Below are positions 1 to 64,000 of a DNA stretch of 64,000 nucleotides, piece after piece. The number at the start of each line of letters is the position of its first letter. The stretch's first letter is position 1. A program made the position numbers and the translations under genes. This DNA comes from Aurantiochytrium sp. KH105 (taxonomy: Eukaryota > Sar > Bigyra > Thraustochytrida > Thraustochytriidae): the NCBI GenBank assembly GCA_003116975.1, contig BGKB01000149.1, positions 1-64,000 on the forward strand, given 5' to 3'. The notes under the pieces are model-generated. The model worked only from the letters and a program-made list of their open reading frames with translations, was not told the origin of the DNA and ran no database searches.

Positions 1-391
1 AAGTGCACCCCTAAGTAGATGAGTAAGGGACGGTCGAAGTAGGCGGAATTGAGGGTTCTAGAGGCACTTTCAGTGGGAGATACAACATTCTTTAATAGAA
101 GCACCACGTTCTCAAGGTTCTAAAGTCACTTACAAGTGCCTTTATAAGTTTTCGGGATATAGGGCGCCCCGGGGCGCCCGCGGTCTAACTTTGCAACGAG
201 TTGACTTTGCAGACCAAGACTGCGGCAATCGACGTTTCTCGCCGGTGGGCGAACGGTCAACCAACCGATTCGAAAAAAAAATCAAAGCCGGAGGGGTCTA
301 GGTGCCGATTGGCCTTCGCAAAATCATGTATTTCTCTCGTGGACTCCGTGTTAAAAGATAGCAAGTATTTATCTGCTCTTTCCAGAAATTC
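1..391. other. No gene recognised
   Basis: This is the left edge of the window. I see no protein-like frame, RNA gene or telomeric repeat. It lies downstream of the minus-strand aminotransferase and probably includes its 3' UTR. Confidence 0.5.
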
Positions 392-1666
392 TTACTTGCG
401 ACGAGCCTCCATGAAGGAGCGCAGAACTTCGAGAAGACGGTCAATGTCAGCCTTGGTAGACCACACGTGTGGTGCAACACGGAGGGAATCGCCACGCAGC
501 GAGACAATGATGCGCGCCTCCTTGAGGGTTTGTACGAGACGCGAAAGCTCCTCCGGCGTTGAGTTAGGGATGCGAATTCCAACGATATGCGAAACGTGCG
601 CGTGAGAAGGGGGGCAGACGAGACCGAGTTGGGAGGCCTCGTCGGTCAAATACTCCAGGAGTTGTCGCGTATGCTTCGCGACGAGGCCCTCTTGGAGCCA
701 CTCATACGCCTGTTTTGTCGACGCAAGGGCCATTTCGATCAAGACAAAGTTGGAGCGCTGACCCGCGTCAAAGCGACGCGCGCCGTCGATGTAGTCGCTT
801 TCGCGATTCGCATAGATCCACTCCACGTCATAAGAACCGTCGGCGAGCATACCTCCGTTTTTGCGTGCAAATGCATGGTGTTCAAGAGGATCGCCAACGC
901 AGTGCTGATCTGCAACGTACATGAAGGACAGGCCGAATGGACAGAGGCACCATTTGTAGCTGGCTACAGCGAGGAAATCTGGCTTCACCGCGGCGACGTC
1001 AAAGGGCTCGACACCAATGGACTGCGTGCCGTCGAGGAAGACGAGCGCGCCAACTTCGTGGGCGCGCGCGGTGATCTTGGCCGTATCGATTCTCGATCCG
1101 TCGCACCAATGGCAGGCCACCGGCAGAACCACAAGCTTTGGAGGCTTTTCAGCCTCGAGCGTCTTGAGAACGGCCTGAGTCAGGTCGAGGCCATCGTGGG
1201 TCCCAACAAAGACCACCTCAGCCCCGCGCTCCTCAGCGAGATGCTGCCAGCGAAGCGCATTGCTCTTGTACTGGTCCTTGAGCGCGACAATGGTGTCACC
1301 ATTCTCGAGGGTCGGCCCAACCTGGAGTGCGACAGTAGATGCCGCATAGGCGACCGAGGGCACAATTGCAATGTTACGGGCATGTGCGTTGATAATGCGG
1401 CCAAAGGCTTCTCGAAGGCGCTCGACGGGATCGTTGAAGGACGCAGGAAAAGTCATTTTCCAAGGGTGCTTTTGCACATTCATGCCCTTCTCCGCTGCTT
1501 CCGCGGTGGCCCGGAGCAGGGGAATCATGAACGAGCCATTCAAGTACGCGAGTGGCGTCGTCGTACCACTCTTCTCGTTCTCTTCGTCTTCCTCGTCAAA
1601 GAAGAAGAGCGCTCGCGCCTTTTCCGCGCGAGCGGTGTGCTCGTCCCAGGGAATACTTGACGTCAT
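392..1666 (-). CDS. Class V aminotransferase (cysteine desulfurase/selenocysteine lyase-like fold)
   Basis: A PLP-dependent fold-type I enzyme of 424 residues from the chosen start. FLDGTQSIG (about residues 210-218) holds the Asp that contacts the PLP pyridine nitrogen. SVAYAAS near residue 104 resembles the cofactor phosphate loop. VASYKW carries the Schiff-base Lys at about 238. LPVACHWCDGS lies in the usual substrate/cofactor region. The C-terminal small domain ends in SLRGDSLRVAPHVW, typical of class V enzymes. I chose the Met at 1666 because homology-like sequence begins there. The frame is open up to 1969, and a Met at 1768 would add a basic, possibly organellar, leader. The substrate cannot be told: desulfurase, lyase and kynureninase-like members share these features, and I see no clear desulfurase catalytic-Cys loop. 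Confidence 0.85.
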   Translation of the reverse strand: MTSSIPWDEHTARAEKARALFFFDEEDEENEKSGTTTPLAYLNGSFMIPLLRATAEAAEKGMNVQKHPWKMTFPASFNDPVERLREAFGRIINAHARNIAIVPSVAYAASTVALQVGPTLENGDTIVALKDQYKSNALRWQHLAEERGAEVVFVGTHDGLDLTQAVLKTLEAEKPPKLVVLPVACHWCDGSRIDTAKITARAHEVGALVFLDGTQSIGVEPFDVAAVKPDFLAVASYKWCLCPFGLSFMYVADQHCVGDPLEHHAFARKNGGMLADGSYDVEWIYANRESDYIDGARRFDAGQRSNFVLIEMALASTKQAYEWLQEGLVAKHTRQLLEYLTDEASQLGLVCPPSHAHVSHIVGIRIPNSTPEELSRLVQTLKEARIIVSLRGDSLRVAPHVWSTKADIDRLLEVLRSFMEARRK

Positions 1667-2214
1667 GTTGCTTCTTGGCAGGATGCGATCGCCTTCGGTG
1701 ATGTTCGGGGTTTGCAACGCAGCGGCCCGATGAATTGCTCGCTTATTGCCGGTGGAGAGTAGTAACATTGCATTCTCTTTCTTGAAATGATCGATGATGG
1801 TGGTGCGGAAGCTTTCGAGAACGGCGCAACTCGCTCCACGTAAACATGGGCCGGCCGGACGTGTGCGGGAACGATACTTTTGTACACCACGTTGCGCTTC
1901 TCTCTCAGCTTTTGTCCACGTCGTCCATTGGCACGGGATCGCGACAAAGGAAAGGAAAGGAAAGGTCACGGCGCGAATCGGGGTTGAAGGTAAAGAAAGT
2001 CGACCCTGTCCAACGCCGTCATCGCCTTTAGGCTCGCTGGTGTCTACTGTGTTTTAACCTTTTCATCACCTTTGCCACATTGAAAGGCTCGAGGTGGGGC
2101 GACAGCGGTGTATGCACCCTAGACAGCGTAGTGCGTACGATGTTCGGCTGGAAGACAGCGCGAGCTTCACGGCACCGGCACTCACTTGGGAAAAAAAATC
2201 CAAAAAAATATTCT
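1667..2214. other. Intergenic; no gene recognised
   Basis: This is the 5' side of the aminotransferase followed by the 3' flank of the first tRNA gene. A-runs at about 2191-2210 read as T-runs on the minus strand and fit Pol III termination of the tRNA at 2215..2320. No protein-like frame is seen. Confidence 0.45.
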
Positions 2215-2320
2215 AGCGGGTGGCGGTTTCGATCCGCCGACTTTGGGGTGCCTTTCCGGAATACCCTCACGGGCAAACGGGAATTATGGGCCCCACACTC
2301 TACCTCTGAGCTAACCCGCT
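2215..2320 (-). tRNA. Initiator tRNA-Met (CAU), intron-containing copy 1
   Basis: Read on the minus strand this folds as a full cloverleaf. The 7-bp acceptor AGCGGGU/ACCCGCU starts with A1:U72. The D arm is GCUC..GAGU, the anticodon stem UGGGG/CCCCA encloses loop CCCAUAA, and the T arm GGCGG/CCGCC has loop AUCGAAA. The A54/A60 T-loop, the A1:U72 pair and three G:C pairs next to the anticodon loop are hallmarks of the eukaryotic initiator. A 35-nt intron (2250..2284) interrupts the gene one base 3' of the anticodon, between positions 37 and 38, the canonical nuclear tRNA intron site. The spliced length is 71 nt without CCA. T-runs follow downstream on the minus strand. Confidence 0.93.
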
Positions 2321-2774
2321 CCACCGGCTGTTCCTCGGGGGGTGGTCTGCACGTTTGGTTTGGACACCAATAAGCATCTATCGCCAAAGTCACCCTTGCT
2401 CACCACCTGACTGACCCCGCCAGGATGCCGATACTAGAGTTGACTTGGGATAATAGAGGTACTCTACTGGCTGACTTGAGTGCCACTGTGCGTTACTTTG
2501 TGGTGCTCTGCTTGCTTTGCTCCCCTCTACTTTTCTTTGCCTTACGTGTGGCAAAAAAATTGAGTTTGCAACTGCAACTGCGACTTGGACTACGATTTGC
2601 AAAAAGACAAACTTGATGCGCTTTCTTTCAACCAGGCTTTGATCGATGGTGCCCGCCCCCTTCTAGAAAGAAAAAAAAAGTTTGCAGGCAGCGTTTTTTT
2701 CGAAGAGCTTTGCTCGGTCGATGAGTCGAACCACCCAAAGAGACAAACAATAAAAAAGAACGTTAAAGTCGTTT

Positions 2775-2883
2775 AGCGGGTGGCGGTTTCGATCCGCCGA
2801 CTTTGGGGTACCTTTTCCGAAAATGCCCTCTCGGACAAACTGGAAAGTATGGGCCCCACACTCTACCTCTGAGCTAACCCGCT
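2775..2883 (-). tRNA. Initiator tRNA-Met (CAU), intron-containing copy 2
   Basis: The mature sequence is identical to the other three copies. The intron is 38 nt (2810..2847) at the same 37/38 position. It is recognisably homologous to the intron of copy 1: both share a GTTTG core, a GAGGG core and CGGAAA near the 3' end. Intron ends, length and several bases differ, so the two copies have diverged only inside the intron. Confidence 0.93.
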
Positions 2884-3183
2884 TTCTCGGCAACTCCGCA
2901 CGAGGGTATTGTATACGTCTCGCATCGAGTGGTGGAGAGTCTAAACTCGAAAGAAGAAAGAATGAATCCTCTTCACCGCCGATGAATGCAAAAGGGTCCG
3001 CAGAACAATATAACGACCAATCGCTTTGCTCTTGCCTTGCATCGTGATCCCCAGCGGGTCCTTTGCAGTCCTTCCTTCTGACTCAACACCTTTCTTCAAA
3101 GAAATGAAACCAAAAAAAAACGAGAGCATGTTTGTCGCAAGCTTGAACGTGAATCTCTTCAGTCGCGAAAATGGGAAAAAATT

Positions 3184-3232
3184 AAAAAATCAGGAGCTCG
3201 AGCGGAACTCGAACTCCTGATCCTATCTTAGT
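3184..3232 (-). other. tRNA 3'-flank element with hairpin and B-box-like core
   Basis: Immediately 3' of tRNA copy 3 (minus strand) the sequence contains TCAGGAG ... CTCCTGA arms enclosing GTTCGAGTTCC, which is close to a Pol III B-box, and then a T-run. The first half (AGGATCAGGAGTTCGA) recurs after copy 4 at about 3564-3580. It could be a degenerate T-arm of a duplicated tRNA or a trailer hairpin. No function is assigned. Confidence 0.4.
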
Positions 3233-3303
3233 AGCGGGTGGCGGTTTCGATCCGCCGACTTTGGGGTTATGGGCCCCACACTCTACCTCTGAGCTAACCC
3301 GCT
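3233..3303 (-). tRNA. Initiator tRNA-Met (CAU), intronless copy 3
   Basis: A 71-nt uninterrupted cloverleaf with the same mature sequence as the two intron-bearing copies. The A-box (TAGCTCAGAGG) and a B-box region with the initiator A54 type are present. On the minus strand a short hairpin-forming element lies just downstream, followed by T-runs at about 3176-3190. Confidence 0.95.
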
Positions 3304-3588
3304 TTCCGATGGAATGTCACAGCGCCATGGTTGGTTTTGGCTCTTGGTGTGACTTTCTGCTCATGCCAGACGCCTCGTCTGTCGCGCGCCAGCTGCTCGC
3401 TCATCCAGTGGCCAAGCACAGCAAAAAGAAAAGCAAGCCAGAAGCCGCGTGAAGACGATGTCGTACACGTGGCTATGGTCGCTGTCGAGAGCCACACAAA
3501 TTTTGCAGCGTTTAAGCAAAAAAAAAAAAGAGGAAAAAAATAAACCAGTTGCTGAAGGCGCGCTTCGAACTCCTGATCCTTTCTTTGT

Positions 3589-3659
3589 AGCGGGTGGCGG
3601 TTTCGATCCGCCGACTTTGGGGTTATGGGCCCCACACTCTACCTCTGAGCTAACCCGCT
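3589..3659 (-). tRNA. Initiator tRNA-Met (CAU), intronless copy 4
   Basis: A 71-nt uninterrupted cloverleaf identical to copy 3. Its minus-strand 3' flank starts with the same short element (AGGATCAGGAGTTCGA) found after copy 3 and then diverges before a T-run. This fits a local tandem duplication of the gene with some flank. Confidence 0.95.
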
Positions 3660-3763
3660 TTCCGGTTGGACGTCAATGCGCCTCGGACACATATATAGCA
3701 TGATCTGTATATTCGAGCACGAGGACGATCTTCTGAGCAGCAGAGCGAGTCTAATAATAAACG

Positions 3764-4624
3764 ATGCGCGCAAGATGGCGGGGTCGCATGGCGCTGGCCG
3801 TGGCTGTGGTCGTGGCGATTGGCACGGCGGCCACGAGAGGGTCGGGCGCGATGGAGACGTGCACGAAGAGCCCGAGAATTCTCTTTGCAGAACCTTGCGA
3901 ACAAATCGACCAAGATGAGGAAGCGAGGATAGAACATGCAGGCACGCCGCCAAGACGGGTGCCACAGAAGTGCAGGGAAGCGTTCTCACGCTTTGGAGAG
4001 ATCGAGATTTTCGAAGATGAACAAGAATTCGTGGACGACACTTTTAATGGCAAGGGCTCGCATTATGCGTACACGGCGGCAGACATTGCTGCGTACGGCA
4101 AAGAGGCCGAGACGCTTGAACCTGTCGTCGCAGCTCTGCTGGCCGAGAATAAGCGCCTTGTCACCAAGGTCGCCGTCTTTGGTTCGCAAAAGCCAGTCAT
4201 TGAGGGTCTGTTGCTAAGCTTAGGAGCGACCAAGATCGTCACGGTCGAGTACAATGCCCTGACGCTAGACCATCCACGAATACGCACTGTGCAGGGCAAT
4301 CGCTTACCTGAAGATGTGGGCCGCGTAAGACTAGCTGTGCTCGTCGATGCCTTGCAACATGATGGACTTGGAAGATACGGGGATCCGGTGTGTCCAGACG
4401 CTGACCTGCTCACCATGGATCATGTTCTGCAGCGAGCCTCATACGCGCTCGTCAGCGTGCCGACAGGTCGCGATGCCGTCGTGTGGAACGCGCATCGCAT
4501 CTATGGGGAGCACCGTCTTCCGCTCTTGCTCCAAGGTTGGGAAGTACAGACAAGCCGGGCGTTCACCTCGCCCATACTCAATCGAACGGTTTTCCTGCTG
4601 CGTAAGCCATCACCAACGTTGTGA
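3764..4624 (+). CDS. DUF268 family protein with N-terminal signal/anchor
   Basis: A 286-residue protein. Residues 9-27 form a hydrophobic segment after three Arg, reading as a signal peptide or membrane anchor. The remainder matches the DUF268 pattern: FGSQKPVIEGLLLSLGA followed by VTVEYN (about 143-168), VDALQHDGLGRYGDPVCPD (about 195-213) and WNAHRIYGEHRLPLLLQGWE near the C-terminus. DUF268 proteins have no established function. The glycine-rich segment before VTVEYN is reminiscent of a Rossmann/methyltransferase fold, but that is inference. The length suggests the domain is essentially the whole protein. A lumenal or secreted location is inferred from the leader. Confidence 0.8.
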   Translation: MRARWRGRMALAVAVVVAIGTAATRGSGAMETCTKSPRILFAEPCEQIDQDEEARIEHAGTPPRRVPQKCREAFSRFGEIEIFEDEQEFVDDTFNGKGSHYAYTAADIAAYGKEAETLEPVVAALLAENKRLVTKVAVFGSQKPVIEGLLLSLGATKIVTVEYNALTLDHPRIRTVQGNRLPEDVGRVRLAVLVDALQHDGLGRYGDPVCPDADLLTMDHVLQRASYALVSVPTGRDAVVWNAHRIYGEHRLPLLLQGWEVQTSRAFTSPILNRTVFLLRKPSPTL

Positions 4625-4874
4625 GATTAACATCTTGAACTCGCCCTCGTCTCGTTTCTTGACAAGTTTAGGCAGGCCTCTGGGTTGGTGGGGGCAGCAA
4701 GCTACTACATGAACAATGCACAAGGTACCTTACTATGCGTCGAGTTTGCTTTGCTTCTTATTGTTTCTTGGATTAGAAGAATGTGGCAAATCTTGATCAT
4801 CTTACGTTTTTTTTTCTTATTTCGTTTGATTTGAGATGTTGTCGTTGATGTCAGCACGTGAACTGCCGCTAAGA

Positions 4875-6095
4875 TCAAACATTGCCCTCGTAGTCAGAGT
4901 CGATCTCATCGTCGTCGTCTCCAGCGAGCTGCACATAGTTGCTTGGGAACACTCCCCGCGAGCCATTAGCAAGAACACCTTCCCACCATCCATCCTCCTC
5001 CTGCTTGGTGACTGTAATGACGTCTCCAACGTTAAGGGCCAGCTCATCAGGATTTTGCGGGGCATAGGCGTACATGGCTGTGGCCTGTGGACCCGTGGGC
5101 TTGGGCGGAGGAGGCGGACGTGCCGCCTGCGATCCCATGCTCGAAGGCGCAGGAGGCGGGGGAGGGCGCGCCTGTCCAGACGCCACACCTGCTGAAGGGG
5201 GCGGGGGAGGGGGCGCAGACGCCGTCGATGTTCCCATAGACGGCGGCGGCGGAGGCGGGGGAGGAGGCGCAGCAGACCCCGAGCTCGATTCTGCAGTGTG
5301 ATAGCTCTCGTTTGTTCCCAATCGCGAGGCAGAGCCCGCGGAATTGCTCTCGGCCTCGCCCAAGGTGCGCGAACTGAGCTTCGTCATCTTGTCGTCGCGA
5401 AGGGCGTCCACCTTGTCATCTTTACGATCATTGAATTTTTTCCACTCTGTCCCGAGATCGATATTTTCCAGCGTGGATTGGTCGACGCCATCGCAAATCG
5501 AGTTGCACTTTTGGAAAAACTGCACTGTACTCCTTTTGAAAACTGCCATCTCCGGCTTGGCAAGCCCGACGCCACCCGAGTTTGAGTCAGCTTCCATCAA
5601 GAATTCGAAGCTGCCGTCAATTCCCGCGAAAAGGTACGCGTGCGCGTGGACAGCCTCTTCGTGTTCGCGCGTGGCTTTTTCGGATAGGGCGGGGTCATCT
5701 TTCTTTTGCGCCTCGTCTGCTTTGCGTTTGAGACGGTTCATGATCAGTCGCTTCTCGTCGAGGTCTGCGCATTCTTTCTTCAGCTTGTCGATGAGCTTGA
5801 TCTTTTGCTGGATCGACTCAATCGCCTCCTTGCAGATCTTGAGAGAGTTTTCAGGTCCAAGTTCGTCGGAAATTTCTTTGCCGAGCCTCTCGAGATCTGC
5901 GTCACCATCTTTGGCAAGCTCGGCCATGTTGGATGCTGCGCTGCTCATCTTTTCCGCGCCGTCCATCCAAGCCTTGATTGTCTTTTCGCATTTCTTCAGG
6001 CCATCGCGCATCGCGAGGCATTCCTTCTTCTTGGGCTTAAAATCAGCGGGCTCCTTGTCGCCACCGCCGATAAGCCTCTGTTTGAGCAGGTACAT
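4875..6095 (-). CDS. BAR-like helical domain plus C-terminal SH3 protein
   Basis: A 406-residue protein. The N-terminal ~215 residues are long charged helices (KKCEKTIKAWMDGAEKM ... HEEAVHAHAYLFAGIDGSF), resembling BAR/F-BAR membrane-curvature domains. A Ser-rich linker and proline tracts (PPPPPPPPP and similar, about 275-335) follow. Residues ~340-393 form a clear SH3 domain: AMYAYAPQNPDELALNVGD is the ALYDY-type start, then EEDGWWEGV and GVFPSNYV. The tail is acidic. Family knowledge suggests an endocytic or actin adaptor like endophilin/amphiphysin. The polyproline region could bind profilin or SH3 domains, its own included. BAR assignment from sequence alone is moderate; SH3 is strong. 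Confidence 0.8.
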   Translation of the reverse strand: MYLLKQRLIGGGDKEPADFKPKKKECLAMRDGLKKCEKTIKAWMDGAEKMSSAASNMAELAKDGDADLERLGKEISDELGPENSLKICKEAIESIQQKIKLIDKLKKECADLDEKRLIMNRLKRKADEAQKKDDPALSEKATREHEEAVHAHAYLFAGIDGSFEFLMEADSNSGGVGLAKPEMAVFKRSTVQFFQKCNSICDGVDQSTLENIDLGTEWKKFNDRKDDKVDALRDDKMTKLSSRTLGEAESNSAGSASRLGTNESYHTAESSSGSAAPPPPPPPPPSMGTSTASAPPPPPPSAGVASGQARPPPPPAPSSMGSQAARPPPPPKPTGPQATAMYAYAPQNPDELALNVGDVITVTKQEEDGWWEGVLANGSRGVFPSNYVQLAGDDDDEIDSDYEGNV

Positions 6096-6646
6096 CCTGG
6101 CTGGAATGTGCTCTGTCGAGCTGCGCTATGCTGCGTCCCCTCGCTCTGCCTTGCGCTGCGCTACGCGGCTGCCCAGGCGTCCGCAAACGAGGCGAAGCTC
6201 TTACGCGCGGATGAACGACCGACCCGACCCCAATCGAGGTTGACAAGTCGTGCGCACCGTCAGGTGCCACGCAAACACGCGTGCGCGCGCACCCGCTCGC
6301 TCGCACGCCCTCGCGCGCTCTCTCGCTCGCACGTACGCACGCACAGACGCAACGATTCTGCGTCGATCCGTGATGTGGATCCTATCGAGGGAGAATTGGT
6401 ACCACTAGGATTCTGGTTGTCCGTCTTCATCGCTCGCTCTGCAAATCATCGTCTCCATGGTGGGTGACGAGAGCGATGAAACTGTTGGATGTTGGGGGAA
6501 ACGTGATGCCTCACGTCAAGAGAGCTTCATAGGGAGTGACAAGAACGCAAAAGCAGAAACAAACAATCGGGTGAGAGAGAAAAAAGTAAGAGTGTTAGGT
6601 ATACCCTGCAAGGTGCTAGGTCTATTCTTGCTCAAAGACGATAGTC
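6096..6646. other. Intergenic; no gene recognised
   Basis: The 5' flank of the SH3 gene and 3' flank of the coiled-coil gene. It holds GC-rich low-complexity sequence with CGCTCGCACG-type runs at about 6290-6345. No conserved frame is seen. Confidence 0.45.
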
Positions 6647-7858
6647 TTACGCAGAAGAAGAAGAAGAAGAAGAAGGAGGAGGAGGAGGAGAAGGAGAAGG
6701 AGGCATGGGGAGTGAGCCCGTAGCATGATCCTTGATGAGGAGGGGAGACTTGTTGCTCATGAGCTCCAGAACAACAGAGACATGCTTGGACAAGTCTTTC
6801 TGATCTGGTCCGAGACCACGGCTGATGCGATCGGCGATCCACTTACTGGTGGCACCTTGGTTGTTGTTTTGATACTTGAAGACGCTCGCATAGCCAGCGC
6901 CGCCAGGCGCGAGACCATTGCGCGCGATGATATCGCTCAAAAGCTTTCCCATAGGCCCAGGCTTGTTTAAGCCGACTCTAGCATCCTTCTTCAGCTGTTC
7001 CTTCTCGTGACGCTCAAGGAAAATGTCGGTGGTATCGTTGATGAAAGCCTTCACAGCGTTCGTCGCAAAGCGATTGTACTGGGACTCTCTGATCTGCCAT
7101 GCCGCGTGCGACTCGAGTAGGAAATTTTCCATGTCGCGCTGCTTTGCCGCGTGCACTTCGTGAAGCTCCTCGAAGTCAGTGGACTTGTCGGCAATCGCAG
7201 CGTTGAGACCGGCAATCTTCTTGTTGCAGCGAGCAATTTCCTCGTTCTTCTCTGCGACGAGACTCTTCTCAGTCATGAGTTTCTTTTCGAGCTGGTCGAT
7301 CCTGGATTTGTACTCTTTCATCTCGCGTGAGGAACCCCGGTTGCCTGTCTCGTCGTTGATCGACATTTGATCCATCTTGGACTGGAGAGCCTTTTTCTTT
7401 CTCGTGAGATTGTTTTCGAGGCTCTCGACCCGAGATTGGTGACTCGCACGAGATTCGTTTGCTGAGTTGAGCTGTGCTGTGAGAGTGGACCGTTCTCCCT
7501 GAAGCTTGGCAAATTCACGCAGGGTCTCCTTCCTGATCCGCAAGGTGTTTTCGCGCATCTCCAGCAGCAACCTTTGATGTTCATCGGCTACTGCCTCCAT
7601 CTTGTCCTGAATTTCGTCCTGGTTCCTGAAGTTCTGCGGCAGCTTGGTCTTCTTGTACGCCCGCTCGACTCTTTCTCGATCACTGTTCGTTGCTTTTGGC
7701 ATGGCCTTCATGACCTCTCCGGTGAGATCGAAGCCTTCTCCGACGGTGCTGGCCGAAGCCACTTCATCGTCCTCATTTCTCGCGCTGCCACGATAACGTC
7801 CTCCTGTCGGGTCCTTCCCCAAGGCGGTCCTGGCAGAGCGCTTGCCCGTGGGCGCCAT
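6647..7858 (-). CDS. Coiled-coil protein of unknown function
   Basis: A 403-residue protein. Residues ~75-240 are heptad-like and charged (for example RIDQLEKKLMTEKSLVAEK), predicting a long coiled coil. Residues ~245-350 look globular (AWQIRESQYNRFATNAVKAF; GPMGKLLSDIIARNG). The C-terminus is PSPSPPPPPSSSSSSSA, whose Ser codons come from a (GAA)n-type microsatellite at about 6655-6700, so its length probably varies. I recognise no named domain. Start: first Met, followed by a basic, low-complexity N-terminus. Confidence 0.7.
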   Translation of the reverse strand: MAPTGKRSARTALGKDPTGGRYRGSARNEDDEVASASTVGEGFDLTGEVMKAMPKATNSDRERVERAYKKTKLPQNFRNQDEIQDKMEAVADEHQRLLLEMRENTLRIRKETLREFAKLQGERSTLTAQLNSANESRASHQSRVESLENNLTRKKKALQSKMDQMSINDETGNRGSSREMKEYKSRIDQLEKKLMTEKSLVAEKNEEIARCNKKIAGLNAAIADKSTDFEELHEVHAAKQRDMENFLLESHAAWQIRESQYNRFATNAVKAFINDTTDIFLERHEKEQLKKDARVGLNKPGPMGKLLSDIIARNGLAPGGAGYASVFKYQNNNQGATSKWIADRISRGLGPDQKDLSKHVSVVLELMSNKSPLLIKDHATGSLPMPPSPSPPPPPSSSSSSSA

Positions 7859-8473
7859 GCTGCTGCTTCCGGTCTTGCTAGCTCTTGGTTGCTGGTCTCG
7901 CTTCTCGTCTCCTTTCTCCTCTTCTTCTTCTTCTCCTCGGGCGTTGCGGGTTTGCTTCGCTGCCTGCGCGGCCTCTGTCGCCGCTCGCGCCCGCGAACTG
8001 CCTTCTCAGCCGCGCTCTCGCGGCGCTCTCGCGGCGCTCTCACGTTTTCCCATTTCGTGTCACAGCTCGATGGCGGGGCGCTCTCAAACTCGCAATCGCT
8101 CTCGTTTCTGCAGAGGTCGTCTGTTCGCTCTCGCCTCTCGCTCTCGCGCTAGCGTGGCTGGCTGGGCTCAGGCCCGCGCCGCTCCCGCGCCGACGCCAGC
8201 GCCAAGGCCTCCCTCCTGCCGCCTGGCACCGTCGCGGCTTGCTCGGGGTGGCTGTCGTCGTCGTGGTCGCGGTTTGGCGAAGAAGAACTCGGGCCGAGCT
8301 TGCTTGGCGAGGCCAGGCCTGCAGACCGCTATACCAGGCAAGGCCGCGGCCCAGGACGGCGCAGCGTCTCGCTCGCGCGAAGTCCGCGCCTGCGCTTGCG
8401 CTTGCGTTGGCGCAGGCAGCCTGCAGCAGAGCGCTCGAGCAAGGTGGTCACGGCGGGAGCGCAGGTCCACGAG
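7859..8473. other. Divergent intergenic region
   Basis: GC-rich spacer between two divergently transcribed genes (6647..7858 minus and 8474..9562 plus), so it probably holds both promoters. Open frames here are Arg/Ala/Ser-rich and look like composition artefacts. Confidence 0.5.
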
Positions 8474-9562
8474 ATGTTTGCGCCAAGGATGAGATGGTCC
8501 ATCCAGGAAAAAGACTCGGAGAGGATGATCAAGATGCTGCACGAGGAGCGCCTCGTTCAGGGGGGGCTCGAGGTTCTTGTAGAGCACATAGGAGAGGAAA
8601 GGATACGCGAGCTCTTTGATCTGAGCCGCGGGAAGCAGAGTCTCTTTCGCAAATACTGCCTGCGCGAACGGCACCCAGACAAGGTCGCAGCGAGCAGCCG
8701 CGACGCCGACCATACTTTTGATGCCACAAAGGCTGCGGTCGAGCTCATCATTGATACGCTGGGCAATGATCACTGGCCAAATTTTCTCCGATACGTTGAC
8801 TACCACGCGACGTGGCAAGAACGGTACAAGGCTTGGCTCGAACAACGTCGTCAGCGAAGGGAGAAAGGATTCCTATGGTACTCTAGACCAGCAGAAGAAA
8901 ACGAGCTGGTCCAAACTGGCGGGTTGCAAAAAGATCAGGAAGACGACGAAAATACTGTAGCATCTCAGCCTGAAATGCGGCCCATAACACGGGTGAGGCA
9001 GCAAACCGCCAGGCGCACCAACGATCCGCTCGCAGCTATTGACCCCAAAGCTGAAGATCTCTCGAACGATGATCGTCCTTCCTTGAAAAGATGCTCTCGG
9101 CGAGGTCCCAAGAGAGCATTTGCAGGTGACCTGTCACAAGTACAGCCTCGTCGGCAACGTCAACGTACTTCAGCCGCAGCATCGTCTCGCAGAGGCTCCA
9201 ATCCCCCCCAAAAGAAAGCGAGCAAGAAGAAAAAAGAACCAAGTGAGGATCCACTCGAGGTTGCGCGCGACATTGCGCAGCATGAAAAGATGGATCACAT
9301 CAATCTTACCGTCACATTTACGAGTCACAACCAGAAATGGGTCCTTCAGGGTGACGTGAGGTTTGCGTCTAGGCCAACCACCACGACGGCGGAAGGACTT
9401 TACAAGACACACGGTCCTAATATTAAGTTCACCAGAACCTTTACGTCATCAAAGGAACCAGCAGATCTACTACGTCTGATCGGGAAATTGGGCCCCAAAT
9501 TCAAGACGAAACAAAAGCATTTAGACAGACTAGAGGCGGCCTTGAGCAAGAAGTCCAGTTGA
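8474..9562 (+). CDS. Protein with divergent J-like HPD motif
   Basis: A 362-residue protein. Residues ~40-125 have helix-HPD-helix spacing like a DnaJ J-domain: FRKYCLRERHPDKVAAS with HPD at 67-69, then FDATKAAVELIIDTLG and a basic helix QERYKAWLEQRRQRREKG. If real, the HPD would stimulate an Hsp70. The middle (about 160-265) is basic and disordered with NLS-like KKASKKKKEP. The C-terminal ~85 residues (INLTVTFTSHNQKWVLQGDV ... LGPKFKTKQKHLDRLE) look folded but are unrecognised. I start at 8474; the open frame extends 5' to 8300 through Arg-rich sequence that looks non-coding. The J assignment is tentative because helix I is poorly conserved. Confidence 0.7.
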   Translation: MFAPRMRWSIQEKDSERMIKMLHEERLVQGGLEVLVEHIGEERIRELFDLSRGKQSLFRKYCLRERHPDKVAASSRDADHTFDATKAAVELIIDTLGNDHWPNFLRYVDYHATWQERYKAWLEQRRQRREKGFLWYSRPAEENELVQTGGLQKDQEDDENTVASQPEMRPITRVRQQTARRTNDPLAAIDPKAEDLSNDDRPSLKRCSRRGPKRAFAGDLSQVQPRRQRQRTSAAASSRRGSNPPQKKASKKKKEPSEDPLEVARDIAQHEKMDHINLTVTFTSHNQKWVLQGDVRFASRPTTTTAEGLYKTHGPNIKFTRTFTSSKEPADLLRLIGKLGPKFKTKQKHLDRLEAALSKKSS

Positions 9563-9572
9563 TGTCGCGAAC

Positions 9573-10136
9573 CTATCTTCGAAAGCGAGAGCTGAGCCTT
9601 TTGCAAGAACGCTGCTGCGAAGCTGCAATAGAATCGAGCTGAAAACGTGCTGTGATAGCACATCCGCGTGAACTCGAGTGAAAACCGAAAAACATGTTCA
9701 CAAACAGGTGATACGTACCATTCTTTGCAGGGAACTTTTCTTCCACATTTTCAGTTCTTATGGTGCCTTGGCGCCAGTCATTGCGCCAAACAGCAGAGAA
9801 ACACTTCAATTTCGCGCCGTGCGCCTTGATAAGATTTGCTGTGACAACACCGTTCGTAAAGAGGACCACGAAGCAGTCGTCATTACCCTCGAGTTGCCTC
9901 CCCGTGTCGTCTGCAAATAATTCTGAGCCTAAGGAGTAATTGTATCGTTGCCTGACTTTGCTAAAATGCAGCAAGTTTCTTGAGGAGCGCCCGTGCCCTC
10001 TTCTCTCGGCTTTCTGCGCATGGCAATCGACAAGATTAAGAATATGACCATCGTCGACAGCGCTACCTCGCCTCATTTCACAACTCCTTCTGCTCGCATC
10101 CAGCCCAGTCATCAGGCATGTCATCTTGCTTGTCAC
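9573..10136 (-). CDS. Possible small gene, convergent with the HPD-protein gene
   Basis: An open frame of 187 codons whose middle reads like real protein (YNYSLGSELFADDTGRQLEG; NDDCFVVLFTNGVVTANLI; SAVWRNDWRQGTIRTENVEE). A good 5' splice site (G|GTACGT) follows the codons for PAKN, and acceptors lie just before the last codons, so the gene may be spliced and its limits differ. It has no recognised family. Its 3' end is only ~10 bases from that of the convergent HPD gene. Treat as a candidate only. Confidence 0.3.
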   Translation of the reverse strand: MTSKMTCLMTGLDASRRSCEMRRGSAVDDGHILNLVDCHAQKAERRGHGRSSRNLLHFSKVRQRYNYSLGSELFADDTGRQLEGNDDCFVVLFTNGVVTANLIKAHGAKLKCFSAVWRNDWRQGTIRTENVEEKFPAKNGTYHLFVNMFFGFHSSSRGCAITARFQLDSIAASQQRSCKRLSSRFRR

Positions 10137-10600
10137 ATCGACGGGTAAGCTCCTTTAAGGATTTTTAAGTCGGGTGATTCTTCGGCGCATTTCTGCGCCG
10201 GATAATTTACGATCCGTTGACGCCAATCAAAAGTTGAACTTATCATCATTCATTCGAAAAGACAAAAAGGAAATAACGAGAAACAAACATGTGGATCACG
10301 GTTGTCCTCATCTCATGCATAGAGCCAGAGATATGCCGAGACATCCAAGTAAAGGTTAATCATACAGTTGATGCTGATGGCGGGCTTCCCCGTTTACAAC
10401 TAATAAAAAGATTGGAAAGAAAATCGGCGGCACACCTGCTCGGTCTGGGGGCGAACCTCATTGACTGACAAGCAAAGGCTGTCGGCGGACAGACATTGCG
10501 CATCCCTGCGCTCAGCGCGAGCGCTTGCACAGGCGGACGCCGTACGTGGAGCAGAGTCTCTGAGCGATAGTGGCGCTCGTGCGGCAGCCGGCCTTGGGAG
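10137..10600. other. Intergenic; no gene recognised
   Basis: AT-richer spacer upstream of the large repeat-protein gene; probable promoter and 5' UTR. Nothing else is supported. Confidence 0.45.
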
Positions 10601-13600
10601 ATGAGCTCGACTTCTGCCGAGGTCGGCGCACTCGGCATTCGAAAGGACGCCAAAAATATGTTCACCAAGGGCAAGTCCATGTGGAAAAAGACAAAATTCA
10701 AGCTTTGCGCCATCAACGAGTTTTCGGGTGCAGGTGCTGACCAGCAGCTCTGCGCGGAAACGAGCAACGAGAGCAAAGCCTCCGAGATCAGCGTCGTAGG
10801 TGGAGACAACACTGGCAAAGAACCGCCAAGACCTGTCGTCTTGCAACGGAGCATGACAAACGCCGGCTTTTGCCAGTCTCGGTCGAATCTCTTTGATCCT
10901 TCGAGCGTGGTATCCACTGGCGCAGACTCAATGTATGGCAGCGCACAAACATCCTCCTCCGCAAACAATAGCTCTTCACCAAACAAAAACATGGGCAAAA
11001 GTCCAGTTGCTCTAAAGCGTAGCATGTCAACGGGTCAGTTTGGGGCCTCTCGCGCAAACTTATTCGACGCCAGCACGGTCGTGCCGAGCGCCGCCGAGCA
11101 GCACGGCCATATCGATCCGAGCATTCCCGATTCTCCAACAAAGGAGAACAAACCCTCGTCCTGGTCAGGAAATTCACCACCAGTTGCGCTCAGCCGTGCC
11201 TTGTCTCAAAGCGCCTTTGGGTCTTCGCGCGCGAATTTGTTTGACCCAAATTCAGTCGTTCCTTCTGCCTCGGAACAAATGGGCATCATGCCGGCAAATG
11301 AGTCCGCTTCGGGCGTCAAGCGTCCGCGTACAGGCGATGTACCCGTCGTCCTGCAGCGTCATATGTCGCAGTCTCGCTTTGGAGCTTCAAGGGCCAATCT
11401 TTTCGATGCTAGCTCCGTCATCCCATCTGCAGTTGACCAAATGGGATTGCATGACGTAGTTGACGCAGACACTATTTCGAGGGACGCCGTTGCAACCAAA
11501 CCTGTTTCAAAGCCAACCAAGCTACAAAAGTCCATGTCGCACAGTGCCTTTGGCGCATCGCGCGCAAATCTCTTTGATGTGAACAGCGTCATCCCCTCTG
11601 CTGCAGACCAAATGGGAGTTGTCGGCAATGCAACGCATGCTCTCCCCCCGGAGCGCAAAGGTTCCCAAAACTCTGGCATTGTCTCATCGATCTCGAACAC
11701 ATCTACGACAAGCTCGATAAGCAAGCCAATCAAACTGCAAAAGACAATGTCGCAGAGTGCGTTTGGCGCATCACGGGCTAATCTATTTGACGCATCAAGC
11801 ATAATCCCCTCGGCTGCGGAACAGATGGGTGTTGTCGTCAATTCAACACATGCTCTTCCGCCAGAGCGCAAAGGTTCTCAGAGCTCTGGCATTGTGTCTT
11901 CTCATTCCAACACGTCTACGACAAGCTCTATTAGCAAGCCAGTCAAACTGCAAAAGTCCATGTCGCAGAGTGCATTTGGCGCCTCACGGGCGAATCTATT
12001 TGACGCAACGAGCATAATTCCCTCGGCAGCGGACCAGATGGGCGTTATTGCCAACAACACTTCTGCTCTCCCGCCATCATCCTCGGCAAAGAAGACCTCG
12101 AGTGGCTCAACGCTTTCCAAGCCCATTGCAATGGAGAAGCAGCTCTCAAAGTCGCACTTTGGTGCTTCGCGTGCGAACCTTTTTGACCCAGCAAGCTGCA
12201 TGCCTTCGGCTTCCGAGCAAATGGGTCTTTCTGCTCCCATAGCGCAGCCTTCCATTGCAGCTGCCTCGTCGAATGCAAGTCAGCCTGTTGGTCTCCGCCG
12301 AGAGATGTCCAAGAGCGCATTTGGAATGAGTCGCTCGAACCTTTTCGACCCTTGCAGCGCAATGGCAAGTGCATCGGAACAAATGGGTCTTGCAACGCCG
12401 AATGAGGCTGTTGCAAAACGTGCAGGGGCTAACAAGCACAGGACTCCGCAGTCAGGACCTATTGCGAGAGCACAGTCCGTTTCAGTCTTTCTGGAGCTTG
12501 GGACTGACGATCCGTCTCAAGATATGTTGGCGCATAGCATGTCTGCAGGTGTGAAGGACGAAAATGTCATTATGCACATTGGTGAAGAACAAGTAACCGA
12601 AGATGATCCTTTCGGTTCGCCGCCACCTGGCTTTGATCGTCAAGAGTCTGTCTCGCAGATGTTGATGAGCTTTGATCCCACGCGTAGAACAGTTCCAGTG
12701 CCAGTCGATCAAGGCAGCTCCAGCGTTGCCAGCCTCGAGGAAGACGACACGGAACATGACATTTTTGGCTCTCCAGGATTTGATCGCCAAGAATCAGTTT
12801 CACAGATGCTCTTGGACTTTACGCCTACCCAGCAAAAATACAAGAAAGACCAGATTGTACCTGGATCTTTTGATGACGATGACGATCCTTTTGCGTCTGG
12901 ACAAGTGAATCGAGGATTTGACCGCCAAGAGTCTGTCTCGCAGATGCTGTTGGACTTTACTCCTACCAAACAACAACAGCAACAACAAAGGGCAGAACAA
13001 GTTGTACCTGGATCTTTTGATGACGATGACGATCCTTTTGCCTCTGGACAAGTGAACCGAGGATTTGACCGCCAAGAGTCTGTCTCGCAGATGCTATTGG
13101 ACTTTACTCCTACCAAACAACAACAGCAACAACAAAGGGCAGAACAAGTTGTACCTGGATCCTTTGATGATGATGATGATGACGATGACCCCTTTGCATC
13201 TGGAGAGAAAAGCCGAGGATTTGATCGCCAAGAGTCTGTGTCACAAATGCTGCTAGACTTTACGCCGACCAAACAACAACAGCAGAAACAAAGGGTGGAA
13301 CAAGTTGTACCTGGATCCTTTGATGATGACGATGATGATGACGATGATCCCTTTGCGTCTGGCCAAGTGAATCGAGGATTCGACCGCCAGGAGTCTGTCT
13401 CGCAGATGCTGCTAGACTTTACGCCGACCAAACAACAACAGCAGAAACAAAGGGTGGAACAAGTTGTACCTGGATCCTTTGATGATGACGATGATAATGA
13501 CGATGATCCCTTTGCGTCTGGCCAAGTGAATCGAGGATTCGACCGCCAGGAGTCTGTCTCGCAGATGCTGCTAGACTTTACTCCCACCAAACAACAGCAA

Positions 13601-14773
13601 CAACAAGGGGCAGAACAAGTTGTACCTGGATCGTTTGATGACGATGACGATGATCCCTTTGCGTCTGGCCAAGTGAATCGAGGATTCGACCGCCAGGAGT
13701 CTGTGTCACAAATGCTGCTAGACTTCACACCTACCAATAAAATAGAGTCGAATTCTGCGACGAAACAAAAGAATGGGCATCACTGCAACGAGCCTACCTC
13801 GGTATCCTTTGTGCCAGCATCCCCAGGCTATGAAAGGCAGGAATCCGTTGCACAGATGCTTCTCGACTTTACGCCAGGAAAACCAGTGTCTGAACAGCCC
13901 CCTGTTGTCGCGGGCTCGCTTAGTGATGACGACGACGATGGTAGCGACGACACTGGTGACGACGACGACCCTTTTGCACCACCATCGAGCTCAAAGGGAT
14001 TTCAGCGGCAAGAATCTGTCTCTCAAATGCTACTTGAGATGGAACCCAAGGTTTCGCGCACCCGGAAGACAGCGCCCGTTACTGAAGAAGAAGGAGAGAA
14101 GTCTCAAACAAACGCAGGCTCTGCTACAAGCGAGACAAGTAGTTCGCATCGGCAGCCTGCATTCATTTCATCTGAAGCTGCGGTGCAAGTCTCGTTGACT
14201 GGTACAGTGGACCATGCCGCTCATCATCAAGATGCCTGGTCACAGACCTCGCAGCGACAGCTCTTGACAGCGAAATCACCCAAGAAGAAGGCCAACCATG
14301 AAGCAAAATCCTCTAGTGCTCGTCATTTGCATACGGAGAAGCAGCGACAGCAGCAACAGCAGAGCTCTTGTGGCGGGATTGGAAGGCCAATACAAGATTC
14401 GAGCGTGCTCACCAAGACGGAAGGCCTGAGTCTGAAGCTCGCGCAGCAAAAGACGGAAGGTGAGCTGCCGAGTATCGCGGGAACGTCGGTTGTTTCGCCA
14501 ACGGGTTCGGGACCGCGAGATATCATTTTTGGCGCCTCAACTGACATTGCACAGTCGCGGGAGAGTCGCATAGCCATGATGCAGGCCGGATACGAGGGCT
14601 CTCGCGCGATGAACGATCGATTCATCCCGGCCGTGCTGCGACGCCAGCTCGGACCGCAGCAGAACAAGGTTCCAAGCGAGCCACGGGCCCCGCGCAGACC
14701 CGACGCGCCCCCAGAGCTTTCTGCGAGCCGCGCGGCGGCGTCTCCGCGGGCGCGGCGACTCCGCGACTCTTGA
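10601..14773 (+). CDS. Large low-complexity protein with two short-motif repeat arrays (DPF/LLDF type)
   Basis: A 1,390-residue single-exon frame. Residues ~80-640 contain nine clear copies and one degenerate copy of a ~33-residue motif, consensus LQ(K/R)SMSQSAFGASRANLFD followed by xxSVIPSAxxQMG. From ~675 to ~1145 come ten copies of GFDRQESVSQMLLDFTP separated by polyQ and an acidic linker ending DDDDPFASG. I count eight DPF and eight LLDF cores. DPF is a known ligand for the AP-2 alpha appendage. LLDF approximates a clathrin box but lacks the final acidic residue. RQESVS and KSMS are RxxS-type phosphosites. No folded domain is seen. The C-terminus holds a short conserved-looking block (GYEGSRAMNDRFIPAVLRRQ). 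I infer an endocytic-type scaffold, unproven. Neighbouring repeats are nearly identical in DNA, so copy number is probably unstable. Confidence 0.85.
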   Translation: MSSTSAEVGALGIRKDAKNMFTKGKSMWKKTKFKLCAINEFSGAGADQQLCAETSNESKASEISVVGGDNTGKEPPRPVVLQRSMTNAGFCQSRSNLFDPSSVVSTGADSMYGSAQTSSSANNSSSPNKNMGKSPVALKRSMSTGQFGASRANLFDASTVVPSAAEQHGHIDPSIPDSPTKENKPSSWSGNSPPVALSRALSQSAFGSSRANLFDPNSVVPSASEQMGIMPANESASGVKRPRTGDVPVVLQRHMSQSRFGASRANLFDASSVIPSAVDQMGLHDVVDADTISRDAVATKPVSKPTKLQKSMSHSAFGASRANLFDVNSVIPSAADQMGVVGNATHALPPERKGSQNSGIVSSISNTSTTSSISKPIKLQKTMSQSAFGASRANLFDASSIIPSAAEQMGVVVNSTHALPPERKGSQSSGIVSSHSNTSTTSSISKPVKLQKSMSQSAFGASRANLFDATSIIPSAADQMGVIANNTSALPPSSSAKKTSSGSTLSKPIAMEKQLSKSHFGASRANLFDPASCMPSASEQMGLSAPIAQPSIAAASSNASQPVGLRREMSKSAFGMSRSNLFDPCSAMASASEQMGLATPNEAVAKRAGANKHRTPQSGPIARAQSVSVFLELGTDDPSQDMLAHSMSAGVKDENVIMHIGEEQVTEDDPFGSPPPGFDRQESVSQMLMSFDPTRRTVPVPVDQGSSSVASLEEDDTEHDIFGSPGFDRQESVSQMLLDFTPTQQKYKKDQIVPGSFDDDDDPFASGQVNRGFDRQESVSQMLLDFTPTKQQQQQQRAEQVVPGSFDDDDDPFASGQVNRGFDRQESVSQMLLDFTPTKQQQQQQRAEQVVPGSFDDDDDDDDPFASGEKSRGFDRQESVSQMLLDFTPTKQQQQKQRVEQVVPGSFDDDDDDDDDPFASGQVNRGFDRQESVSQMLLDFTPTKQQQQKQRVEQVVPGSFDDDDDNDDDPFASGQVNRGFDRQESVSQMLLDFTPTKQQQQQGAEQVVPGSFDDDDDDPFASGQVNRGFDRQESVSQMLLDFTPTNKIESNSATKQKNGHHCNEPTSVSFVPASPGYERQESVAQMLLDFTPGKPVSEQPPVVAGSLSDDDDDGSDDTGDDDDPFAPPSSSKGFQRQESVSQMLLEMEPKVSRTRKTAPVTEEEGEKSQTNAGSATSETSSSHRQPAFISSEAAVQVSLTGTVDHAAHHQDAWSQTSQRQLLTAKSPKKKANHEAKSSSARHLHTEKQRQQQQQSSCGGIGRPIQDSSVLTKTEGLSLKLAQQKTEGELPSIAGTSVVSPTGSGPRDIIFGASTDIAQSRESRIAMMQAGYEGSRAMNDRFIPAVLRRQLGPQQNKVPSEPRAPRRPDAPPELSASRAAASPRARRLRDS
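10839..12540 (+). repeat. Coding repeat array A (SMSQSAFGASRANLFD type)
   Basis: Nine clear repeats plus a degenerate tenth, with irregular spacers of about 25-60 residues. The invariant core is FGxSRxNLFD then PSAxxQMG. Copies 5-7 also share their spacers (THALPPERKGSQ), showing more recent duplication of motif plus spacer. Confidence 0.85.
12629..14060 (+). repeat. Coding repeat array B (GFDRQESVSQMLLDFTP type)
   Basis: Ten repeats of about 46-57 residues. Copies 2-7 are close to identical, differing mainly in the number of Gln and Asp codons, a sign of replication slippage. Copies 1, 8, 9 and 10 are more divergent, so the array probably grew from the middle. Confidence 0.85.
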
Positions 14774-15333
14774 TGTCCTCCTGCGTGTCAAGCTTGCTCC
14801 CCATCGCGTCCCGCCCGGCTTTCGCAAGACGCAGGCAGGCAGCAGTGGCATGGCCGCGCCTCTCTCCCGGTCGTGACGCTGCCTGCGCCGCCGGCCTCGC
14901 CGCCGTCGCCGTCGTCGCCGTCCTCGGCCGCGCCGGCGATGCGCGTTTACGATCCACGCTCTGCGGCGCCGGCGTCGCCCGGGGGGCGCGGCGCGAGTAT
15001 TTCCCCAAGTTTTGAAATTATGTTCCGTGTGTGATGAGACGAGGTTTCGAAAAGGGCCCCGGCCGCCCCAGCCTGCCCCCTCGGCGCAGAACGGCCGGAG
15101 GCACAGGCCGCCGCCAGAACCCCATCCGTCGCCCGCGCGAGCCTCGAGCCGCGACGCGACTCCGCGACGGACGCGACGGACGCGACGCCGCGACGCGACG
15201 CGACTCCGCGACGGACGCAGCTCCGGCCGCGCGCGCGCCTTGGCTGCAGCGCGGGGAGTCGAGAGAAGAGGAATTGAGGCTGGGCAGGCCAGAGCGGGTT
15301 CGGGCTCGGGTTTGAACTTGGAGCGCGAGCAAG
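14774..15333. other. GC-rich spacer, no gene recognised
   Basis: Very GC-rich with repeated CGCGACGGACG-type words at about 15160-15200. Long open frames here on both strands are Arg/Ala/Pro-rich composition artefacts. Confidence 0.45.
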
Positions 15334-16341
15334 ATGAAACCTTTTCGCCTCGTCGTGCGCGAGATCGAAGGCGAGGACAGGATGGAAGGCGCGGAGGACG
15401 ACCAGCGTGGGATACGGAGGGCGCAGGCTGAGCAGTGGCATCAGCGGCAAGAGCAGCAAGGGTTCCGCCTCCCGCCGCATCGCTTTGACCCGACGCCGAG
15501 TCGTCGTCGGGAGGATGTTGCGAGACGGGATGTCGAGCTTGGACGACAGGAAACGGAACATGAGTACCAGAGACAGCAACAGCAACAGCAGCAGCCGCAG
15601 CAGCAGCAGCAGCAAAGGGAGCAGCCACGCCAACAGCAGCAGCAGCAACAGCAGCAACAACAACAACATCGACTTCAGCAGAAACGTCGCGTGCGATTTG
15701 CTGATCGTGCAAATTCTCCAGCTCTTGATGATGATCAAGATGAAAGCCTCGTGGTGTATGCGGACCAGAACCAGAACCAGACAGCCTTGCCCAGAAGCTC
15801 GTTTGCGAGACAAGCCAACCCAGCGTTGCGAGGACTTGCGAGCGCGTCACCCATGTCGTCGCTTCGACAAGCCTTTGAGGAGCAAAGCACTCGTATCACG
15901 CAGCTGCAACGCGAGCTTCATGCAGAACGCCTGCGATCCGAACAGCTCGAGGCCGACCTCGAGGCGGCGGAACAAAAGGGCGAACGTCACCGGCAAGAAA
16001 CACAGGCACAGGCCGCGGAGCTAGGCCAGGTGCAGCGTGGACTCGTTCAAGCACAAGAAGAGAAATCATCCTTGGCAGACCGTTTCGACGATATGCAAAA
16101 AAGAGCCGTCAGTCTGCAATCAAGTCTGTGGCAAGTCAAGGACGAGAGGAAGAAGGACAAGATTGACATGACCCGCAAGTACGAGCGAGACAACGCGCTT
16201 CTCAAACACCACACAGAACTCGGTGCCCTCTTTGACGCTGCGCAGGGTAGCAGCGACACGACACTTTGCACGTGTTGGTGCCGAAAATGCTCTGGGCCGG
16301 GGAAAAGCCAAGATCGGGGACAAAGCCAGCGGGAACCATGA
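15334..16341 (+). CDS. PolyQ coiled-coil protein with RVRF motif
   Basis: A 335-residue protein. Residues ~80-118 are Gln-rich, encoded by CAG/CAA repeats. Immediately after comes KRRVRFAD, which fits the RVxF docking motif for protein phosphatase 1. Residues ~175-300 are a strong coiled coil (TRITQLQRELHAERLRSEQ; LEADLEAAEQKGERHRQE). The C-terminus contains CTCWCRKC, a small Cys cluster of unknown meaning. No named family. A PP1-targeting or cytoskeletal scaffold role is only inference from the short motif. Confidence 0.65.
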   Translation: MKPFRLVVREIEGEDRMEGAEDDQRGIRRAQAEQWHQRQEQQGFRLPPHRFDPTPSRRREDVARRDVELGRQETEHEYQRQQQQQQQPQQQQQQREQPRQQQQQQQQQQQQHRLQQKRRVRFADRANSPALDDDQDESLVVYADQNQNQTALPRSSFARQANPALRGLASASPMSSLRQAFEEQSTRITQLQRELHAERLRSEQLEADLEAAEQKGERHRQETQAQAAELGQVQRGLVQAQEEKSSLADRFDDMQKRAVSLQSSLWQVKDERKKDKIDMTRKYERDNALLKHHTELGALFDAAQGSSDTTLCTCWCRKCSGPGKSQDRGQSQREP

Positions 16342-16509
16342 AGCCATCTTTGGTTTCATCACCAAAGCACCAAGTTTGAGCACATGACATGCCAGACACA
16401 AGCTCCTCGTCCTGACATGAAAGAAAGCCTCCCGTCCCGTTTTCCATTTTCTCGCCCCCCAACGACCACCCCCCAAGAAGGAAGAAAAGAAAAGAAAAGA
16501 AAACGCGCG

Positions 16510-18351
16510 CTAAGGCATGTGCTGAACAAGGGTGGCGAGAATGCCCCATGAGGCGTCGATGAGCTCGAGGTAGGTACGCAGGCGCCACATTTCAAAGCTC
16601 TGGCGGTACGTGATGTAGTCGGTATCAACAATCTCTGAGGCCACGGGGAGATTGATGGCAAATGGCCCAAAGAGAGGCGTTTCAGTGTCCTGGCGGATGC
16701 GCTTCTCGTATTGAGCCTTGGATGGTTCCTGCACCAGGAGACCGCGTACGGCGGACTCGCCCATGATGCGGAAACGAAGACGACTCGTTCCTCCGAGCGC
16801 AAGATTGATGCCACGAACAATGTTGGTGGAACGCATGACAAAGAGCAAGTCGCGAGGCAAGCTCTCTAGGAACTTATTAATGTCACCGGCGTTGACGTCC
16901 TTGTACTTGTCCTTGAGTTTAGCGCGCTCCTCCTTGGAGATGCGGGCCCCTGTTTTGGTCATCGAGTCTGCGGGCCGATATGTGAAGATGAGCGAGAGAA
17001 CGTCGTAGGCGTCCTTGGACACGCCGAGGTTCATGGCTGCAGTGCGGCCAAGGTTTGCGTCGCGGAGCAGAAGCGCTTTCCAGAGCATGCAGTAGTTCTT
17101 ACGGAAGGAAGGATCTAATCTCCTGTACATGCCATGGTCCAATACAACAACCTGATACGGGACGCCCTGTTTGCCCCCAAAAGTCTTGACGCGCTGAGCT
17201 TTGTATGCGGCTACCAGAGACGAAAGTCCCCCAGCAGACGTGAGGGCTAGAGCAGCAAGAGGCGCCGCGGGACCGATAAGCGGCGCCGCATACAACGTCG
17301 ATGCGCCAGCAACGAGCAAGGAGACTGTCGAGACGAAGCCAAAGTTGGACCACACGGAGCGCTCGGGTGCCTTGCGCACGAAGAGATTGCCTGGATGCGG
17401 GTCGCAGTGCACAAAGCCGTGAACGTGAATCATGTCACCAAAGAGCGACGAGACCGTGGTGGCAACCTCGAGAGGGTGGATTCCTTGCGCAGCAAATTCA
17501 TCCACCTTGCTGATTTTGACGCCCTCAACGTATTCCATGATGAGCATGCGTCGCGAAGAGTGCTTCCAAATGATTTTTGGCACGTATACGTCGGCACGGT
17601 TCGCGAACATTTGGCCCAAACGTTCGCTGTTGCGCCCTTCTTGGATGAAATCGAGCTCGAGGGTCATGTTATCAGCAAACGCGGGGGTGAGCCACGAATA
17701 GGAAAAGTCAGGAAACCAGTACCCGACAAAATCGGTGAGCATGCGCAAGGTGGCAAGGTCGCCGCGTGTCTGCTCTCTGAGATATGGGTATTGAACCTTG
17801 ACGGCAACAGTTTCGCCCGTCTCTCTGAGCACGGCACGATGGACCTGGGCGAGAGAAGCAGATGCGATGGGCTCGGGGTCAAAGCTGGCAAAGACATCTT
17901 CCAGGGCGAGGGGACCGAGCTCAGCAGCTACGGTCTCGCGAGCCATCTCGCTGCTCATCGACTTTGCACGATCTTGGAGAGGTGCAAGAGTATCGGTAAT
18001 TTCTTGAGGAAGGACGTGGTTCATGCTGGCCACACCCTGCCCGTACTTCGTGTACAGACCTCCGTTTCGGTTGCACACTTTGTAGAGGCGTGCGGCAGCG
18101 CGAAGGCTAAAGGCATGAAGGGCCTCCTTGTAGGCGTCCTTGTCGATATCCTTGTCCTTGCCGTACATGGTCACTTTCCAGTCGACGGCGGTGACAAAGG
18201 CATTGAAGCACGTGCGCCCAAACCGCACGAGGCCGTCGCTCCCCTGCGAGGCCACGCGCACGGCCTCGCGCGCGTCTGCGTCCGTGGCACCCACGTAGGC
18301 CACGCCCAGGCCGCTGACGCCCACGGCGGTTGACGTGAGAGCGCGCAGCAT
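16510..18351 (-). CDS. ABC1/ADCK (UbiB-like) atypical kinase, ADCK1/MCP2-type
   Basis: A 613-residue protein from the Met at 18351; the upstream open frame is low-complexity and excluded. ADCK hallmarks in order: KYGQ (102-105) of the KxGQ helix, the Ala/Ser-rich nucleotide loop PIASASLAQVHRA (161-173), the beta-3 Lys in AVKVQYP (~185), ELDFIQE (~232), catalytic loop VHCDPHPGN (314-322), and metal site VVLDHG (402-407) with DHG rather than DFG. HCD plus DHG is typical of the ADCK1/ADCK5 branch, which acts in mitochondria in animals and yeast. A hydrophobic N-terminal stretch may target the organelle. Unusually, ~75 residues, mostly hydrophobic at 336-382, separate the catalytic loop from DHG, where relatives have about ten. 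Confidence 0.9.
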   Translation of the reverse strand: MLRALTSTAVGVSGLGVAYVGATDADAREAVRVASQGSDGLVRFGRTCFNAFVTAVDWKVTMYGKDKDIDKDAYKEALHAFSLRAAARLYKVCNRNGGLYTKYGQGVASMNHVLPQEITDTLAPLQDRAKSMSSEMARETVAAELGPLALEDVFASFDPEPIASASLAQVHRAVLRETGETVAVKVQYPYLREQTRGDLATLRMLTDFVGYWFPDFSYSWLTPAFADNMTLELDFIQEGRNSERLGQMFANRADVYVPKIIWKHSSRRMLIMEYVEGVKISKVDEFAAQGIHPLEVATTVSSLFGDMIHVHGFVHCDPHPGNLFVRKAPERSVWSNFGFVSTVSLLVAGASTLYAAPLIGPAAPLAALALTSAGGLSSLVAAYKAQRVKTFGGKQGVPYQVVVLDHGMYRRLDPSFRKNYCMLWKALLLRDANLGRTAAMNLGVSKDAYDVLSLIFTYRPADSMTKTGARISKEERAKLKDKYKDVNAGDINKFLESLPRDLLFVMRSTNIVRGINLALGGTSRLRFRIMGESAVRGLLVQEPSKAQYEKRIRQDTETPLFGPFAINLPVASEIVDTDYITYRQSFEMWRLRTYLELIDASWGILATLVQHMP

Positions 18352-19514
18352 CTTCGCCGCTTCTCCTCTCCCTCGCGCGCCAGGCCTCTGCGAGCTCGGC
18401 TCCGGCGCTCGCGCTCGCCCGCTCGCTCGCTCGCCCGCGCTGCGCCTGGCGCGGTCTCGGGTCTGCTGCGTCCAGAGTCGCCCGCAAGGCAGAGAGAGGC
18501 GCAGACACAGGAGACGGACGCGCGAAGGGAGGGAACAAGGGAAGCTGGGCCGACTCGGAGCAGCAGGTGAACGAGAACGTTCTGCCAGAAGTCTTGCAGT
18601 GCTTTGCATGCATGACGTGAGGACCGGCAAGAATGCGAAGCTCGCTTGGTCTTGGCGCGATTTGGGGGAAGACGTCGGTGGCGAGAAGATGAACGAGGAG
18701 GGTGTTGAAGCTGGACGGCCTAGGATAGCTAGGCCTACTGCGAGCTGCCCAGTCTGCGTGCTTGCGAAGGACCCTTTGGCAAGACAGGGGTATGTATGTA
18801 CCAGCTGGCTGCCACTGGTGAATGAATAGTAAAGAGCTTGCTCGCTCTTGAGCGAGTCATTGTGTGTCGGCTGGGGTCCTGCATCGCGCACGCAACCTGT
18901 TTCGCGCCGTCTTCAGCCCAAGTGTTTGACTTTGCTGCTCAAGTTGCCCATCGATCTCGTCCTCGACATGTTGCCTGTGACCGTGATTGCCATTGCCAAG
19001 GCGATGTGTCACGTTTTTCGCAGTACTACTTCGTAGGAGGGCCTACGCTGTTTATCGATGCACACGGCGGGTGTGTGCAAGCACGTGCAAACGTTCTCTA
19101 TGCCCCCCCCCCTTTCCCCTTTATAGTCAAGCAAGGTTCTGCGTGTGTGACGGGTTAGAGTAGGACGCAGCGAGAGAGCGAGCACGCGAGCAATCGATCG
19201 ATCGATCAACAAACCTCGAATCAAGCGACAGTCCGCTCGTGGTGGCGTCGAGGTAGTCCCGTCTGCCTGTCGTGCCTCCTGCCGTGCCTGCTGTACTGCC
19301 GTACGAAGGGCCCTGTTTGGTGCAACGTACGCCTTGCGCACGGAGGACTTGCGAAAAAAGCATTGCGAGGTCCGTCCCGGCGCGTGCTCTTCGCCAAACG
19401 CCGGCCAACTAGCCTTTAGTGTCCTTTGCCCAAATACTGGCCACCTCAACTCTCTTGCCCGCCCGCTCTGCCGCCATCGAAGAAGACAAGTCTGAAGAGA
19501 AACTTTCAGGGCGA
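18352..19514. other. Divergent intergenic region
   Basis: Spacer between the minus-strand ADCK gene and the plus-strand Roco gene, so both promoters probably lie here. It holds an (ATCG)n run at about 19193-19210 and a C-run at about 19106. No coding frame is supported. Confidence 0.5.
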
Positions 19515-22500
19515 TGTCCACCTTGGAACAAGAAGATGATCCAGTCGCAGACGCAGTCAAGGCGATGTCCGAGGGCGAAACTAGGCTCAGGTAGGTCCAC
19601 GAATATACACGCGCAAGACGACGAGAGAGACTGATTGACACTGACGACTGCATGCAATGTATACCGACGAAACGCGACCGTAACGTATTTGGGGAACTTG
19701 CCAACCTACAATATTCTCCGTGCTGCACAAGCGCAGTCTCTGGATGAACAAAATCGGCCCAAAGGGCGCCAAGGCGCTGGCTGGCGCGCTCAAGGAGAAC
19801 TCGTCGCTGCAGGAATTAAAGTAAGCCATGGTGAGAAAAGAAGAGATGCGCGCAAGGAACAAGAAGAACTGATCAAATCGCAATGAACTTATTCTACCAA
19901 ACCAATGCACGACGCCGCAACGGTTTCGTCTTTTGTCTCTTTCATGTATCGTTCTGCGCACGTTTGTTGTTTACTGCATTCTCCGTGCTGGACAAGCGCA
20001 GGCTCTGGGATAACAAAATCGGCTCAGAGGGCGCCAAGGCGCTGGCTGGCGCGCTCAAGGAGAACTCGTCGCTGCAGAGCTTGATGTAAGTCATGGTGAG
20101 AAAAGAAGAGATGCGCGCAAGGAACAAGAAGAACTGATCGAATCGCAATGAACTTATTCTACCAAACCAATGCACGGCGCCGCAACGGTTTCGTCTTTTG
20201 TCTCTTTCATGTATCATTGCTGCGCACGTTTGTTGTTCACTGCATTCTCCGTGCTGCACACGCGCAGCCTTAGTCGCAACGGAATCGTCTCAGATGGCGC
20301 CAAGGCGCTGGCTGGCGCGCTCAAGGAAAACTCGTCGCTGCAGATCTTGATGTAAGTCATGGTGAGAAAAGAAGAGATGCGCGCAAGGAACAAGAAGAAC
20401 TGATCAAATCGCAATGACCTTATTCTACCAAACCAATGCACGGCGCCGCAACGGTTTCGTCTTTTGTCTCTTTCATGTATCGTTGCTGCGCACGTTTGTT
20501 CTTCACTGCATTCTCCGTGCTGCACAAGCGTAGTCTTAGTCGCAACGAAATCGGCTCAGAGGGCGCCAAGGCGCTGGCTGGCGCGCTCAAGGAGAACTCG
20601 TCGCTGCAGGGCTTGATGTAAGTCATGGTGAGAAAAGAAGAGATGCGCGCAAGGAACAAAAAGAACTGATCAAATCACAATGACCTTATTCTATCAAACC
20701 AATGCACGGCGCCGCAACGGTTTCGTCTTTTGCCTCTTTCATGTATCTTTGTTGCACACGTTTGTTGTTCACTGCATTCTCCGTGCTGCACAAGCGCAGT
20801 CTTTCGTGGAACGAGATTGGCCCAGATGGCGCAAAAGCGCTGGCTGGCGCGCTCAAGGAAAACTCGTCGCTGCAGTACTTTAGGTAAGTCATGGTGAGAA
20901 AAGAAGAGATGCGCGCAACAAACAATAAAGACTGATCAAATCGCAATGAATCCATCACACGAAACCAATGCGCGGCACTGCAACGATTCGTCTTTTGTCT
21001 CTTTTGGGTATCTCTGCTGCGCACGGGTGTTGTTCACTGCATTCTCCGTGCTGCACAAGCGCAGTCTTGAGTGGAACGAGATCGGCCCAGATGGCGCCAA
21101 GGCGCTGGCTGGCGCGCTCAAGGAGAACTCGTCGCTGCAGGGCTTGATGTAAGTCATGGTGAGAAAAGAAGAGATGCGCGCAAGGAACAAGAAGAACTGA
21201 TCATATCGCAATGAACTTATTCTACCAAACCAATGTACGGCGCCGCAACGGTTTCGTCTTTTGTCTCTTTCATGTATCGTTGCTGCGCACTGCATTCTCC
21301 GTGCTGCACAAGCGCAGTCTTAGTCGCAACGAAATCGGCCCAGATGGCGCCAAGGCGCTGGCTGGCGCACTCAAGGAGAACACGTCGCTGCAGATCTTGA
21401 TGTAAGTCATGGTGAGAAAAGAAGAGATGCGCGCAAAGAACAAGAAGAACTGATCAAATCGCAATGAACTTATTCTACCAAACCAATGCACGGCGCCGCA
21501 ACGGTTTCGTCTTTCGTCTCTTTCATGTATCGTTCTGCGCACGTTTGTTGTGCACTGCATTCTCCGTGCTGCACAAGCGCAGTCTTAGTCGCAACGAAAT
21601 CGGCCCAAATGGCGCCAAGGCGCTGGCTGGCGCACTCAAGGAAAACTCGTCGCTGCAGAAATTTGAGTAAGTCATGGTGAGAAAAGAAGTGATGCGCGCA
21701 AGGAACAAGAAGAACTGATCAAATCGCAATGAACTTATTCTACCAAACCAATGCACGGCGCCGCAACGGTTTCGTCTTTTGACTCTTTCATGTATCGTTG
21801 CTGCGCACGTTTGTTGTTCACTGCATTCTCCGTGCTGCACAAGCGCAGTCTTGGATCGAATGATATCGGCCCAGATGGCGCCAAGGCGCTGGCTGGCGCA
21901 CTCAAGGAAAACACGTCGCTGCAGATCTTGATGTAAGTCATGGTGAGAAAAGAAGAAATGCGTTCAAGGAACAAGAAGAACTGATCAAATCGCAATGAAC
22001 TTATTCTACCAAACCAATGCACGGCGCCGCAACGGTTTCGTCTTTTGTCTCTTTCATGTATCGTTGCTGCGCACGTTTGTTGTTCACTGCATTCTCCGTG
22101 CTGCACAAGCGCAGTCTTAGTCGCAACGGAATCGGCCCAAAGGGCGCCAAGGCGCTGGCTGGCGCGCTCAAGGAAAACTCGTCGCTGCAGGAATTAAAGT
22201 AAGTCATGGTGAGAAAAGAAGAGATGCGCGCAAGGAACAAGGAGAACTGATCAAATCGCAATGAACTTATTCTACCAAACCAATGTACGGCGCCGCAACG
22301 GTTTCGTCTTTTGTCTCTTTCATGTATCATTGCTGCGCACGTTTGTTGTTCACTGCATTCTCCGTGCTGCACAAGCACAGTCTTAGTCGCAACGGAATCG
22401 GCCCAGATTGCGCCAAGGCGCTGGCTGGCGCACTAAAGGAAAACACGTCGCTGCAGGAATTACAGTAAGTCATGGTGAGAAAAGAAGAAATGCGCGCAAG

Positions 22501-25500
22501 GAACAAGAAGAACTGATCAAATCGCAATGAACTTATTCTACCAAACCAATGCACGGCGCCGCAACGGTTTCGTCTTTTGTCTCTTTCATGTATCGTTGCT
22601 GCGCACGTTTGTTGTTCACTGCATTCTCCGTGCTGCACAAGCGCAGTCTTAGTCGCAACGAAATCGGCACAGAGGGCGCCAAGGCGCTGGCTGGCGCACT
22701 CAAGGAGAACACGTCGCTGCAGAAACTTGAGTAAGTCATGGTGAGAAAAGAAGTGATGCGCGCAAGGAACAAGAAGAACTGATCAAATCGCAATGAACTT
22801 ATTCTACCAAACCAATGCACGGCGCCGCAACGGTTTCGTCTTTTGTCTCTTTCATGTATCGTTGCTGCGCACGTTTGTTGTTCACTGTATTCTCCGTGCT
22901 GCACAAGCGCAGTGTCTCGGATAACAAGATTGGCCCCGATGGCGCCAAGGCGCTGGCTGGCGCGCTCAAAGAAAACTCCTGTAGGCTAGAATGGCTAGAG
23001 TACGTCCGTCACAATAAGACCGATGCTGGAAAGGCGCCATTGAGTTTTTACTGACGTGAAATATGCCACAACTAAGGATTTTGGGAAACGATATCCGTGA
23101 TGAGGGTGCACAAGCTTTAGCCTCTGCACTTGAGACCAATGACATCCTTCGAGAGCTTTCGTACGTTTCGACAGCTCACAAAGCTCGAGCATTGTACAAT
23201 TGGCAAACTCTAACATGACTATCACCGAACAGTCTTTCCGAATATGAAGTCTCACCTGAGATTCTAGCTCGCATCAAGGGTCGGGTCGCGCGTGTGGAAA
23301 GCGAAGTACGCGATATCAGTGCAGCAGCACAAGAAGCACTCAAGGCCAACGAAAAGGTGCGCTGGGGTCGCGCAAAACTCATGGTCGTGGGCAATGCCGC
23401 TGCGGGCAAGACTTCGACGATCCGGACGCTTCTGAATCAGCCATTCAATCCGAGTCATGACTCGACGATTGGTGTGCAGCTCACTCTTATGCGCACACGC
23501 GACTGGAAAGAGCGCATGCATCTTGGTGACGCTGATCTCGGCGAGCAGTTTGCCAAATACAAATACCGCAGGCAAAGCGTTGTCAAGCGTGTCTCTCGAC
23601 GCATGTCTGAGCTTGGATCTCTAGTGTCTGAGTCGCGGGTGTCTGAGTCTCGGAAGTATGGGTCTCGGGTGTCTGAGTCTCAGGTGTCAGAGTCTCGGTT
23701 ATCTGAGACGCGAAAGTCTGTTAAACATCGTGCATCGATGCGGTTCAACGACGAGAACATTGCAAAGGCTAATCGCACATCGCTTCGCCTCCGAGTGAAG
23801 AAGCAAGCGGGGAAGCCAGACGAGGAAGTCAGCTTCACGATCTGGGACTATGGCGGCCAAGAGGTCTTTTATGCCTTGCACCATTTATTTCTGACACAAT
23901 ACGGCGTTTACGTGCTCGTTTTTGATATGCGCGAGGTGCTGGGCAAGGATCGTTTTGCGGAAGTTCTCAATGAGGAGGAGTTTGAGAACCTCGCGTCCCA
24001 AGAAGATGCTTTAAACACACTTCGTTTCTGGATTGACTCTATTCGTCTACACGCGCCGAGCGTCAACGTTGCGCTCGTGGGGACATACTTGGACCAGGTA
24101 CCAGACCCGAACGATCATGATGTGATTCACGAGACGCTAAAGGCCACGGTGCTGAAAGGCCTCGGTGGGAAGCCAGCTGTGGTTCGGAACAGCAAGGCAC
24201 GGCTTCACTTTTTCCCCATCGACAACACTGAGCGGCCAACACGGGCCGGCGCGAGCAAGCTCTCCGTCCAATCGAAAATTCTTAGAAAGCTTGGCTTCCG
24301 GCGAGCTACGGTTCAGAAGGAGGGAGCAATGGGTGGTGCATCTTTGATCGACAACGCTGATGGGAATGGTGTTGGCGCACGTGTTGCGGATCTTCGCACG
24401 GCCTTGTCAAAGTCTGTGGCAGACAAGGCCTTTATTAAGGACAGGGTTCCGTTGCGATGGTCTTACTGCCTGGACCACCTGCTTTCGCGAGACGAGGATC
24501 ACTTACCGCTGAATTTGGTGGAAAAAATTGCCGAAGATGACTGCCACATTTCCGGAGACGACGTACATAAGATGCTTAAGTACATGCATGAACTAGGCGT
24601 GCTAGTATATCTGACAACGGGCCAGAATGACGCGTTGCGCCAGATTGTGGTGATCCGCCCACAGTGGTTGCTGGACACGCTTTCGCGCGTCATTTGCGAT
24701 CCAGATGTGGGCCATATGAGAGAGCACAAGAAGAAACTGCTGTATCACACTGACGATGGCAATGAGGAGGAACTTCCGGTTGAGCTTGAGGATGCGCTCG
24801 ACGAGTGGGCAGACCGTGGAGTTGCAAGCCGTGATCTGCTGGAATGGCTATGGCAGCGTGAGCCGATCGACTACCTAACGGCTTTGATGAACTCAATGTT
24901 GCTGGCATGTCCGAGTCCCTGGATCGGAAATGGGGATGAAGAAGGCGCGCTCCTGATACCCAGTCTCTTGCGTGGTGTCGATGACGCTACCCGAGAGGAG
25001 GCTCTTCGTGGTCTGGGCGATCAACGTGCTTTAGCTTACATTGAGTTTGCGGTTCTCCCGCAAGGCGTTTTCCAGCGCCTCATTGCCAGCGTTGTGCAAA
25101 GTCTCCCCGTGGCAATTGCTGTTGGTCGGCATGGCGTCTTTTCGGACTTTGCAAGCATGGAGTTCGATGGCGTGGGCGTGATTTTGGAGACGAGTGGCAA
25201 CCGGGTAATGCTCTACTTTGAGAGACTAGCAGAAAGAAGCCTGACGAATCACGTCAGCATTCTCAAGCGGAGTCTGGAGACTATCAACTCGTCTTTCATG
25301 AAGGGTAATCTTGACCCAGAGCTTTTCGTCAGTTCCGACGGTACAGATCGCGAGACCGCTTGCGCGTCGGTGCGAGCAATCGACCAAGCTATCGACCAAG
25401 CCGCAAGCGACGTTACTTCGCGTGGCCTCAGAACGCTGCCTTTGACATCGTTTGCACTCTTCATCGAGAGCAGCGAAGCGGCAAAGTTTTTGCTTAGCTC

Positions 25501-25990
25501 CGACAGGCCGTTTGACGTTTTCCTGTCGCATGCTTGGGGCGAAGACAATGAGACGCATCGAAAAGTGAAAGCCGTGGCTGACGCTCTCGAGGGTCGCGGC
25601 ATCAAGTGCTGGCTCGACGAGTCGAATATTGGGTCGGATGTTCTCAAGTCAATGGCTGATGGCATCGATCAGTCCAAAGCGGTTGTCGTCTTTGTGACAC
25701 AAACGTACATGGACAACGTCAACAAGGAGAGGACGATACCAGACAATTGCCGCACGGAGTTTTACCACGCGTTGCACACGCACGGGCCGGCCAACATGAT
25801 TCCGTGCGTACTGGAGCCCGGCTTGGACTCGACACACTCATGGACGGGAGTTTTTCATGCCGGCTGGAGTGGCGAGCCGCTGTTTGTCCGAATGTTGAAT
25901 GGCGCTGAGTCCTCGTCAGAGGTCGACGATCTTGTGTGGGCGATCCAGAAAGTTCTCGACTCGCAGGAAGACGCAGCGAGGTGTTCCTAG
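19515..25990 (+). CDS. LRR-Roc-COR-TIR protein (Roco GTPase with C-terminal TIR), 16 exons
   Basis: Exons: 19515-19591, 19737-19820, 20002-20085, 20268-20351, 20534-20617, 20800-20883, 21065-21148, 21318-21401, 21583-21666, 21849-21932, 22115-22198, 22381-22464, 22647-22730, 22913-22999, 23077-23160, 23233-25990. All introns are GT-AG and phase 2. The join gives 4,014 nt, 1,337 residues, with no internal stop. Residues 1-26 form a leader; 14 RI-type LRRs of 28 residues follow (LSRNEIGPDGAKALAGALKE type). Roc: P-loop GNAAAGKTS (472-480), WDYGGQ (623-628), VGTYLDQ (~700). COR spans about 800-1165. TIR starts at FDVFLSHAW (1179) and continues GIKCWLDESNIGSD; Glu1261 in NCRTEF sits at the NADase-Glu position. 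Family knowledge suggests a nucleotide-switched sensor whose TIR signals or cleaves NAD+. The ligand is unknown. Exon 1 is supported by Met, phase and LRR continuity only. Confidence 0.9.
19737..22999 (+). repeat. Tandem exon-intron units of the Roco LRR region (~266 bp each)
   Basis: Thirteen consecutive LRR exons (twelve of 84 nt and a final one of 87 nt) are separated by introns of 181-182 nt, except one of 169 nt (21149-21317) that lost about 13 nt near its 3' end. Intron sequence is nearly as conserved as exon sequence throughout: GTAAGTCATGG at the donor, CACAAGCGCAG at most acceptors. The first LRR follows a 145-nt intron that shares only the 3' part of the unit. The last LRR exon (23077-23160) has unrelated flanking introns of 77 and 72 nt and probably marks the ancestral end. 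Confidence 0.95.
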
Positions 25991-27031
25991 ACAGGCCTTT
26001 TGAGGAGGCCGGGGCGAAGGCTGAAGGCCCGGGTCTCCCCGGCCAAGCTCAAGATTTAGAGAAAAGACCAAGATTAAGACAAACGACCAAGATTATGACA
26101 AAAGACCAAGACCAAACCAAGACTAAGACCAAGATCAGCTTAAGACTAAGACCAAGACCAACACCAAAGCAGAAGAAATATGTTACAACTTTTTCTTTCT
26201 CACCCCCCTTCAAGTCTAGTTATCGTTCGCACCAACACTCATCCCGCTCCTTGAGCGCGGACCTTTCTTCCCCCCCCCCCCTCTGCGTACTCCACCACCT
26301 TGCCCCTTCACCACTCTCTCCCTCCTCCACTTACCCTTCGCCTCCTCCTTCTCCCGCGCTCTCTGCGCAACCCTTTTTTCCCCTCCGTGTGCGCAACCCC
26401 TTTCGTGCCCTAACCCTAGCTCCCGGTGCGGCGCGCGGGGTGTCCGGGGAACGCGGGGCTCCTCTGCCCCGAGGCATTGCGTGGCTGCGGCGGGGCGGCT
26501 GCTTGCAAGTGCAGAATGGCGGGTTGCAAGTGGAGAATGGCGGCGTGCAAGGGGCCCCCCGCGGCGCCACACAGGGCGGGCAAGGGGCGCAGCAGGGAGA
26601 AGGCGCGCAAGCAGGCGCAGAGAGAGAGCGCGCAGACCAGACCCCGGAGCAGAGCGGCAGAGCGGCAGCCGAGGTAGGTGCGGCCGGCAGGAGCGCGGCG
26701 GGCGCGCGGCGGGCGCGGGCGCGCGGCGGGAGGCCGGAGCCCGCGCGAGATCGGGACGGCCCGCGGCGACGTGCGCGAAGCGGCGGAGAGCGGCCTCGCG
26801 AGATGGATGGGTGGATGGAGGCGGATGGAATGGATGAGCACGCCAGGGCCAGCCAGCCAGCCAGCCAGCCAGCCAAGCTTGGCGCGACGGCTGGCCGGCC
26901 GGCAGGGCAGGGCGAGGGAGGGAGGAGGAGACGCGGAGAAAGCAGGAAGGGAGAGGCTGACGATTGAGGACGTGCTTGATGGAACGATTGAACAGGTTTT
27001 AGTACCGTAGGAAAGGAAGCGGCTCGTCAAA
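25991..27031. other. Intergenic with imperfect ACCAAG-type repeats; 5' region of eL34
   Basis: About 26050-26170 carries many imperfect copies of an AAGACCAAG-like word. A CT-rich tract follows (26200-26400), then a very GC-rich region with GGCGGGCG words and CCAG repeats at about 26855. An open frame across much of it is repeat-derived. The 3' part is the probable promoter and 5' UTR of the eL34 gene. Confidence 0.5.
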
Positions 27032-27382
27032 ATGACCAAGGACATCCGTATCACATACCGCCGGCGGCATGCGTACCGCACGCGGTCCAACAAGGTCAAG
27101 GCCGTGAAGACCCCCGGTGGCCGCCTGGTCGCCAAGTACATCGCCAAGCGCGGCTCCGTCCCCAAGTGCGGTGACTGCAAGGTCGAGCTCAAGGGCCTCA
27201 AGGCCATCCGCCCCAAGGACCTCCAGAAGGTCTCCCAGCGCCAGAAGACTGTCACCCGTGCCTACGGTGGCTCCCGCTGCGCCCAGTGCGTCCGCAACCG
27301 CATCGTCCGCGCCTTTTTGATTGAGGAGCAGAAGATTGTCAAGCGGGTTGTCGCCCAGCGACAGCAGAAGAGCAAGAAGTAA
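27032..27382 (+). CDS. RPL34: 60S ribosomal protein eL34
   Basis: A 116-residue cytosolic ribosomal protein. The N-terminus ITYRRRHAYRTRSNKV and the internal RAYGGSRCAQCVRNRIVRAF, then LIEEQKIV, match eL34 strongly. The zinc-type Cys pairs are CGDC (about 46-49) and CAQC (about 83-86). The length equals that of usual eL34 proteins. The start context (TCAAAATGACC) is favourable. The extended basic start MTKDI replaces the usual short leader. Strong C-ending codon preference fits a highly expressed gene. Confidence 0.97.
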   Translation: MTKDIRITYRRRHAYRTRSNKVKAVKTPGGRLVAKYIAKRGSVPKCGDCKVELKGLKAIRPKDLQKVSQRQKTVTRAYGGSRCAQCVRNRIVRAFLIEEQKIVKRVVAQRQQKSKK

Positions 27383-27672
27383 GCCTTTTATTACTTTGCC
27401 TGCTATTGTTTCTCGGTTTGTTTCTTTCCACATTCCTTTTCTCCTGTTCGTTTTCTACTCGCTAGGGTCTATAAATTGCCATGTCTGCGCATGGCGCTCG
27501 CGCGCTCGCTTGCCAGGCCTTTTTGGTTGGGCTCAAGCAGCAGACAATCGAACAGACCCTCGTGCCCTTTGCGTCCTTGTCAGTGTTCAAACTCACGCTC
27601 ATTTCCAAATCCTGTCAGTGCGTGACTTTTTCTTGCTTGTATGCCCGCTTTTTGCGCGAGCGAACACGCTCA

Positions 27673-30237
27673 TCATGATGATTGACCACCGTCCGCTGGG
27701 CTCGCTTGCGCAGATTCATCTTGCCGAGACTCAGTCGCTTGCGCAGATTCATCTTGGTGAGACTCAGTCGCTTGCGCAGATTCATCTTGCCGAGACTCAG
27801 CCGCTTGCGCAGCTGTGCCAGACTCGACTTCCTTGCTTGATGAATCCGATGCAGATCCCTGCTTCGCAACCAGTTGCTCCGGCCTGGGCAGTACCGGAAG
27901 CGATTCGATTAACTGCGTCACGCGTCTCTTTTCCTCGGGTACTTTGTCGGTCATTTCCTGCAACTGGTTGGAAAGTTTGTGAATCATGGCTAAAAGCTGA
28001 GCCGTGGTGGGGTCTGCTGCTGCTGCAGCAGCATTCACCTTGCTCGCCTTGGGCCGCAAACACGCCAAATCGATTTCACCATCGGCGTCGAGGTTCAGAA
28101 TCGTATTGTGCGAAATGCTTCCTGTGCCTGTCTCAGGGCTCACCTGACCACCCTTGGAACGTTGCCGCTTTCTCATTACTGAAGCACTCTTGGCCACCAT
28201 GGCAGCACCCTCGATGGACAACCTTGCGCTACGTCGACGCCCCAAGATGGACTCTGCTTCGAGCTCGTACGGAGTTTCCTCCTTGATGGCGTTCTTCCCT
28301 GAGTTCGGAGGGGGCACCGTCGCCCCCTGAGGCTCTTGGCTCATCGCTGCTTTCGCGGCACTCGTCAAAGTGGTGGCGCTATGGCGAAATGAATTTCCTG
28401 AAGATCTTCGCTCGTCCTGTTCGTCGGTATAATCGCTCTCGTACGTGCTTTCCGCCTGACTCTCTGGAATTGCCGAACATTGTGACCCGGAACGACTACT
28501 TTGTCGCAAGCGCTGTCGTTGCACATTCTTTTCGACATTCGCAGAGTTCTGTTCGCGCTGCTTGGCTTCGTTTGCTAAAAGAGCAGCATCCTCTGGAAAA
28601 TTGAGCAGGATGGCCTCAAAGTCCTTCTTGTACAAAACGTTCAAGTGCGAGTACGTAAAGGACCGGACCGTTGCGGTGCGCCTCGAGTTCGTCTTGAGAA
28701 GAGCAATTTCGCCAAAAAAGCTGCCCTCGGACAGCACAGTATAAAGTACCGTCTCGGTCTTGTTCATTGCCTGCACCGTGCCCTTTACGACAAAGTACAT
28801 TTCGTCACCAATTTCCCCATGTTTGATAATGTAGTCGCCAGGCAGATAGAGTTGTTGCTGCAGCTTCATAATGATGGCATGCACAAAGGCACGATCTGCG
28901 ACTCGGAAGATGGGCACGGAAGCAATGAGGTTTTCGTTGACTTGAATGGCCGCTTCTTCGTGGTACCCCTTGCTGAGATCTTCAAGCCAGCGGAAATTCT
29001 TGTCTTCTCCACCGTTCACAGCCCATGAAAACGCATAGTAATTGGTGATGCGCTTTTGCAAGTCCGGACTGATACCCATCTGCAGCATCGAATCGTTTAC
29101 CTCTTCCATCTTGGCGCGCCACTTGGTCACCTTGGCATTGCCCTGCTGAATCAAATGTGTGACTTGACCCACCACGGTGGCCGTAAAGAAGAGACCCAGC
29201 ACGTTGACAAACAAAGCATAGAGACGCTCCGCGGTACATGTCGGATCTCCCTTGCCCAAAATGTATACGGTAGCGTAGTGCAGATACACGACATATCGAA
29301 CAAAGTAAGCGTTCTTAATGTCGCACTCCGTACTCGAGGCGCTGTCGCACTCAAAGTTATGATACTCGCCAATGGCCGTGTCTTGATAGAATCGAGATGA
29401 TTCCGTCTGACACGCAATAAAGAGAAGTACTGTGAGCACCTGGATCAGGATGAAGAGATACGAAAGAAGAGTGGCCGCGTTCCCTACGGCCGGGTACTTT
29501 ACAAACCCGATTCTTCGTGTCCGGATGGCCTCGCGCAGAAACTTTACAAAGACAATTGTGAGCTGGAGCATGTCAATTTTGCCCGGCATGTGCTTTTCCT
29601 CTCGGTTCCATGAAAGCTCAAAGTCGGCGCTGAGACGTTCTTTGGTCTGGTACGCGGAAAACGGTAACGCCGCCAGAAAATCAACAACAAACCATGTTTC
29701 AAGATAGTTCCTGGCAATGAGCATGTGGTCCGTCACGTCGTTGCCTGTCTGCGCCTGGTACGTGGAGTTAAAGCTAAACACGATATCGACCCAGAACACG
29801 AGATAGACCAGAGCCTGCAACACCTTGAAAGGAAGCTCCATAGTGTACCCAAAGGCTACAAAGGCCGGTGTGGACATGGCCGAGTAAAATGATGCAAAGG
29901 CGCAAATTCGGATCAGTGTACGGCGTGTGCTGCTGCGATGCGAGACGAGAAACCTTCGTAAAAGTGCTAGCTGTCGGGCACTGTTCCCATCGGTGCCAAT
30001 GCTCTCCAGCGAGGTCATGGCGCGTAATTTCAAAGGGTTGATGTCGGGAAACTCAAAGTACTGATACGTCTTGTACCCGTCAAAAGCCACCTTGATTTTC
30101 TCCTCGGGTGCTGTTGTCTCACTCGACCGTCGCCTCGCGATGCCCATGAGGGCCTTGTCGATGGTCGGCATGTGCACCATGCCGCGCATCTCATAGGCGA
30201 TGCTCCTGCGCCGCCCGCCACCGGAGACGCTCGACAT
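27673..30237 (-). CDS. Cyclic-nucleotide-binding-domain cation channel (CNG/EAG-like)
   Basis: An 854-residue protein. Several hydrophobic segments between about 105 and 365 fit S1-S6 (for example LPFKVLQALVYLVFWVDIVF and YLFILIQVLTVLLFIACQT). The pore region reads YATVYILGKGDPTCTAE, aligning with the TTIGxxPP/TVGYGD filter of CNG/Kv relatives but with GKGD. A C-linker follows (WRAKMEEVNDSML). The CNBD (about 450-570) has GDYIIKHGEIGDEMYFVVKG and the phosphate-binding cassette FFGEIALLKTNSRRTATVR, in which the Arg contacts cyclic nucleotide. The ~270-residue tail is disordered and ends in 11-residue ESRQDESAQAT repeats. Acts at a membrane; ion selectivity cannot be predicted. S4 has few regular basic residues, so voltage sensing may be weak. 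Confidence 0.88.
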   Translation of the reverse strand: MSSVSGGGRRRSIAYEMRGMVHMPTIDKALMGIARRRSSETTAPEEKIKVAFDGYKTYQYFEFPDINPLKLRAMTSLESIGTDGNSARQLALLRRFLVSHRSSTRRTLIRICAFASFYSAMSTPAFVAFGYTMELPFKVLQALVYLVFWVDIVFSFNSTYQAQTGNDVTDHMLIARNYLETWFVVDFLAALPFSAYQTKERLSADFELSWNREEKHMPGKIDMLQLTIVFVKFLREAIRTRRIGFVKYPAVGNAATLLSYLFILIQVLTVLLFIACQTESSRFYQDTAIGEYHNFECDSASSTECDIKNAYFVRYVVYLHYATVYILGKGDPTCTAERLYALFVNVLGLFFTATVVGQVTHLIQQGNAKVTKWRAKMEEVNDSMLQMGISPDLQKRITNYYAFSWAVNGGEDKNFRWLEDLSKGYHEEAAIQVNENLIASVPIFRVADRAFVHAIIMKLQQQLYLPGDYIIKHGEIGDEMYFVVKGTVQAMNKTETVLYTVLSEGSFFGEIALLKTNSRRTATVRSFTYSHLNVLYKKDFEAILLNFPEDAALLANEAKQREQNSANVEKNVQRQRLRQSSRSGSQCSAIPESQAESTYESDYTDEQDERRSSGNSFRHSATTLTSAAKAAMSQEPQGATVPPPNSGKNAIKEETPYELEAESILGRRRSARLSIEGAAMVAKSASVMRKRQRSKGGQVSPETGTGSISHNTILNLDADGEIDLACLRPKASKVNAAAAAADPTTAQLLAMIHKLSNQLQEMTDKVPEEKRRVTQLIESLPVLPRPEQLVAKQGSASDSSSKEVESGTAAQAAESRQDESAQATESHQDESAQATESRQDESAQASPADGGQSS
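27702..27800 (-). repeat. 33-bp tandem repeat in the channel C-terminus
   Basis: Three 33-bp units (27702-27734, 27735-27767, 27768-27800) plus a partial fourth encode the 11-residue repeat with core QDESAQATES. Units differ by only one or two bases, so copy number is likely polymorphic. Confidence 0.9.
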
Positions 30238-31099
30238 CGTGGCTAACTTGCCTCAGTCGAGCGCGCAGGCTTGCTCGCGCAAGACCCTGCCTCGTTTCGT
30301 GCTTGCATAAACGTTGTCCGTGCGTCCTGATTGGCAGCCTTTCCATGACGATGCCCTGCGCTCCTGCCGCGTACTATAGTAGAGATCCGTTGATGCCGGA
30401 CCTTTGTTACAAGAATCACGAAGACGCTGGCTTACACTCTAACCATAAATAATCCGTCTCTCTACATCTTGGGCGTCTCTCGGTGCGTCAGGTTTGTCTT
30501 CGCCACGTCATCGAGATATGCACGGGGTCTCATCGTACGTCGCGTTGCATCGCAGCGCATCGCATCGTATCGGACCGGATTCGATGCACTGTTCACTGAC
30601 GTTAACAATAGCCATAACACTCGATTGTAGCGCCAGGCCTAACGAGGCCGAACGCTAATGTGTGTGTAGCAGGACGGAGGGAGACAGCGTGGGAGCGAGC
30701 GATTCGTCAAATGCGGCTAGGTCTTGCGGCGGAATGGAGGCAGGCAGACAGGCAGGCAGACAGGCAGGAATGAAATGCTCCTCGAAATCGAGAATCAAAT
30801 CGAGCAAGTCATTTATGGCCGGCCTGTCTGGGAAGCAGAAGACATATCTGGCAATCGTCCTGCTCTTCGCGCGGCTTCTTCTGGCTGCACGCGACGGAGG
30901 CAGGCAGCATCGCAACGCAGCGGTGCTTGCAAGGCGGCGCTCCGCTCGGGTCGACTCGAGCAAAAAGTAAAAACTAAAATCATTGAAAAAAAATTATGAA
31001 TGACATGGTGAGAGTGGTGGCCCAATCCGGCAACATTCCGCCAACTCGGCAAGAGCCTCCTGCGCCAGCGAGAGCGAAAGGCGTGGCGACCGAGGCAAG
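30238..31099. other. Divergent intergenic region
   Basis: Lies between the channel gene (minus) and the carboxypeptidase gene (plus) and probably holds both promoters. Contains a short CAGACAGGCAGG repeat at about 30740-30770. No gene is supported. Confidence 0.5.
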
Positions 31100-33046
31100 A
31101 TGCGCACGCCAGGCCGCGTCGGCGTGACCGTGGCGGTACTGACGGCCTTGGTTGCGACGGCATGCGGAGCCGTCAACTTGGAAACCTCCTTCGGCGGGGT
31201 GCACCCGGACGACGAGGAGTTCGCCAAGCTGGTGGGTACCAAGCACAGCAAAGCTCAAGGCCCGTTCAGAACGGTAAAGTATCTGGATTATGGCGATATC
31301 GTAGATGAGCTTCACCGACTCGAAAAGGACTACCCAGACCTCGTCGAGCTGTACGACGCCCAAGCCAGGTATAACCTGCCATCGCCTGGCCGATGCGGAA
31401 GCCACGGCAACTGTAAACAGTACATCTTGCGCATCACCAATGAAGCGACTCTTCCTGAGCCAGAGAGGCCAGAGGTGTTCTTTAGCGGCGAGCTGCACGG
31501 TAATGAACGCGTGGGCCCAACGACATTGATGGAGTTTGCGCGACTCTTGCTGGAATCCTACACGACCTGTTCAAACGCCTGGCTGCAGCGCTTGGTAAAC
31601 ACGAGGTCGATCTACATCATGCCAACTACGAATGCGCTTGGCTATTATCGGAATACGCGCACTGAGAATACGATCGATCCGAACCGCGACTTTCCCATTG
31701 ATAAACCTCATTCGTGCATGGAGACGATTGCCGCGCGCGCCGTCAACGAGTTGTGGCGCGAGCACCTTTTCCAGCTTGCGCTCACGTATCACGGTGGAAT
31801 GCAGGCTATTGCCTTTGAGTGGGGCACTCTCACGAATCGCAAATTCCCAATTAGCCCAGACGACATTGCGCAGCTCATGCTCGGGTCGGCCATGAGCGCC
31901 GTCGCCGGTGACTTGCACAAGGGCGAAGGCCCGTATCCGCATGATCGTCTCAACGACCTCGTGTATCCTGTGCGTGGCGGTATGGAGGACTGGGGCTATG
32001 CAGGGTCCTGGGCGGCTAGCGCCAAGCCTTGCGATCCCAAACACTTTTTTGGTTACGCCAAGGAAAAGACGCAGTACACGAGCGACCAACTTCGTGCATT
32101 CAATATGCTCATCGAGACATCTCGTGACAAGACTCCTGACGAGGGGACGCTCGGAACCACGGAGGAAATGATGCGTCCCGAGGGTGGTGGTGACGGGCAC
32201 ATTCCACGCAATGTGAGACTTGCCCTCTTCATGACGGATCTCGTACAGCCCTATGTGCAATGGGTGCAAGTGCCTGACGCTGTCGATTCCGCAGATCGTG
32301 ACCAGTCGGCGACGCTTTCCTTTGCCTGGGAAGTGGGCGGCGCTCTGTTTGTAGACCAGACGTTTCTCGAGTACTCGTATGTAGACGCCAATGGGACTCT
32401 CATCACGCAGCGAACTGATGCCATGTCGGGGCGAACGCGATGGAACGAGGGCGGCGTTTGGAGTGGGCATAACACGAGCAATACCAAGGGCGAGCAAGGC
32501 CTCGATATTGGTCTGGTCAAAGAAGATGATTTGCATGATCGCGAGCGCTGGCCTTTTGCCCCGGCCTTTGTGCAGACTTTGCCGCCGCTTCCTGCAAAAG
32601 CACAATTGCAAGAGGTTGTGGCTATCGCTGTGGTCGATCAGAACTGGGGTAAGCATGCGGGTGGGGCTGTGCCACCCGAGATTCCTCCCCAGTCTCATGT
32701 GGTGAACGCACGTACAAACGCAATGTGGAAAGCCGAAAATGCCGACCACATTGTAACAGGAAAACTGCAGTGGGCCTCGGATGCGGTGAGTTTTCCACGT
32801 GCAACGCGTGAAACACCGTACTGCGCTTCCTTTCCGAATGCGCCGGCTGTCAAGCCTGGAAATACCAGTACGAGCGGCAGTGGCAGCAGCTTGCGCGCTT
32901 CCCCGGATGGCACATCCATTTCGGGATCAGCTAGCGCAGGGCTCGTCTTTTTCAGCATCTTGGGGTGCTGCATTGCTGGCCGACTGTATGCCAAGGCGCG
33001 GCGCTATGACCGCATCTCGTACGAAGCGATTGAACCCAGCGCCTAA
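31100..33046 (+). CDS. M14-type zinc carboxypeptidase, type I membrane protein
   Basis: A 648-residue protein. Residues 7-24 form a signal peptide (VGVTVAVLTALVATACGA). The M14 fold follows: zinc ligands His133 and Glu136 in GELHGNERVG, the Asn-Arg substrate pair in DPNRDFP (195-196), and the third zinc ligand His231 in TYHGG. A C-terminal beta-rich region (about 385-590) may be the transthyretin-like domain seen in N/E-type carboxypeptidases. Residues ~608-630 are a membrane span, followed by a short basic tail RRYDRISYEAIEPSA with a YEAI sorting-like motif. It should cleave C-terminal residues from peptides in the secretory or endosomal lumen or at the surface. The general-base Glu near the end of the domain could not be placed confidently. 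Confidence 0.88.
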   Translation: MRTPGRVGVTVAVLTALVATACGAVNLETSFGGVHPDDEEFAKLVGTKHSKAQGPFRTVKYLDYGDIVDELHRLEKDYPDLVELYDAQARYNLPSPGRCGSHGNCKQYILRITNEATLPEPERPEVFFSGELHGNERVGPTTLMEFARLLLESYTTCSNAWLQRLVNTRSIYIMPTTNALGYYRNTRTENTIDPNRDFPIDKPHSCMETIAARAVNELWREHLFQLALTYHGGMQAIAFEWGTLTNRKFPISPDDIAQLMLGSAMSAVAGDLHKGEGPYPHDRLNDLVYPVRGGMEDWGYAGSWAASAKPCDPKHFFGYAKEKTQYTSDQLRAFNMLIETSRDKTPDEGTLGTTEEMMRPEGGGDGHIPRNVRLALFMTDLVQPYVQWVQVPDAVDSADRDQSATLSFAWEVGGALFVDQTFLEYSYVDANGTLITQRTDAMSGRTRWNEGGVWSGHNTSNTKGEQGLDIGLVKEDDLHDRERWPFAPAFVQTLPPLPAKAQLQEVVAIAVVDQNWGKHAGGAVPPEIPPQSHVVNARTNAMWKAENADHIVTGKLQWASDAVSFPRATRETPYCASFPNAPAVKPGNTSTSGSGSSLRASPDGTSISGSASAGLVFFSILGCCIAGRLYAKARRYDRISYEAIEPSA

Positions 33047-33311
33047 CATCGCCAGTCTTTGCTCTTCCGTTCTGCATTTTTCTTATCAAAATCCTCAGAA
33101 AACTTGTTTTTAACGATAGGCCTGCCTGCTTCTACTTGCTTTCCTGATGGGGGTGGGGGGAAACCTTTTCAATACGTTTCTCGTGATGGGTTTGTTTTGT
33201 CCCCACTGTCAATACATTTTCGAAGGACGCATCAAAATCAGTTATTGTGAATGACTTGGCGCGCACGCGCTTCCCAATGCGCACGCGCGCCGCATTAAAG
33301 TCCGCAAATAA

Positions 33312-35990
33312 TTAGGACGACGGCACTGCGTCGGATTTAACAGCAACGCAAATTGCTAGATCGGCGTGTGCCTGAATGCACTTGCTGCTTGCAGTCCTGG
33401 CCAAACGTTGGTCTCGCACCTCTGCCGCACGCGATGGTGTGGCCAGCTCCGAAGTTTTCGCAGCGCTGCCAGCTTGCAAGGCAATCATCGGCAAGACGCC
33501 AAACCTTGGTTCTGGATCATCGCGCAGGCCCATCACTGGAAGCAAGGCGTCTGCATTGGTGCGCAACGTAAAGGTGACCCATTGTGTATGGTCAGCGCTT
33601 GTAAAGATTGTGAGCGTCATGTCGCCGAGGTCGAGAAGGACGCCAGCAAAAGAAGTCCAGCGAAGAGCGGCAGTCAATTCCGGCGAGGACGATGAGACCT
33701 TGAGTTCACGGCCCTTATGAAGGGGAATACCCTTTGAGGAAATACCCCAAAAATCGCTTGCCGAGCTCATCGGTTCAGCCACGACACCAATCGCTGCAAA
33801 AACGTCGTCATCGCCGAACCTTTGTGCTTCGCCTTCCTTCGCGTCGTCACCAGCACCAGAGGCGGTCGACACAAGCGTTGCATGCCAATAGTACACGATG
33901 GGGGCACGCAAAAAGCTTCCGAACAACCCAGCTTGTGGTACGACAGGAAGAGGACCTTTTGCATGAATTGTCAAAGGTCTGGCAAGACCGTACACAAAGG
34001 AGCACACTGTGTGAGCTCGTGTGGTCTGGACGCCAATGTGATTACCTTCCTCCAATGACAAATCCGCAACGTCTGCGCATGGTGCTCCCTTCATGCGAGC
34101 CATGTTTCCCGAGAGGCGGATGTGCGAAAGCGTGTGCACCTCGCTAAGTCCCCATCCAATGGCAAAGCCCTTCGCAGCCGCGAGTTTGGCGGCGCGAGCA
34201 CGCTCACGAAGGTCTCGAGTCGCGGAAATCCATGGTACGAGAAAGTGGCCTACATCGTCAAGAGATGCAAAGGAGTACAGCGGGGTGGCGGCCTCTTCGC
34301 ATACCTGAGCATGCGCTGCAAGGCGTTTGCTGAGATGAGGCCCAAAGAGATTTTGCGAATCTCGAGAGACGGTGAGGCCACGCAACGACCCGAGAAGCGA
34401 TTCATGCTCGGACACAGCAAGAGGAAGGTAGACTAGGGGCCGGCAGATCGCAGGCGCAGCAGGGGGCGCGTTTGCGTCGACAACTTCGACAGACACCTTG
34501 ATGTCCGTTTCAGGACCCAGCCAGACGGCCGGGGAGAGACCATGGTCACGCCAATGAAGGCCGTGGTGCGCTGGCGCGTCGACAGATCCGCGCAAGAGGA
34601 CGTTGAGCGGGCGACCAGACTTGCGCTGCGCCGCGATGAAAACATCAGCCGCGTTTGAGACAAAGACGGAAGGAATGGAGACGCGCGCGGCATCTTTATG
34701 GCGGTTGACGTGATCCATGATGACGAGGTCGTAGCCCTCAGAGACGTCGCCGAGCTGGGTGGGGTCTTGCGCAGACGCAGGCTGGGACTGACGGGCCTGG
34801 GATCCTTGTTGCTTTGCGCCTTTCGCCTTTGCGCCCTTGCCTTCGCCTGTGCGCGCCCCGCGGCCTGCGCGGCGCGGCTCATTGTGGTCTGCAACAATGA
34901 CAGCGATAGCGCCCGCTTCCTGAGCGTGGAGCACCTTGTCAAGAAAGTCGCATCCACCTCGAAGCGCAAAAAGAATCTTGCCACGGATGGCCCGTGCGAC
35001 ATCGCGCGAAAAGGGATCGCATGCGTCGATGGGGTCCGCGATTGCCAGCGATTGCACAATCGCGCGACCAAGAGGAAGGTCTGGGCCAAAGTTGGAGGTC
35101 TCAAAGCTAAAGCTGGCCCCATTGATGATGAGCTCCTGTGGCAACGAGAGGTGGTCGCGTATTTCCGTGAGATGCAGCGTTGAGATGGGCGCAAACCCAT
35201 CAAGAGATAACTGCAATCGAGGTCCTTGGAATTGGGCGCTATCCGGGCCTGTTGGAGCCCCAAACGTCACGAACGCCCTTTCAAGGTCCACCTCCATGGT
35301 GAGAGCCTTGCCCTCAAGACAGCCATCTTGGGAGAAAGCGCCCCATACTCCGTCATTGTTGAATTCTGCGGCCTCGTCTGGCCTACCGGCCAAGTACCAG
35401 AGGCAGCGATTGTCGACCATCCACTCGCGATAAAAGGGCTTGCCAGGGCGTATGTTGATCGAAGGCGCAAGACCAAGACGGAAACGGGGCGGGGCGTCAG
35501 AGGAAGAACTTGCTCGCACAGTGACACGAAAGCGACTTGCCTTTTCGATTGCTGCGCTAACATCTAATTTGCGGAAACCCCATTGGTCTTGGGGAAGAAG
35601 TGGACGAAGGCGCTTTTGTGCGGCGAGAAGCGTCTTGTTCGAGTGATTTGAGTCATTCTCCTCCGTGTCATTACTCTCCTCCTCGTCGTCATCGTCTTCA
35701 TCGTCGTCGTCGTCGTCAACATCTGCTTGGCCGTTGTGTTGAGAAGGTCTCCGCGCCCCCCGACCTGCTTGAACGCCGCGAACCTGAACGGCGGTGGGAC
35801 CCACCTCAATATCGAAGCCACCATTCTGCACCTCGATATTCTCTGACAAAAAATATTGCCCTGCAAGCACATTCCAGCGAATATCCACGTGCGGACCCGC
35901 TGCTTGAGCACGATAAATGACTGCCAGAACTGTGACGCAAGTGAAGGCGGCAGCCTTGAGGAACACGCCGCAGCGCTTTCGTCTGAGCAT
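33312..35990 (-). CDS. Secretory-pathway protein with PA domain and possible SPRY-like domain
   Basis: An 892-residue protein. Residues ~9-30 form a signal peptide or anchor after RRKR. Asp/Glu tracts at about 92-115 are low-complexity. A protease-associated (PA) domain is visible: GKILFALRGGCDFLDKVLHA then EAGAIAVIVADHN, and later IPSVFVSNAADVFIAAQ. It is split by a ~50-residue Ala/Gly/Lys/Gln-rich insertion. Near residues 770-840, LLDLGDMTLTIFTSADHTQWV resembles the core of a SPRY/B30.2 domain (tentative). PA domains usually act in substrate recognition or sorting in lumenal proteases and receptors. I see no protease catalytic motif here. Function unknown. Confidence 0.75.
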   Translation of the reverse strand: MLRRKRCGVFLKAAAFTCVTVLAVIYRAQAAGPHVDIRWNVLAGQYFLSENIEVQNGGFDIEVGPTAVQVRGVQAGRGARRPSQHNGQADVDDDDDDEDDDDEEESNDTEENDSNHSNKTLLAAQKRLRPLLPQDQWGFRKLDVSAAIEKASRFRVTVRASSSSDAPPRFRLGLAPSINIRPGKPFYREWMVDNRCLWYLAGRPDEAAEFNNDGVWGAFSQDGCLEGKALTMEVDLERAFVTFGAPTGPDSAQFQGPRLQLSLDGFAPISTLHLTEIRDHLSLPQELIINGASFSFETSNFGPDLPLGRAIVQSLAIADPIDACDPFSRDVARAIRGKILFALRGGCDFLDKVLHAQEAGAIAVIVADHNEPRRAGRGARTGEGKGAKAKGAKQQGSQARQSQPASAQDPTQLGDVSEGYDLVIMDHVNRHKDAARVSIPSVFVSNAADVFIAAQRKSGRPLNVLLRGSVDAPAHHGLHWRDHGLSPAVWLGPETDIKVSVEVVDANAPPAAPAICRPLVYLPLAVSEHESLLGSLRGLTVSRDSQNLFGPHLSKRLAAHAQVCEEAATPLYSFASLDDVGHFLVPWISATRDLRERARAAKLAAAKGFAIGWGLSEVHTLSHIRLSGNMARMKGAPCADVADLSLEEGNHIGVQTTRAHTVCSFVYGLARPLTIHAKGPLPVVPQAGLFGSFLRAPIVYYWHATLVSTASGAGDDAKEGEAQRFGDDDVFAAIGVVAEPMSSASDFWGISSKGIPLHKGRELKVSSSSPELTAALRWTSFAGVLLDLGDMTLTIFTSADHTQWVTFTLRTNADALLPVMGLRDDPEPRFGVLPMIALQAGSAAKTSELATPSRAAEVRDQRLARTASSKCIQAHADLAICVAVKSDAVPSS

Positions 35991-36875
35991 TGTTGCTGGC
36001 TTCGACGATGCCTTTTTGCGTGGACCTGACGGACTGCCTCCGGGCTAAGGCCCGCGTTATAAAGTAGGACGAGCGAGCAACCGAGCGAGCGGCAGACGCG
36101 CGCCGCTCGTCCGCGCGACGCCCCAGCGCTCGCGCGAGCTCGCGTGTGCGGCTCGGGATCGCGCACAACTTGCACGTGGCTGGCTGCCCGTACCCACGCA
36201 CGGGCACTTGCCGCTCGCGGCACGCGACGGCCGGCGCGAGAGGTCGCCCTCGCTCGCCCTGCCGCGGCGTCGCAGCGCCTTGCTTCCCGTCGCGTCGCGT
36301 CGCGTCGCGTCGCGTCGCGTCGCCGGTGCGCGCGAGCGATGGATGCGTGAATGGATGGGGGTTTTGCCTGCCAGAGTCTCCTTCCTCGGCATCATCTGCG
36401 CGGCATCTCGTCTCACCTCATCTCATCTCGCGCGGCATACCTTCATACTTGCACGCTAGAACCACGCGCGCGAGAAATCGACGATGCGGGGCGAGGAGCG
36501 GCCCGCTCGCGTGGCGAACTGGAGCTGCCGGTCGTCGCTCTCGCGCCCGAGCGTGCGTCCTCGTCCTCACGGCTCATGTCATTGGCGCATGAGATGCCGC
36601 GCACCTCGCCGTCGCGAGCTCCCGCACGAGAACGACCGCGTCGCGCGAGCTCTCGCGCGGACCCGGTCGGAGTGCGCGGCGCCCGCAGAGCATCGCGTGC
36701 GCAGGGCGCCTGCGGCCCGTCTCCTCGATCTGCACGCGCGTCGCGAGGCGGCCAAGCCAAGCCAAGCAAAAAGCAAAGAGAAGGAGAGGTCGTGCGCGCC
36801 GCAAGGTCACGCGCGACAAGCGGCAGACCCCGAGCGAGTCTGGCGTCGCGAGGCGCGCGCGAGGGCTCGCGCGCG
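35991..36875. other. Divergent intergenic region with GTCGC repeats
   Basis: Probably carries the promoters of the PA-domain gene (minus) and the tRNA methyltransferase gene (plus). A (GTCGC)n tract lies at about 36287-36325. The open frame running through the right part is Arg/Ser/Ala-rich and is taken as 5' UTR rather than coding. Confidence 0.45.
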
Positions 36876-38396
36876 ATGGTGTGCTCGTGCTCGGTGTGCG
36901 CGGACATTGGCGCCGCGCTTGCGGCCGCGAGCCGCGGCGGTGGCGAGAGTCCCGCGACGCGGGGCGAGGTCGTGCGGAGCGCGGCCATGGACATGGACCC
37001 CGTGGTCTGCGAGCGGGTGGCGGCGGCGCTCGAGGCCCTCGGCGTGGACGTGGACGGCGACGCGGCAAGCGAGGGCCCGCGGGAACACAGACTTCGGGGC
37101 TTTGTCATGCCCGTGAGCGGCTTGAGCTACGCGGTGCAGTTAGCTGTAAAGATGCAAGCAGAGCTACAAGCGAACTGGCCCCGGCTCGAGAGCGAGCGCG
37201 TTCATGTCGTGGCATCGCCGGTGCGGTCGCACAGATTACGGCTCAAGTTCTTTGTGGGGCGCAGTGGCTCGGATGGACCCCATCGACTCGGCATCTCCAA
37301 CACAGACCCGGAAGACCCACGAAGGACGGCTTTCATCATTGATGGCGACTTTCCTATTGCAACTGAACGCATGCAGCGCGCCATGCGCGCTTTGCTCGCC
37401 AGTCTCGACGCCCCTGGCGGCAGCGAGATCCCCTCTGCAGAGTCCCTTCACGTTGTAAACTTTGTCGATACGATGGACGGCCAGGACTTTGTTGTGACGC
37501 TTTATCATTTGAGTCCAAGTGAAAGCAAAGACGAGCAAGGCAGTAGTGGCCAAGAAGATGCCAAGATGACGACGGAGACGTGGAGCACGGTGATGCAAAA
37601 AGGCTTGCTCGCACGACTTGCCCAAGTCTTGGAGGGCCGTGTGACGGCTGTGTGGCGCTCTCGCAAGTGCGTGCGGACAGCGAGTTTGGGGCAGCGAAGC
37701 GGGCTCGATGTGGGTGGAGACCTTGATTCGCCGGACGAGGGCGAGGCTCGTGTGCTAGAGACAGGCCTTTTCCCCGGGCGCCGCCTTTGCCAGGTCGAGG
37801 GGAGCTTTTCGAACCCCAACGGTGCCATCACGCGTGGCGTGAATGACTGGCTGCATGCCACGCTCAAAGGATGTGGCGTTGCGAATGCGCGATTGCTAGA
37901 ATTGTGCAGCGGATGTGGCAATCATACGGTCGGACTCGCTGACCTCTTTGCTCGTGTGGTCTGCGTGGAGATTGATCCTCACCTGGTCAAGCAGGCGAGG
38001 CGAAACTTGGCGCTCAATGGTCTCGACCACGTCCAAGTTTTTTGTGACGACATGAGGCGTCTACCTCGCATCTTGCGCCGTGCGGCTCGTGGTGGCTGGG
38101 ACGCTGCAGAGGGCCCCACGGTATGTTTGGTGGACCCACCTCGTCGAGGTTTGCCTGATGAGCTTGCATCTTTTGTCGGTGAGCTTGACAGCGTGGATTT
38201 CCTTGTGTATGTGGCGTGTGGAGACGGTCTTGAGCGAAATGCGGCGGCACTCGCTGCGAACTTTGAATTGCAAGAGTTGTGTTTCGCGGACCATTTTCCA
38301 TACACGCATTTCATTGAAAAGGTGGCGGTGTTTGCGCGTCGGGGCCGCGTGTCACCATCGACGATGGTTGTCACTTCTGAACGATTTACAAAGTGA
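36876..38396 (+). CDS. tRNA (uracil-5-)-methyltransferase, TrmA/TRM2-like
   Basis: A 506-residue SAM-dependent enzyme that should methylate C5 of U54 in tRNA. QVEGSFSNPNGAI fits the TrmA Q-x-N region. LLELCSGCGNHTVGLA is SAM motif I and VVCVEIDPHLVKQARRN motif II. VCLVDPPRRGL is the DPPR motif. VYVACGDGLERN carries the catalytic Cys at the position of the family's SCNP motif, though the residues after Cys are unusual. FPYTHFIE is the final conserved block, with His-Phe where TrmA has His-His. The N-terminal ~100 residues have no TRAM signature. Start at 36876 is a choice; 36987 is an alternative. Confidence 0.85.
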   Translation: MVCSCSVCADIGAALAAASRGGGESPATRGEVVRSAAMDMDPVVCERVAAALEALGVDVDGDAASEGPREHRLRGFVMPVSGLSYAVQLAVKMQAELQANWPRLESERVHVVASPVRSHRLRLKFFVGRSGSDGPHRLGISNTDPEDPRRTAFIIDGDFPIATERMQRAMRALLASLDAPGGSEIPSAESLHVVNFVDTMDGQDFVVTLYHLSPSESKDEQGSSGQEDAKMTTETWSTVMQKGLLARLAQVLEGRVTAVWRSRKCVRTASLGQRSGLDVGGDLDSPDEGEARVLETGLFPGRRLCQVEGSFSNPNGAITRGVNDWLHATLKGCGVANARLLELCSGCGNHTVGLADLFARVVCVEIDPHLVKQARRNLALNGLDHVQVFCDDMRRLPRILRRAARGGWDAAEGPTVCLVDPPRRGLPDELASFVGELDSVDFLVYVACGDGLERNAAALAANFELQELCFADHFPYTHFIEKVAVFARRGRVSPSTMVVTSERFTK

Positions 38397-38594
38397 GAAT
38401 GATTACAATAATAAAAAGAAGGAATTGCTTTTGTCTGGACAGCGATGAGCTTGTAAGGTGTATTTTTTCTTTTCCGATTGCGAATCAAACGCTCCTTCCT
38501 TCTTTTGTTTTCTGGAGAGTTAGGGGGAAAGGGTCAAGTGACTTCGATACAGGAAGCAAAAGGACAAAACAGATCATATCAGAAGCAGACAACC

Positions 38595-39407
38595 TCACTT
38601 ACGGACATGTTTACGAGCCCAGGTCTTGTATTCGGCATCAATCTTGGAGGGAACGAGGGCGCGTGCGGTTTTGGCTTCGGCCTTGAGCAGCTTGGACACA
38701 GTCTGGAACCAGTCGCTAGGGTAGCGGTCTTTGTTGTCTTCGAGGGCCTTTTGCTGTTTGGCAATACCGTTGACAAGGTCCTCCTTGAGCTCCTTGGCGG
38801 GAAACTTGATGAGTACAGAGAAGATGGGGGCCTTGCCGTCCCTCGGCCGCAGGTCCCTAATCTCGCCGAGGTTGTCTGGGGCGATGCCGACATAGACACC
38901 CTTTGTGCCGGTTTCGATAAAGGTCTTTGGTGGTTTTTCTACGTTGGAGAGGTCCGGCCAGTAGGGGAGGCAGTATTGCCAGCGTTTAAGGATGTTGCCC
39001 ACAAGGGTGTGTTTGGCGGTCTCTTCCGTGCTCGGAGGTCCGGGAGACGGTTTTGGCTTCTTGGGGTTTGGAATCACTTCGTCGTCCTCGTCCTCGGAGG
39101 ACACCTCTTTGTAGCTAATCTTATCCTTTGAACGTTTCGCTCGAGTCTTCATGAAGGCGCTCAAGGTAAGGTTGTCGTCACTATCCTCTTCATCATCGTC
39201 ATCATCTTCCCCTTCTCCATCGTCATCTTCATCGTCATCGTGTGCTTTGCCGTTGCTCTTGCTGTCGGTCTCCTTGCTCTCCTCGTCGTCTTCGTCGTCA
39301 TTCACGGCAGAGGCTTCGCTCGCCGACGCCGCCGCCCTGGTCATGGAGGTTTTCCGCTGCAGGTCTGCGAGCGTCATTTCCTCGTCCGAGTCTGAGTCAG
39401 ACGTCAT
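38595..39407 (-). CDS. Acidic nuclear-type protein with WYCLPxWP-like motif, unknown function
   Basis: A 270-residue protein. The first ~125 residues are highly acidic (DDDEDDDGEGEDDDDDEED) with Ser-rich, CK2-like sites and a basic patch NPKKPKPSPGPP. Residues ~133-200 look folded: GNILKRWQYCLPYWPDL then KGVYVGIAPDNLGEIRDLRP. The RWQYCLPYWP block followed by DLRP recalls a short conserved module I have seen in protist proteins, but I cannot name it. The C-terminal third is helical and basic. Nuclear or chromatin association is plausible from composition only. Confidence 0.7.
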   Translation of the reverse strand: MTSDSDSDEEMTLADLQRKTSMTRAAASASEASAVNDDEDDEESKETDSKSNGKAHDDDEDDDGEGEDDDDDEEDSDDNLTLSAFMKTRAKRSKDKISYKEVSSEDEDDEVIPNPKKPKPSPGPPSTEETAKHTLVGNILKRWQYCLPYWPDLSNVEKPPKTFIETGTKGVYVGIAPDNLGEIRDLRPRDGKAPIFSVLIKFPAKELKEDLVNGIAKQQKALEDNKDRYPSDWFQTVSKLLKAEAKTARALVPSKIDAEYKTWARKHVRK

Positions 39408-40269
39408 CCTTCCCTCGCGCGCAGGCTCTGGCTGGCTGGCTGGCTGGCTTGGCTGGACTTGCTGCCGCCGCTGGTCGGTCGTCGTTGGTCTCCGGGGGCT
39501 CGTCGCCGCGCCAGCTCTCTTCGCTCGCGCTTTCGCTCGCTTGCCTCGCGCTCGACTTCGCGGCCCGGTCCCGCGCCGCTCCTCTCCGCGAGTCCGCGCG
39601 CCGCGCCGCCGCTCGCTCGCGCGTGGCGCCGTCGCAGAAGCAGCTCTGCTGCTCGCGGCTGGCTGTTATGTCGTGCTGTGTATGTTATGCTCTGTTCGCT
39701 CTTCTCTGCTTGGCTGCTTTCTTCTGGTCGCCTCGCCGCCTCGCTGGCCAGCCGCTGGCCGCGCGACCTCGCCGCTCGTATGGACCACCGCCGGCGCCGC
39801 CGCTCGCCTCAGCCGCTCGCCGTCACTTCGCGGGCACGCGTCGCGGGCGGAGTCGAGCCGCGGGTCGTTGATGCAGATGCAGATGAAGATGAAGATGCAG
39901 ATGAGATCGACTCGAGGATAAGATGAGATGAGACAAGACGAACTTGAGGCGAGATCAAACGAACTCACTGTCGCTGGAGAGGGCTGCCGACTCTTGGTAA
40001 GCCGGGCTGCGCAAGGCCGCGCCGCTCTCCCCTCGAAGCTTGTCTTGCTGCCGCCGGTCGTGTCCGCGCTCGCTCCTTCGCGGTTTGTGTCTGCGCAGGC
40101 TTTGTTTGAGCGGACCGACGCTTGCTTGCTTGGCACACGCACTGATCAACCAACTCAACTCAAACCAACCTCGCGCTCTCACCCTCGCTCTCGCGCAAGC
40201 TCTGCGCCCGTCTCGGCCCGCCTCTCACTCTGTACACGCACGGCGCGAGGACTTTCGACTTGCAGGTTT

Positions 40270-40304
40270 GCTCGCTCGCTCGCTCGCTCGCTCGCTCGCC
40301 CGCT
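40270..40304. repeat. (GCTC)n simple repeat
   Basis: About eight to nine tetranucleotide units in intergenic sequence. Confidence 0.9.
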
Positions 40305-40616
40305 CGTCTCGGCCGGGTCTGCGCTGGGAATTGCGGTTTGGGCGTCGGGTTCGTGCGGTGGTATTCGTCTAGTAAGTAGTAGTGTTTATTGCCTCTCTCT
40401 CCTCCTCCAAGAACCCGTACGAGCGGAAGGACCGCGAGCGCGGCGCGGCCTCGGGCTTCGTACCTGCCTCGCGCCGGGGTTTGCCGGGTCCTTCCGCCTA
40501 GAAAACTTCCCGAGCGGGGAGGGGGAGGACGAGCGCCCCGCGGGTCGTGCTGATCTGATCAGGGGAGTAGCGAGGCGAGGCGAGGCGAGGAATGGCACTG
40601 CGTGGCGTGGAGAGGA

Positions 40617-40659
<43 letters not shown>
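40617..40659. repeat. (GCTT)n simple repeat
   Basis: About ten perfect tetranucleotide units. The same motif, read on the other strand as (GCAA)n, recurs at 49894..49986. Confidence 0.9.
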
Positions 40660-42872
40660 GTACTTGCGTGCTTGCGTGCTCGCCTTGCGACGACTTTTTT
40701 GCGAGCGGCACGGGCGACGAGGGATAGCTTATTCCTTTCCTAGCCGACTTGGGCGACGAGGCGAACTTCCCGCCCGTTCTGGCTAACTAATGGCGGCGAA
40801 GACGGAGTCGGAGGAGGACATGCGGATCAGGCACAGTGGCCTGCCGCAACGGGACACCGACGAACTTGAGCTGCAAGTGGGCGCCTAACTCGAAGAAGGT
40901 GTTCTTGCGCTCCAAGCCGAGACTATAGCCTCCCTTCGATGTCGAGAGAGGTGAGGAGAGGAGAGATCGTGCAGCCCATTCATCATCAAGACAAGATGAT
41001 CCAAATCGCCCCGGCGGACGCCTTGGCGAGCCGCAGCCGCAGCCGCAGCCGCTGCCCCGGTTCACAATTCGTCGGTCAGCCGCCGGGTCCGTCGCAGCGA
41101 CTTCACCTCGGTCCTGCCCTGCTCCGACCGCGGGTCCGGCCCACGGCCGTGACCGTGGACCTACTACCCTCGCACAGGCGGCTGCGTTGGCGCTCCCAGC
41201 ACACCCGAGCTGTCAACAAAATGCTACTACCACCCTCATGCGCATAGATAGCCGCTCTTTGGAGGACCGATCCGCAACACGAAGCCGAGGCGATGGCGAC
41301 CGCGACCTCCTCCTCAACATCCTCCTCCTGCTCACCATCATCAGCTCCAACATCCTAACCTGTTCAACATTCTCAACACCCACGTCCTCCTGCAGCCGCG
41401 AGCCGCCTTCCGCCAAGCCTCTTGCTTGCCCTCGCGCTCCTGCTCACGGTGCGCCGGCCCGAGCTGAGCGGTGTCCCGACTCCGGCCGCGGTGGTTAGTT
41501 TGGCTGGAGTCCGCCAGTAGCGGGCAGAACTCACAGTCACTCGAGCTCCTGGACCTGGACCCCGACCTCGATCCGGGTGGCGGGAGCTCGCGGCCGGCAG
41601 CTAGCTGCTGCTGCACTGCAGCCTGGCGCGCGCAGCCTGAGCGCGAACACGCGACGGCGCCGTGGCGGCTGCGAGCGGCGGGAGGAAAGGGCCCAAGAGG
41701 GTGGGGAAAGCGCGAAGAGGAGCTCGTGCAAGAATGCAAGTGCTTACATCGCGGCGCAGCTCGGGGAGCCCGCGCACGCCGGCGCACCCAGGCCGGGCTG
41801 CTGCGGCTCCGCGCCCCGCGAAGGACCGCGTGACGTGGCGTGTCGCTATCGCGGCCGCTGCCGCTGCCGTGGCTGAAGCGGAGCGCGCGAGCTCGACTTG
41901 GCGAGACAAGATACAGTCCTGAGCAGGCGGAAAAAACCAAGGCAAGTTTTGCAGCTAGCTCATTGTCAGCGACACCGTGGACGAGAATGCTAGCTAGCTC
42001 GCGCGCTTGCTGTGCTGCCCTCGCGCCGCGTACCTGCCTCGAGGCATCGCCACTGGACTGCCAAGCAAGCCGAGTATCCTTGGGACTCTGGCCGGCGGCA
42101 GCGTGGCCGCACAGGGCGGAAACGAAGGCCTCTCCTCGTGTCACTCACTCCTGCTGGCCGTCGCAGTGCAGCACCGCCGCTGCCGCGCCGCGCGAGACTC
42201 GGGCGGCCACGATGATGAGGAAAAGTCGCGCCGCGCTGAAGTAGCGCAGTGCACCCACTGCGTGCCCCTGAACGCGACACGGTCGCTGGGGTCGCTGACG
42301 GCGCCGGTCTCGACCGCTCTCGACTCGGGCGGAGCCGCGAATCGACCTTCCCGGTGACCTAGGCGAGGCCGCCGGGCACCCACGGCTTCCCGAGTCCGTC
42401 CGCTCCGGACCTGCCCCGCTTCTCGCGCGGACGCGCCGGTAAAAGAAGAGGGCCGGCGAGGGGGAAAAGGCGGCGCCGTGCGCGGGAGAACGGGCCTCCA
42501 CAGAGCGGCTTTTGCCCCGCGAGAATGTCGCTCGCTCCAAGCGAGCACCGCGGCGACACGGCCTCGGCATCGAGGCGGAAAGGAATCCCAATCAATCCCT
42601 CGCGCGCTGGCGCGAGGAAGAAGGAGAAGAGGAAGAGGTCTGTCTGTCTGTCTGTCGGTCGGTCGGTCGCTTGCTCGGCAGGAAGGAAAGAGCGAGGACC
42701 TGCGCGAGCAGCTGCAGCTCGCAGCGCGAAGACAGCCAGCGACCGGCGAGGGACACGTGCCTCGCGAGGGGGACGAAGTCAACGCAACATCGCCCTTTTG
42801 CGGCGCAGGAAACCTGAGAGCCCGCTTTGACTGAAGCTGACGTGGTGCAGGGACGCGAAAGCTGCTGTCGAG

Positions 42873-42960
42873 ATGGCTGACGCCGCGCGTGACGGCTCCG
42901 ACGTTGAGCCATCTTCGCAAACGATGGCGCCGTTCAGTGACAACAATCATCATGTTCATG

Positions 42961-42991
<31 letters not shown>

Positions 42992-44276
42992 AGAGCAGCA
43001 ACAACAAAAGCAGCCTGGACCCTTTGGCCTCGAACATCTTCCAGCCTTTGTGCTGAGCAATATTCTGGCCATGACAGCATGGAGCGACGTTGAGGAAGTC
43101 CGCGGCACATGCCGGACGCTGCGCGATATTTGCGACACCCAACTCTGCGAGGTCTCTGCCCGACTTGCAATTTCTTCCTCAGCCTGGACCCGGATCAAAG
43201 CTGTCGCGCCAAGACTCAAAGCCCTCACGCTTCACGATTGCAAAACCGTGCCCGAGACCTCGATCGCTGAAGTCATTCAGATCTGCGCAAATCTCGAAAC
43301 CTTGCGTCTGACAAACGCAGCCCTCGCCGACAGCGTCATGAGTGCTCTGTTGCAAGCCGCGCCGCCGCTCCAAGTGCTGGAGCTCAGCGGCTCGATCGCC
43401 TGCACCGAGGACCAATGCGTAGACCTCGTCCGCTGCTTTCGGAACACCTTGCGCTCATTATATCTGGGCAATGCCCTTGGCGCCGGGCGTAGAGCCTGCG
43501 CCGAGATTATGCGTTCCTGCGAGGCGCTCGAGAGCCTCGAGCTCTTTGAATGTCCTCTTCTCAACGCCTTTGAGCTCTTTCATGGACGAGCTCTCAAGCT
43601 TCTTAGTCTCCGCTCCTGTCGACTCGAGCGGCTATGCGTACGCGACAGCGCTCAAGTACAAGACTATCCACAACCACCCGATGCCGCGTGCTGCAAAGAC
43701 CACGAAGAGGAAGAAGAGGAGGAGGAGGACCATGTGGGTAAAGAGCTGGCAGCAGGTGCATTCGCCGACGACGCAAGGCTGACATCAGATCCGCCGTGCG
43801 TGGAAGCGCTCGATCTACGCTTCAATCCATGGCTTGACTTCACTCAGGTAAAACGGTTTGCCAATTGCTTGCCGTGTCTGCGCAAATTATGGCTGGCCGG
43901 TAGCTGTTCACCCATCGGTGTCCGCAACGAACTCGATCTCTGCGATCTCTATGCTCTCGAGGAAGTCGATCTTGAAGCCTGCGCATCCCTCACAAGGCTC
44001 ACGATTGAGCGTTGTCCGCAACTCAAGGACCTTAACGTGGGCGCCTGCGATCAGCTCGTCAGTGTCGAGATCACTAGCGCGGATCATCTGAAGAACCTCG
44101 AACTGCAGCTACTCGAGAATCTCAAGTCCGTCCGACTTTGCGACATGCCGCGCCTACGCTTTGTAAATCTCTGTGGCTGCTACTCTCTTGACGCCGCGAC
44201 CAATGTGCACATGGAAAAGGTGCCAAAATCGTGTGTCGTAATCAAGGCTGACAGGTTCGCGCATCTTCTCTCGTGA
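42873..44276 (+). CDS. F-box-like leucine-rich-repeat protein
   Basis: A 467-residue protein. Residues ~30-46 are polyQ from a CAG repeat. GLEHLPAFVLSNILAMTAWSD followed by VRGTCRTLRDICD (about 51-90) fits an F-box, which binds Skp1 in SCF ubiquitin ligases. The rest is leucine-rich repeats of the Cys-containing/AMN1 style: LKALTLHDCKTV, LETLRLTNAAL, LQVLELSGSI, LESLELFECPLL, LKLLSLRSCRL, then after an acidic loop (EEEEEEEEDHV) VEALDLRFNPWL through LRFVNLCGCYSL. The LRRs would present substrate. Substrate unknown. Single exon. Confidence 0.83.
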
Positions 44277-44390
44277 GAGCCAACAAAGCACATGACCTCG
44301 TGGGGATGGGGAAGATAAAAGAGATTGAATCTGAGGAAAGGCGTATAAGAGGGGAATAAATGCCCTTCTCTGTCTTTGACTTTGTCCTTT

Positions 44391-44466
44391 TTCTTCTTCT
44401 TCTTCTTCTTCTTCTTCTTCTTCTTCTTCTTCTTCTTCTTCTTCTTCTTCTTCTTCTTCTTCTTCT
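44391..44466. repeat. (CTT)n microsatellite
   Basis: About 25 trinucleotide units between the 3' end of the F-box gene and the 3' end of the convergent coiled-coil/LRR gene. The rest of the 44277-44659 spacer holds nothing else I can support. Confidence 0.95.
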
Positions 44467-44659
44467 CCTTTCTCTCGAGCATTTCTCTCGGCGAGGCCAA
44501 GTGCTTGCCAAAATACTTGTCCTTTGGATAGAAAGGGTGTCTCGCCAGAAAGTACTATTCCTCATTACCACACACGCTCTTCAAACGAAAGGCCGGAAAG
44601 TGCGACCAAAGCAACGCTTTAAATCCTTTTAAAGAGGAGAAGATGTTCAACAAGGTCGA

Positions 44660-46249
44660 TCATAGCGCAACCGTGGCAGGCGCACGTTGGCGTAGACTTT
44701 GCATCGTGCGCGCGTCGATTCGATTGCTCGTGATTGAGATCTTCCGTAGCGAAGATCTCGTAGCAGCAGCTCGCACAATGGCGGTTCCACCCTGCGCCCC
44801 AATATTGTTAGAATCAAGATTGACGATTTCTAGTGTACGCACGGCAGCTGCATCAAGGAGCAAATGCGCTAGCGCCTTGGCTCCCTTGCATTCCACTCTG
44901 TTAAAGGCAAAGTCCACTGACACGAGCTTGGGTGTCGTGTCTGGTCTCGTACGGAGCGCCTCGGCCAGGGCCGCGAGACTACCGCACCCAAGCCCGTTGC
45001 CTCGCAGGGAAAGGTGCGTCAAATAGGCGCAAACGCCTGTGGCAAGAGCCCTTGAGATCGCCTGACACCCCGAAAACTCCATTGCTGACCATCCCAGCCG
45101 AAGATGGGCCATACGTGGAAAGGCCCCGGCCTTGAGACAAATGCTCATGGCACGCGCACCTTCGACGCCAAGTCGCACGCCATCGACGTGGTGTGTCGTG
45201 CTGAGAAAGAGATGAGGAAATTGTTTGGCTGCATCCCTCGCTCGCGGAAAGCGTCGCATAAAGTCTGCCATGGGAAAGAGATTGAACTCGAGAAGGACAG
45301 AATCAAGCGTATCCAGTTCGCCCGCAAAGCGCACCGAAATGGCATCGGGCCGACGCGAGGGCGGCTTGGACCGAACGGGTCTGTGTTTGGTCCCAGAGCA
45401 GATCATGATTGACTCCACCGTTTCTGTCAAAGCCTCGTTCGCTAGGCGAGCGTCGCGCGCTTCGTTGGCGAGGCGCGCTTCTTCGCTGGCTCGTTCTTGC
45501 GCGGCCTTTTCATCGGCAGCGAGACGCTCGGCCTCCTGCTGTTCCAGCCGCGTCTTGGTTTCGAGCGCGTGGCGCTCATCTTCAAAGTGCTCGAGGCGAA
45601 TGACTTTTTCCTTGACGCGTTGGACAGCCTCAATGGACGCGGCGTCCTGCAAGGCCGCTTGTTTATCATGTTCGATGAGGTAGACGCGCATTTTTGCCTC
45701 TTGCACGCGCATTTTCTCTTGTCGGATCGCTTCATCGGCGGCCTCTCGTCTCGCTTTCTTTTCGGCTTCCTTTTTCCGCGTGGCCTCTTCGGTCTCGAGA
45801 CGTCGCCGCCGTTCCTCTTGCCAAAGGATGCTGGGGAACTCTTCGGCAAACTTTTCAGGATCCTTTTCACGCCGCTCTGCGTACTCCTCCATGGAAAACT
45901 CTTGCGGGAAACCTTGTTCGTCGCACCACGCGCGCCATTTCCAGTGCATGCGTTTTCGAAAGGCCTGCATCTTGAGTTTGTCCTTGACGAGGTCCAGGAG
46001 CCGAACGTCGAAGTCATCGTCGTCATCTTTGAATTTCCGCCGTAGCGAGCCCGCATTGAGCAGGTTTACACGCGGGGCCACTACAGATGGCCTTTGTCGC
46101 AGGATCGTCGGAAGTCTACGGCCTTTGTTCGGTATGGCTGCAGATGTTTTCGTTGTCCCGTTGGGCCGGGCCCCCGGTTTCTCATGGCGCTCCCTCGCCT
46201 GGGGCTGCAGGTAGAGCTGCAGCCGCTGATCCTTCTTTCTACCGAGCAT
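44660..46249 (-). CDS. Coiled-coil plus RI-type leucine-rich-repeat protein
   Basis: A 529-residue protein from the Met at 46249 (the frame is open to 46354). Residues ~75-285 are highly charged: FKDDDDDFDVRLLDLVKDK, then a long Arg/Glu/Ala coiled coil (EERRRRLETEEATRKKEAEK). Residues ~360-529 form ribonuclease-inhibitor-type LRRs: MAHLRLGWSAMEFSGCQAIS, LTHLSLRGNGLGCGSLAALA, LVSVDFAFNRVECKGAKALA, LEIVNLDSNNIGAQGGTAI, LRKISITSNRIDARTMQSL. These are the same LRR class as in the Roco gene but intronless and more divergent. No GTPase or TIR region. Function unknown; likely a protein-interaction scaffold. Confidence 0.78.
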   Translation of the reverse strand: MLGRKKDQRLQLYLQPQARERHEKPGARPNGTTKTSAAIPNKGRRLPTILRQRPSVVAPRVNLLNAGSLRRKFKDDDDDFDVRLLDLVKDKLKMQAFRKRMHWKWRAWCDEQGFPQEFSMEEYAERREKDPEKFAEEFPSILWQEERRRRLETEEATRKKEAEKKARREAADEAIRQEKMRVQEAKMRVYLIEHDKQAALQDAASIEAVQRVKEKVIRLEHFEDERHALETKTRLEQQEAERLAADEKAAQERASEEARLANEARDARLANEALTETVESIMICSGTKHRPVRSKPPSRRPDAISVRFAGELDTLDSVLLEFNLFPMADFMRRFPRARDAAKQFPHLFLSTTHHVDGVRLGVEGARAMSICLKAGAFPRMAHLRLGWSAMEFSGCQAISRALATGVCAYLTHLSLRGNGLGCGSLAALAEALRTRPDTTPKLVSVDFAFNRVECKGAKALAHLLLDAAAVRTLEIVNLDSNNIGAQGGTAIVRAAATRSSLRKISITSNRIDARTMQSLRQRAPATVAL

Positions 46250-48904
46250 GATGCCGGTCCGGAGGCCTTTACCGGGCTGCGCTTCCCTTGTACCTGCTCT
46301 TCTCGCTCTCCATACAAGCACTCGTGCTCTATCCTTCGATCGATTGTGCTCCACGCCGCTGAGTTCCGCGTTCCCATATGCCCCACGTCCACGTTCTCAT
46401 TCCCTTCCAGCCGAGTGTGCACTCCCCCTTCTTCCCCCGTTCCTTCCCGTTCCTCAGCTTGCGCCGGCAGGCCGATCTCCGAGCACCAGCTATGTCGCAA
46501 CATACCCCCTTTCCACGTCCCCTTTACCTTCTGCAGGAGTCGGCCGCGAGGGGCACTCTAGCTACTCTACCGATCTGCGGACCATCCGCCGCGCCCCCCC
46601 GGAGCTCCGCGCAGCTGTGGGAGCTCGCGGCCGCAGTGGGGACGAGTGCCGGGCGTCCCGGGCCGCGGTCGACGAGCAGCACAGGGTTTCGAAAGAACAA
46701 AAAACGGGCAGCGTGGCCCTCGCGATCATGATGGTGTATGGAGAGAAGCCCAAGGGCGCTACAGCAGCAGCAGCTGCAGCTGCAGCTGATGCCGCACGGC
46801 GTCGAAGACGTTCGCGTTTGATGGCGGAGACTTCGATCGTGGCGTTGACGCAGGGTCACGGACTGCCGGGCTGACTGACTGACTGCCTGCCCGCCTGGGC
46901 TGCGAAGAGCCCCGGCGCGGGCGAGAAGCTAGCGGGCTACCTGCGATGCTCGTTTTGCAGTTTCGCCGGAGCTGCACTGGCGCTGCTGCCGCTGCGTGCG
47001 AGTGCGATGTAGTAACTTGCACAAGTTGGGATGGAAAGCCACGTGGCGATGGGCAAGGAAGGGAAGGGCTCGTGCCGCCACAGATGTTGAGCTCGAACTT
47101 GAAAACGTCATTGTCGATCGCGCTTGGACTCCAAAAAGCATCATCAAATGCGACTAGCAGAGCGGAGCAGAGCAAGCGCACGCTTTCTGCAGTGCACGCG
47201 GAGGCTGGCTGGCCCTCGCAGGCGCGGTCGGGCGCGTGCACGGCGCGCGGCGGGGAGACCTGGCCGGAGGAGGAGGGCTGGCGACGGCGAGCAGAGAGAG
47301 CAGAGGCGTCGTCCGGACGGCGGAGGGCGAACGAATGCACCTGGGTTGTAATTTGATAGAGCTGCGCGGGGGGGAGACGTTGTGGACGAGATTGAAGAAG
47401 AAGAAGAAGAAGAAGAAGTGCAGCAGTTGAACCAGGCTGATGGGCTGGCCACGAGGTTGTGCATTGACTTGAGATTTGATTTGATTTGATTTGATTTGAT
47501 TTGCCATTTTTGATTTGCCATGGTTCATGTAGTAGTAGTTTGACTTAGTTTGCAAAGTTTGGTGGGATAGTGAGTAGTAGGGCTAGCAGTGGCTGGCTGG
47601 TGCGATTCGAACCGCAGAGACCAATAAAAGAAACAAAAAGAAATGAAAAAGCACTTTGCGTTTCCCGGTGCGTGTTGCTTCGAAACAAGGGCTCGCTCGC
47701 CGAGGTGGCCAGCGCGGCCCACTTGACGCGCCTCCGCAGCTCGCCGGGTGCCCGCTGCCCGCTGCCTGACATGATGCTGCTAGGCTGGACTGGGCTGGGC
47801 TGGCCCGATCGATTGAAGTGTGTCGTGTCGTGTCGTGTCGTGTCGTGGCGTGGCGAGGCGAAGCGTGGCACCATCATGCGACTGCGACACTCGCGGGAGC
47901 GGGAGCGGGCCAGGTCCGGGAAAGAGGGAAGGAAGCGGAAAAGGGAGGAATGGGATGCGGGGATAAATAAATGAATGCCGGGCCTGGTGGTGGTGGTAAA
48001 GAGTTTCGCCTGCCCCGCACGAGGGCGGCGCCCCTCCTCCCCGCAGCGGCGACTGCGCGTCGCAGACTCCCCTCACCACGTACCAGTGGAGCCGAGTCTG
48101 CTGCGGCGATCTCTCGGATCCGCGAGCCTCAACCCCCTACCGCAGCATTCACTTCTCCCGCCCATTACAACCTCAGTGGCGGTGAGAGGCAGAGGCGCGC
48201 TCCAAGCAGGCGCGGGGCCACGCAGTCGCACGGCGCGGATAGCTGACTTGTAGAGCCGGCATACCCGACTTGCGCGGCGCGGCGCGAACTGCGCCTGCAT
48301 CCCGGCGCCACCCTCCTCCCCGGCCCGCGCGCTGTGGGTCCGCTGGGGGGCGGCTGCGGCGTCACCCTCTGCGCTGCGCCCCCTCAGACGCGCTCGCGCC
48401 GTCGCCGCTCGCATTCGAAAGCCCTTGTGCGTTGCCTCGATTCAAACCTCTGCCAGTGGCTGATTCAAATCGAAGGCGAGTCGCAGAGAGAGGAAGGGGG
48501 AGCGCAAAGCAAAGCTCGAACGCAGCGCAGCCCGGCCGGAGCGCGAAGACCCCGGCCGCGAGCGGCACGAGGAGCGCGAGGAGCGCGGTGCACGAGGACG
48601 GCGGCGTTCGCAGCGAGCAGGTAGCTAGCTAGCTGCTGGCCCGCGAGCGGGGAAGGCGCAGGAAGAAGCGGCCGGCTCGTCCGGGGTGTTCGCGAGGCGC
48701 GTCGATCCGCGAGGCTTCTTCTTCTTTGTTGCAGTTTCCGAGGGTGAACGAACGAACGAACGAACGAACTGCCGAAGCCCTTGCGCACGCACGCGAGCAC
48801 GCGAGCAGAACCGAAGCGAGGACAGCTAGCGCTCTCCCGCTCGCTCGGTCGTCGGCAGACGAGGAGGAGAGGGCTTTCTTTAAAGAGACAAGGAGGAGAA
48901 CAAG
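46250..48904. other. Long GC-rich intergenic region
   Basis: Spacer between the divergent coiled-coil/LRR (minus) and phosphatase (plus) genes. Open frames are low-complexity on all strands and none shows a recognisable domain. Contains (GAA)n at about 47393-47417, (GATTT)n at 47471-47502, a (GTGTC)n tract at about 47819-47850 and (GAAC)n near 48746-48768. Confidence 0.4.
47471..47502. repeat. (GATTT)n simple repeat
   Basis: Six or so perfect pentanucleotide units within the long intergenic region. Confidence 0.85.
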
Positions 48905-49426
48905 ATGGGCAACTCGTCATCGGCCAAGGATGGCATGGGCCAGAACCCCTCGCAGGTGGTGCAGGGCCACCTCTTTGTGGGCAACCGCCTCGATGGCATG
49001 GCCGCCAAGATGGGCAACCCGCGCAAATTCACCCACATTCTCTGCGTCGAGGAAAGCTCGCGGTATCCCAACCCGGAAAGCAAGATTGAGTTCATGCTTG
49101 AGCCTCTGAAAGATGACGGCTCCTCGGACCTCGAAGAGTTCTTTGACAAAGTTCAAGACTTTCTTGCAGAAGGTGTCAAGACCGGTCGCGTGCTCGTCCA
49201 CTGCACATCTGGCGTCAACCGCGGCCCCACCGTTGCTGTGCTCTACCTCATGAAATATTGGAATTATGACCTCGAGAGCGCGATGAGGGTTGTCAGGCGA
49301 CAGCGCGATGGCGTCAATATTCATCCCGATTACATCGAGCAGCTTACCGAGCTTTCCGAGAAATGGCAAAACAGCCAGCGTCGCCAGAGCAAGACCAAGC
49401 GCATCCCTGGTGGATCCCCCCCTTGA
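48905..49426 (+). CDS. Dual-specificity protein phosphatase, probably N-myristoylated
   Basis: A 173-residue protein. The P-loop VHCTSGVNRGPT holds nucleophile Cys100 and phosphate-binding Arg106 in the HCxxGxxR signature. The DUSP opening (VQGHLFVGNRLDG) and the family's YLMKYWNYDLESAMRVVRRQ helix follow as expected. The general acid is probably Asp70 or Asp71 in LEPLKDDGSSD. It should dephosphorylate pTyr and pSer/Thr, like compact VH1-type atypical DUSPs. The N-terminus MGNSSSAKDG fits an N-myristoylation signal (Gly2, Ser6), suggesting membrane attachment. The C-terminal tail is basic. Confidence 0.9.
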   Translation: MGNSSSAKDGMGQNPSQVVQGHLFVGNRLDGMAAKMGNPRKFTHILCVEESSRYPNPESKIEFMLEPLKDDGSSDLEEFFDKVQDFLAEGVKTGRVLVHCTSGVNRGPTVAVLYLMKYWNYDLESAMRVVRRQRDGVNIHPDYIEQLTELSEKWQNSQRRQSKTKRIPGGSPP

Positions 49427-49893
49427 CTGATACCCTGATATTACTATAGACAAATTTTGATCAATTATACAAACGCTCAGAGCTAGGCCTAGAACAAGTA
49501 GATCTTGTGTGTCATTACCTACCTACCTATCAGTGTTTTCTCGAATTGCACCTCAGCGGCAACATTTGAACAACCATTCCTACGGGAGTTGCATCGATAG
49601 CAAATCTCGGAACTAGAAAATTTCCGCTTTGATCTCTGTCGGCATCACGGATCTGACCGTCGTATAGCTTTTGACCTCTGCGGAACTACAGACCCTGTCT
49701 TCAATGCCTCCTTTCCTTTTTCCACCTTTTTGCGCGAACCTTTCTGTGTGAATATTCTTTGATGACTGTGAGCAACCAACAGCAACTCGATTGCTTCGTC
49801 AATTGGCAAACGAATGAATTGATTACAAAGACCTTGATTGCTGCTGTCTCTGCAAATCGACAGAATACATACATACGGACAAGCAGACGCACG

Positions 49894-49974
<81 letters not shown>

Positions 49975-50090
49975 ACAAACAAACAAAAATCCAAATCTCA
50001 TCACATGATTATTCGTCTCCGTGCAAACTTCTTCTGTAGTTTTATACTGGTCTATCGGCTTTTCGAGTGGTGGCAACGCAGTGATCACAT
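49427..50090. other. Intergenic between convergent genes
   Basis: 3' flank of the phosphatase gene and of the PWWP-PHD gene. Apart from the (GCAA)n repeat, nothing is supported. Confidence 0.5.
49894..49986. repeat. (GCAA)n microsatellite
   Basis: More than 20 tetranucleotide units, changing to (AAAC)n at the right end. It produces long Cys/Leu/Ala repeat frames on both strands that are artefacts. Confidence 0.95.
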
Positions 50091-53000
50091 CTAAGCACTC
50101 ACACGCGCCTTCTTGGCAGCAGGCGAATTACGAAGACGGCGCTGCTGCCTGCCTTGAGCCTGCTGGATCTCACCTTCGCCTTCGGCATTGTTGTCCTTTT
50201 GCTCAATCGAAACATCCTCGTTCGCCTTGTTGTCGCCATCGCCATTGCCGATCGCGACCTCAAGAGCAGGACGCTTGAGCGTTCCCGTCGTCGACTGACC
50301 AAGCTGGGCCTCAAGCTCTTGCACCCGCTTCTCGAGCTGCTCACGAGCTGTGCGTTCAATGCTCAGCATAGTCGTGAGATTCGCATTCTTGGCACGAAGG
50401 TTACGATTCACCATCCGGTACTCGGCCGCGAGTCGCATCTCGCCCAACGTCACAATCCCATCCGATGAAAGCTCGGTCGAGGCAAAGCCTTCCAGCGTAC
50501 GAGACACAGCATCTCTCAGCATCGCAGTTCCACGCAAAGCCGAACGCAACACCATGCTCTGGTTCTCCAGCATCTCATCCAAGGTTTGCCGCGAAGGTGG
50601 CAGGTGATCGTTGAACCCACTGTGCGATTGCGCCGCCGCCAAGAGCGCTGCTGCAATGCCATGAGCCTCTTCGCGCGCGGGACGCGCTCCGGGGTCCCGC
50701 AGCTCCTTGGACGCGGCAAAGCTCGAATTTTCGAGGTATCGCTCCCATTCGTCAATGCTCCGTCGCTTTCCCACTGCCCGCGCCTGGCCGCTCTGCTGGC
50801 CAGCCATTACCACACTGGGAAACAAGCCGCCCGTCGCAAATGATTTGTTATCAAAGGCCGGGCCTGGAATCTCCTGCAGCTCCGCGATGCGCTCTTCAGC
50901 CTCGCTCACTTGTCGCGCGACTGCGGCGTGCGCCTGCGTCACCAACAAGGGCAGCGTCCTGGCCGTCTCCTTGATGAGCGGGCTCGAGCCCCCATACACG
51001 GTCCGAACGAGACCCGAAATGATGTTCACGTCTGTATTGAAAGAGGCCCAGTCACGGTACTCAAGACGCCACACCTTGTCGCGCACATCCAGCATGGTGC
51101 GCACGCCACCCCGAGCGATGGCCTCATTGAGCACGCGACGACCCGCCTGAGGCACGTGCGTCACGTCCATCTCCTCAAGGAAGATTTTGCAAATGCGATC
51201 GTGAGAATTCACCGCGCGGGACCAGACACGATGCAAGAGTTGCGCCAACTGGACCAACGGCGAAGGGACATGCGACGAGGTGGCCCCGTCACTTGCCCCG
51301 CCAACGCAGTGGACGCACTTGAAGTATCCGCGCTTCGCAGGTCGTGAGATCGCCCGCGGCACGCCGTGTTTCTTGCCATCAAACACGGGCCGAGGGGCGC
51401 GCATATGCTTGGAGCACAGACTTGTCGGACACGATGCGCAGCGCACGAAGCCCTCTACAATGTCCGAGCCTGTTCGTTCAAGTCGCGCAGGCAGCGCGCT
51501 CGAGTTGCTCGAGTCCTTCTCCATGATCGTCGGTACCTTGATGGAGCCTAGCGCTGGCGGAGGCGGCAGCGCCGTGCGCTTTCGCCCCAGATTGTGCGTT
51601 CCAGACCCGTTGGCGCTGCCCACGCTGCTCGTGCTGCTGGCACTGGAGCTAGACGCTGTGTTTTTTTGCAAATGATGTTGCTGCGTCGCCTGATGCTCGC
51701 CCACAGCGCACACGGCACACGTGTGCCACGGGCAGTGCCACGTTTTTTCCGGAGCATCTTCGTCTTCGTCCTCCTCGTCGTGACCCTCGAGTCCGCGCAG
51801 ACAGTACTTGTGGTACGACTTGGGACAACTCGGAAAGTCGCACATGAGCAGCACACCGCCGTCTCCGCATATAAAGCACGAGTCTTCGTGCGCATCTTGA
51901 TTCGTGGCATCTTTGCGCTTCAACGCTGACCCCGAAGCTGTGCCGCCATTCGCGTTGCTGCTCATCAAATCGCGCGCTCCACCCGTAGACCTTGGTGTAT
52001 TGTTGGCCGAACCCCTTACACTGCTGCTACTGCCACCACCGCCGCGGCCCGCTCCGCCCAAAAGCTCAAGCGCCACGCCATTGCCGTTGCGACGCTCTGC
52101 GCTTGCGGGCGGTGGCGTCGTTGCCCGGGTCCTGCGCGGCGCATCCGATGAGCGCTGCGACTTTCGTTTGTGTGCACGCTTCAAAGCGCGGGCCTCCTGG
52201 TCCGTGCGAGATCGCACCGTTGTGGGTGCTTGCCGTGTACAAAGTGCGCAAAACCAAACAGGATCCAAGTCGTTGCCAAAAGGGTTCGCCAAGGACCCAG
52301 CCTTTTCCACGCACTTGGCGTGCGCCGGAGTGAGACATCTTGCGCAGGTCATTCGGTTATCTGTACCCGCCTGCGGAGGAGGCGTTTCCACCTCCATGAG
52401 TGCATCATCTGACGGCGGCGCGTCTGCCACCTCTTTGTTGCACACATTGCAGGTCGTCTCGTTCTTGCGCGCTGCGCGCTTTTGCAGCACAAGCTCGTCG
52501 GCTTTTTCAAGCCCCAGGCGGAACTGAAGACTGGACTTTTTGCGCGAGTGCACGTCAAAGTTCTCCGAATACGGAAGCATTTCTGCACTTTTCACAATGC
52601 CTTTTGAGTTGCTACCGAGGAAAAGAACAGCAGTCACTTCCGCGCCGCCCGCTTTGATGCTCTCCTTTTCAAAATCGACCCCGTCGTTCTCCTTCAATAC
52701 GCGAATCTCTTCTTCAGAGCACTTAATCGATGGCCAGTACGGGTGGTTATAGCACTTGGTCCAGAACACGAGGTCCTCGTAGGGATCCTCCGAGTCTTCC
52801 GGCGAAAGCGGCTCCATCGGGTTTCCTGGCATGCCTGCTTCGTTTTCCTGTCTGTAATTGATAAAGTTTTGTGGTCTTGCGCGATTGCGCCGCGGACGCG
52901 ATGGTGTACCGCCTTCTTCAGCCGATTCCGAGACGCTGGCAGAATCCTGTTGTTCTTCTTTCTTCGCTGACGGAGCAGGCTGCCGAAGCGCTGCGCCCCG

Positions 53001-53162
53001 AAAGAACATTGGGTAGCGCGTCCCATCGGCGCTCTCACGGTACGCCTTGTTTTCGACCACCATCGTCGCGCGCCCGAGTAGTTCGGAGCGCTCGCTGCGC
53101 ACAACAGAGATTCGTGGCTCTCCTACAACGGCAAGGTCGATCGCTTCGGCGAGCGGGCTCAC
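50091..53162 (-). CDS. PWWP-PHD-PHD chromatin-reader protein
   Basis: A 1,023-residue protein. Residues ~128-230 form a PWWP-like domain: DLVFWTKCYNHPYWPSIKC, VTAVLFLGSNSKG, then EMLPYSENF. PHD finger 1 is at ~238-308 (CNVCNK ... CARC ... HAKC ... WFCALC). PHD finger 2 starts at ~428 with SCFICGDGGVLLMCDFPSC then YHKYCL, closely matching NSD-type PHD fingers. It continues into an extended Cys/His module (WHCPWHTC, VRCASCPTSLCSKH, FKCVHC). The region at ~640-720 is helical. A coiled coil (LEKRVQELEAQLG) and basic NLS-like tail (RRLRNSPAAKKARVSA) end the protein. PWWP and PHD usually bind methylated histone H3 and DNA. I find no SET domain, so it is not a complete NSD methyltransferase. Confidence 0.88.
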   Translation of the reverse strand: MSPLAEAIDLAVVGEPRISVVRSERSELLGRATMVVENKAYRESADGTRYPMFFRGAALRQPAPSAKKEEQQDSASVSESAEEGGTPSRPRRNRARPQNFINYRQENEAGMPGNPMEPLSPEDSEDPYEDLVFWTKCYNHPYWPSIKCSEEEIRVLKENDGVDFEKESIKAGGAEVTAVLFLGSNSKGIVKSAEMLPYSENFDVHSRKKSSLQFRLGLEKADELVLQKRAARKNETTCNVCNKEVADAPPSDDALMEVETPPPQAGTDNRMTCARCLTPAHAKCVEKAGSLANPFGNDLDPVWFCALCTRQAPTTVRSRTDQEARALKRAHKRKSQRSSDAPRRTRATTPPPASAERRNGNGVALELLGGAGRGGGGSSSSVRGSANNTPRSTGGARDLMSSNANGGTASGSALKRKDATNQDAHEDSCFICGDGGVLLMCDFPSCPKSYHKYCLRGLEGHDEEDEDEDAPEKTWHCPWHTCAVCAVGEHQATQQHHLQKNTASSSSASSTSSVGSANGSGTHNLGRKRTALPPPPALGSIKVPTIMEKDSSNSSALPARLERTGSDIVEGFVRCASCPTSLCSKHMRAPRPVFDGKKHGVPRAISRPAKRGYFKCVHCVGGASDGATSSHVPSPLVQLAQLLHRVWSRAVNSHDRICKIFLEEMDVTHVPQAGRRVLNEAIARGGVRTMLDVRDKVWRLEYRDWASFNTDVNIISGLVRTVYGGSSPLIKETARTLPLLVTQAHAAVARQVSEAEERIAELQEIPGPAFDNKSFATGGLFPSVVMAGQQSGQARAVGKRRSIDEWERYLENSSFAASKELRDPGARPAREEAHGIAAALLAAAQSHSGFNDHLPPSRQTLDEMLENQSMVLRSALRGTAMLRDAVSRTLEGFASTELSSDGIVTLGEMRLAAEYRMVNRNLRAKNANLTTMLSIERTAREQLEKRVQELEAQLGQSTTGTLKRPALEVAIGNGDGDNKANEDVSIEQKDNNAEGEGEIQQAQGRQQRRLRNSPAAKKARVSA

Positions 53163-53234
53163 GACGGCCGCACAGACGCGAATAGCGAAGCGAGTTTCTG
53201 CGACGCGGGAGGAAACGCGATGCTTTGCTGCCCT

Positions 53235-53756
53235 CTAGGCAAGAAGTTGCTGCAAATCCAGCGCAATGTTCGCTTGACAAGGTGGAGCGTGATTCGCGGG
53301 ATTCTCGCGCTCGCGTAGACGCAAATCGAAGGCCACGCGCACGATCGCTTCCTCGCGTTGTACAACGATCTTCTCGACAACGAATACCTGCCACCGCTGT
53401 CCGCCCACCTTGGCCGTCAAGTCCTGACCGCGAACAAACCGTACGTTTACCTTGCGCTCGCCTAGCCGCTGTCGCCTGCCGCTGCCGCTGAAGCCGCCTC
53501 TTCGTTGGCCAACTTTGACGCGCGAGAACGACGCCCCTGCAAAGCCGCCGCGCACCAGTGAGCTCGCACCGCGGGCGCCAGGTCGAGGGGCGCGCCCCGC
53601 GATGCCGCGCACACGCCCGGCAGCCCTCCCGGAGCGCACGCAAGAGGTCCTTGGTGGTTGTTTTCTCGAGGCTGGTTTCGGCTTTGCTGTTGTAGTTATG
53701 CTGGCTGGGTGAGCACTTTGCTGCCCAACCACCGTCCTCAGAAAACGAAAGACCAT
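53235..53756 (-). CDS. Small basic protein, possibly mitochondrial, unknown function
   Basis: A 173-residue frame from the Met at 53756 (open to 53819). The N-terminus MVFRFLRTVVGQQ and the following Arg/Ala/Ser-rich, acid-poor ~80 residues resemble a mitochondrial presequence. The last ~75 residues look folded: KVNVRFVRGQDLTAKVGGQR, WQVFVVEKIVVQREEAIVRV, AFDLRLRERENPANHAP. I do not recognise the family. It lies 72 bases upstream of the PWWP-PHD gene on the same strand. Confidence 0.45.
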   Translation of the reverse strand: MVFRFLRTVVGQQSAHPASITTTAKPKPASRKQPPRTSCVRSGRAAGRVRGIAGRAPRPGARGASSLVRGGFAGASFSRVKVGQRRGGFSGSGRRQRLGERKVNVRFVRGQDLTAKVGGQRWQVFVVEKIVVQREEAIVRVAFDLRLRERENPANHAPPCQANIALDLQQLLA

Positions 53757-54634
53757 GCTCTGCACAAAGGCTCTGGCCGTCCTCGCACGCCTGGCAGAAT
53801 CTTGACGAATGCTAGACATTTATGCACGCAGATGTCGTCGATTGAAAAGCTAACGAAGTCGAGTCCTGCACGATGCGTGCGATGGCAGGGCACGGCAGGG
53901 AGACGACGCGAATGGCGGTTGTCGAGCGTCTGGTCTTGATTTTGCACTGCAGCCTGGATCATCAGGCGCTTGTGCGACATCACAATGACGTTGTCGCAAG
54001 TCTTTCCAGCACGAGGGGAAGGCTTGGTCTTGCTTTCCAACTATTCCCAGAGACATTCGTGTCGAGCGAGCGAGCGAGCGAGCGAGCGAGCGGGCGAGCG
54101 CCACAACAATCAACAAGTCTGTGCTTCGACATGGACCTCATATACTTTGCCTGAGGCAAGGTGGTCAGTTGTCAAGGACTAGCTTCCATGGCAGAGCTTG
54201 TCTGGGCGAGCGGGAGCCAGCCAGCCAAGAGGTACTGTCTCGGTCGATGATGTATAGATTGTTGTCAATACAAACACTTGCACTGATGGATACTCAACGC
54301 GATCACAAGAGTACTTTAATAGTAGCTTTCGAGAGATATCACATGCACGCTGGTAGTTTGTGGCCCGTGATACTACGAAGCTATGCTGTGCAGTGCGCAC
54401 ATGAAGTTGTTATTTTGCATTTCCAGTCTCTGTCCAGATTGAAATAAAAACAAACCGAAGGATAAGATGTTCGTCATTGACCGAACGTTTGCTTGTCGTA
54501 TAGTCTCCACTTCCATTGTCTTCTTCTTCTTCTTCTTCTTCACAAGACGCAAGGAGACAATCAAACAAAGACAAAAAATGTATATACGCTTTCAAGGATC
54601 ATGTCGACAAGAGCCAGCAGGCCCAATTCTGTTC
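53757..54634. other. Intergenic; no gene recognised
   Basis: Contains a (GAGC)n tract at about 54065-54092 and a short (CTT)n at about 54522-54542. It is the 5' flank of the small basic gene and 3' flank of the cytochrome b561 gene. Confidence 0.45.
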
Positions 54635-55315
54635 TCAAAAGTCGGGAATCTTGCGAAGCTTGTTATTTGCAAAGCTTGCGACAACATAGAGTAGACCAAT
54701 GGTGGAGGCAAGGATAACCACAAGCCACTCATAGCTCCCAAAATCAGAAAGTGATTCGGTTGACTGTCCATCCAACTTGCTCTTCTCGAGCATTCCTAGC
54801 GCAATGGCCGCTAGTCCGCCTAAGAATACCAGCATGGGGAGCAAGCGACGATGAAGAAAAATCCACCACGCGGGGCGTGTAAACTTGTTGGGACGGAAAA
54901 TGCCAAGCACCATTTGCAGTACTACAACGCCCATAACCGCAACGCCAACCTTGGCGTGCGTGGAGTCAAGGTGCTCCGATTTAAAGAGGACAATGAGAAT
55001 GATGCCGGCAATCTGCGAAGCAAAGGCGACATAGGCAATCACCACATGGCGAAAGAAGAATACACTCTCCAGAGGGTTGACGAGTAAGCTCTCTTGTTGC
55101 ATGGGTAGGCTCGACGTCGATGTTACTGCGCTTGAGGCGCCAATATACGAAGACCGCACCTTGCGGAATCCATATGAGATCATAAGTGGCACGAGCAGCG
55201 CAAACGACTCGAGCATGAGGGCTCCATGCACAAGACGCACGATATCCATCGTTTCCGGGTCCGCCTCGATCGCTGCCTCCGCAAGCTCGCGCGGCATCGC
55301 GCTCGTCGCGCTCAT
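54635..55315 (-). CDS. Cytochrome b561-type transmembrane protein
   Basis: A 226-residue protein with five or so hydrophobic spans. The order of conserved His residues fits the cytochrome b561/ferric-reductase-like fold: VHGALMLESFALLVPLMI, FFFRHVVIAYVAFASQIAG, HAKVGVAVMGVVVLQMVLG, FRPNKF, then FLHRRLLPMLVFLGGLAA. The four His are likely ligands for two b-type haems. These proteins move electrons across membranes, often from ascorbate, to reduce iron or monodehydroascorbate. No DOMON domain is attached. A ~25-residue polar N-terminus precedes the first span, and the tail KLRKIPDF is basic. Confidence 0.83.
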   Translation of the reverse strand: MSATSAMPRELAEAAIEADPETMDIVRLVHGALMLESFALLVPLMISYGFRKVRSSYIGASSAVTSTSSLPMQQESLLVNPLESVFFFRHVVIAYVAFASQIAGIILIVLFKSEHLDSTHAKVGVAVMGVVVLQMVLGIFRPNKFTRPAWWIFLHRRLLPMLVFLGGLAAIALGMLEKSKLDGQSTESLSDFGSYEWLVVILASTIGLLYVVASFANNKLRKIPDF

Positions 55316-56446
55316 CGCGCTTGCGCTTGCTTCCCGTAGCTCGCGTTCCTACGCGCGCTCTGCTCGCTTCGCTCAACCGCGTCCTTGCTGGTTTCTTTGC
55401 TTGCGTGCTTGCTTGGCCGCTCACTCATATCAGTCGCGTGCTTGCAGGTTTGTCTGCACCGCTTGCTCGCGAGCTAGCTTGCTTCCCCCTCCAAGTCGGG
55501 CAGACCTGCACTGATTCTAGGAAAAGCTTTGCGCGTGCCGTGCCTCCGCACGTGCACAAAGTGCGCCGTCGGCCCTGGCGATGCGTGCAGACGCACCTAG
55601 CGGGGCGCCCTGAACCCGTGGTCAGCCACCAGCGCCTTGACGCTTGCTCAAGCCCGGGGTCTTTCCCCGGCCCGGACGGCACGCGGCGCGGTGCGCGAGG
55701 TCCGAAGGACGTAAAAGTCTTGCCCACCCGCCCAGCTTGCGCGAGATTCTGCTCGAGGGGCGCCCACACCTACACCTAGCTTGCTAGCTAGCCCTACTAG
55801 GCCTTGCATCTTGAAGTTGATGTGAGTGTTGACATGCTAGAATGATCTCGTGTGCTTGCGCCGAGGCGCGCGGAAGGACGGAACTCGAGCTCCTGCCCTC
55901 GCGTGGTCGGCACCGCACCAAGCGGCAAGGAGCCGCCACGTCCGACTTGAACGAGATCAGGACTGCAGTGTAAAAGAGCCCTGCATGGGTGCACGCTCGA
56001 CACGGTTGTCGTCTTCTCGCAGCCAAGCAAGGCACCAAAGGGCGGTCAGCCAGCGTTAGAGATTTAGGTTACGACTCTTTTCCCCTTGACACGACTCGAG
56101 GACTTGTCGAGCGTCGAACAAGGTGTTGGCTTTTTTCGCGGCCTTTGGCTGTCTTTGGACGTTGTCGACCAATCCCAAAGGCCTGCCTAATGTGTGTGTT
56201 GCTCGCACCACGAGCCTTGACGCAACTGAGTCTGCCTCGGACGTGGGCAGACAAAGCCCAAAGCGAGCAAAAGCGACCAAGCGGGGAGTGCGCAAGGTAA
56301 ACTCCTCGAGGGCGTTAGTAAGGTCCTGCTCGCTTGCTGCTGCTGCTGCTGCTGCTGCTGCTTGCAAAAGACCACGATGGCCATAGCATGAAATAGCCTT
56401 GGCCGCTCACGCCAACAACAAGTAGTGCGAGAACGAGACAACCACG
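55316..56446. other. Divergent intergenic region
   Basis: Lies between the cytochrome b561 gene (minus) and the Sel1 gene (plus). It holds a (GCT)n run at about 56335-56361 and otherwise GC-rich sequence. No gene is supported. Confidence 0.45.
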
Positions 56447-57916
56447 ATGTTGAGGGCGGCGCGGGCGACGCTGCACTGTGCAGGCGTGGCGGCGACGCGG
56501 GGGGCGCGTTTGGGCGAACCTCAGCAGCGACTACTCGCGGCAGAAGCTTCGGCCTCGGGACCTTTCTTGGGAGTGACACGGGCAAAGCTGTCGGCCGCGA
56601 GCGCGACGTCCTCGTGGCGCCGCGGCCTGAGCAGCAGTAGCAGCAGCGCTCGGAGCAGCGACGCTGACGCAGAGAAACTCTTCGCGGAGGCCGCTGACCT
56701 GATGGCTCGCAGCTCGAGACCCCGCGCCGCTGAGAAAAAACTGCGCGAGGCGGCAGAAAAAGGCCTCGTCGAGGCGCAGCGTGCGCTGGGCCAAAAGCTC
56801 CTTGCCGATAGCACTCTCGAAGAGGCCCAGCAAAAGAAGGAGGCCACAGAGTCTGGTGGGAAGAGCGACGTCTTGCAGGAAATGGTCCCAACGCTCGATC
56901 ATCGCGGAATCCCTACGGGCGGCTTGCGCAACGCACAGGAGACCAAGCTCGAAATTGTCCGCATCCGTAATCTCAACCGGAAAAAGAAAAAGGAAGACCA
57001 ATTGTCACCCGCCGAAAAGCGTCGAGAAGGCCTTGGATGGCTCTTTACGGCTGCAGGGGCAGGCAACACCGACGCCATGGTCATTCTCGGCAACGCATGG
57101 TTTCAAGACGAGTCGCATCGCACCACGATGGAGCGCGCAATGGACATCACCTCGCATGATGCTCTCGCTTTTTACAAAGAGGCTGCCGAAGCGGATCCGC
57201 CACATCCGGACGCGCTGTACAATCTTGCCAATCTTTATTATGACGGTATCCCCGAGTTTTTGCAGCCTGATGGCTCTGAAACGCTTCGACTTATGACCAT
57301 TGCCGCCGAAACGTGCAAAGACAAAAGTGCAGAATTCTGGCTCGGCAAGTACTTGATCGAAGGGGACGCTCGTATTGATCCTGCTTTCGAGGGAGGCGAC
57401 ATTGCGTCCGGCTGGGACTTTATTGCGCGCGCCGCAGGGCAGGGACACACCCAAGCGCAGCTTTACGCAGCACAAATGCTAAGCGATGATCCCGACTTGT
57501 ATTCGGCCGCCAAAGGGTACTTGGATGCGGCTGTCGCACAGAATGACGCCGAGGCGCTCTTCTATTGTGGATCGTTGTGTATGCAAGAAGAGGGGAGCTT
57601 GATGGGCAACGAGAGCGTCGACTATCAACGCGCGTTGCGATTCTTTGAGCGCGCCGCTGTCGAAGGTCACGCCGAGGCAGCGCTCAATGCGGGTGCGATG
57701 CATTACAATGGCTTGGGTACCCCGCGCGATCACCTCGAGGCGTATCGGGCGTATGAGCACGCAGCTAGTCTCGGGTCCTTGGATGCCTACAAAAACATTG
57801 CGAGCATGTACTTTCATGGGGAAGGTCCACTGGAAAAGGACGAGGCCGTTGCGCGTGACATTTTGCAGGCTGTGCGCGACATCGAGTCTCCTTTGCGTCC
57901 TGCAGACTCTGGTTAG
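56447..57916 (+). CDS. Sel1-like-repeat protein, probably mitochondrial
   Basis: A 489-residue protein. The N-terminal ~70 residues are Arg/Ala/Ser-rich without acids (MLRAARATLHCAGVAATRGA), typical of an organellar presequence. Sel1-like TPR repeats follow: AAEKGLVEAQRALGQKLL, AGAGNTDAMVILGNAWF, AAEADPPHPDALYNLANLYY, AAGQGHTQAQLYAAQML, AVAQNDAEALFYCGSLC, AAVEGHAEAALNAGAMHYNG, then AASLGSLDAYKNIASMYFHG. A basic linker (NLNRKKKKEDQL) lies at ~185. These repeats form an alpha-solenoid adaptor for assembly or quality control. The partner is unknown. Confidence 0.85.
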   Translation: MLRAARATLHCAGVAATRGARLGEPQQRLLAAEASASGPFLGVTRAKLSAASATSSWRRGLSSSSSSARSSDADAEKLFAEAADLMARSSRPRAAEKKLREAAEKGLVEAQRALGQKLLADSTLEEAQQKKEATESGGKSDVLQEMVPTLDHRGIPTGGLRNAQETKLEIVRIRNLNRKKKKEDQLSPAEKRREGLGWLFTAAGAGNTDAMVILGNAWFQDESHRTTMERAMDITSHDALAFYKEAAEADPPHPDALYNLANLYYDGIPEFLQPDGSETLRLMTIAAETCKDKSAEFWLGKYLIEGDARIDPAFEGGDIASGWDFIARAAGQGHTQAQLYAAQMLSDDPDLYSAAKGYLDAAVAQNDAEALFYCGSLCMQEEGSLMGNESVDYQRALRFFERAAVEGHAEAALNAGAMHYNGLGTPRDHLEAYRAYEHAASLGSLDAYKNIASMYFHGEGPLEKDEAVARDILQAVRDIESPLRPADSG

Positions 57917-59182
57917 CTCGTTTGATCGTATAATCAAGGAATTCACTCGCTTGACCGACTGTCTTCAAGCGCCCACATTTTGTCTTGCGATCGAACTCAT
58001 CGAAGTTCGGTGGCGAAGCTGAAGCGGAGTGCAGGCATTCTGCGTGTTTCCGAACCACGCACTTATCGCGCCTGCAATTCCACGCACAAAGACCGTACCC
58101 GTCCTCGCTAGTTTCGCATGCTCCTCTATCGCCAAACTTCCTGCACAGGCGCCAAAGGTCCTTCTCGCTGCTGCTGCCTGTAGGCACCGCTGTTAGCGCT
58201 GTCGTCGGCGCCACAGTTCCAAGGGTAGTGGGCTCTGGCGTTAGTGCTACAGTTTGGGGTGTGGATAGCGTTGTGGGCCCGGTTGTAGGATAGGGTGTGG
58301 CTTTTGCCGTTGGCTCAGGTGTAGCGGTGGGCTTCGGCGGTGCGTCCGTGTAAAAGGTTAGGACTTGTGCAATGTTATTCTCTGTTAGACCGTTGTTATT
58401 GCCCATAATCCCACCCGGTAGGTCGATGATATCGATCGTTCTCTCACCATTCTTGCTGAACGACTTTGGGCTGTAATGCATCGCACTGTAGATGTCATAT
58501 CCAAAACCAAGGGAGTCAATGGAAGAGCGCTCTTAAAATTCGCCCTCTTTCCCCTCTTTATTGTTATCCCACAGGATAACAACGTGGTCATCTCGATCAG
58601 GGCGACTCTGTTCGTGCCACACGCCTAGTGCACGCATGACCTCGTGCTCGAAACCTCGGCGACCAGCGCACCCTTGACCAAGGTGCGCGATGCATTCCCC
58701 GCCATTGTGTCCAAGACAAGAGAAACAGCCGCCTTGGTACCGTGCAACGTGGATGAAAGCTTTGTCGCCTCCAACTTGTCGTGGACGAAACACAATCACA
58801 CCCTTGAAGGTGTCATTCAGGCTGGCAAAGAGGGTACTGATTCTGTCCTGGTCTCCTTCGGAGAATTCGTTCGCATTGATCTGGAATGGGACGATACCGC
58901 CGATCCACTTCACAAATTTCTATATTCTTTCCAGCCCGTTTGTACCCACCACCTGGCGTGCAGGTGCAGTGGGGATTAGTATGTCCTTTGACGCTTCGGC
59001 GACTTCCTTTCCGTAGGAGGCCGCCACGAGGTCATAGTCTGCGATAGTATCCCCTTCAACAAAGGTGTCGGTGTCGGCTTTGCAGAAGTAATAGCAGTAG
59101 CAATAGCAGTAGTAGTGTTGGTGCTAATGGTGGTGGCAGCAGATGCCGCTGAAACAAGGATCAACGAGAGCGCGAGCTTCAT
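57917..59182 (-). pseudogene. Decayed astacin-family (M12A) metalloprotease
   Basis: A secreted-protease remnant. A signal peptide MKLALSLILVSAASAA starts at 59182. A frame change within the TAC/TGC-like repeat at about 59085-59115 is needed to enter the propeptide-like frame (DTIADYDLVAASYGKEV). An in-frame TAG sits at 58920-58922, before WIGGIVPFQI. The astacin core follows, but the zinc motif reads HEVMRALGVWHEQSRPDRDD: the second zinc His (HExxH) is Arg, codon CGT at 58632-58634. An in-frame TAA at 58533-58535 falls where relatives continue. After it GFGYDIYSAMHYSPKSFSKN gives the Met-turn and Tyr in the same frame. A Thr/Pro-rich linker and a Cys-rich tail end near the Sel1 gene. Ends are approximate. 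Multiple independent lesions make a working protease unlikely. Confidence 0.8.
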
Positions 59183-59699
59183 TGTGCTAGATTGAAAAAG
59201 ATATGTTTCACTACTCATGGTATGGAGCTTGTGACTGTGATTGTGTTCTGCCCGGCCCCAGAAGAAGCGTTTACTGAGACCGACCGCGAAAGCGTTTTGC
59301 ATCAAGGATCAGAAATTAAGATCAAAGAGGGTGTAGGTGTGTGTGGTTAGGGTTGTTTCGTCAGCCATAGGTAGTATGTCATCGCGACGAGTGTTATATA
59401 AGGGCCGTGGCGTCTCCTCTATCCTATTAGGTAAGCAAGGGGGGGCTGTTGCAACTTCGTCGTATACCGAATGCCGACGCAAAGTAGAGACAAGGGCACG
59501 AACGCCGACCGCTCCACCTTGTTAGGACTCAGCAACAACAAATTATTATCATCATGTCTTGTCGATTCGGCCCGTGATTTGTCTTACAGACACTACTCCT
59601 TTTGGTGGTTGGCCTCGTAAAGTGTCACGATCGACGGCAACAGTGCGGTGCAAGGTCGGGAGTACCTTGCCTCGCATTGACTATGGCAAACTCAACTGA
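59183..59699. other. Intergenic; no gene recognised
   Basis: Spacer between the astacin remnant (its 5' flank) and the 3' end of the nuclease-kinase gene. No coding or RNA feature is supported. Confidence 0.45.
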
Positions 59700-61715
59700 T
59701 CAAACGATACTTCTCAGTTGCGGAACCAATGTCTCTCTCACGATCTTGAGCTCATCAGATGCCTCGCCCGGGCTCAACAGCTTGCGTGCGCGCCCTAGGT
59801 CAATGAGCTTGACATCCCCGGAACTATTGATAACGATGTTACGTAGCGCCACGTCTCCGTGCAAATACCCGGCCGTGTGGAGTGCACTCAGCGCTCCCTC
59901 AATCTTGTTGGTGAGGGTGGCAAGGCCTCCGGAGAGTGAGATGCGCTCTGCCACTTTCGATCCACCAGCGCTCAAGGCCACACCTTCCTGTGTCGTAAGC
60001 ACGCCCCGGAGTGCAAAGAACGCGTCCTGCCCATGTAGAACGAGTTTTGGCAGAACGCCACCCTGGAGGTGCTTGAGCTCTCCGTAAACCTGCGCTTCGT
60101 GCAGCAGTTCGCGGTTCGCGGACTTGGCATAAAGAGACACCGTCTTTAAAAAGCACCGGTGACCCTCAACATCAACGTTGCCCATACCAAGCCCGACGCT
60201 GCACAGCACGTCCGTGCCTTCGTGCTTTATCCAGTACCGCTCCCCCAGGTCGAGCTCGATGACGCGCGAGCCGTCGTCGGCAACGAGATTGAGTCTCTGC
60301 CCGAAAAGAGCCTGCACGTCTTGCGTGTACATGTCCTGTATGTCGGGCGTATCATCTGGGTCGTCGTTTCTCCCATCGCTGTCCTGCTGAGGCGTGTCAT
60401 CGAATCGCGTGTCTTCGTCAGCACCCTGTACGTTTGGGCAATCGAACCAGTTCCAGAATGGCTTCCGCGGCTGGCCACGCTCATGCTCACTGAGGGCGTG
60501 CGCATAGAAGAGCAGAGTCGCGTGGCCAAGAGCCATGCCGTTTGGGTTGCGGTGAGTGTCGTCTTGCTCTGGGTAGAAGGCATCCGTGACGTAGACGGCG
60601 CGTGGACGATTGCCGAGGCGAACAAAGAAGGTCCTGTAGCTGTTGGTCAGCATTCCGAACTTGCACCCAGACATGACCATGTACATGACGAGCTGTCCCA
60701 AAGGGTCTGCGACCGTCAGCCGCCAGCTTGTCACATTCAGACGGGGCTCGGTGTGATCGCCGTTTTCATCGAGTCGGATAACAGTCCTATGGGAGCCCGA
60801 GGGCAAGCACCGGTTGTACTCATTCACGATCGAGATCCAGGGCATAGTCCCCGTCCGCTTGCACTCAACGCATGCTACAAGAGAGCCGTCGTCTACGGAA
60901 TAAGTCTCACCGTCCATGAAACGGTCCCCAAGGCCAAAACCAAGGCGCACTTCTCGCTTCATCTGATACATGCACCCTAGAGTCACGGAACCACGCGAAA
61001 GATCTTCGATGACGGGGTGGAGGCCGTGGGCGAGTACCTTGTGGTGGTACCTCAATGCCCAGGACTGCACCGGCGTCTCGCGCTCCGAAGCGGACCCCGG
61101 GGCAAAGTTCATGGCGAGAAACCGGGACATAAGATTCGGATTCCCAAATTCCTTAGAGAGCAGCGTGGACTTGAAGATATCGAGCGCCTTGTGCGTGTCA
61201 TCGCCAAAGTAGGTCCAGGGTTCGATGAATCTGGGCTGGAAGATCCAGGGGACGCTGCCCGGGGATCTAGTCGCTCGAGACGATCTCACCGCTAAAGACC
61301 TGGGGTGGGGCGGCACGGCTTCGGCTTCGGTTCTGCTGGAAACCATCGCGGCATTCGCGCTCCTTCGAAGTTCGCTCGTTCGTTCCCGCGCGGCGACAGG
61401 GGGAGCGACGTACGCCACGTCGCTGTCGAACCACTTGTAAATCGTGCGGTTGTCGCCCTGCTGTACGACAGCGAGACGTCTTTCCTCTTTGCGGCCGAGG
61501 TCCACACCGAGCGTGTCCACACGCTTGAAGATTGCATCAACTTGAGCGGCGCTGAGTCGCTCGATCCATGGAAGAGTGACCTTGGCTGCCAGCTTCGCTT
61601 CGTCCCACTCCTCCACGCCTGCGAGCTCCTCGTCCGGTACAGGCACCAGACAAGGCGCACCGACGCCATCCTGGGGTCGGACGCCAGTGTTACGAGCGCG
61701 CGCGTCCTCCGCCAT
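59700..61715 (-). CDS. REase-like nuclease plus protein-kinase fusion (Crinkler-related type)
   Basis: A 671-residue protein. Residues ~165-375 fit a PD-(D/E)xK nuclease-like domain: a helical lead-in (FGNPNLMSRFLAMNFAPG), LGDRFMDGE with candidate acids at 264/268, the strand LVACVECKRTG with Glu284-x-Lys286, then QLVMYMVMSGCKFGMLTNSY, a helix-strand often conserved in this superfamily. An acidic linker (about 432-465) follows. Residues ~485-671 form a divergent protein kinase: FLKTVSL (Lys524), ELLHEAQVY (Glu540), YLHGDVALRNIVI (HGD with Asp621, Asn626) and LIDLGRA (DLG instead of DFG, Asp639). REase-kinase pairing is known from Crinkler-related effectors and conflict proteins of eukaryotes. 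No signal peptide and no typical N-terminal ubiquitin-like header is seen. Role inferred, untested. Confidence 0.75.
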   Translation of the reverse strand: MAEDARARNTGVRPQDGVGAPCLVPVPDEELAGVEEWDEAKLAAKVTLPWIERLSAAQVDAIFKRVDTLGVDLGRKEERRLAVVQQGDNRTIYKWFDSDVAYVAPPVAARERTSELRRSANAAMVSSRTEAEAVPPHPRSLAVRSSRATRSPGSVPWIFQPRFIEPWTYFGDDTHKALDIFKSTLLSKEFGNPNLMSRFLAMNFAPGSASERETPVQSWALRYHHKVLAHGLHPVIEDLSRGSVTLGCMYQMKREVRLGFGLGDRFMDGETYSVDDGSLVACVECKRTGTMPWISIVNEYNRCLPSGSHRTVIRLDENGDHTEPRLNVTSWRLTVADPLGQLVMYMVMSGCKFGMLTNSYRTFFVRLGNRPRAVYVTDAFYPEQDDTHRNPNGMALGHATLLFYAHALSEHERGQPRKPFWNWFDCPNVQGADEDTRFDDTPQQDSDGRNDDPDDTPDIQDMYTQDVQALFGQRLNLVADDGSRVIELDLGERYWIKHEGTDVLCSVGLGMGNVDVEGHRCFLKTVSLYAKSANRELLHEAQVYGELKHLQGGVLPKLVLHGQDAFFALRGVLTTQEGVALSAGGSKVAERISLSGGLATLTNKIEGALSALHTAGYLHGDVALRNIVINSSGDVKLIDLGRARKLLSPGEASDELKIVRETLVPQLRSIV

Positions 61716-62015
61716 AGCTAAATGGCTTCTTGTTTCTGAAGGTGCCCCATGACAAGGCGACTTATTTTACATAAAAAAAAGAAAGGAAAGAGAATGAGAA
61801 GACGCTAGTGAGGTTTCTCCACTCATGAAACTCATATGGGTCACTGATCAAATCAGGTCCAAACAAACTCCGTCTCTTGACGAAAAAAATGAAGGCGTCT
61901 GGCCAAGTGCAATTGATCGAAACATATCTACCCAGCTTTGTCACGAAACGAACGTTCTGGAATAAAAATAAGCATGTCGACTCAATTTCTCTCTCTCTGC
62001 ATCAGGAAAAAGCTC
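61716..62015. other. Intergenic; no gene recognised
   Basis: AT-richer spacer, 5' of the nuclease-kinase gene and 3' of the oxygenase gene. Nothing further is supported. Confidence 0.45.
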
Positions 62016-62906
62016 CTATTTTCGCGCGCGTGGTGCACGCTTTAGCTTCGCCTTGTACGCCTCTAATTTGCTACGAAAAGCAGGATCGATGGCGGTTTGC
62101 GGTGCCTTGGAGCCTAAGGAGGTGTCCGCGGTTGACGCTTTCGCATTCGCTGTAAGACGCTTTGTGTTCACGTGCACGTCTGGAAAATTATAAAAGACGC
62201 ATGTATAGCGGTCTCCCGTAAAAGGTGCGGTAAAGTGAGTCTCTTGTGCTCCGAAGAAAGAAAGCCAGCGTCTTCGAATGGAGTGCTTAACGAAGCCGCG
62301 ACCAGCTTGTGCCTCTGCGACGGGGTCATTACCCGGAGCCTTGGCGGAGCGGGGCCCGACCATGAGCTCGCCGCCCTGGTAGTCGCCAAAGCCAATAATG
62401 TACGACATGCCGTGGTTTCCTCGATCCCTGTGCGGCTTGCAGCGAAGGTTCTTGTTGATGGTGATATTGGTGAACTGGTGGTCAGGGTCGCGCTTCTTCA
62501 TTAGTTCGCAGAGCAGACGAAAGAGTTCGGGGTTCTGCTCCGTCCAGTAGCTCGGACGGCGCTCCGGGTCCTTCATGTTCGGTCCGAGGATGAAGGACAT
62601 GCAGTATGGCTTTCCCTTGGCGCACTTGGGCGCGTCGCCGGGGATGACGTTCTTGCGGGACGTGTTGACGACCTCCGTCCACGCGACCTTTTCCAGCGCC
62701 GCCAGCACCGCGTCGTGGTCCTTCTGCGGGACCACCTCCGGCCCCGCCTCGCGGCGTGCCCTTTTCCCGCCGCCCCCGCGTCGTGGTCCCTCGCGCACCG
62801 CGGCGCCTCCACCAGCAGCGCCAGCGGCCCCGTCCTTGGCGCCGCCGCCTTCCGTCCGGGGTCTCTTCGTCGACTTCTTCTTCCTCGTCGCGCCCTCGCG
62901 CGCCAT
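62016..62906 (-). CDS. 2OG-Fe(II) oxygenase-like protein
   Basis: A 296-residue protein from the Met at 62906; sequence further upstream is repeat-derived. Residues 1-55 are basic and Gly/Arg-rich with NLS-like KKKSTKRPR and GGGGKRARR. The catalytic region (about 140-245) shows TNITINKNLRCKPHRDRGN (Fe ligands His159 and Asp161), MSYIIGFGDYQGGEL (jelly-roll strand turn), and ETHFTAPFTGDRYTCVFYNF (distal Fe ligand His224, 2OG-binding Arg233). The HxD...H...R spacing fits the double-stranded beta-helix dioxygenases. A nuclear location is suggested by the basic leader. The substrate (nucleic acid or protein) cannot be told. Confidence 0.8.
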   Translation of the reverse strand: MAREGATRKKKSTKRPRTEGGGAKDGAAGAAGGGAAVREGPRRGGGGKRARREAGPEVVPQKDHDAVLAALEKVAWTEVVNTSRKNVIPGDAPKCAKGKPYCMSFILGPNMKDPERRPSYWTEQNPELFRLLCELMKKRDPDHQFTNITINKNLRCKPHRDRGNHGMSYIIGFGDYQGGELMVGPRSAKAPGNDPVAEAQAGRGFVKHSIRRRWLSFFGAQETHFTAPFTGDRYTCVFYNFPDVHVNTKRLTANAKASTADTSLGSKAPQTAIDPAFRSKLEAYKAKLKRAPRARK

Positions 62907-63475
62907 CCTTCCGCCGCCGCCGCTGCCTGCCTGCCTGCCTGCCTGCCTCCGCGCCCGGCGTGCCGAGCAGGCCTTTCTCGCCGCCGGAGCCGCTCTGCTC
63001 GTCGCTCTCCGCGTGCACCGCCAGCGCCGTGGCCCTGCTCGTGAGAGCGGCCGGGGCCCCCGATTGCGCGCGTTGCGCAGGCCCCCGAATCTGCTTCCTG
63101 GGCCGCTTCCCTTAGCGTGCTTCGCAGAGCCAGATAGATAGATACGTATACTAGATAGATACCAGACGACAGACAGGCAACCCGAACCTCCGCGCCCGAC
63201 CCGCACGCGCAGAGCCGAGCCGAGCCCCGCGCAGCGCAGCGCAGCCGAGCCGAGCCGAGCCGAGCCGAGCCGAGCCGAGCCGAGCCGAGCCGAGCCCGCG
63301 CAGCCCGCGCAGGCCCCCGCGCAGGCGGGAGGGAGCGGAAGGAGAAGCACGCCGCGCGCGCGGACTCGAAACCGAGGCGCGTCCCGGCGCAACAGCTGCA
63401 GGCAGGCAGCTGCAGCTGTTTGCTGCGCGCACGGGGAGCAGGAGCAGCAGGAGGAAAAGGAGCAAGGGGCGCAAG
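62907..63475. other. Divergent intergenic region with GC-rich repeats
   Basis: Lies between the oxygenase (minus) and the CBS gene (plus), probably with both promoters. Has (GCCT)n at about 62926-62948, (GATA)-type words near 63130 and the CCGAG repeat. No gene is supported. Confidence 0.5.
63244..63295. repeat. (CCGAG)n tandem repeat
   Basis: About ten perfect pentanucleotide units. Open frames through it give Ala/Arg/Leu/Gly/Ser repeats and are not genes. Confidence 0.92.
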
Positions 63476-64000
63476 ATGGACCTCTTTTCGACGAAAAAGG
63501 TGGGGGACTTCCCTTTCGCGTCCAAGGCGATCGTGGAGGTGAAGAAGACGGATACGGTCGATGCCGCCTTCCGGCAACTCGTGCAACACAAGATCCTGTC
63601 GGCGCCCGTATACGACGATGAAGCTGGAAAGTACCTTGGGTTCTTTGACATCACCGACGCTCTTGCGCTCATCTACAGCGTAGATTTGCTCATCTCCGCC
63701 ATCCCGGACTCCATGCTGAAAAAGTCCACTGCGCTGCGACTCGCGACATCGGGAAGCACGAGTCCGGACTGCACCGAGTTGCTCGTGGGCAGCATTTTTG
63801 ACAGCGAAGAAGAAGACCAGGATCGCGTCGATGCTGGAGCCGCCTGGCACCCCGTTACCGAGGATGCGGAAATGAAAGAGGTCATGACCCTCCTCGCGAC
63901 CTCGACGCGCCGCGTCCCCGTTATTGGCGAGGACGGTCGCATTACCAAGATCATCTCCCAGTCACACGTTACCCATGTGCTCAACGAGCTGCTCAAAGAG
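63476..64000 (+). CDS. CBS-domain protein, truncated by the window end
   Basis: An open frame of 175 codons from the ATG at 63476 that continues past the window edge. The start MDLFSTKKVGDFPFASKAIV leads into a first CBS motif: TVDAAFRQLVQHKILSAPVY then GKYLGFFDITDALALIY. A second follows: MKEVMTLLATSTRRVPVIG then GRITKIISQSHVTHVL. Paired CBS motifs form a Bateman module that binds adenosine nucleotides, as in AMPK gamma subunits and many regulators. The full length and any further domains cannot be seen. Confidence 0.88.
   Translation, partial: MDLFSTKKVGDFPFASKAIVEVKKTDTVDAAFRQLVQHKILSAPVYDDEAGKYLGFFDITDALALIYSVDLLISAIPDSMLKKSTALRLATSGSTSPDCTELLVGSIFDSEEEDQDRVDAGAAWHPVTEDAEMKEVMTLLATSTRRVPVIGEDGRITKIISQSHVTHVLNELLKE

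Follow-up and report, generated by a model that had tools for sequence, protein, structure and literature searches.

A thraustochytrid Roco GTPase with hypervariable LRR exon cassettes and a C-terminal TIR domain, a candidate recognition receptor

The 64,000-nucleotide stretch of Aurantiochytrium sp. KH105 DNA analysed here (contig BGKB01000149.1, positions 1 to 64,000; hereafter the window, on contig C149) encodes a Roco GTPase in which an array of leucine-rich repeats (LRRs), carried on separate exons, is followed by a Roc-COR unit and a C-terminal TIR domain of the type known from immune proteins of plants and animals. Diversity between the LRR cassettes is centred on their concave face, and this pattern lends independent support to a role in recognition. 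On these features we regard the gene as a strong candidate for an immune or self-recognition receptor. The reading that we favour, with reasonable rather than high confidence, is that of a diversifying sensor joined to a Roco switch and a probably NAD-cleaving TIR output, serving in immune or self/non-self recognition. An LRR sensor, nucleotide switch and TIR output in one chain had been proposed in a first-pass annotation of the sequence, and both the architecture and the reading hold, the interpretation as a whole being partly supported. Its accompanying generalisation, that Roco proteins usually end in a kinase or other module, is too strong: the available text of PMC11378527 describes LRR-ROCO as the prevalent and most widely distributed Roco form.

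Rebuilding the exon chain from the raw sequence yielded 16 exons on the plus strand (19514-25990) that join into 4,014 nt, i.e. 1,337 codons and a single terminal stop, exactly the frame that the first-pass annotation had given. The stop codon ends at 25990, as annotated, but the ATG is at 19514 and not at 19515. All 15 introns are GT...AG and in phase 2. Exon 1 (19514..19590, 77 nt) carries the start codon and an N-terminal peptide and ends in phase 2; it is followed by twelve 84-nt exons (exons 2-13, 19737..22730), each encoding one 28-residue LRR in phase 2-2 (19737-19820, 20002-20085, 20268-20351, 20534-20617, 20800-20883, 21065-21148, 21318-21401, 21583-21666, 21849-21932, 22115-22198, 22381-22464 and 22647-22730). 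Exons 2-13 lie in tandem units of ~266 bp, and the introns between them (169-182 nt) are mostly 94-99% like the query intron, with outliers at 85% and 90%. A penultimate LRR exon of 87 nt (exon 14, 22913..22999) and a last one of 84 nt (exon 15, 23077..23160) precede exon 16 (23233..25990), which encodes a linker, Roc, COR and TIR and ends with the stop codon. The symmetric phase-2 LRR exons would permit alternative splicing.

Comparison of the units within the window array shows differences at 15.4% of exon sites against 5.2% of intron sites. Per-site diversity reaches 0.505 at codons 25, 27, 1, 2 and 4, which we take from established LRR structure to be x positions of the LxxLxLxxNx motif, on the concave face; these five codons were named after the unit diversity had been seen, and the mostly fixed x codon 24 was left out. 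They are about ten times more diverse than the unit introns, which are ~95% alike. Over 19821-22912 the array introns (0.053) are less diverse than the third positions of the other LRR codons (0.149), at which first and second positions together have a diversity of 0.042. When all six x positions are taken, the window contrast is 0.60 vs 0.11, and it holds in six of six arrays (permutation p 0.00005-0.00085). A DGR-like adenine mutagenesis was considered and rejected, the bases at the concave codons of the window array being mixed (T 36, G 57, A 62, C 25).

Matches to the unit intron, 32 in all, were confined to four contigs, namely C149 with the window, C72, C52 and C156, and the four arrays hold 34 exons of 84 nt, 33 of them distinct. 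LRR exons called by a pattern requiring 8 or more of 13 consensus places, which may miss degenerate ones, number 14 in the window and 8 in C156. The number of LRRs was expected to differ between presumed alleles, but it is equal in C69/C138 (7, 7) and C5/C21 (8, 8) by the same pattern. C52 was rejected as an allele lacking the gene because it contains LRR-unit introns and the contig ends within the array.

The locus flank was found exactly twice in the assembly and many Roc matches come in equal-score pairs, so the assembly seems to hold two haplotypes. In 500-bp bins, C149 and its partner C72 agree at 97-100% over 27000-33000 and at 98-99% over 16000-18000; the values are 92-96% over 13000-15500 and 72-97% over 18500-27000, where part of the array is masked by N on C72. 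Between the two contigs the Roc-COR-TIR exon has a dN of 0.033 and a dS of 0.123, compared with 0.003 and 0.035 for a neighbouring ABC1-like kinase, 0.004 and 0.024 for a cyclic-nucleotide channel, and zero differences in the 116 codons of a short ribosomal-protein gene; the window gene is unusually divergent from its partner haplotype relative to these three neighbours. The TIR part (dN 0.022, dS 0.202) is under purifying selection. Such divergence is what either the selective retention of old alleles or conversion from paralogues would produce. C156 carries a related segment, with the upstream gene at 92%, and is not clearly an allele of the window locus. The cyclic-nucleotide channel matches a Hondaea fermentalgiana protein with 99% identity over 91%, which puts the source of the window in Hondaea or very near it among the thraustochytrids. 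For the window gene itself the best Hondaea match is at 58-64%; no close orthologue was found among the annotated Hondaea proteins P0002, P0003, P0005 and P0007, and in Hondaea the gene may be absent, unannotated or divergent. Elsewhere in the window, two tandem tRNA-Met genes with equal scores lie on the minus strand (3231-3303 and 3587-3659).

The gene has many relatives in its genome. Across the 367 contigs of the 76.0-Mb assembly, 87 long-frame Roc matches were listed, and 66 of them have a TIR match of their own on the same strand, no more than 4 kb downstream; in 61 of these pairs, the number of which is a lower bound, Roc and TIR are in a frame of equal length. A COR-TIR query match overlaps 51 of the 66, the other 15 having Roc and TIR without a COR match. 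Among the best 26 COR-TIR places (identity at least 43%), 24 lie outside the Roc-TIR pairs; Roc motifs are present in 22 of the 24, and C43 and C46 have Roc matches. This gives totals of at least 75 places where Roc, COR and TIR all occur and at least 90 where Roc and TIR do; both are lower bounds, as 150 of 381 Roc, 150 of 258 TIR and 82 of 239 COR-TIR candidates were scored; four more matches, on C5, C2 and C21, were left out as fragments, one with an internal stop. LRR exon arrays lie upstream in all 11 places examined out of the best 26 (window included). The one place examined from a distant group encodes WD40-Roc-COR-TIR in a single 1,238-residue open frame (C137:190600-194800, minus strand; L061), perhaps the form of many distant paralogues, and Hondaea P0015 has the same form. 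In a tree of 48 sequences, with several inner nodes weakly supported, Hondaea and Aurantiochytrium members are intermixed, and two family members are at near-zero distance from Hondaea proteins. Hondaea P0004, listed with kinase and PH domains in addition to Roc, COR and TIR, may be the product of a gene-model fusion. TIR domains also occur outside this family: of the 150 TIR_2 matches above cut-off (150 scored of 258 candidates), 65 are outside Roc-TIR places. One such protein (L062, C51:45500-51500, minus) is TIR-NLR-like, with a STAND-type NTPase (NPHP3_N) and WD40 repeats after the TIR; another (L063, C17:429000-435000, minus) has TIR, NPHP3_N and a winged-helix segment in a frame that stops at the end of the examined DNA; a third (L064, C21:807000-810500, plus) has ankyrin repeats and then a C-terminal TIR.

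The same molecule could instead be a self/non-self receptor for mating or colony compatibility and not a pathogen sensor. Haplotype divergence at a single locus, together with the many paralogues, suits allorecognition no less than resistance genes, and a TIR output could cause incompatibility death. That several sensor types are joined to TIR fits pathogen sensing somewhat better, and we consider the compatibility role rather unlikely, although it is the alternative that fares best.

A Pfam search of the window protein returned, in order, LRR_6 (11 stretches), Roc (63.9 bits, cut-off 27), COR-A directly after Roc and barely above its cut-off (36.9 bits against 35.3), and TIR_2 (62.4 bits, cut-off 28), the same succession of LRR, Roc, COR and TIR as in the first-pass annotation; NB-ARC and NACHT were absent from the window protein (Pfam scan, E <= 0.01), and AAA_22 was under its cut-off. 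The three motifs read previously are all present, namely the P-loop GNAAAGKTS of Roc (23390..23416; here and below on the plus strand), the switch II motif WDYGGQ (23843..23860; D205, G208 and Q209 invariant in 41 sequences) and FDVFLSHAW. Roc also contains a G4-like GTYLDQ (24080..24097; G283, T284 and D287 nearly invariant in the 41 sequences) and a Ser/Glu-rich insertion of low pLDDT (23627..23728, residues 132-165 of the exon-16 translation). By its Roc motifs and COR the protein is a Roco (Roc-COR) GTPase. The Roc-COR tandem (23354..25468, COR-A match 24449-24715) sits between LRR and TIR, where Toll-like receptors have a transmembrane segment, and structure prediction, a check that the earlier annotation had suggested, gave a Roc-COR matching LRRK1/LRRK2 and a TIR model matching TIR structures. 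The TIR domain (25502..25987, TIR_2 match 25517-25837) has the TIR fold and, as in catalytic (NADase) TIRs, the conserved Glu of helix alphaC. This residue, in CRTEFYHAL (25757..25759), is E86 of the TIR segment, lies in helix 82-94 at the NADase position expected from alignment, and is invariant in 14 sequences; its position corresponds to that of SARM1 E642 at the level of the aligned range, not residue by residue. These features suggest that the TIR is probably NAD-cleaving. The LRRK-like Roc-COR fold, and the fact that scaffold TIRs match the TIR model equally well, are also what one would expect of a Roco stress or cytoskeletal signalling protein in which TIR is only a scaffold and the LRRs bind host proteins. 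For a fixed host partner, however, a hypervariable concave face is unexpected, and 44 of 46 aligned TIRs retain the Glu at the NADase position, so that we judge such a protein improbable.

The LRR diversity itself could be a by-product of neutral tandem-repeat turnover combined with trouble in assembling repeats. C52 does end inside its array, the C72 array holds a 1,352-base N run (because of which its LRRs could not be counted), and synonymous sites are raised too: at the five concave codons of the window pS is 0.46 and pN 0.51, and pS is above pN in C41, while diversity at the other third positions is above that of introns in the window (p 0.021) and C72 (p 0.003), though not in C52 (p 0.25) or C156 (p 0.84). 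Under neutral turnover, however, introns would be expected to reach the diversity of exons and most codons would not be spared, whereas concave codons exceed introns in diversity in all four related arrays; we regard this explanation as very unlikely. The closeness of pS to pN and the raised third positions do count against a purely selective reading of the LRR diversity, and exon-block exchange or constrained introns may contribute to the pattern.

Least credible is a gene-model artefact, with the LRR array belonging to one gene and the Roc-COR-TIR exon to another, since, although the splice sites are inferred from sequence and exon 1 was matched in only two of 12 sequences scanned, the Roc exon lacks a start codon before the P-loop region, the last LRR exons recur in paralogues, and Hondaea proteins have the same chain. 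In the Roc exon, Met first occurs at residue 50, three residues ahead of the P-loop, so that a complete G domain could not be translated from this exon alone. The 87-nt penultimate and 84-nt last LRR exons, 155-164 nt apart, are present in 5/7 and 4/4 arrays of two array sets. The exon 1 pattern had no match in ten of the 12 sequences; the two that matched are the window and C72, where exon 1 is also 77 nt long and nearly identical in sequence, and Hondaea P0003 and P0009 have a similar N-terminal peptide leading into their LRRs. With splice sites as predicted, the architecture given by the first-pass annotation is confirmed, and these points support the joining of LRR and Roc exons in one gene.

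A diversifying sensor with a Roco switch and a TIR output could work as follows. In a receptor that is probably cytoplasmic, the tandem LRR-exon array would form a horseshoe whose inner face varies between units and, at the window locus, between haplotypes, and which may bind a variable ligand, either a pathogen molecule or a non-self marker, as the diversity pattern of the LRRs suggests. By analogy with the biochemistry of other Roco proteins, binding would shift Roc-COR to another nucleotide state and dimer form and so bring TIR domains together. The clustered TIRs, to judge from their fold and Glu, could then cleave NAD+ or make a nucleotide signal, leading to defence or cell death. More tentatively, and with less than even confidence, we propose that this unicellular marine stramenopile has a resistance-gene-like repertoire, in which one-exon LRR cassettes are exchanged and diversified at ligand-facing codons within near-identical intron frames, and feed a common conserved Roco switch and TIR NADase output. 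Alleles or cells would then differ in specificity, and the system would parallel plant NLRs and lamprey VLRs independently.

The individual parts are known, since Roco-TIR fusions, the brown-algal exon plan and Hondaea database entries already exist. Hondaea P0002, P0003, P0005 and P0007 (automatically named LRRK2, NOD2 etc.) have LRR, Roc, COR and TIR domains as in the window gene, with the order checked in P0002 and P0005, and are 54-58% identical over 96-100% of the Roc-COR-TIR query; the architecture is therefore not unique, the annotation of these relatives being automatic only. Plant TIR-NLRs and the SARM1/SPARTA TIR effectors share the TIR fold, a Glu at the matching place and the logic of sensor, switch and TIR, but use a STAND or other switch in place of Roc-COR, and plant TNLs have TIR at the N-terminus. 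According to the available text of PMC11378527 (which cites Zambounis 2012 on these genes), brown-algal LRR-ROCO genes likewise have one LRR per phase-2 exon in tandem arrays and ROC after the LRRs, and are under selection at concave-face sites, where diversity is concentrated in the window gene; they differ from the window gene in having 72-nt exons, 23-residue LRRs and no TIR, as opposed to 84 nt, 28 residues and a C-terminal TIR. The window gene works like these exon-shuffled LRR-ROCO genes and is not counted as a member of their group. The same text reports TPR-ROCO-TIR in Chondrus crispus, and that of PMC9334734 reports proteins with ROC/COR and TIR in Aplysia; Roc-COR and TIR are in one chain as in the window gene, but with other sensor repeats or in animal TLR/MyD88-like settings, and the portions available do not mention LRR exon cassettes. 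Among the open-access literature matches listed, no paper covered thraustochytrid Roco or TIR proteins, and a term search of the available main text of a TIR atlas (PMC13142454) gave no mention of roc, stramenopile, thraustochytr or labyrinthul. What is new is the combination of diversifying LRR exon cassettes, a Roco switch and a TIR output in a unicellular organism whose family members occupy many tens of places. Unicellular SAR relatives have four or fewer ROCOs, and large ROCO repertoires are linked to multicellularity in brown algae, as stated in the available text of PMC11378527. A unicellular organism that combines at least 75 Roc-COR-TIR places (in an assembly that seems to hold two haplotypes) with LRR cassettes that are hypervariable in the array analysed would call this link into question, and would offer a culturable kind of organism for testing how Roco switches drive TIR output. 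Mirusviruses are known from Aurantiochytrium, according to the available text of PMC12911909.

LRRK1/LRRK2, the Chlorobium tepidum Roco and bacterial LRR-Roc-COR proteins have Roc-COR in common with the window gene but carry a kinase, EAD11 or no recognised output domain, not TIR. A family-alignment scan of genome contigs identified five bacterial relatives among 53 matches to two short patterns. The long frames at four of the five contain Roc and COR-A (4/4), LRRs (2) and EAD11 (1) by Pfam, and no TIR was found in these four; within the reach of the two patterns, no bacterial source of the Roc-COR-TIR fusion was found. Roc-COR proteins occur in bacterial conflict systems, as described in the available parts of PMC7159879 and PMC8195603. 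One of the frames, in a Chitinophagales MAG (L055 96-3233), is a bacterial LRR-Roc-COR protein with the C-terminal effector-associated domain EAD11.
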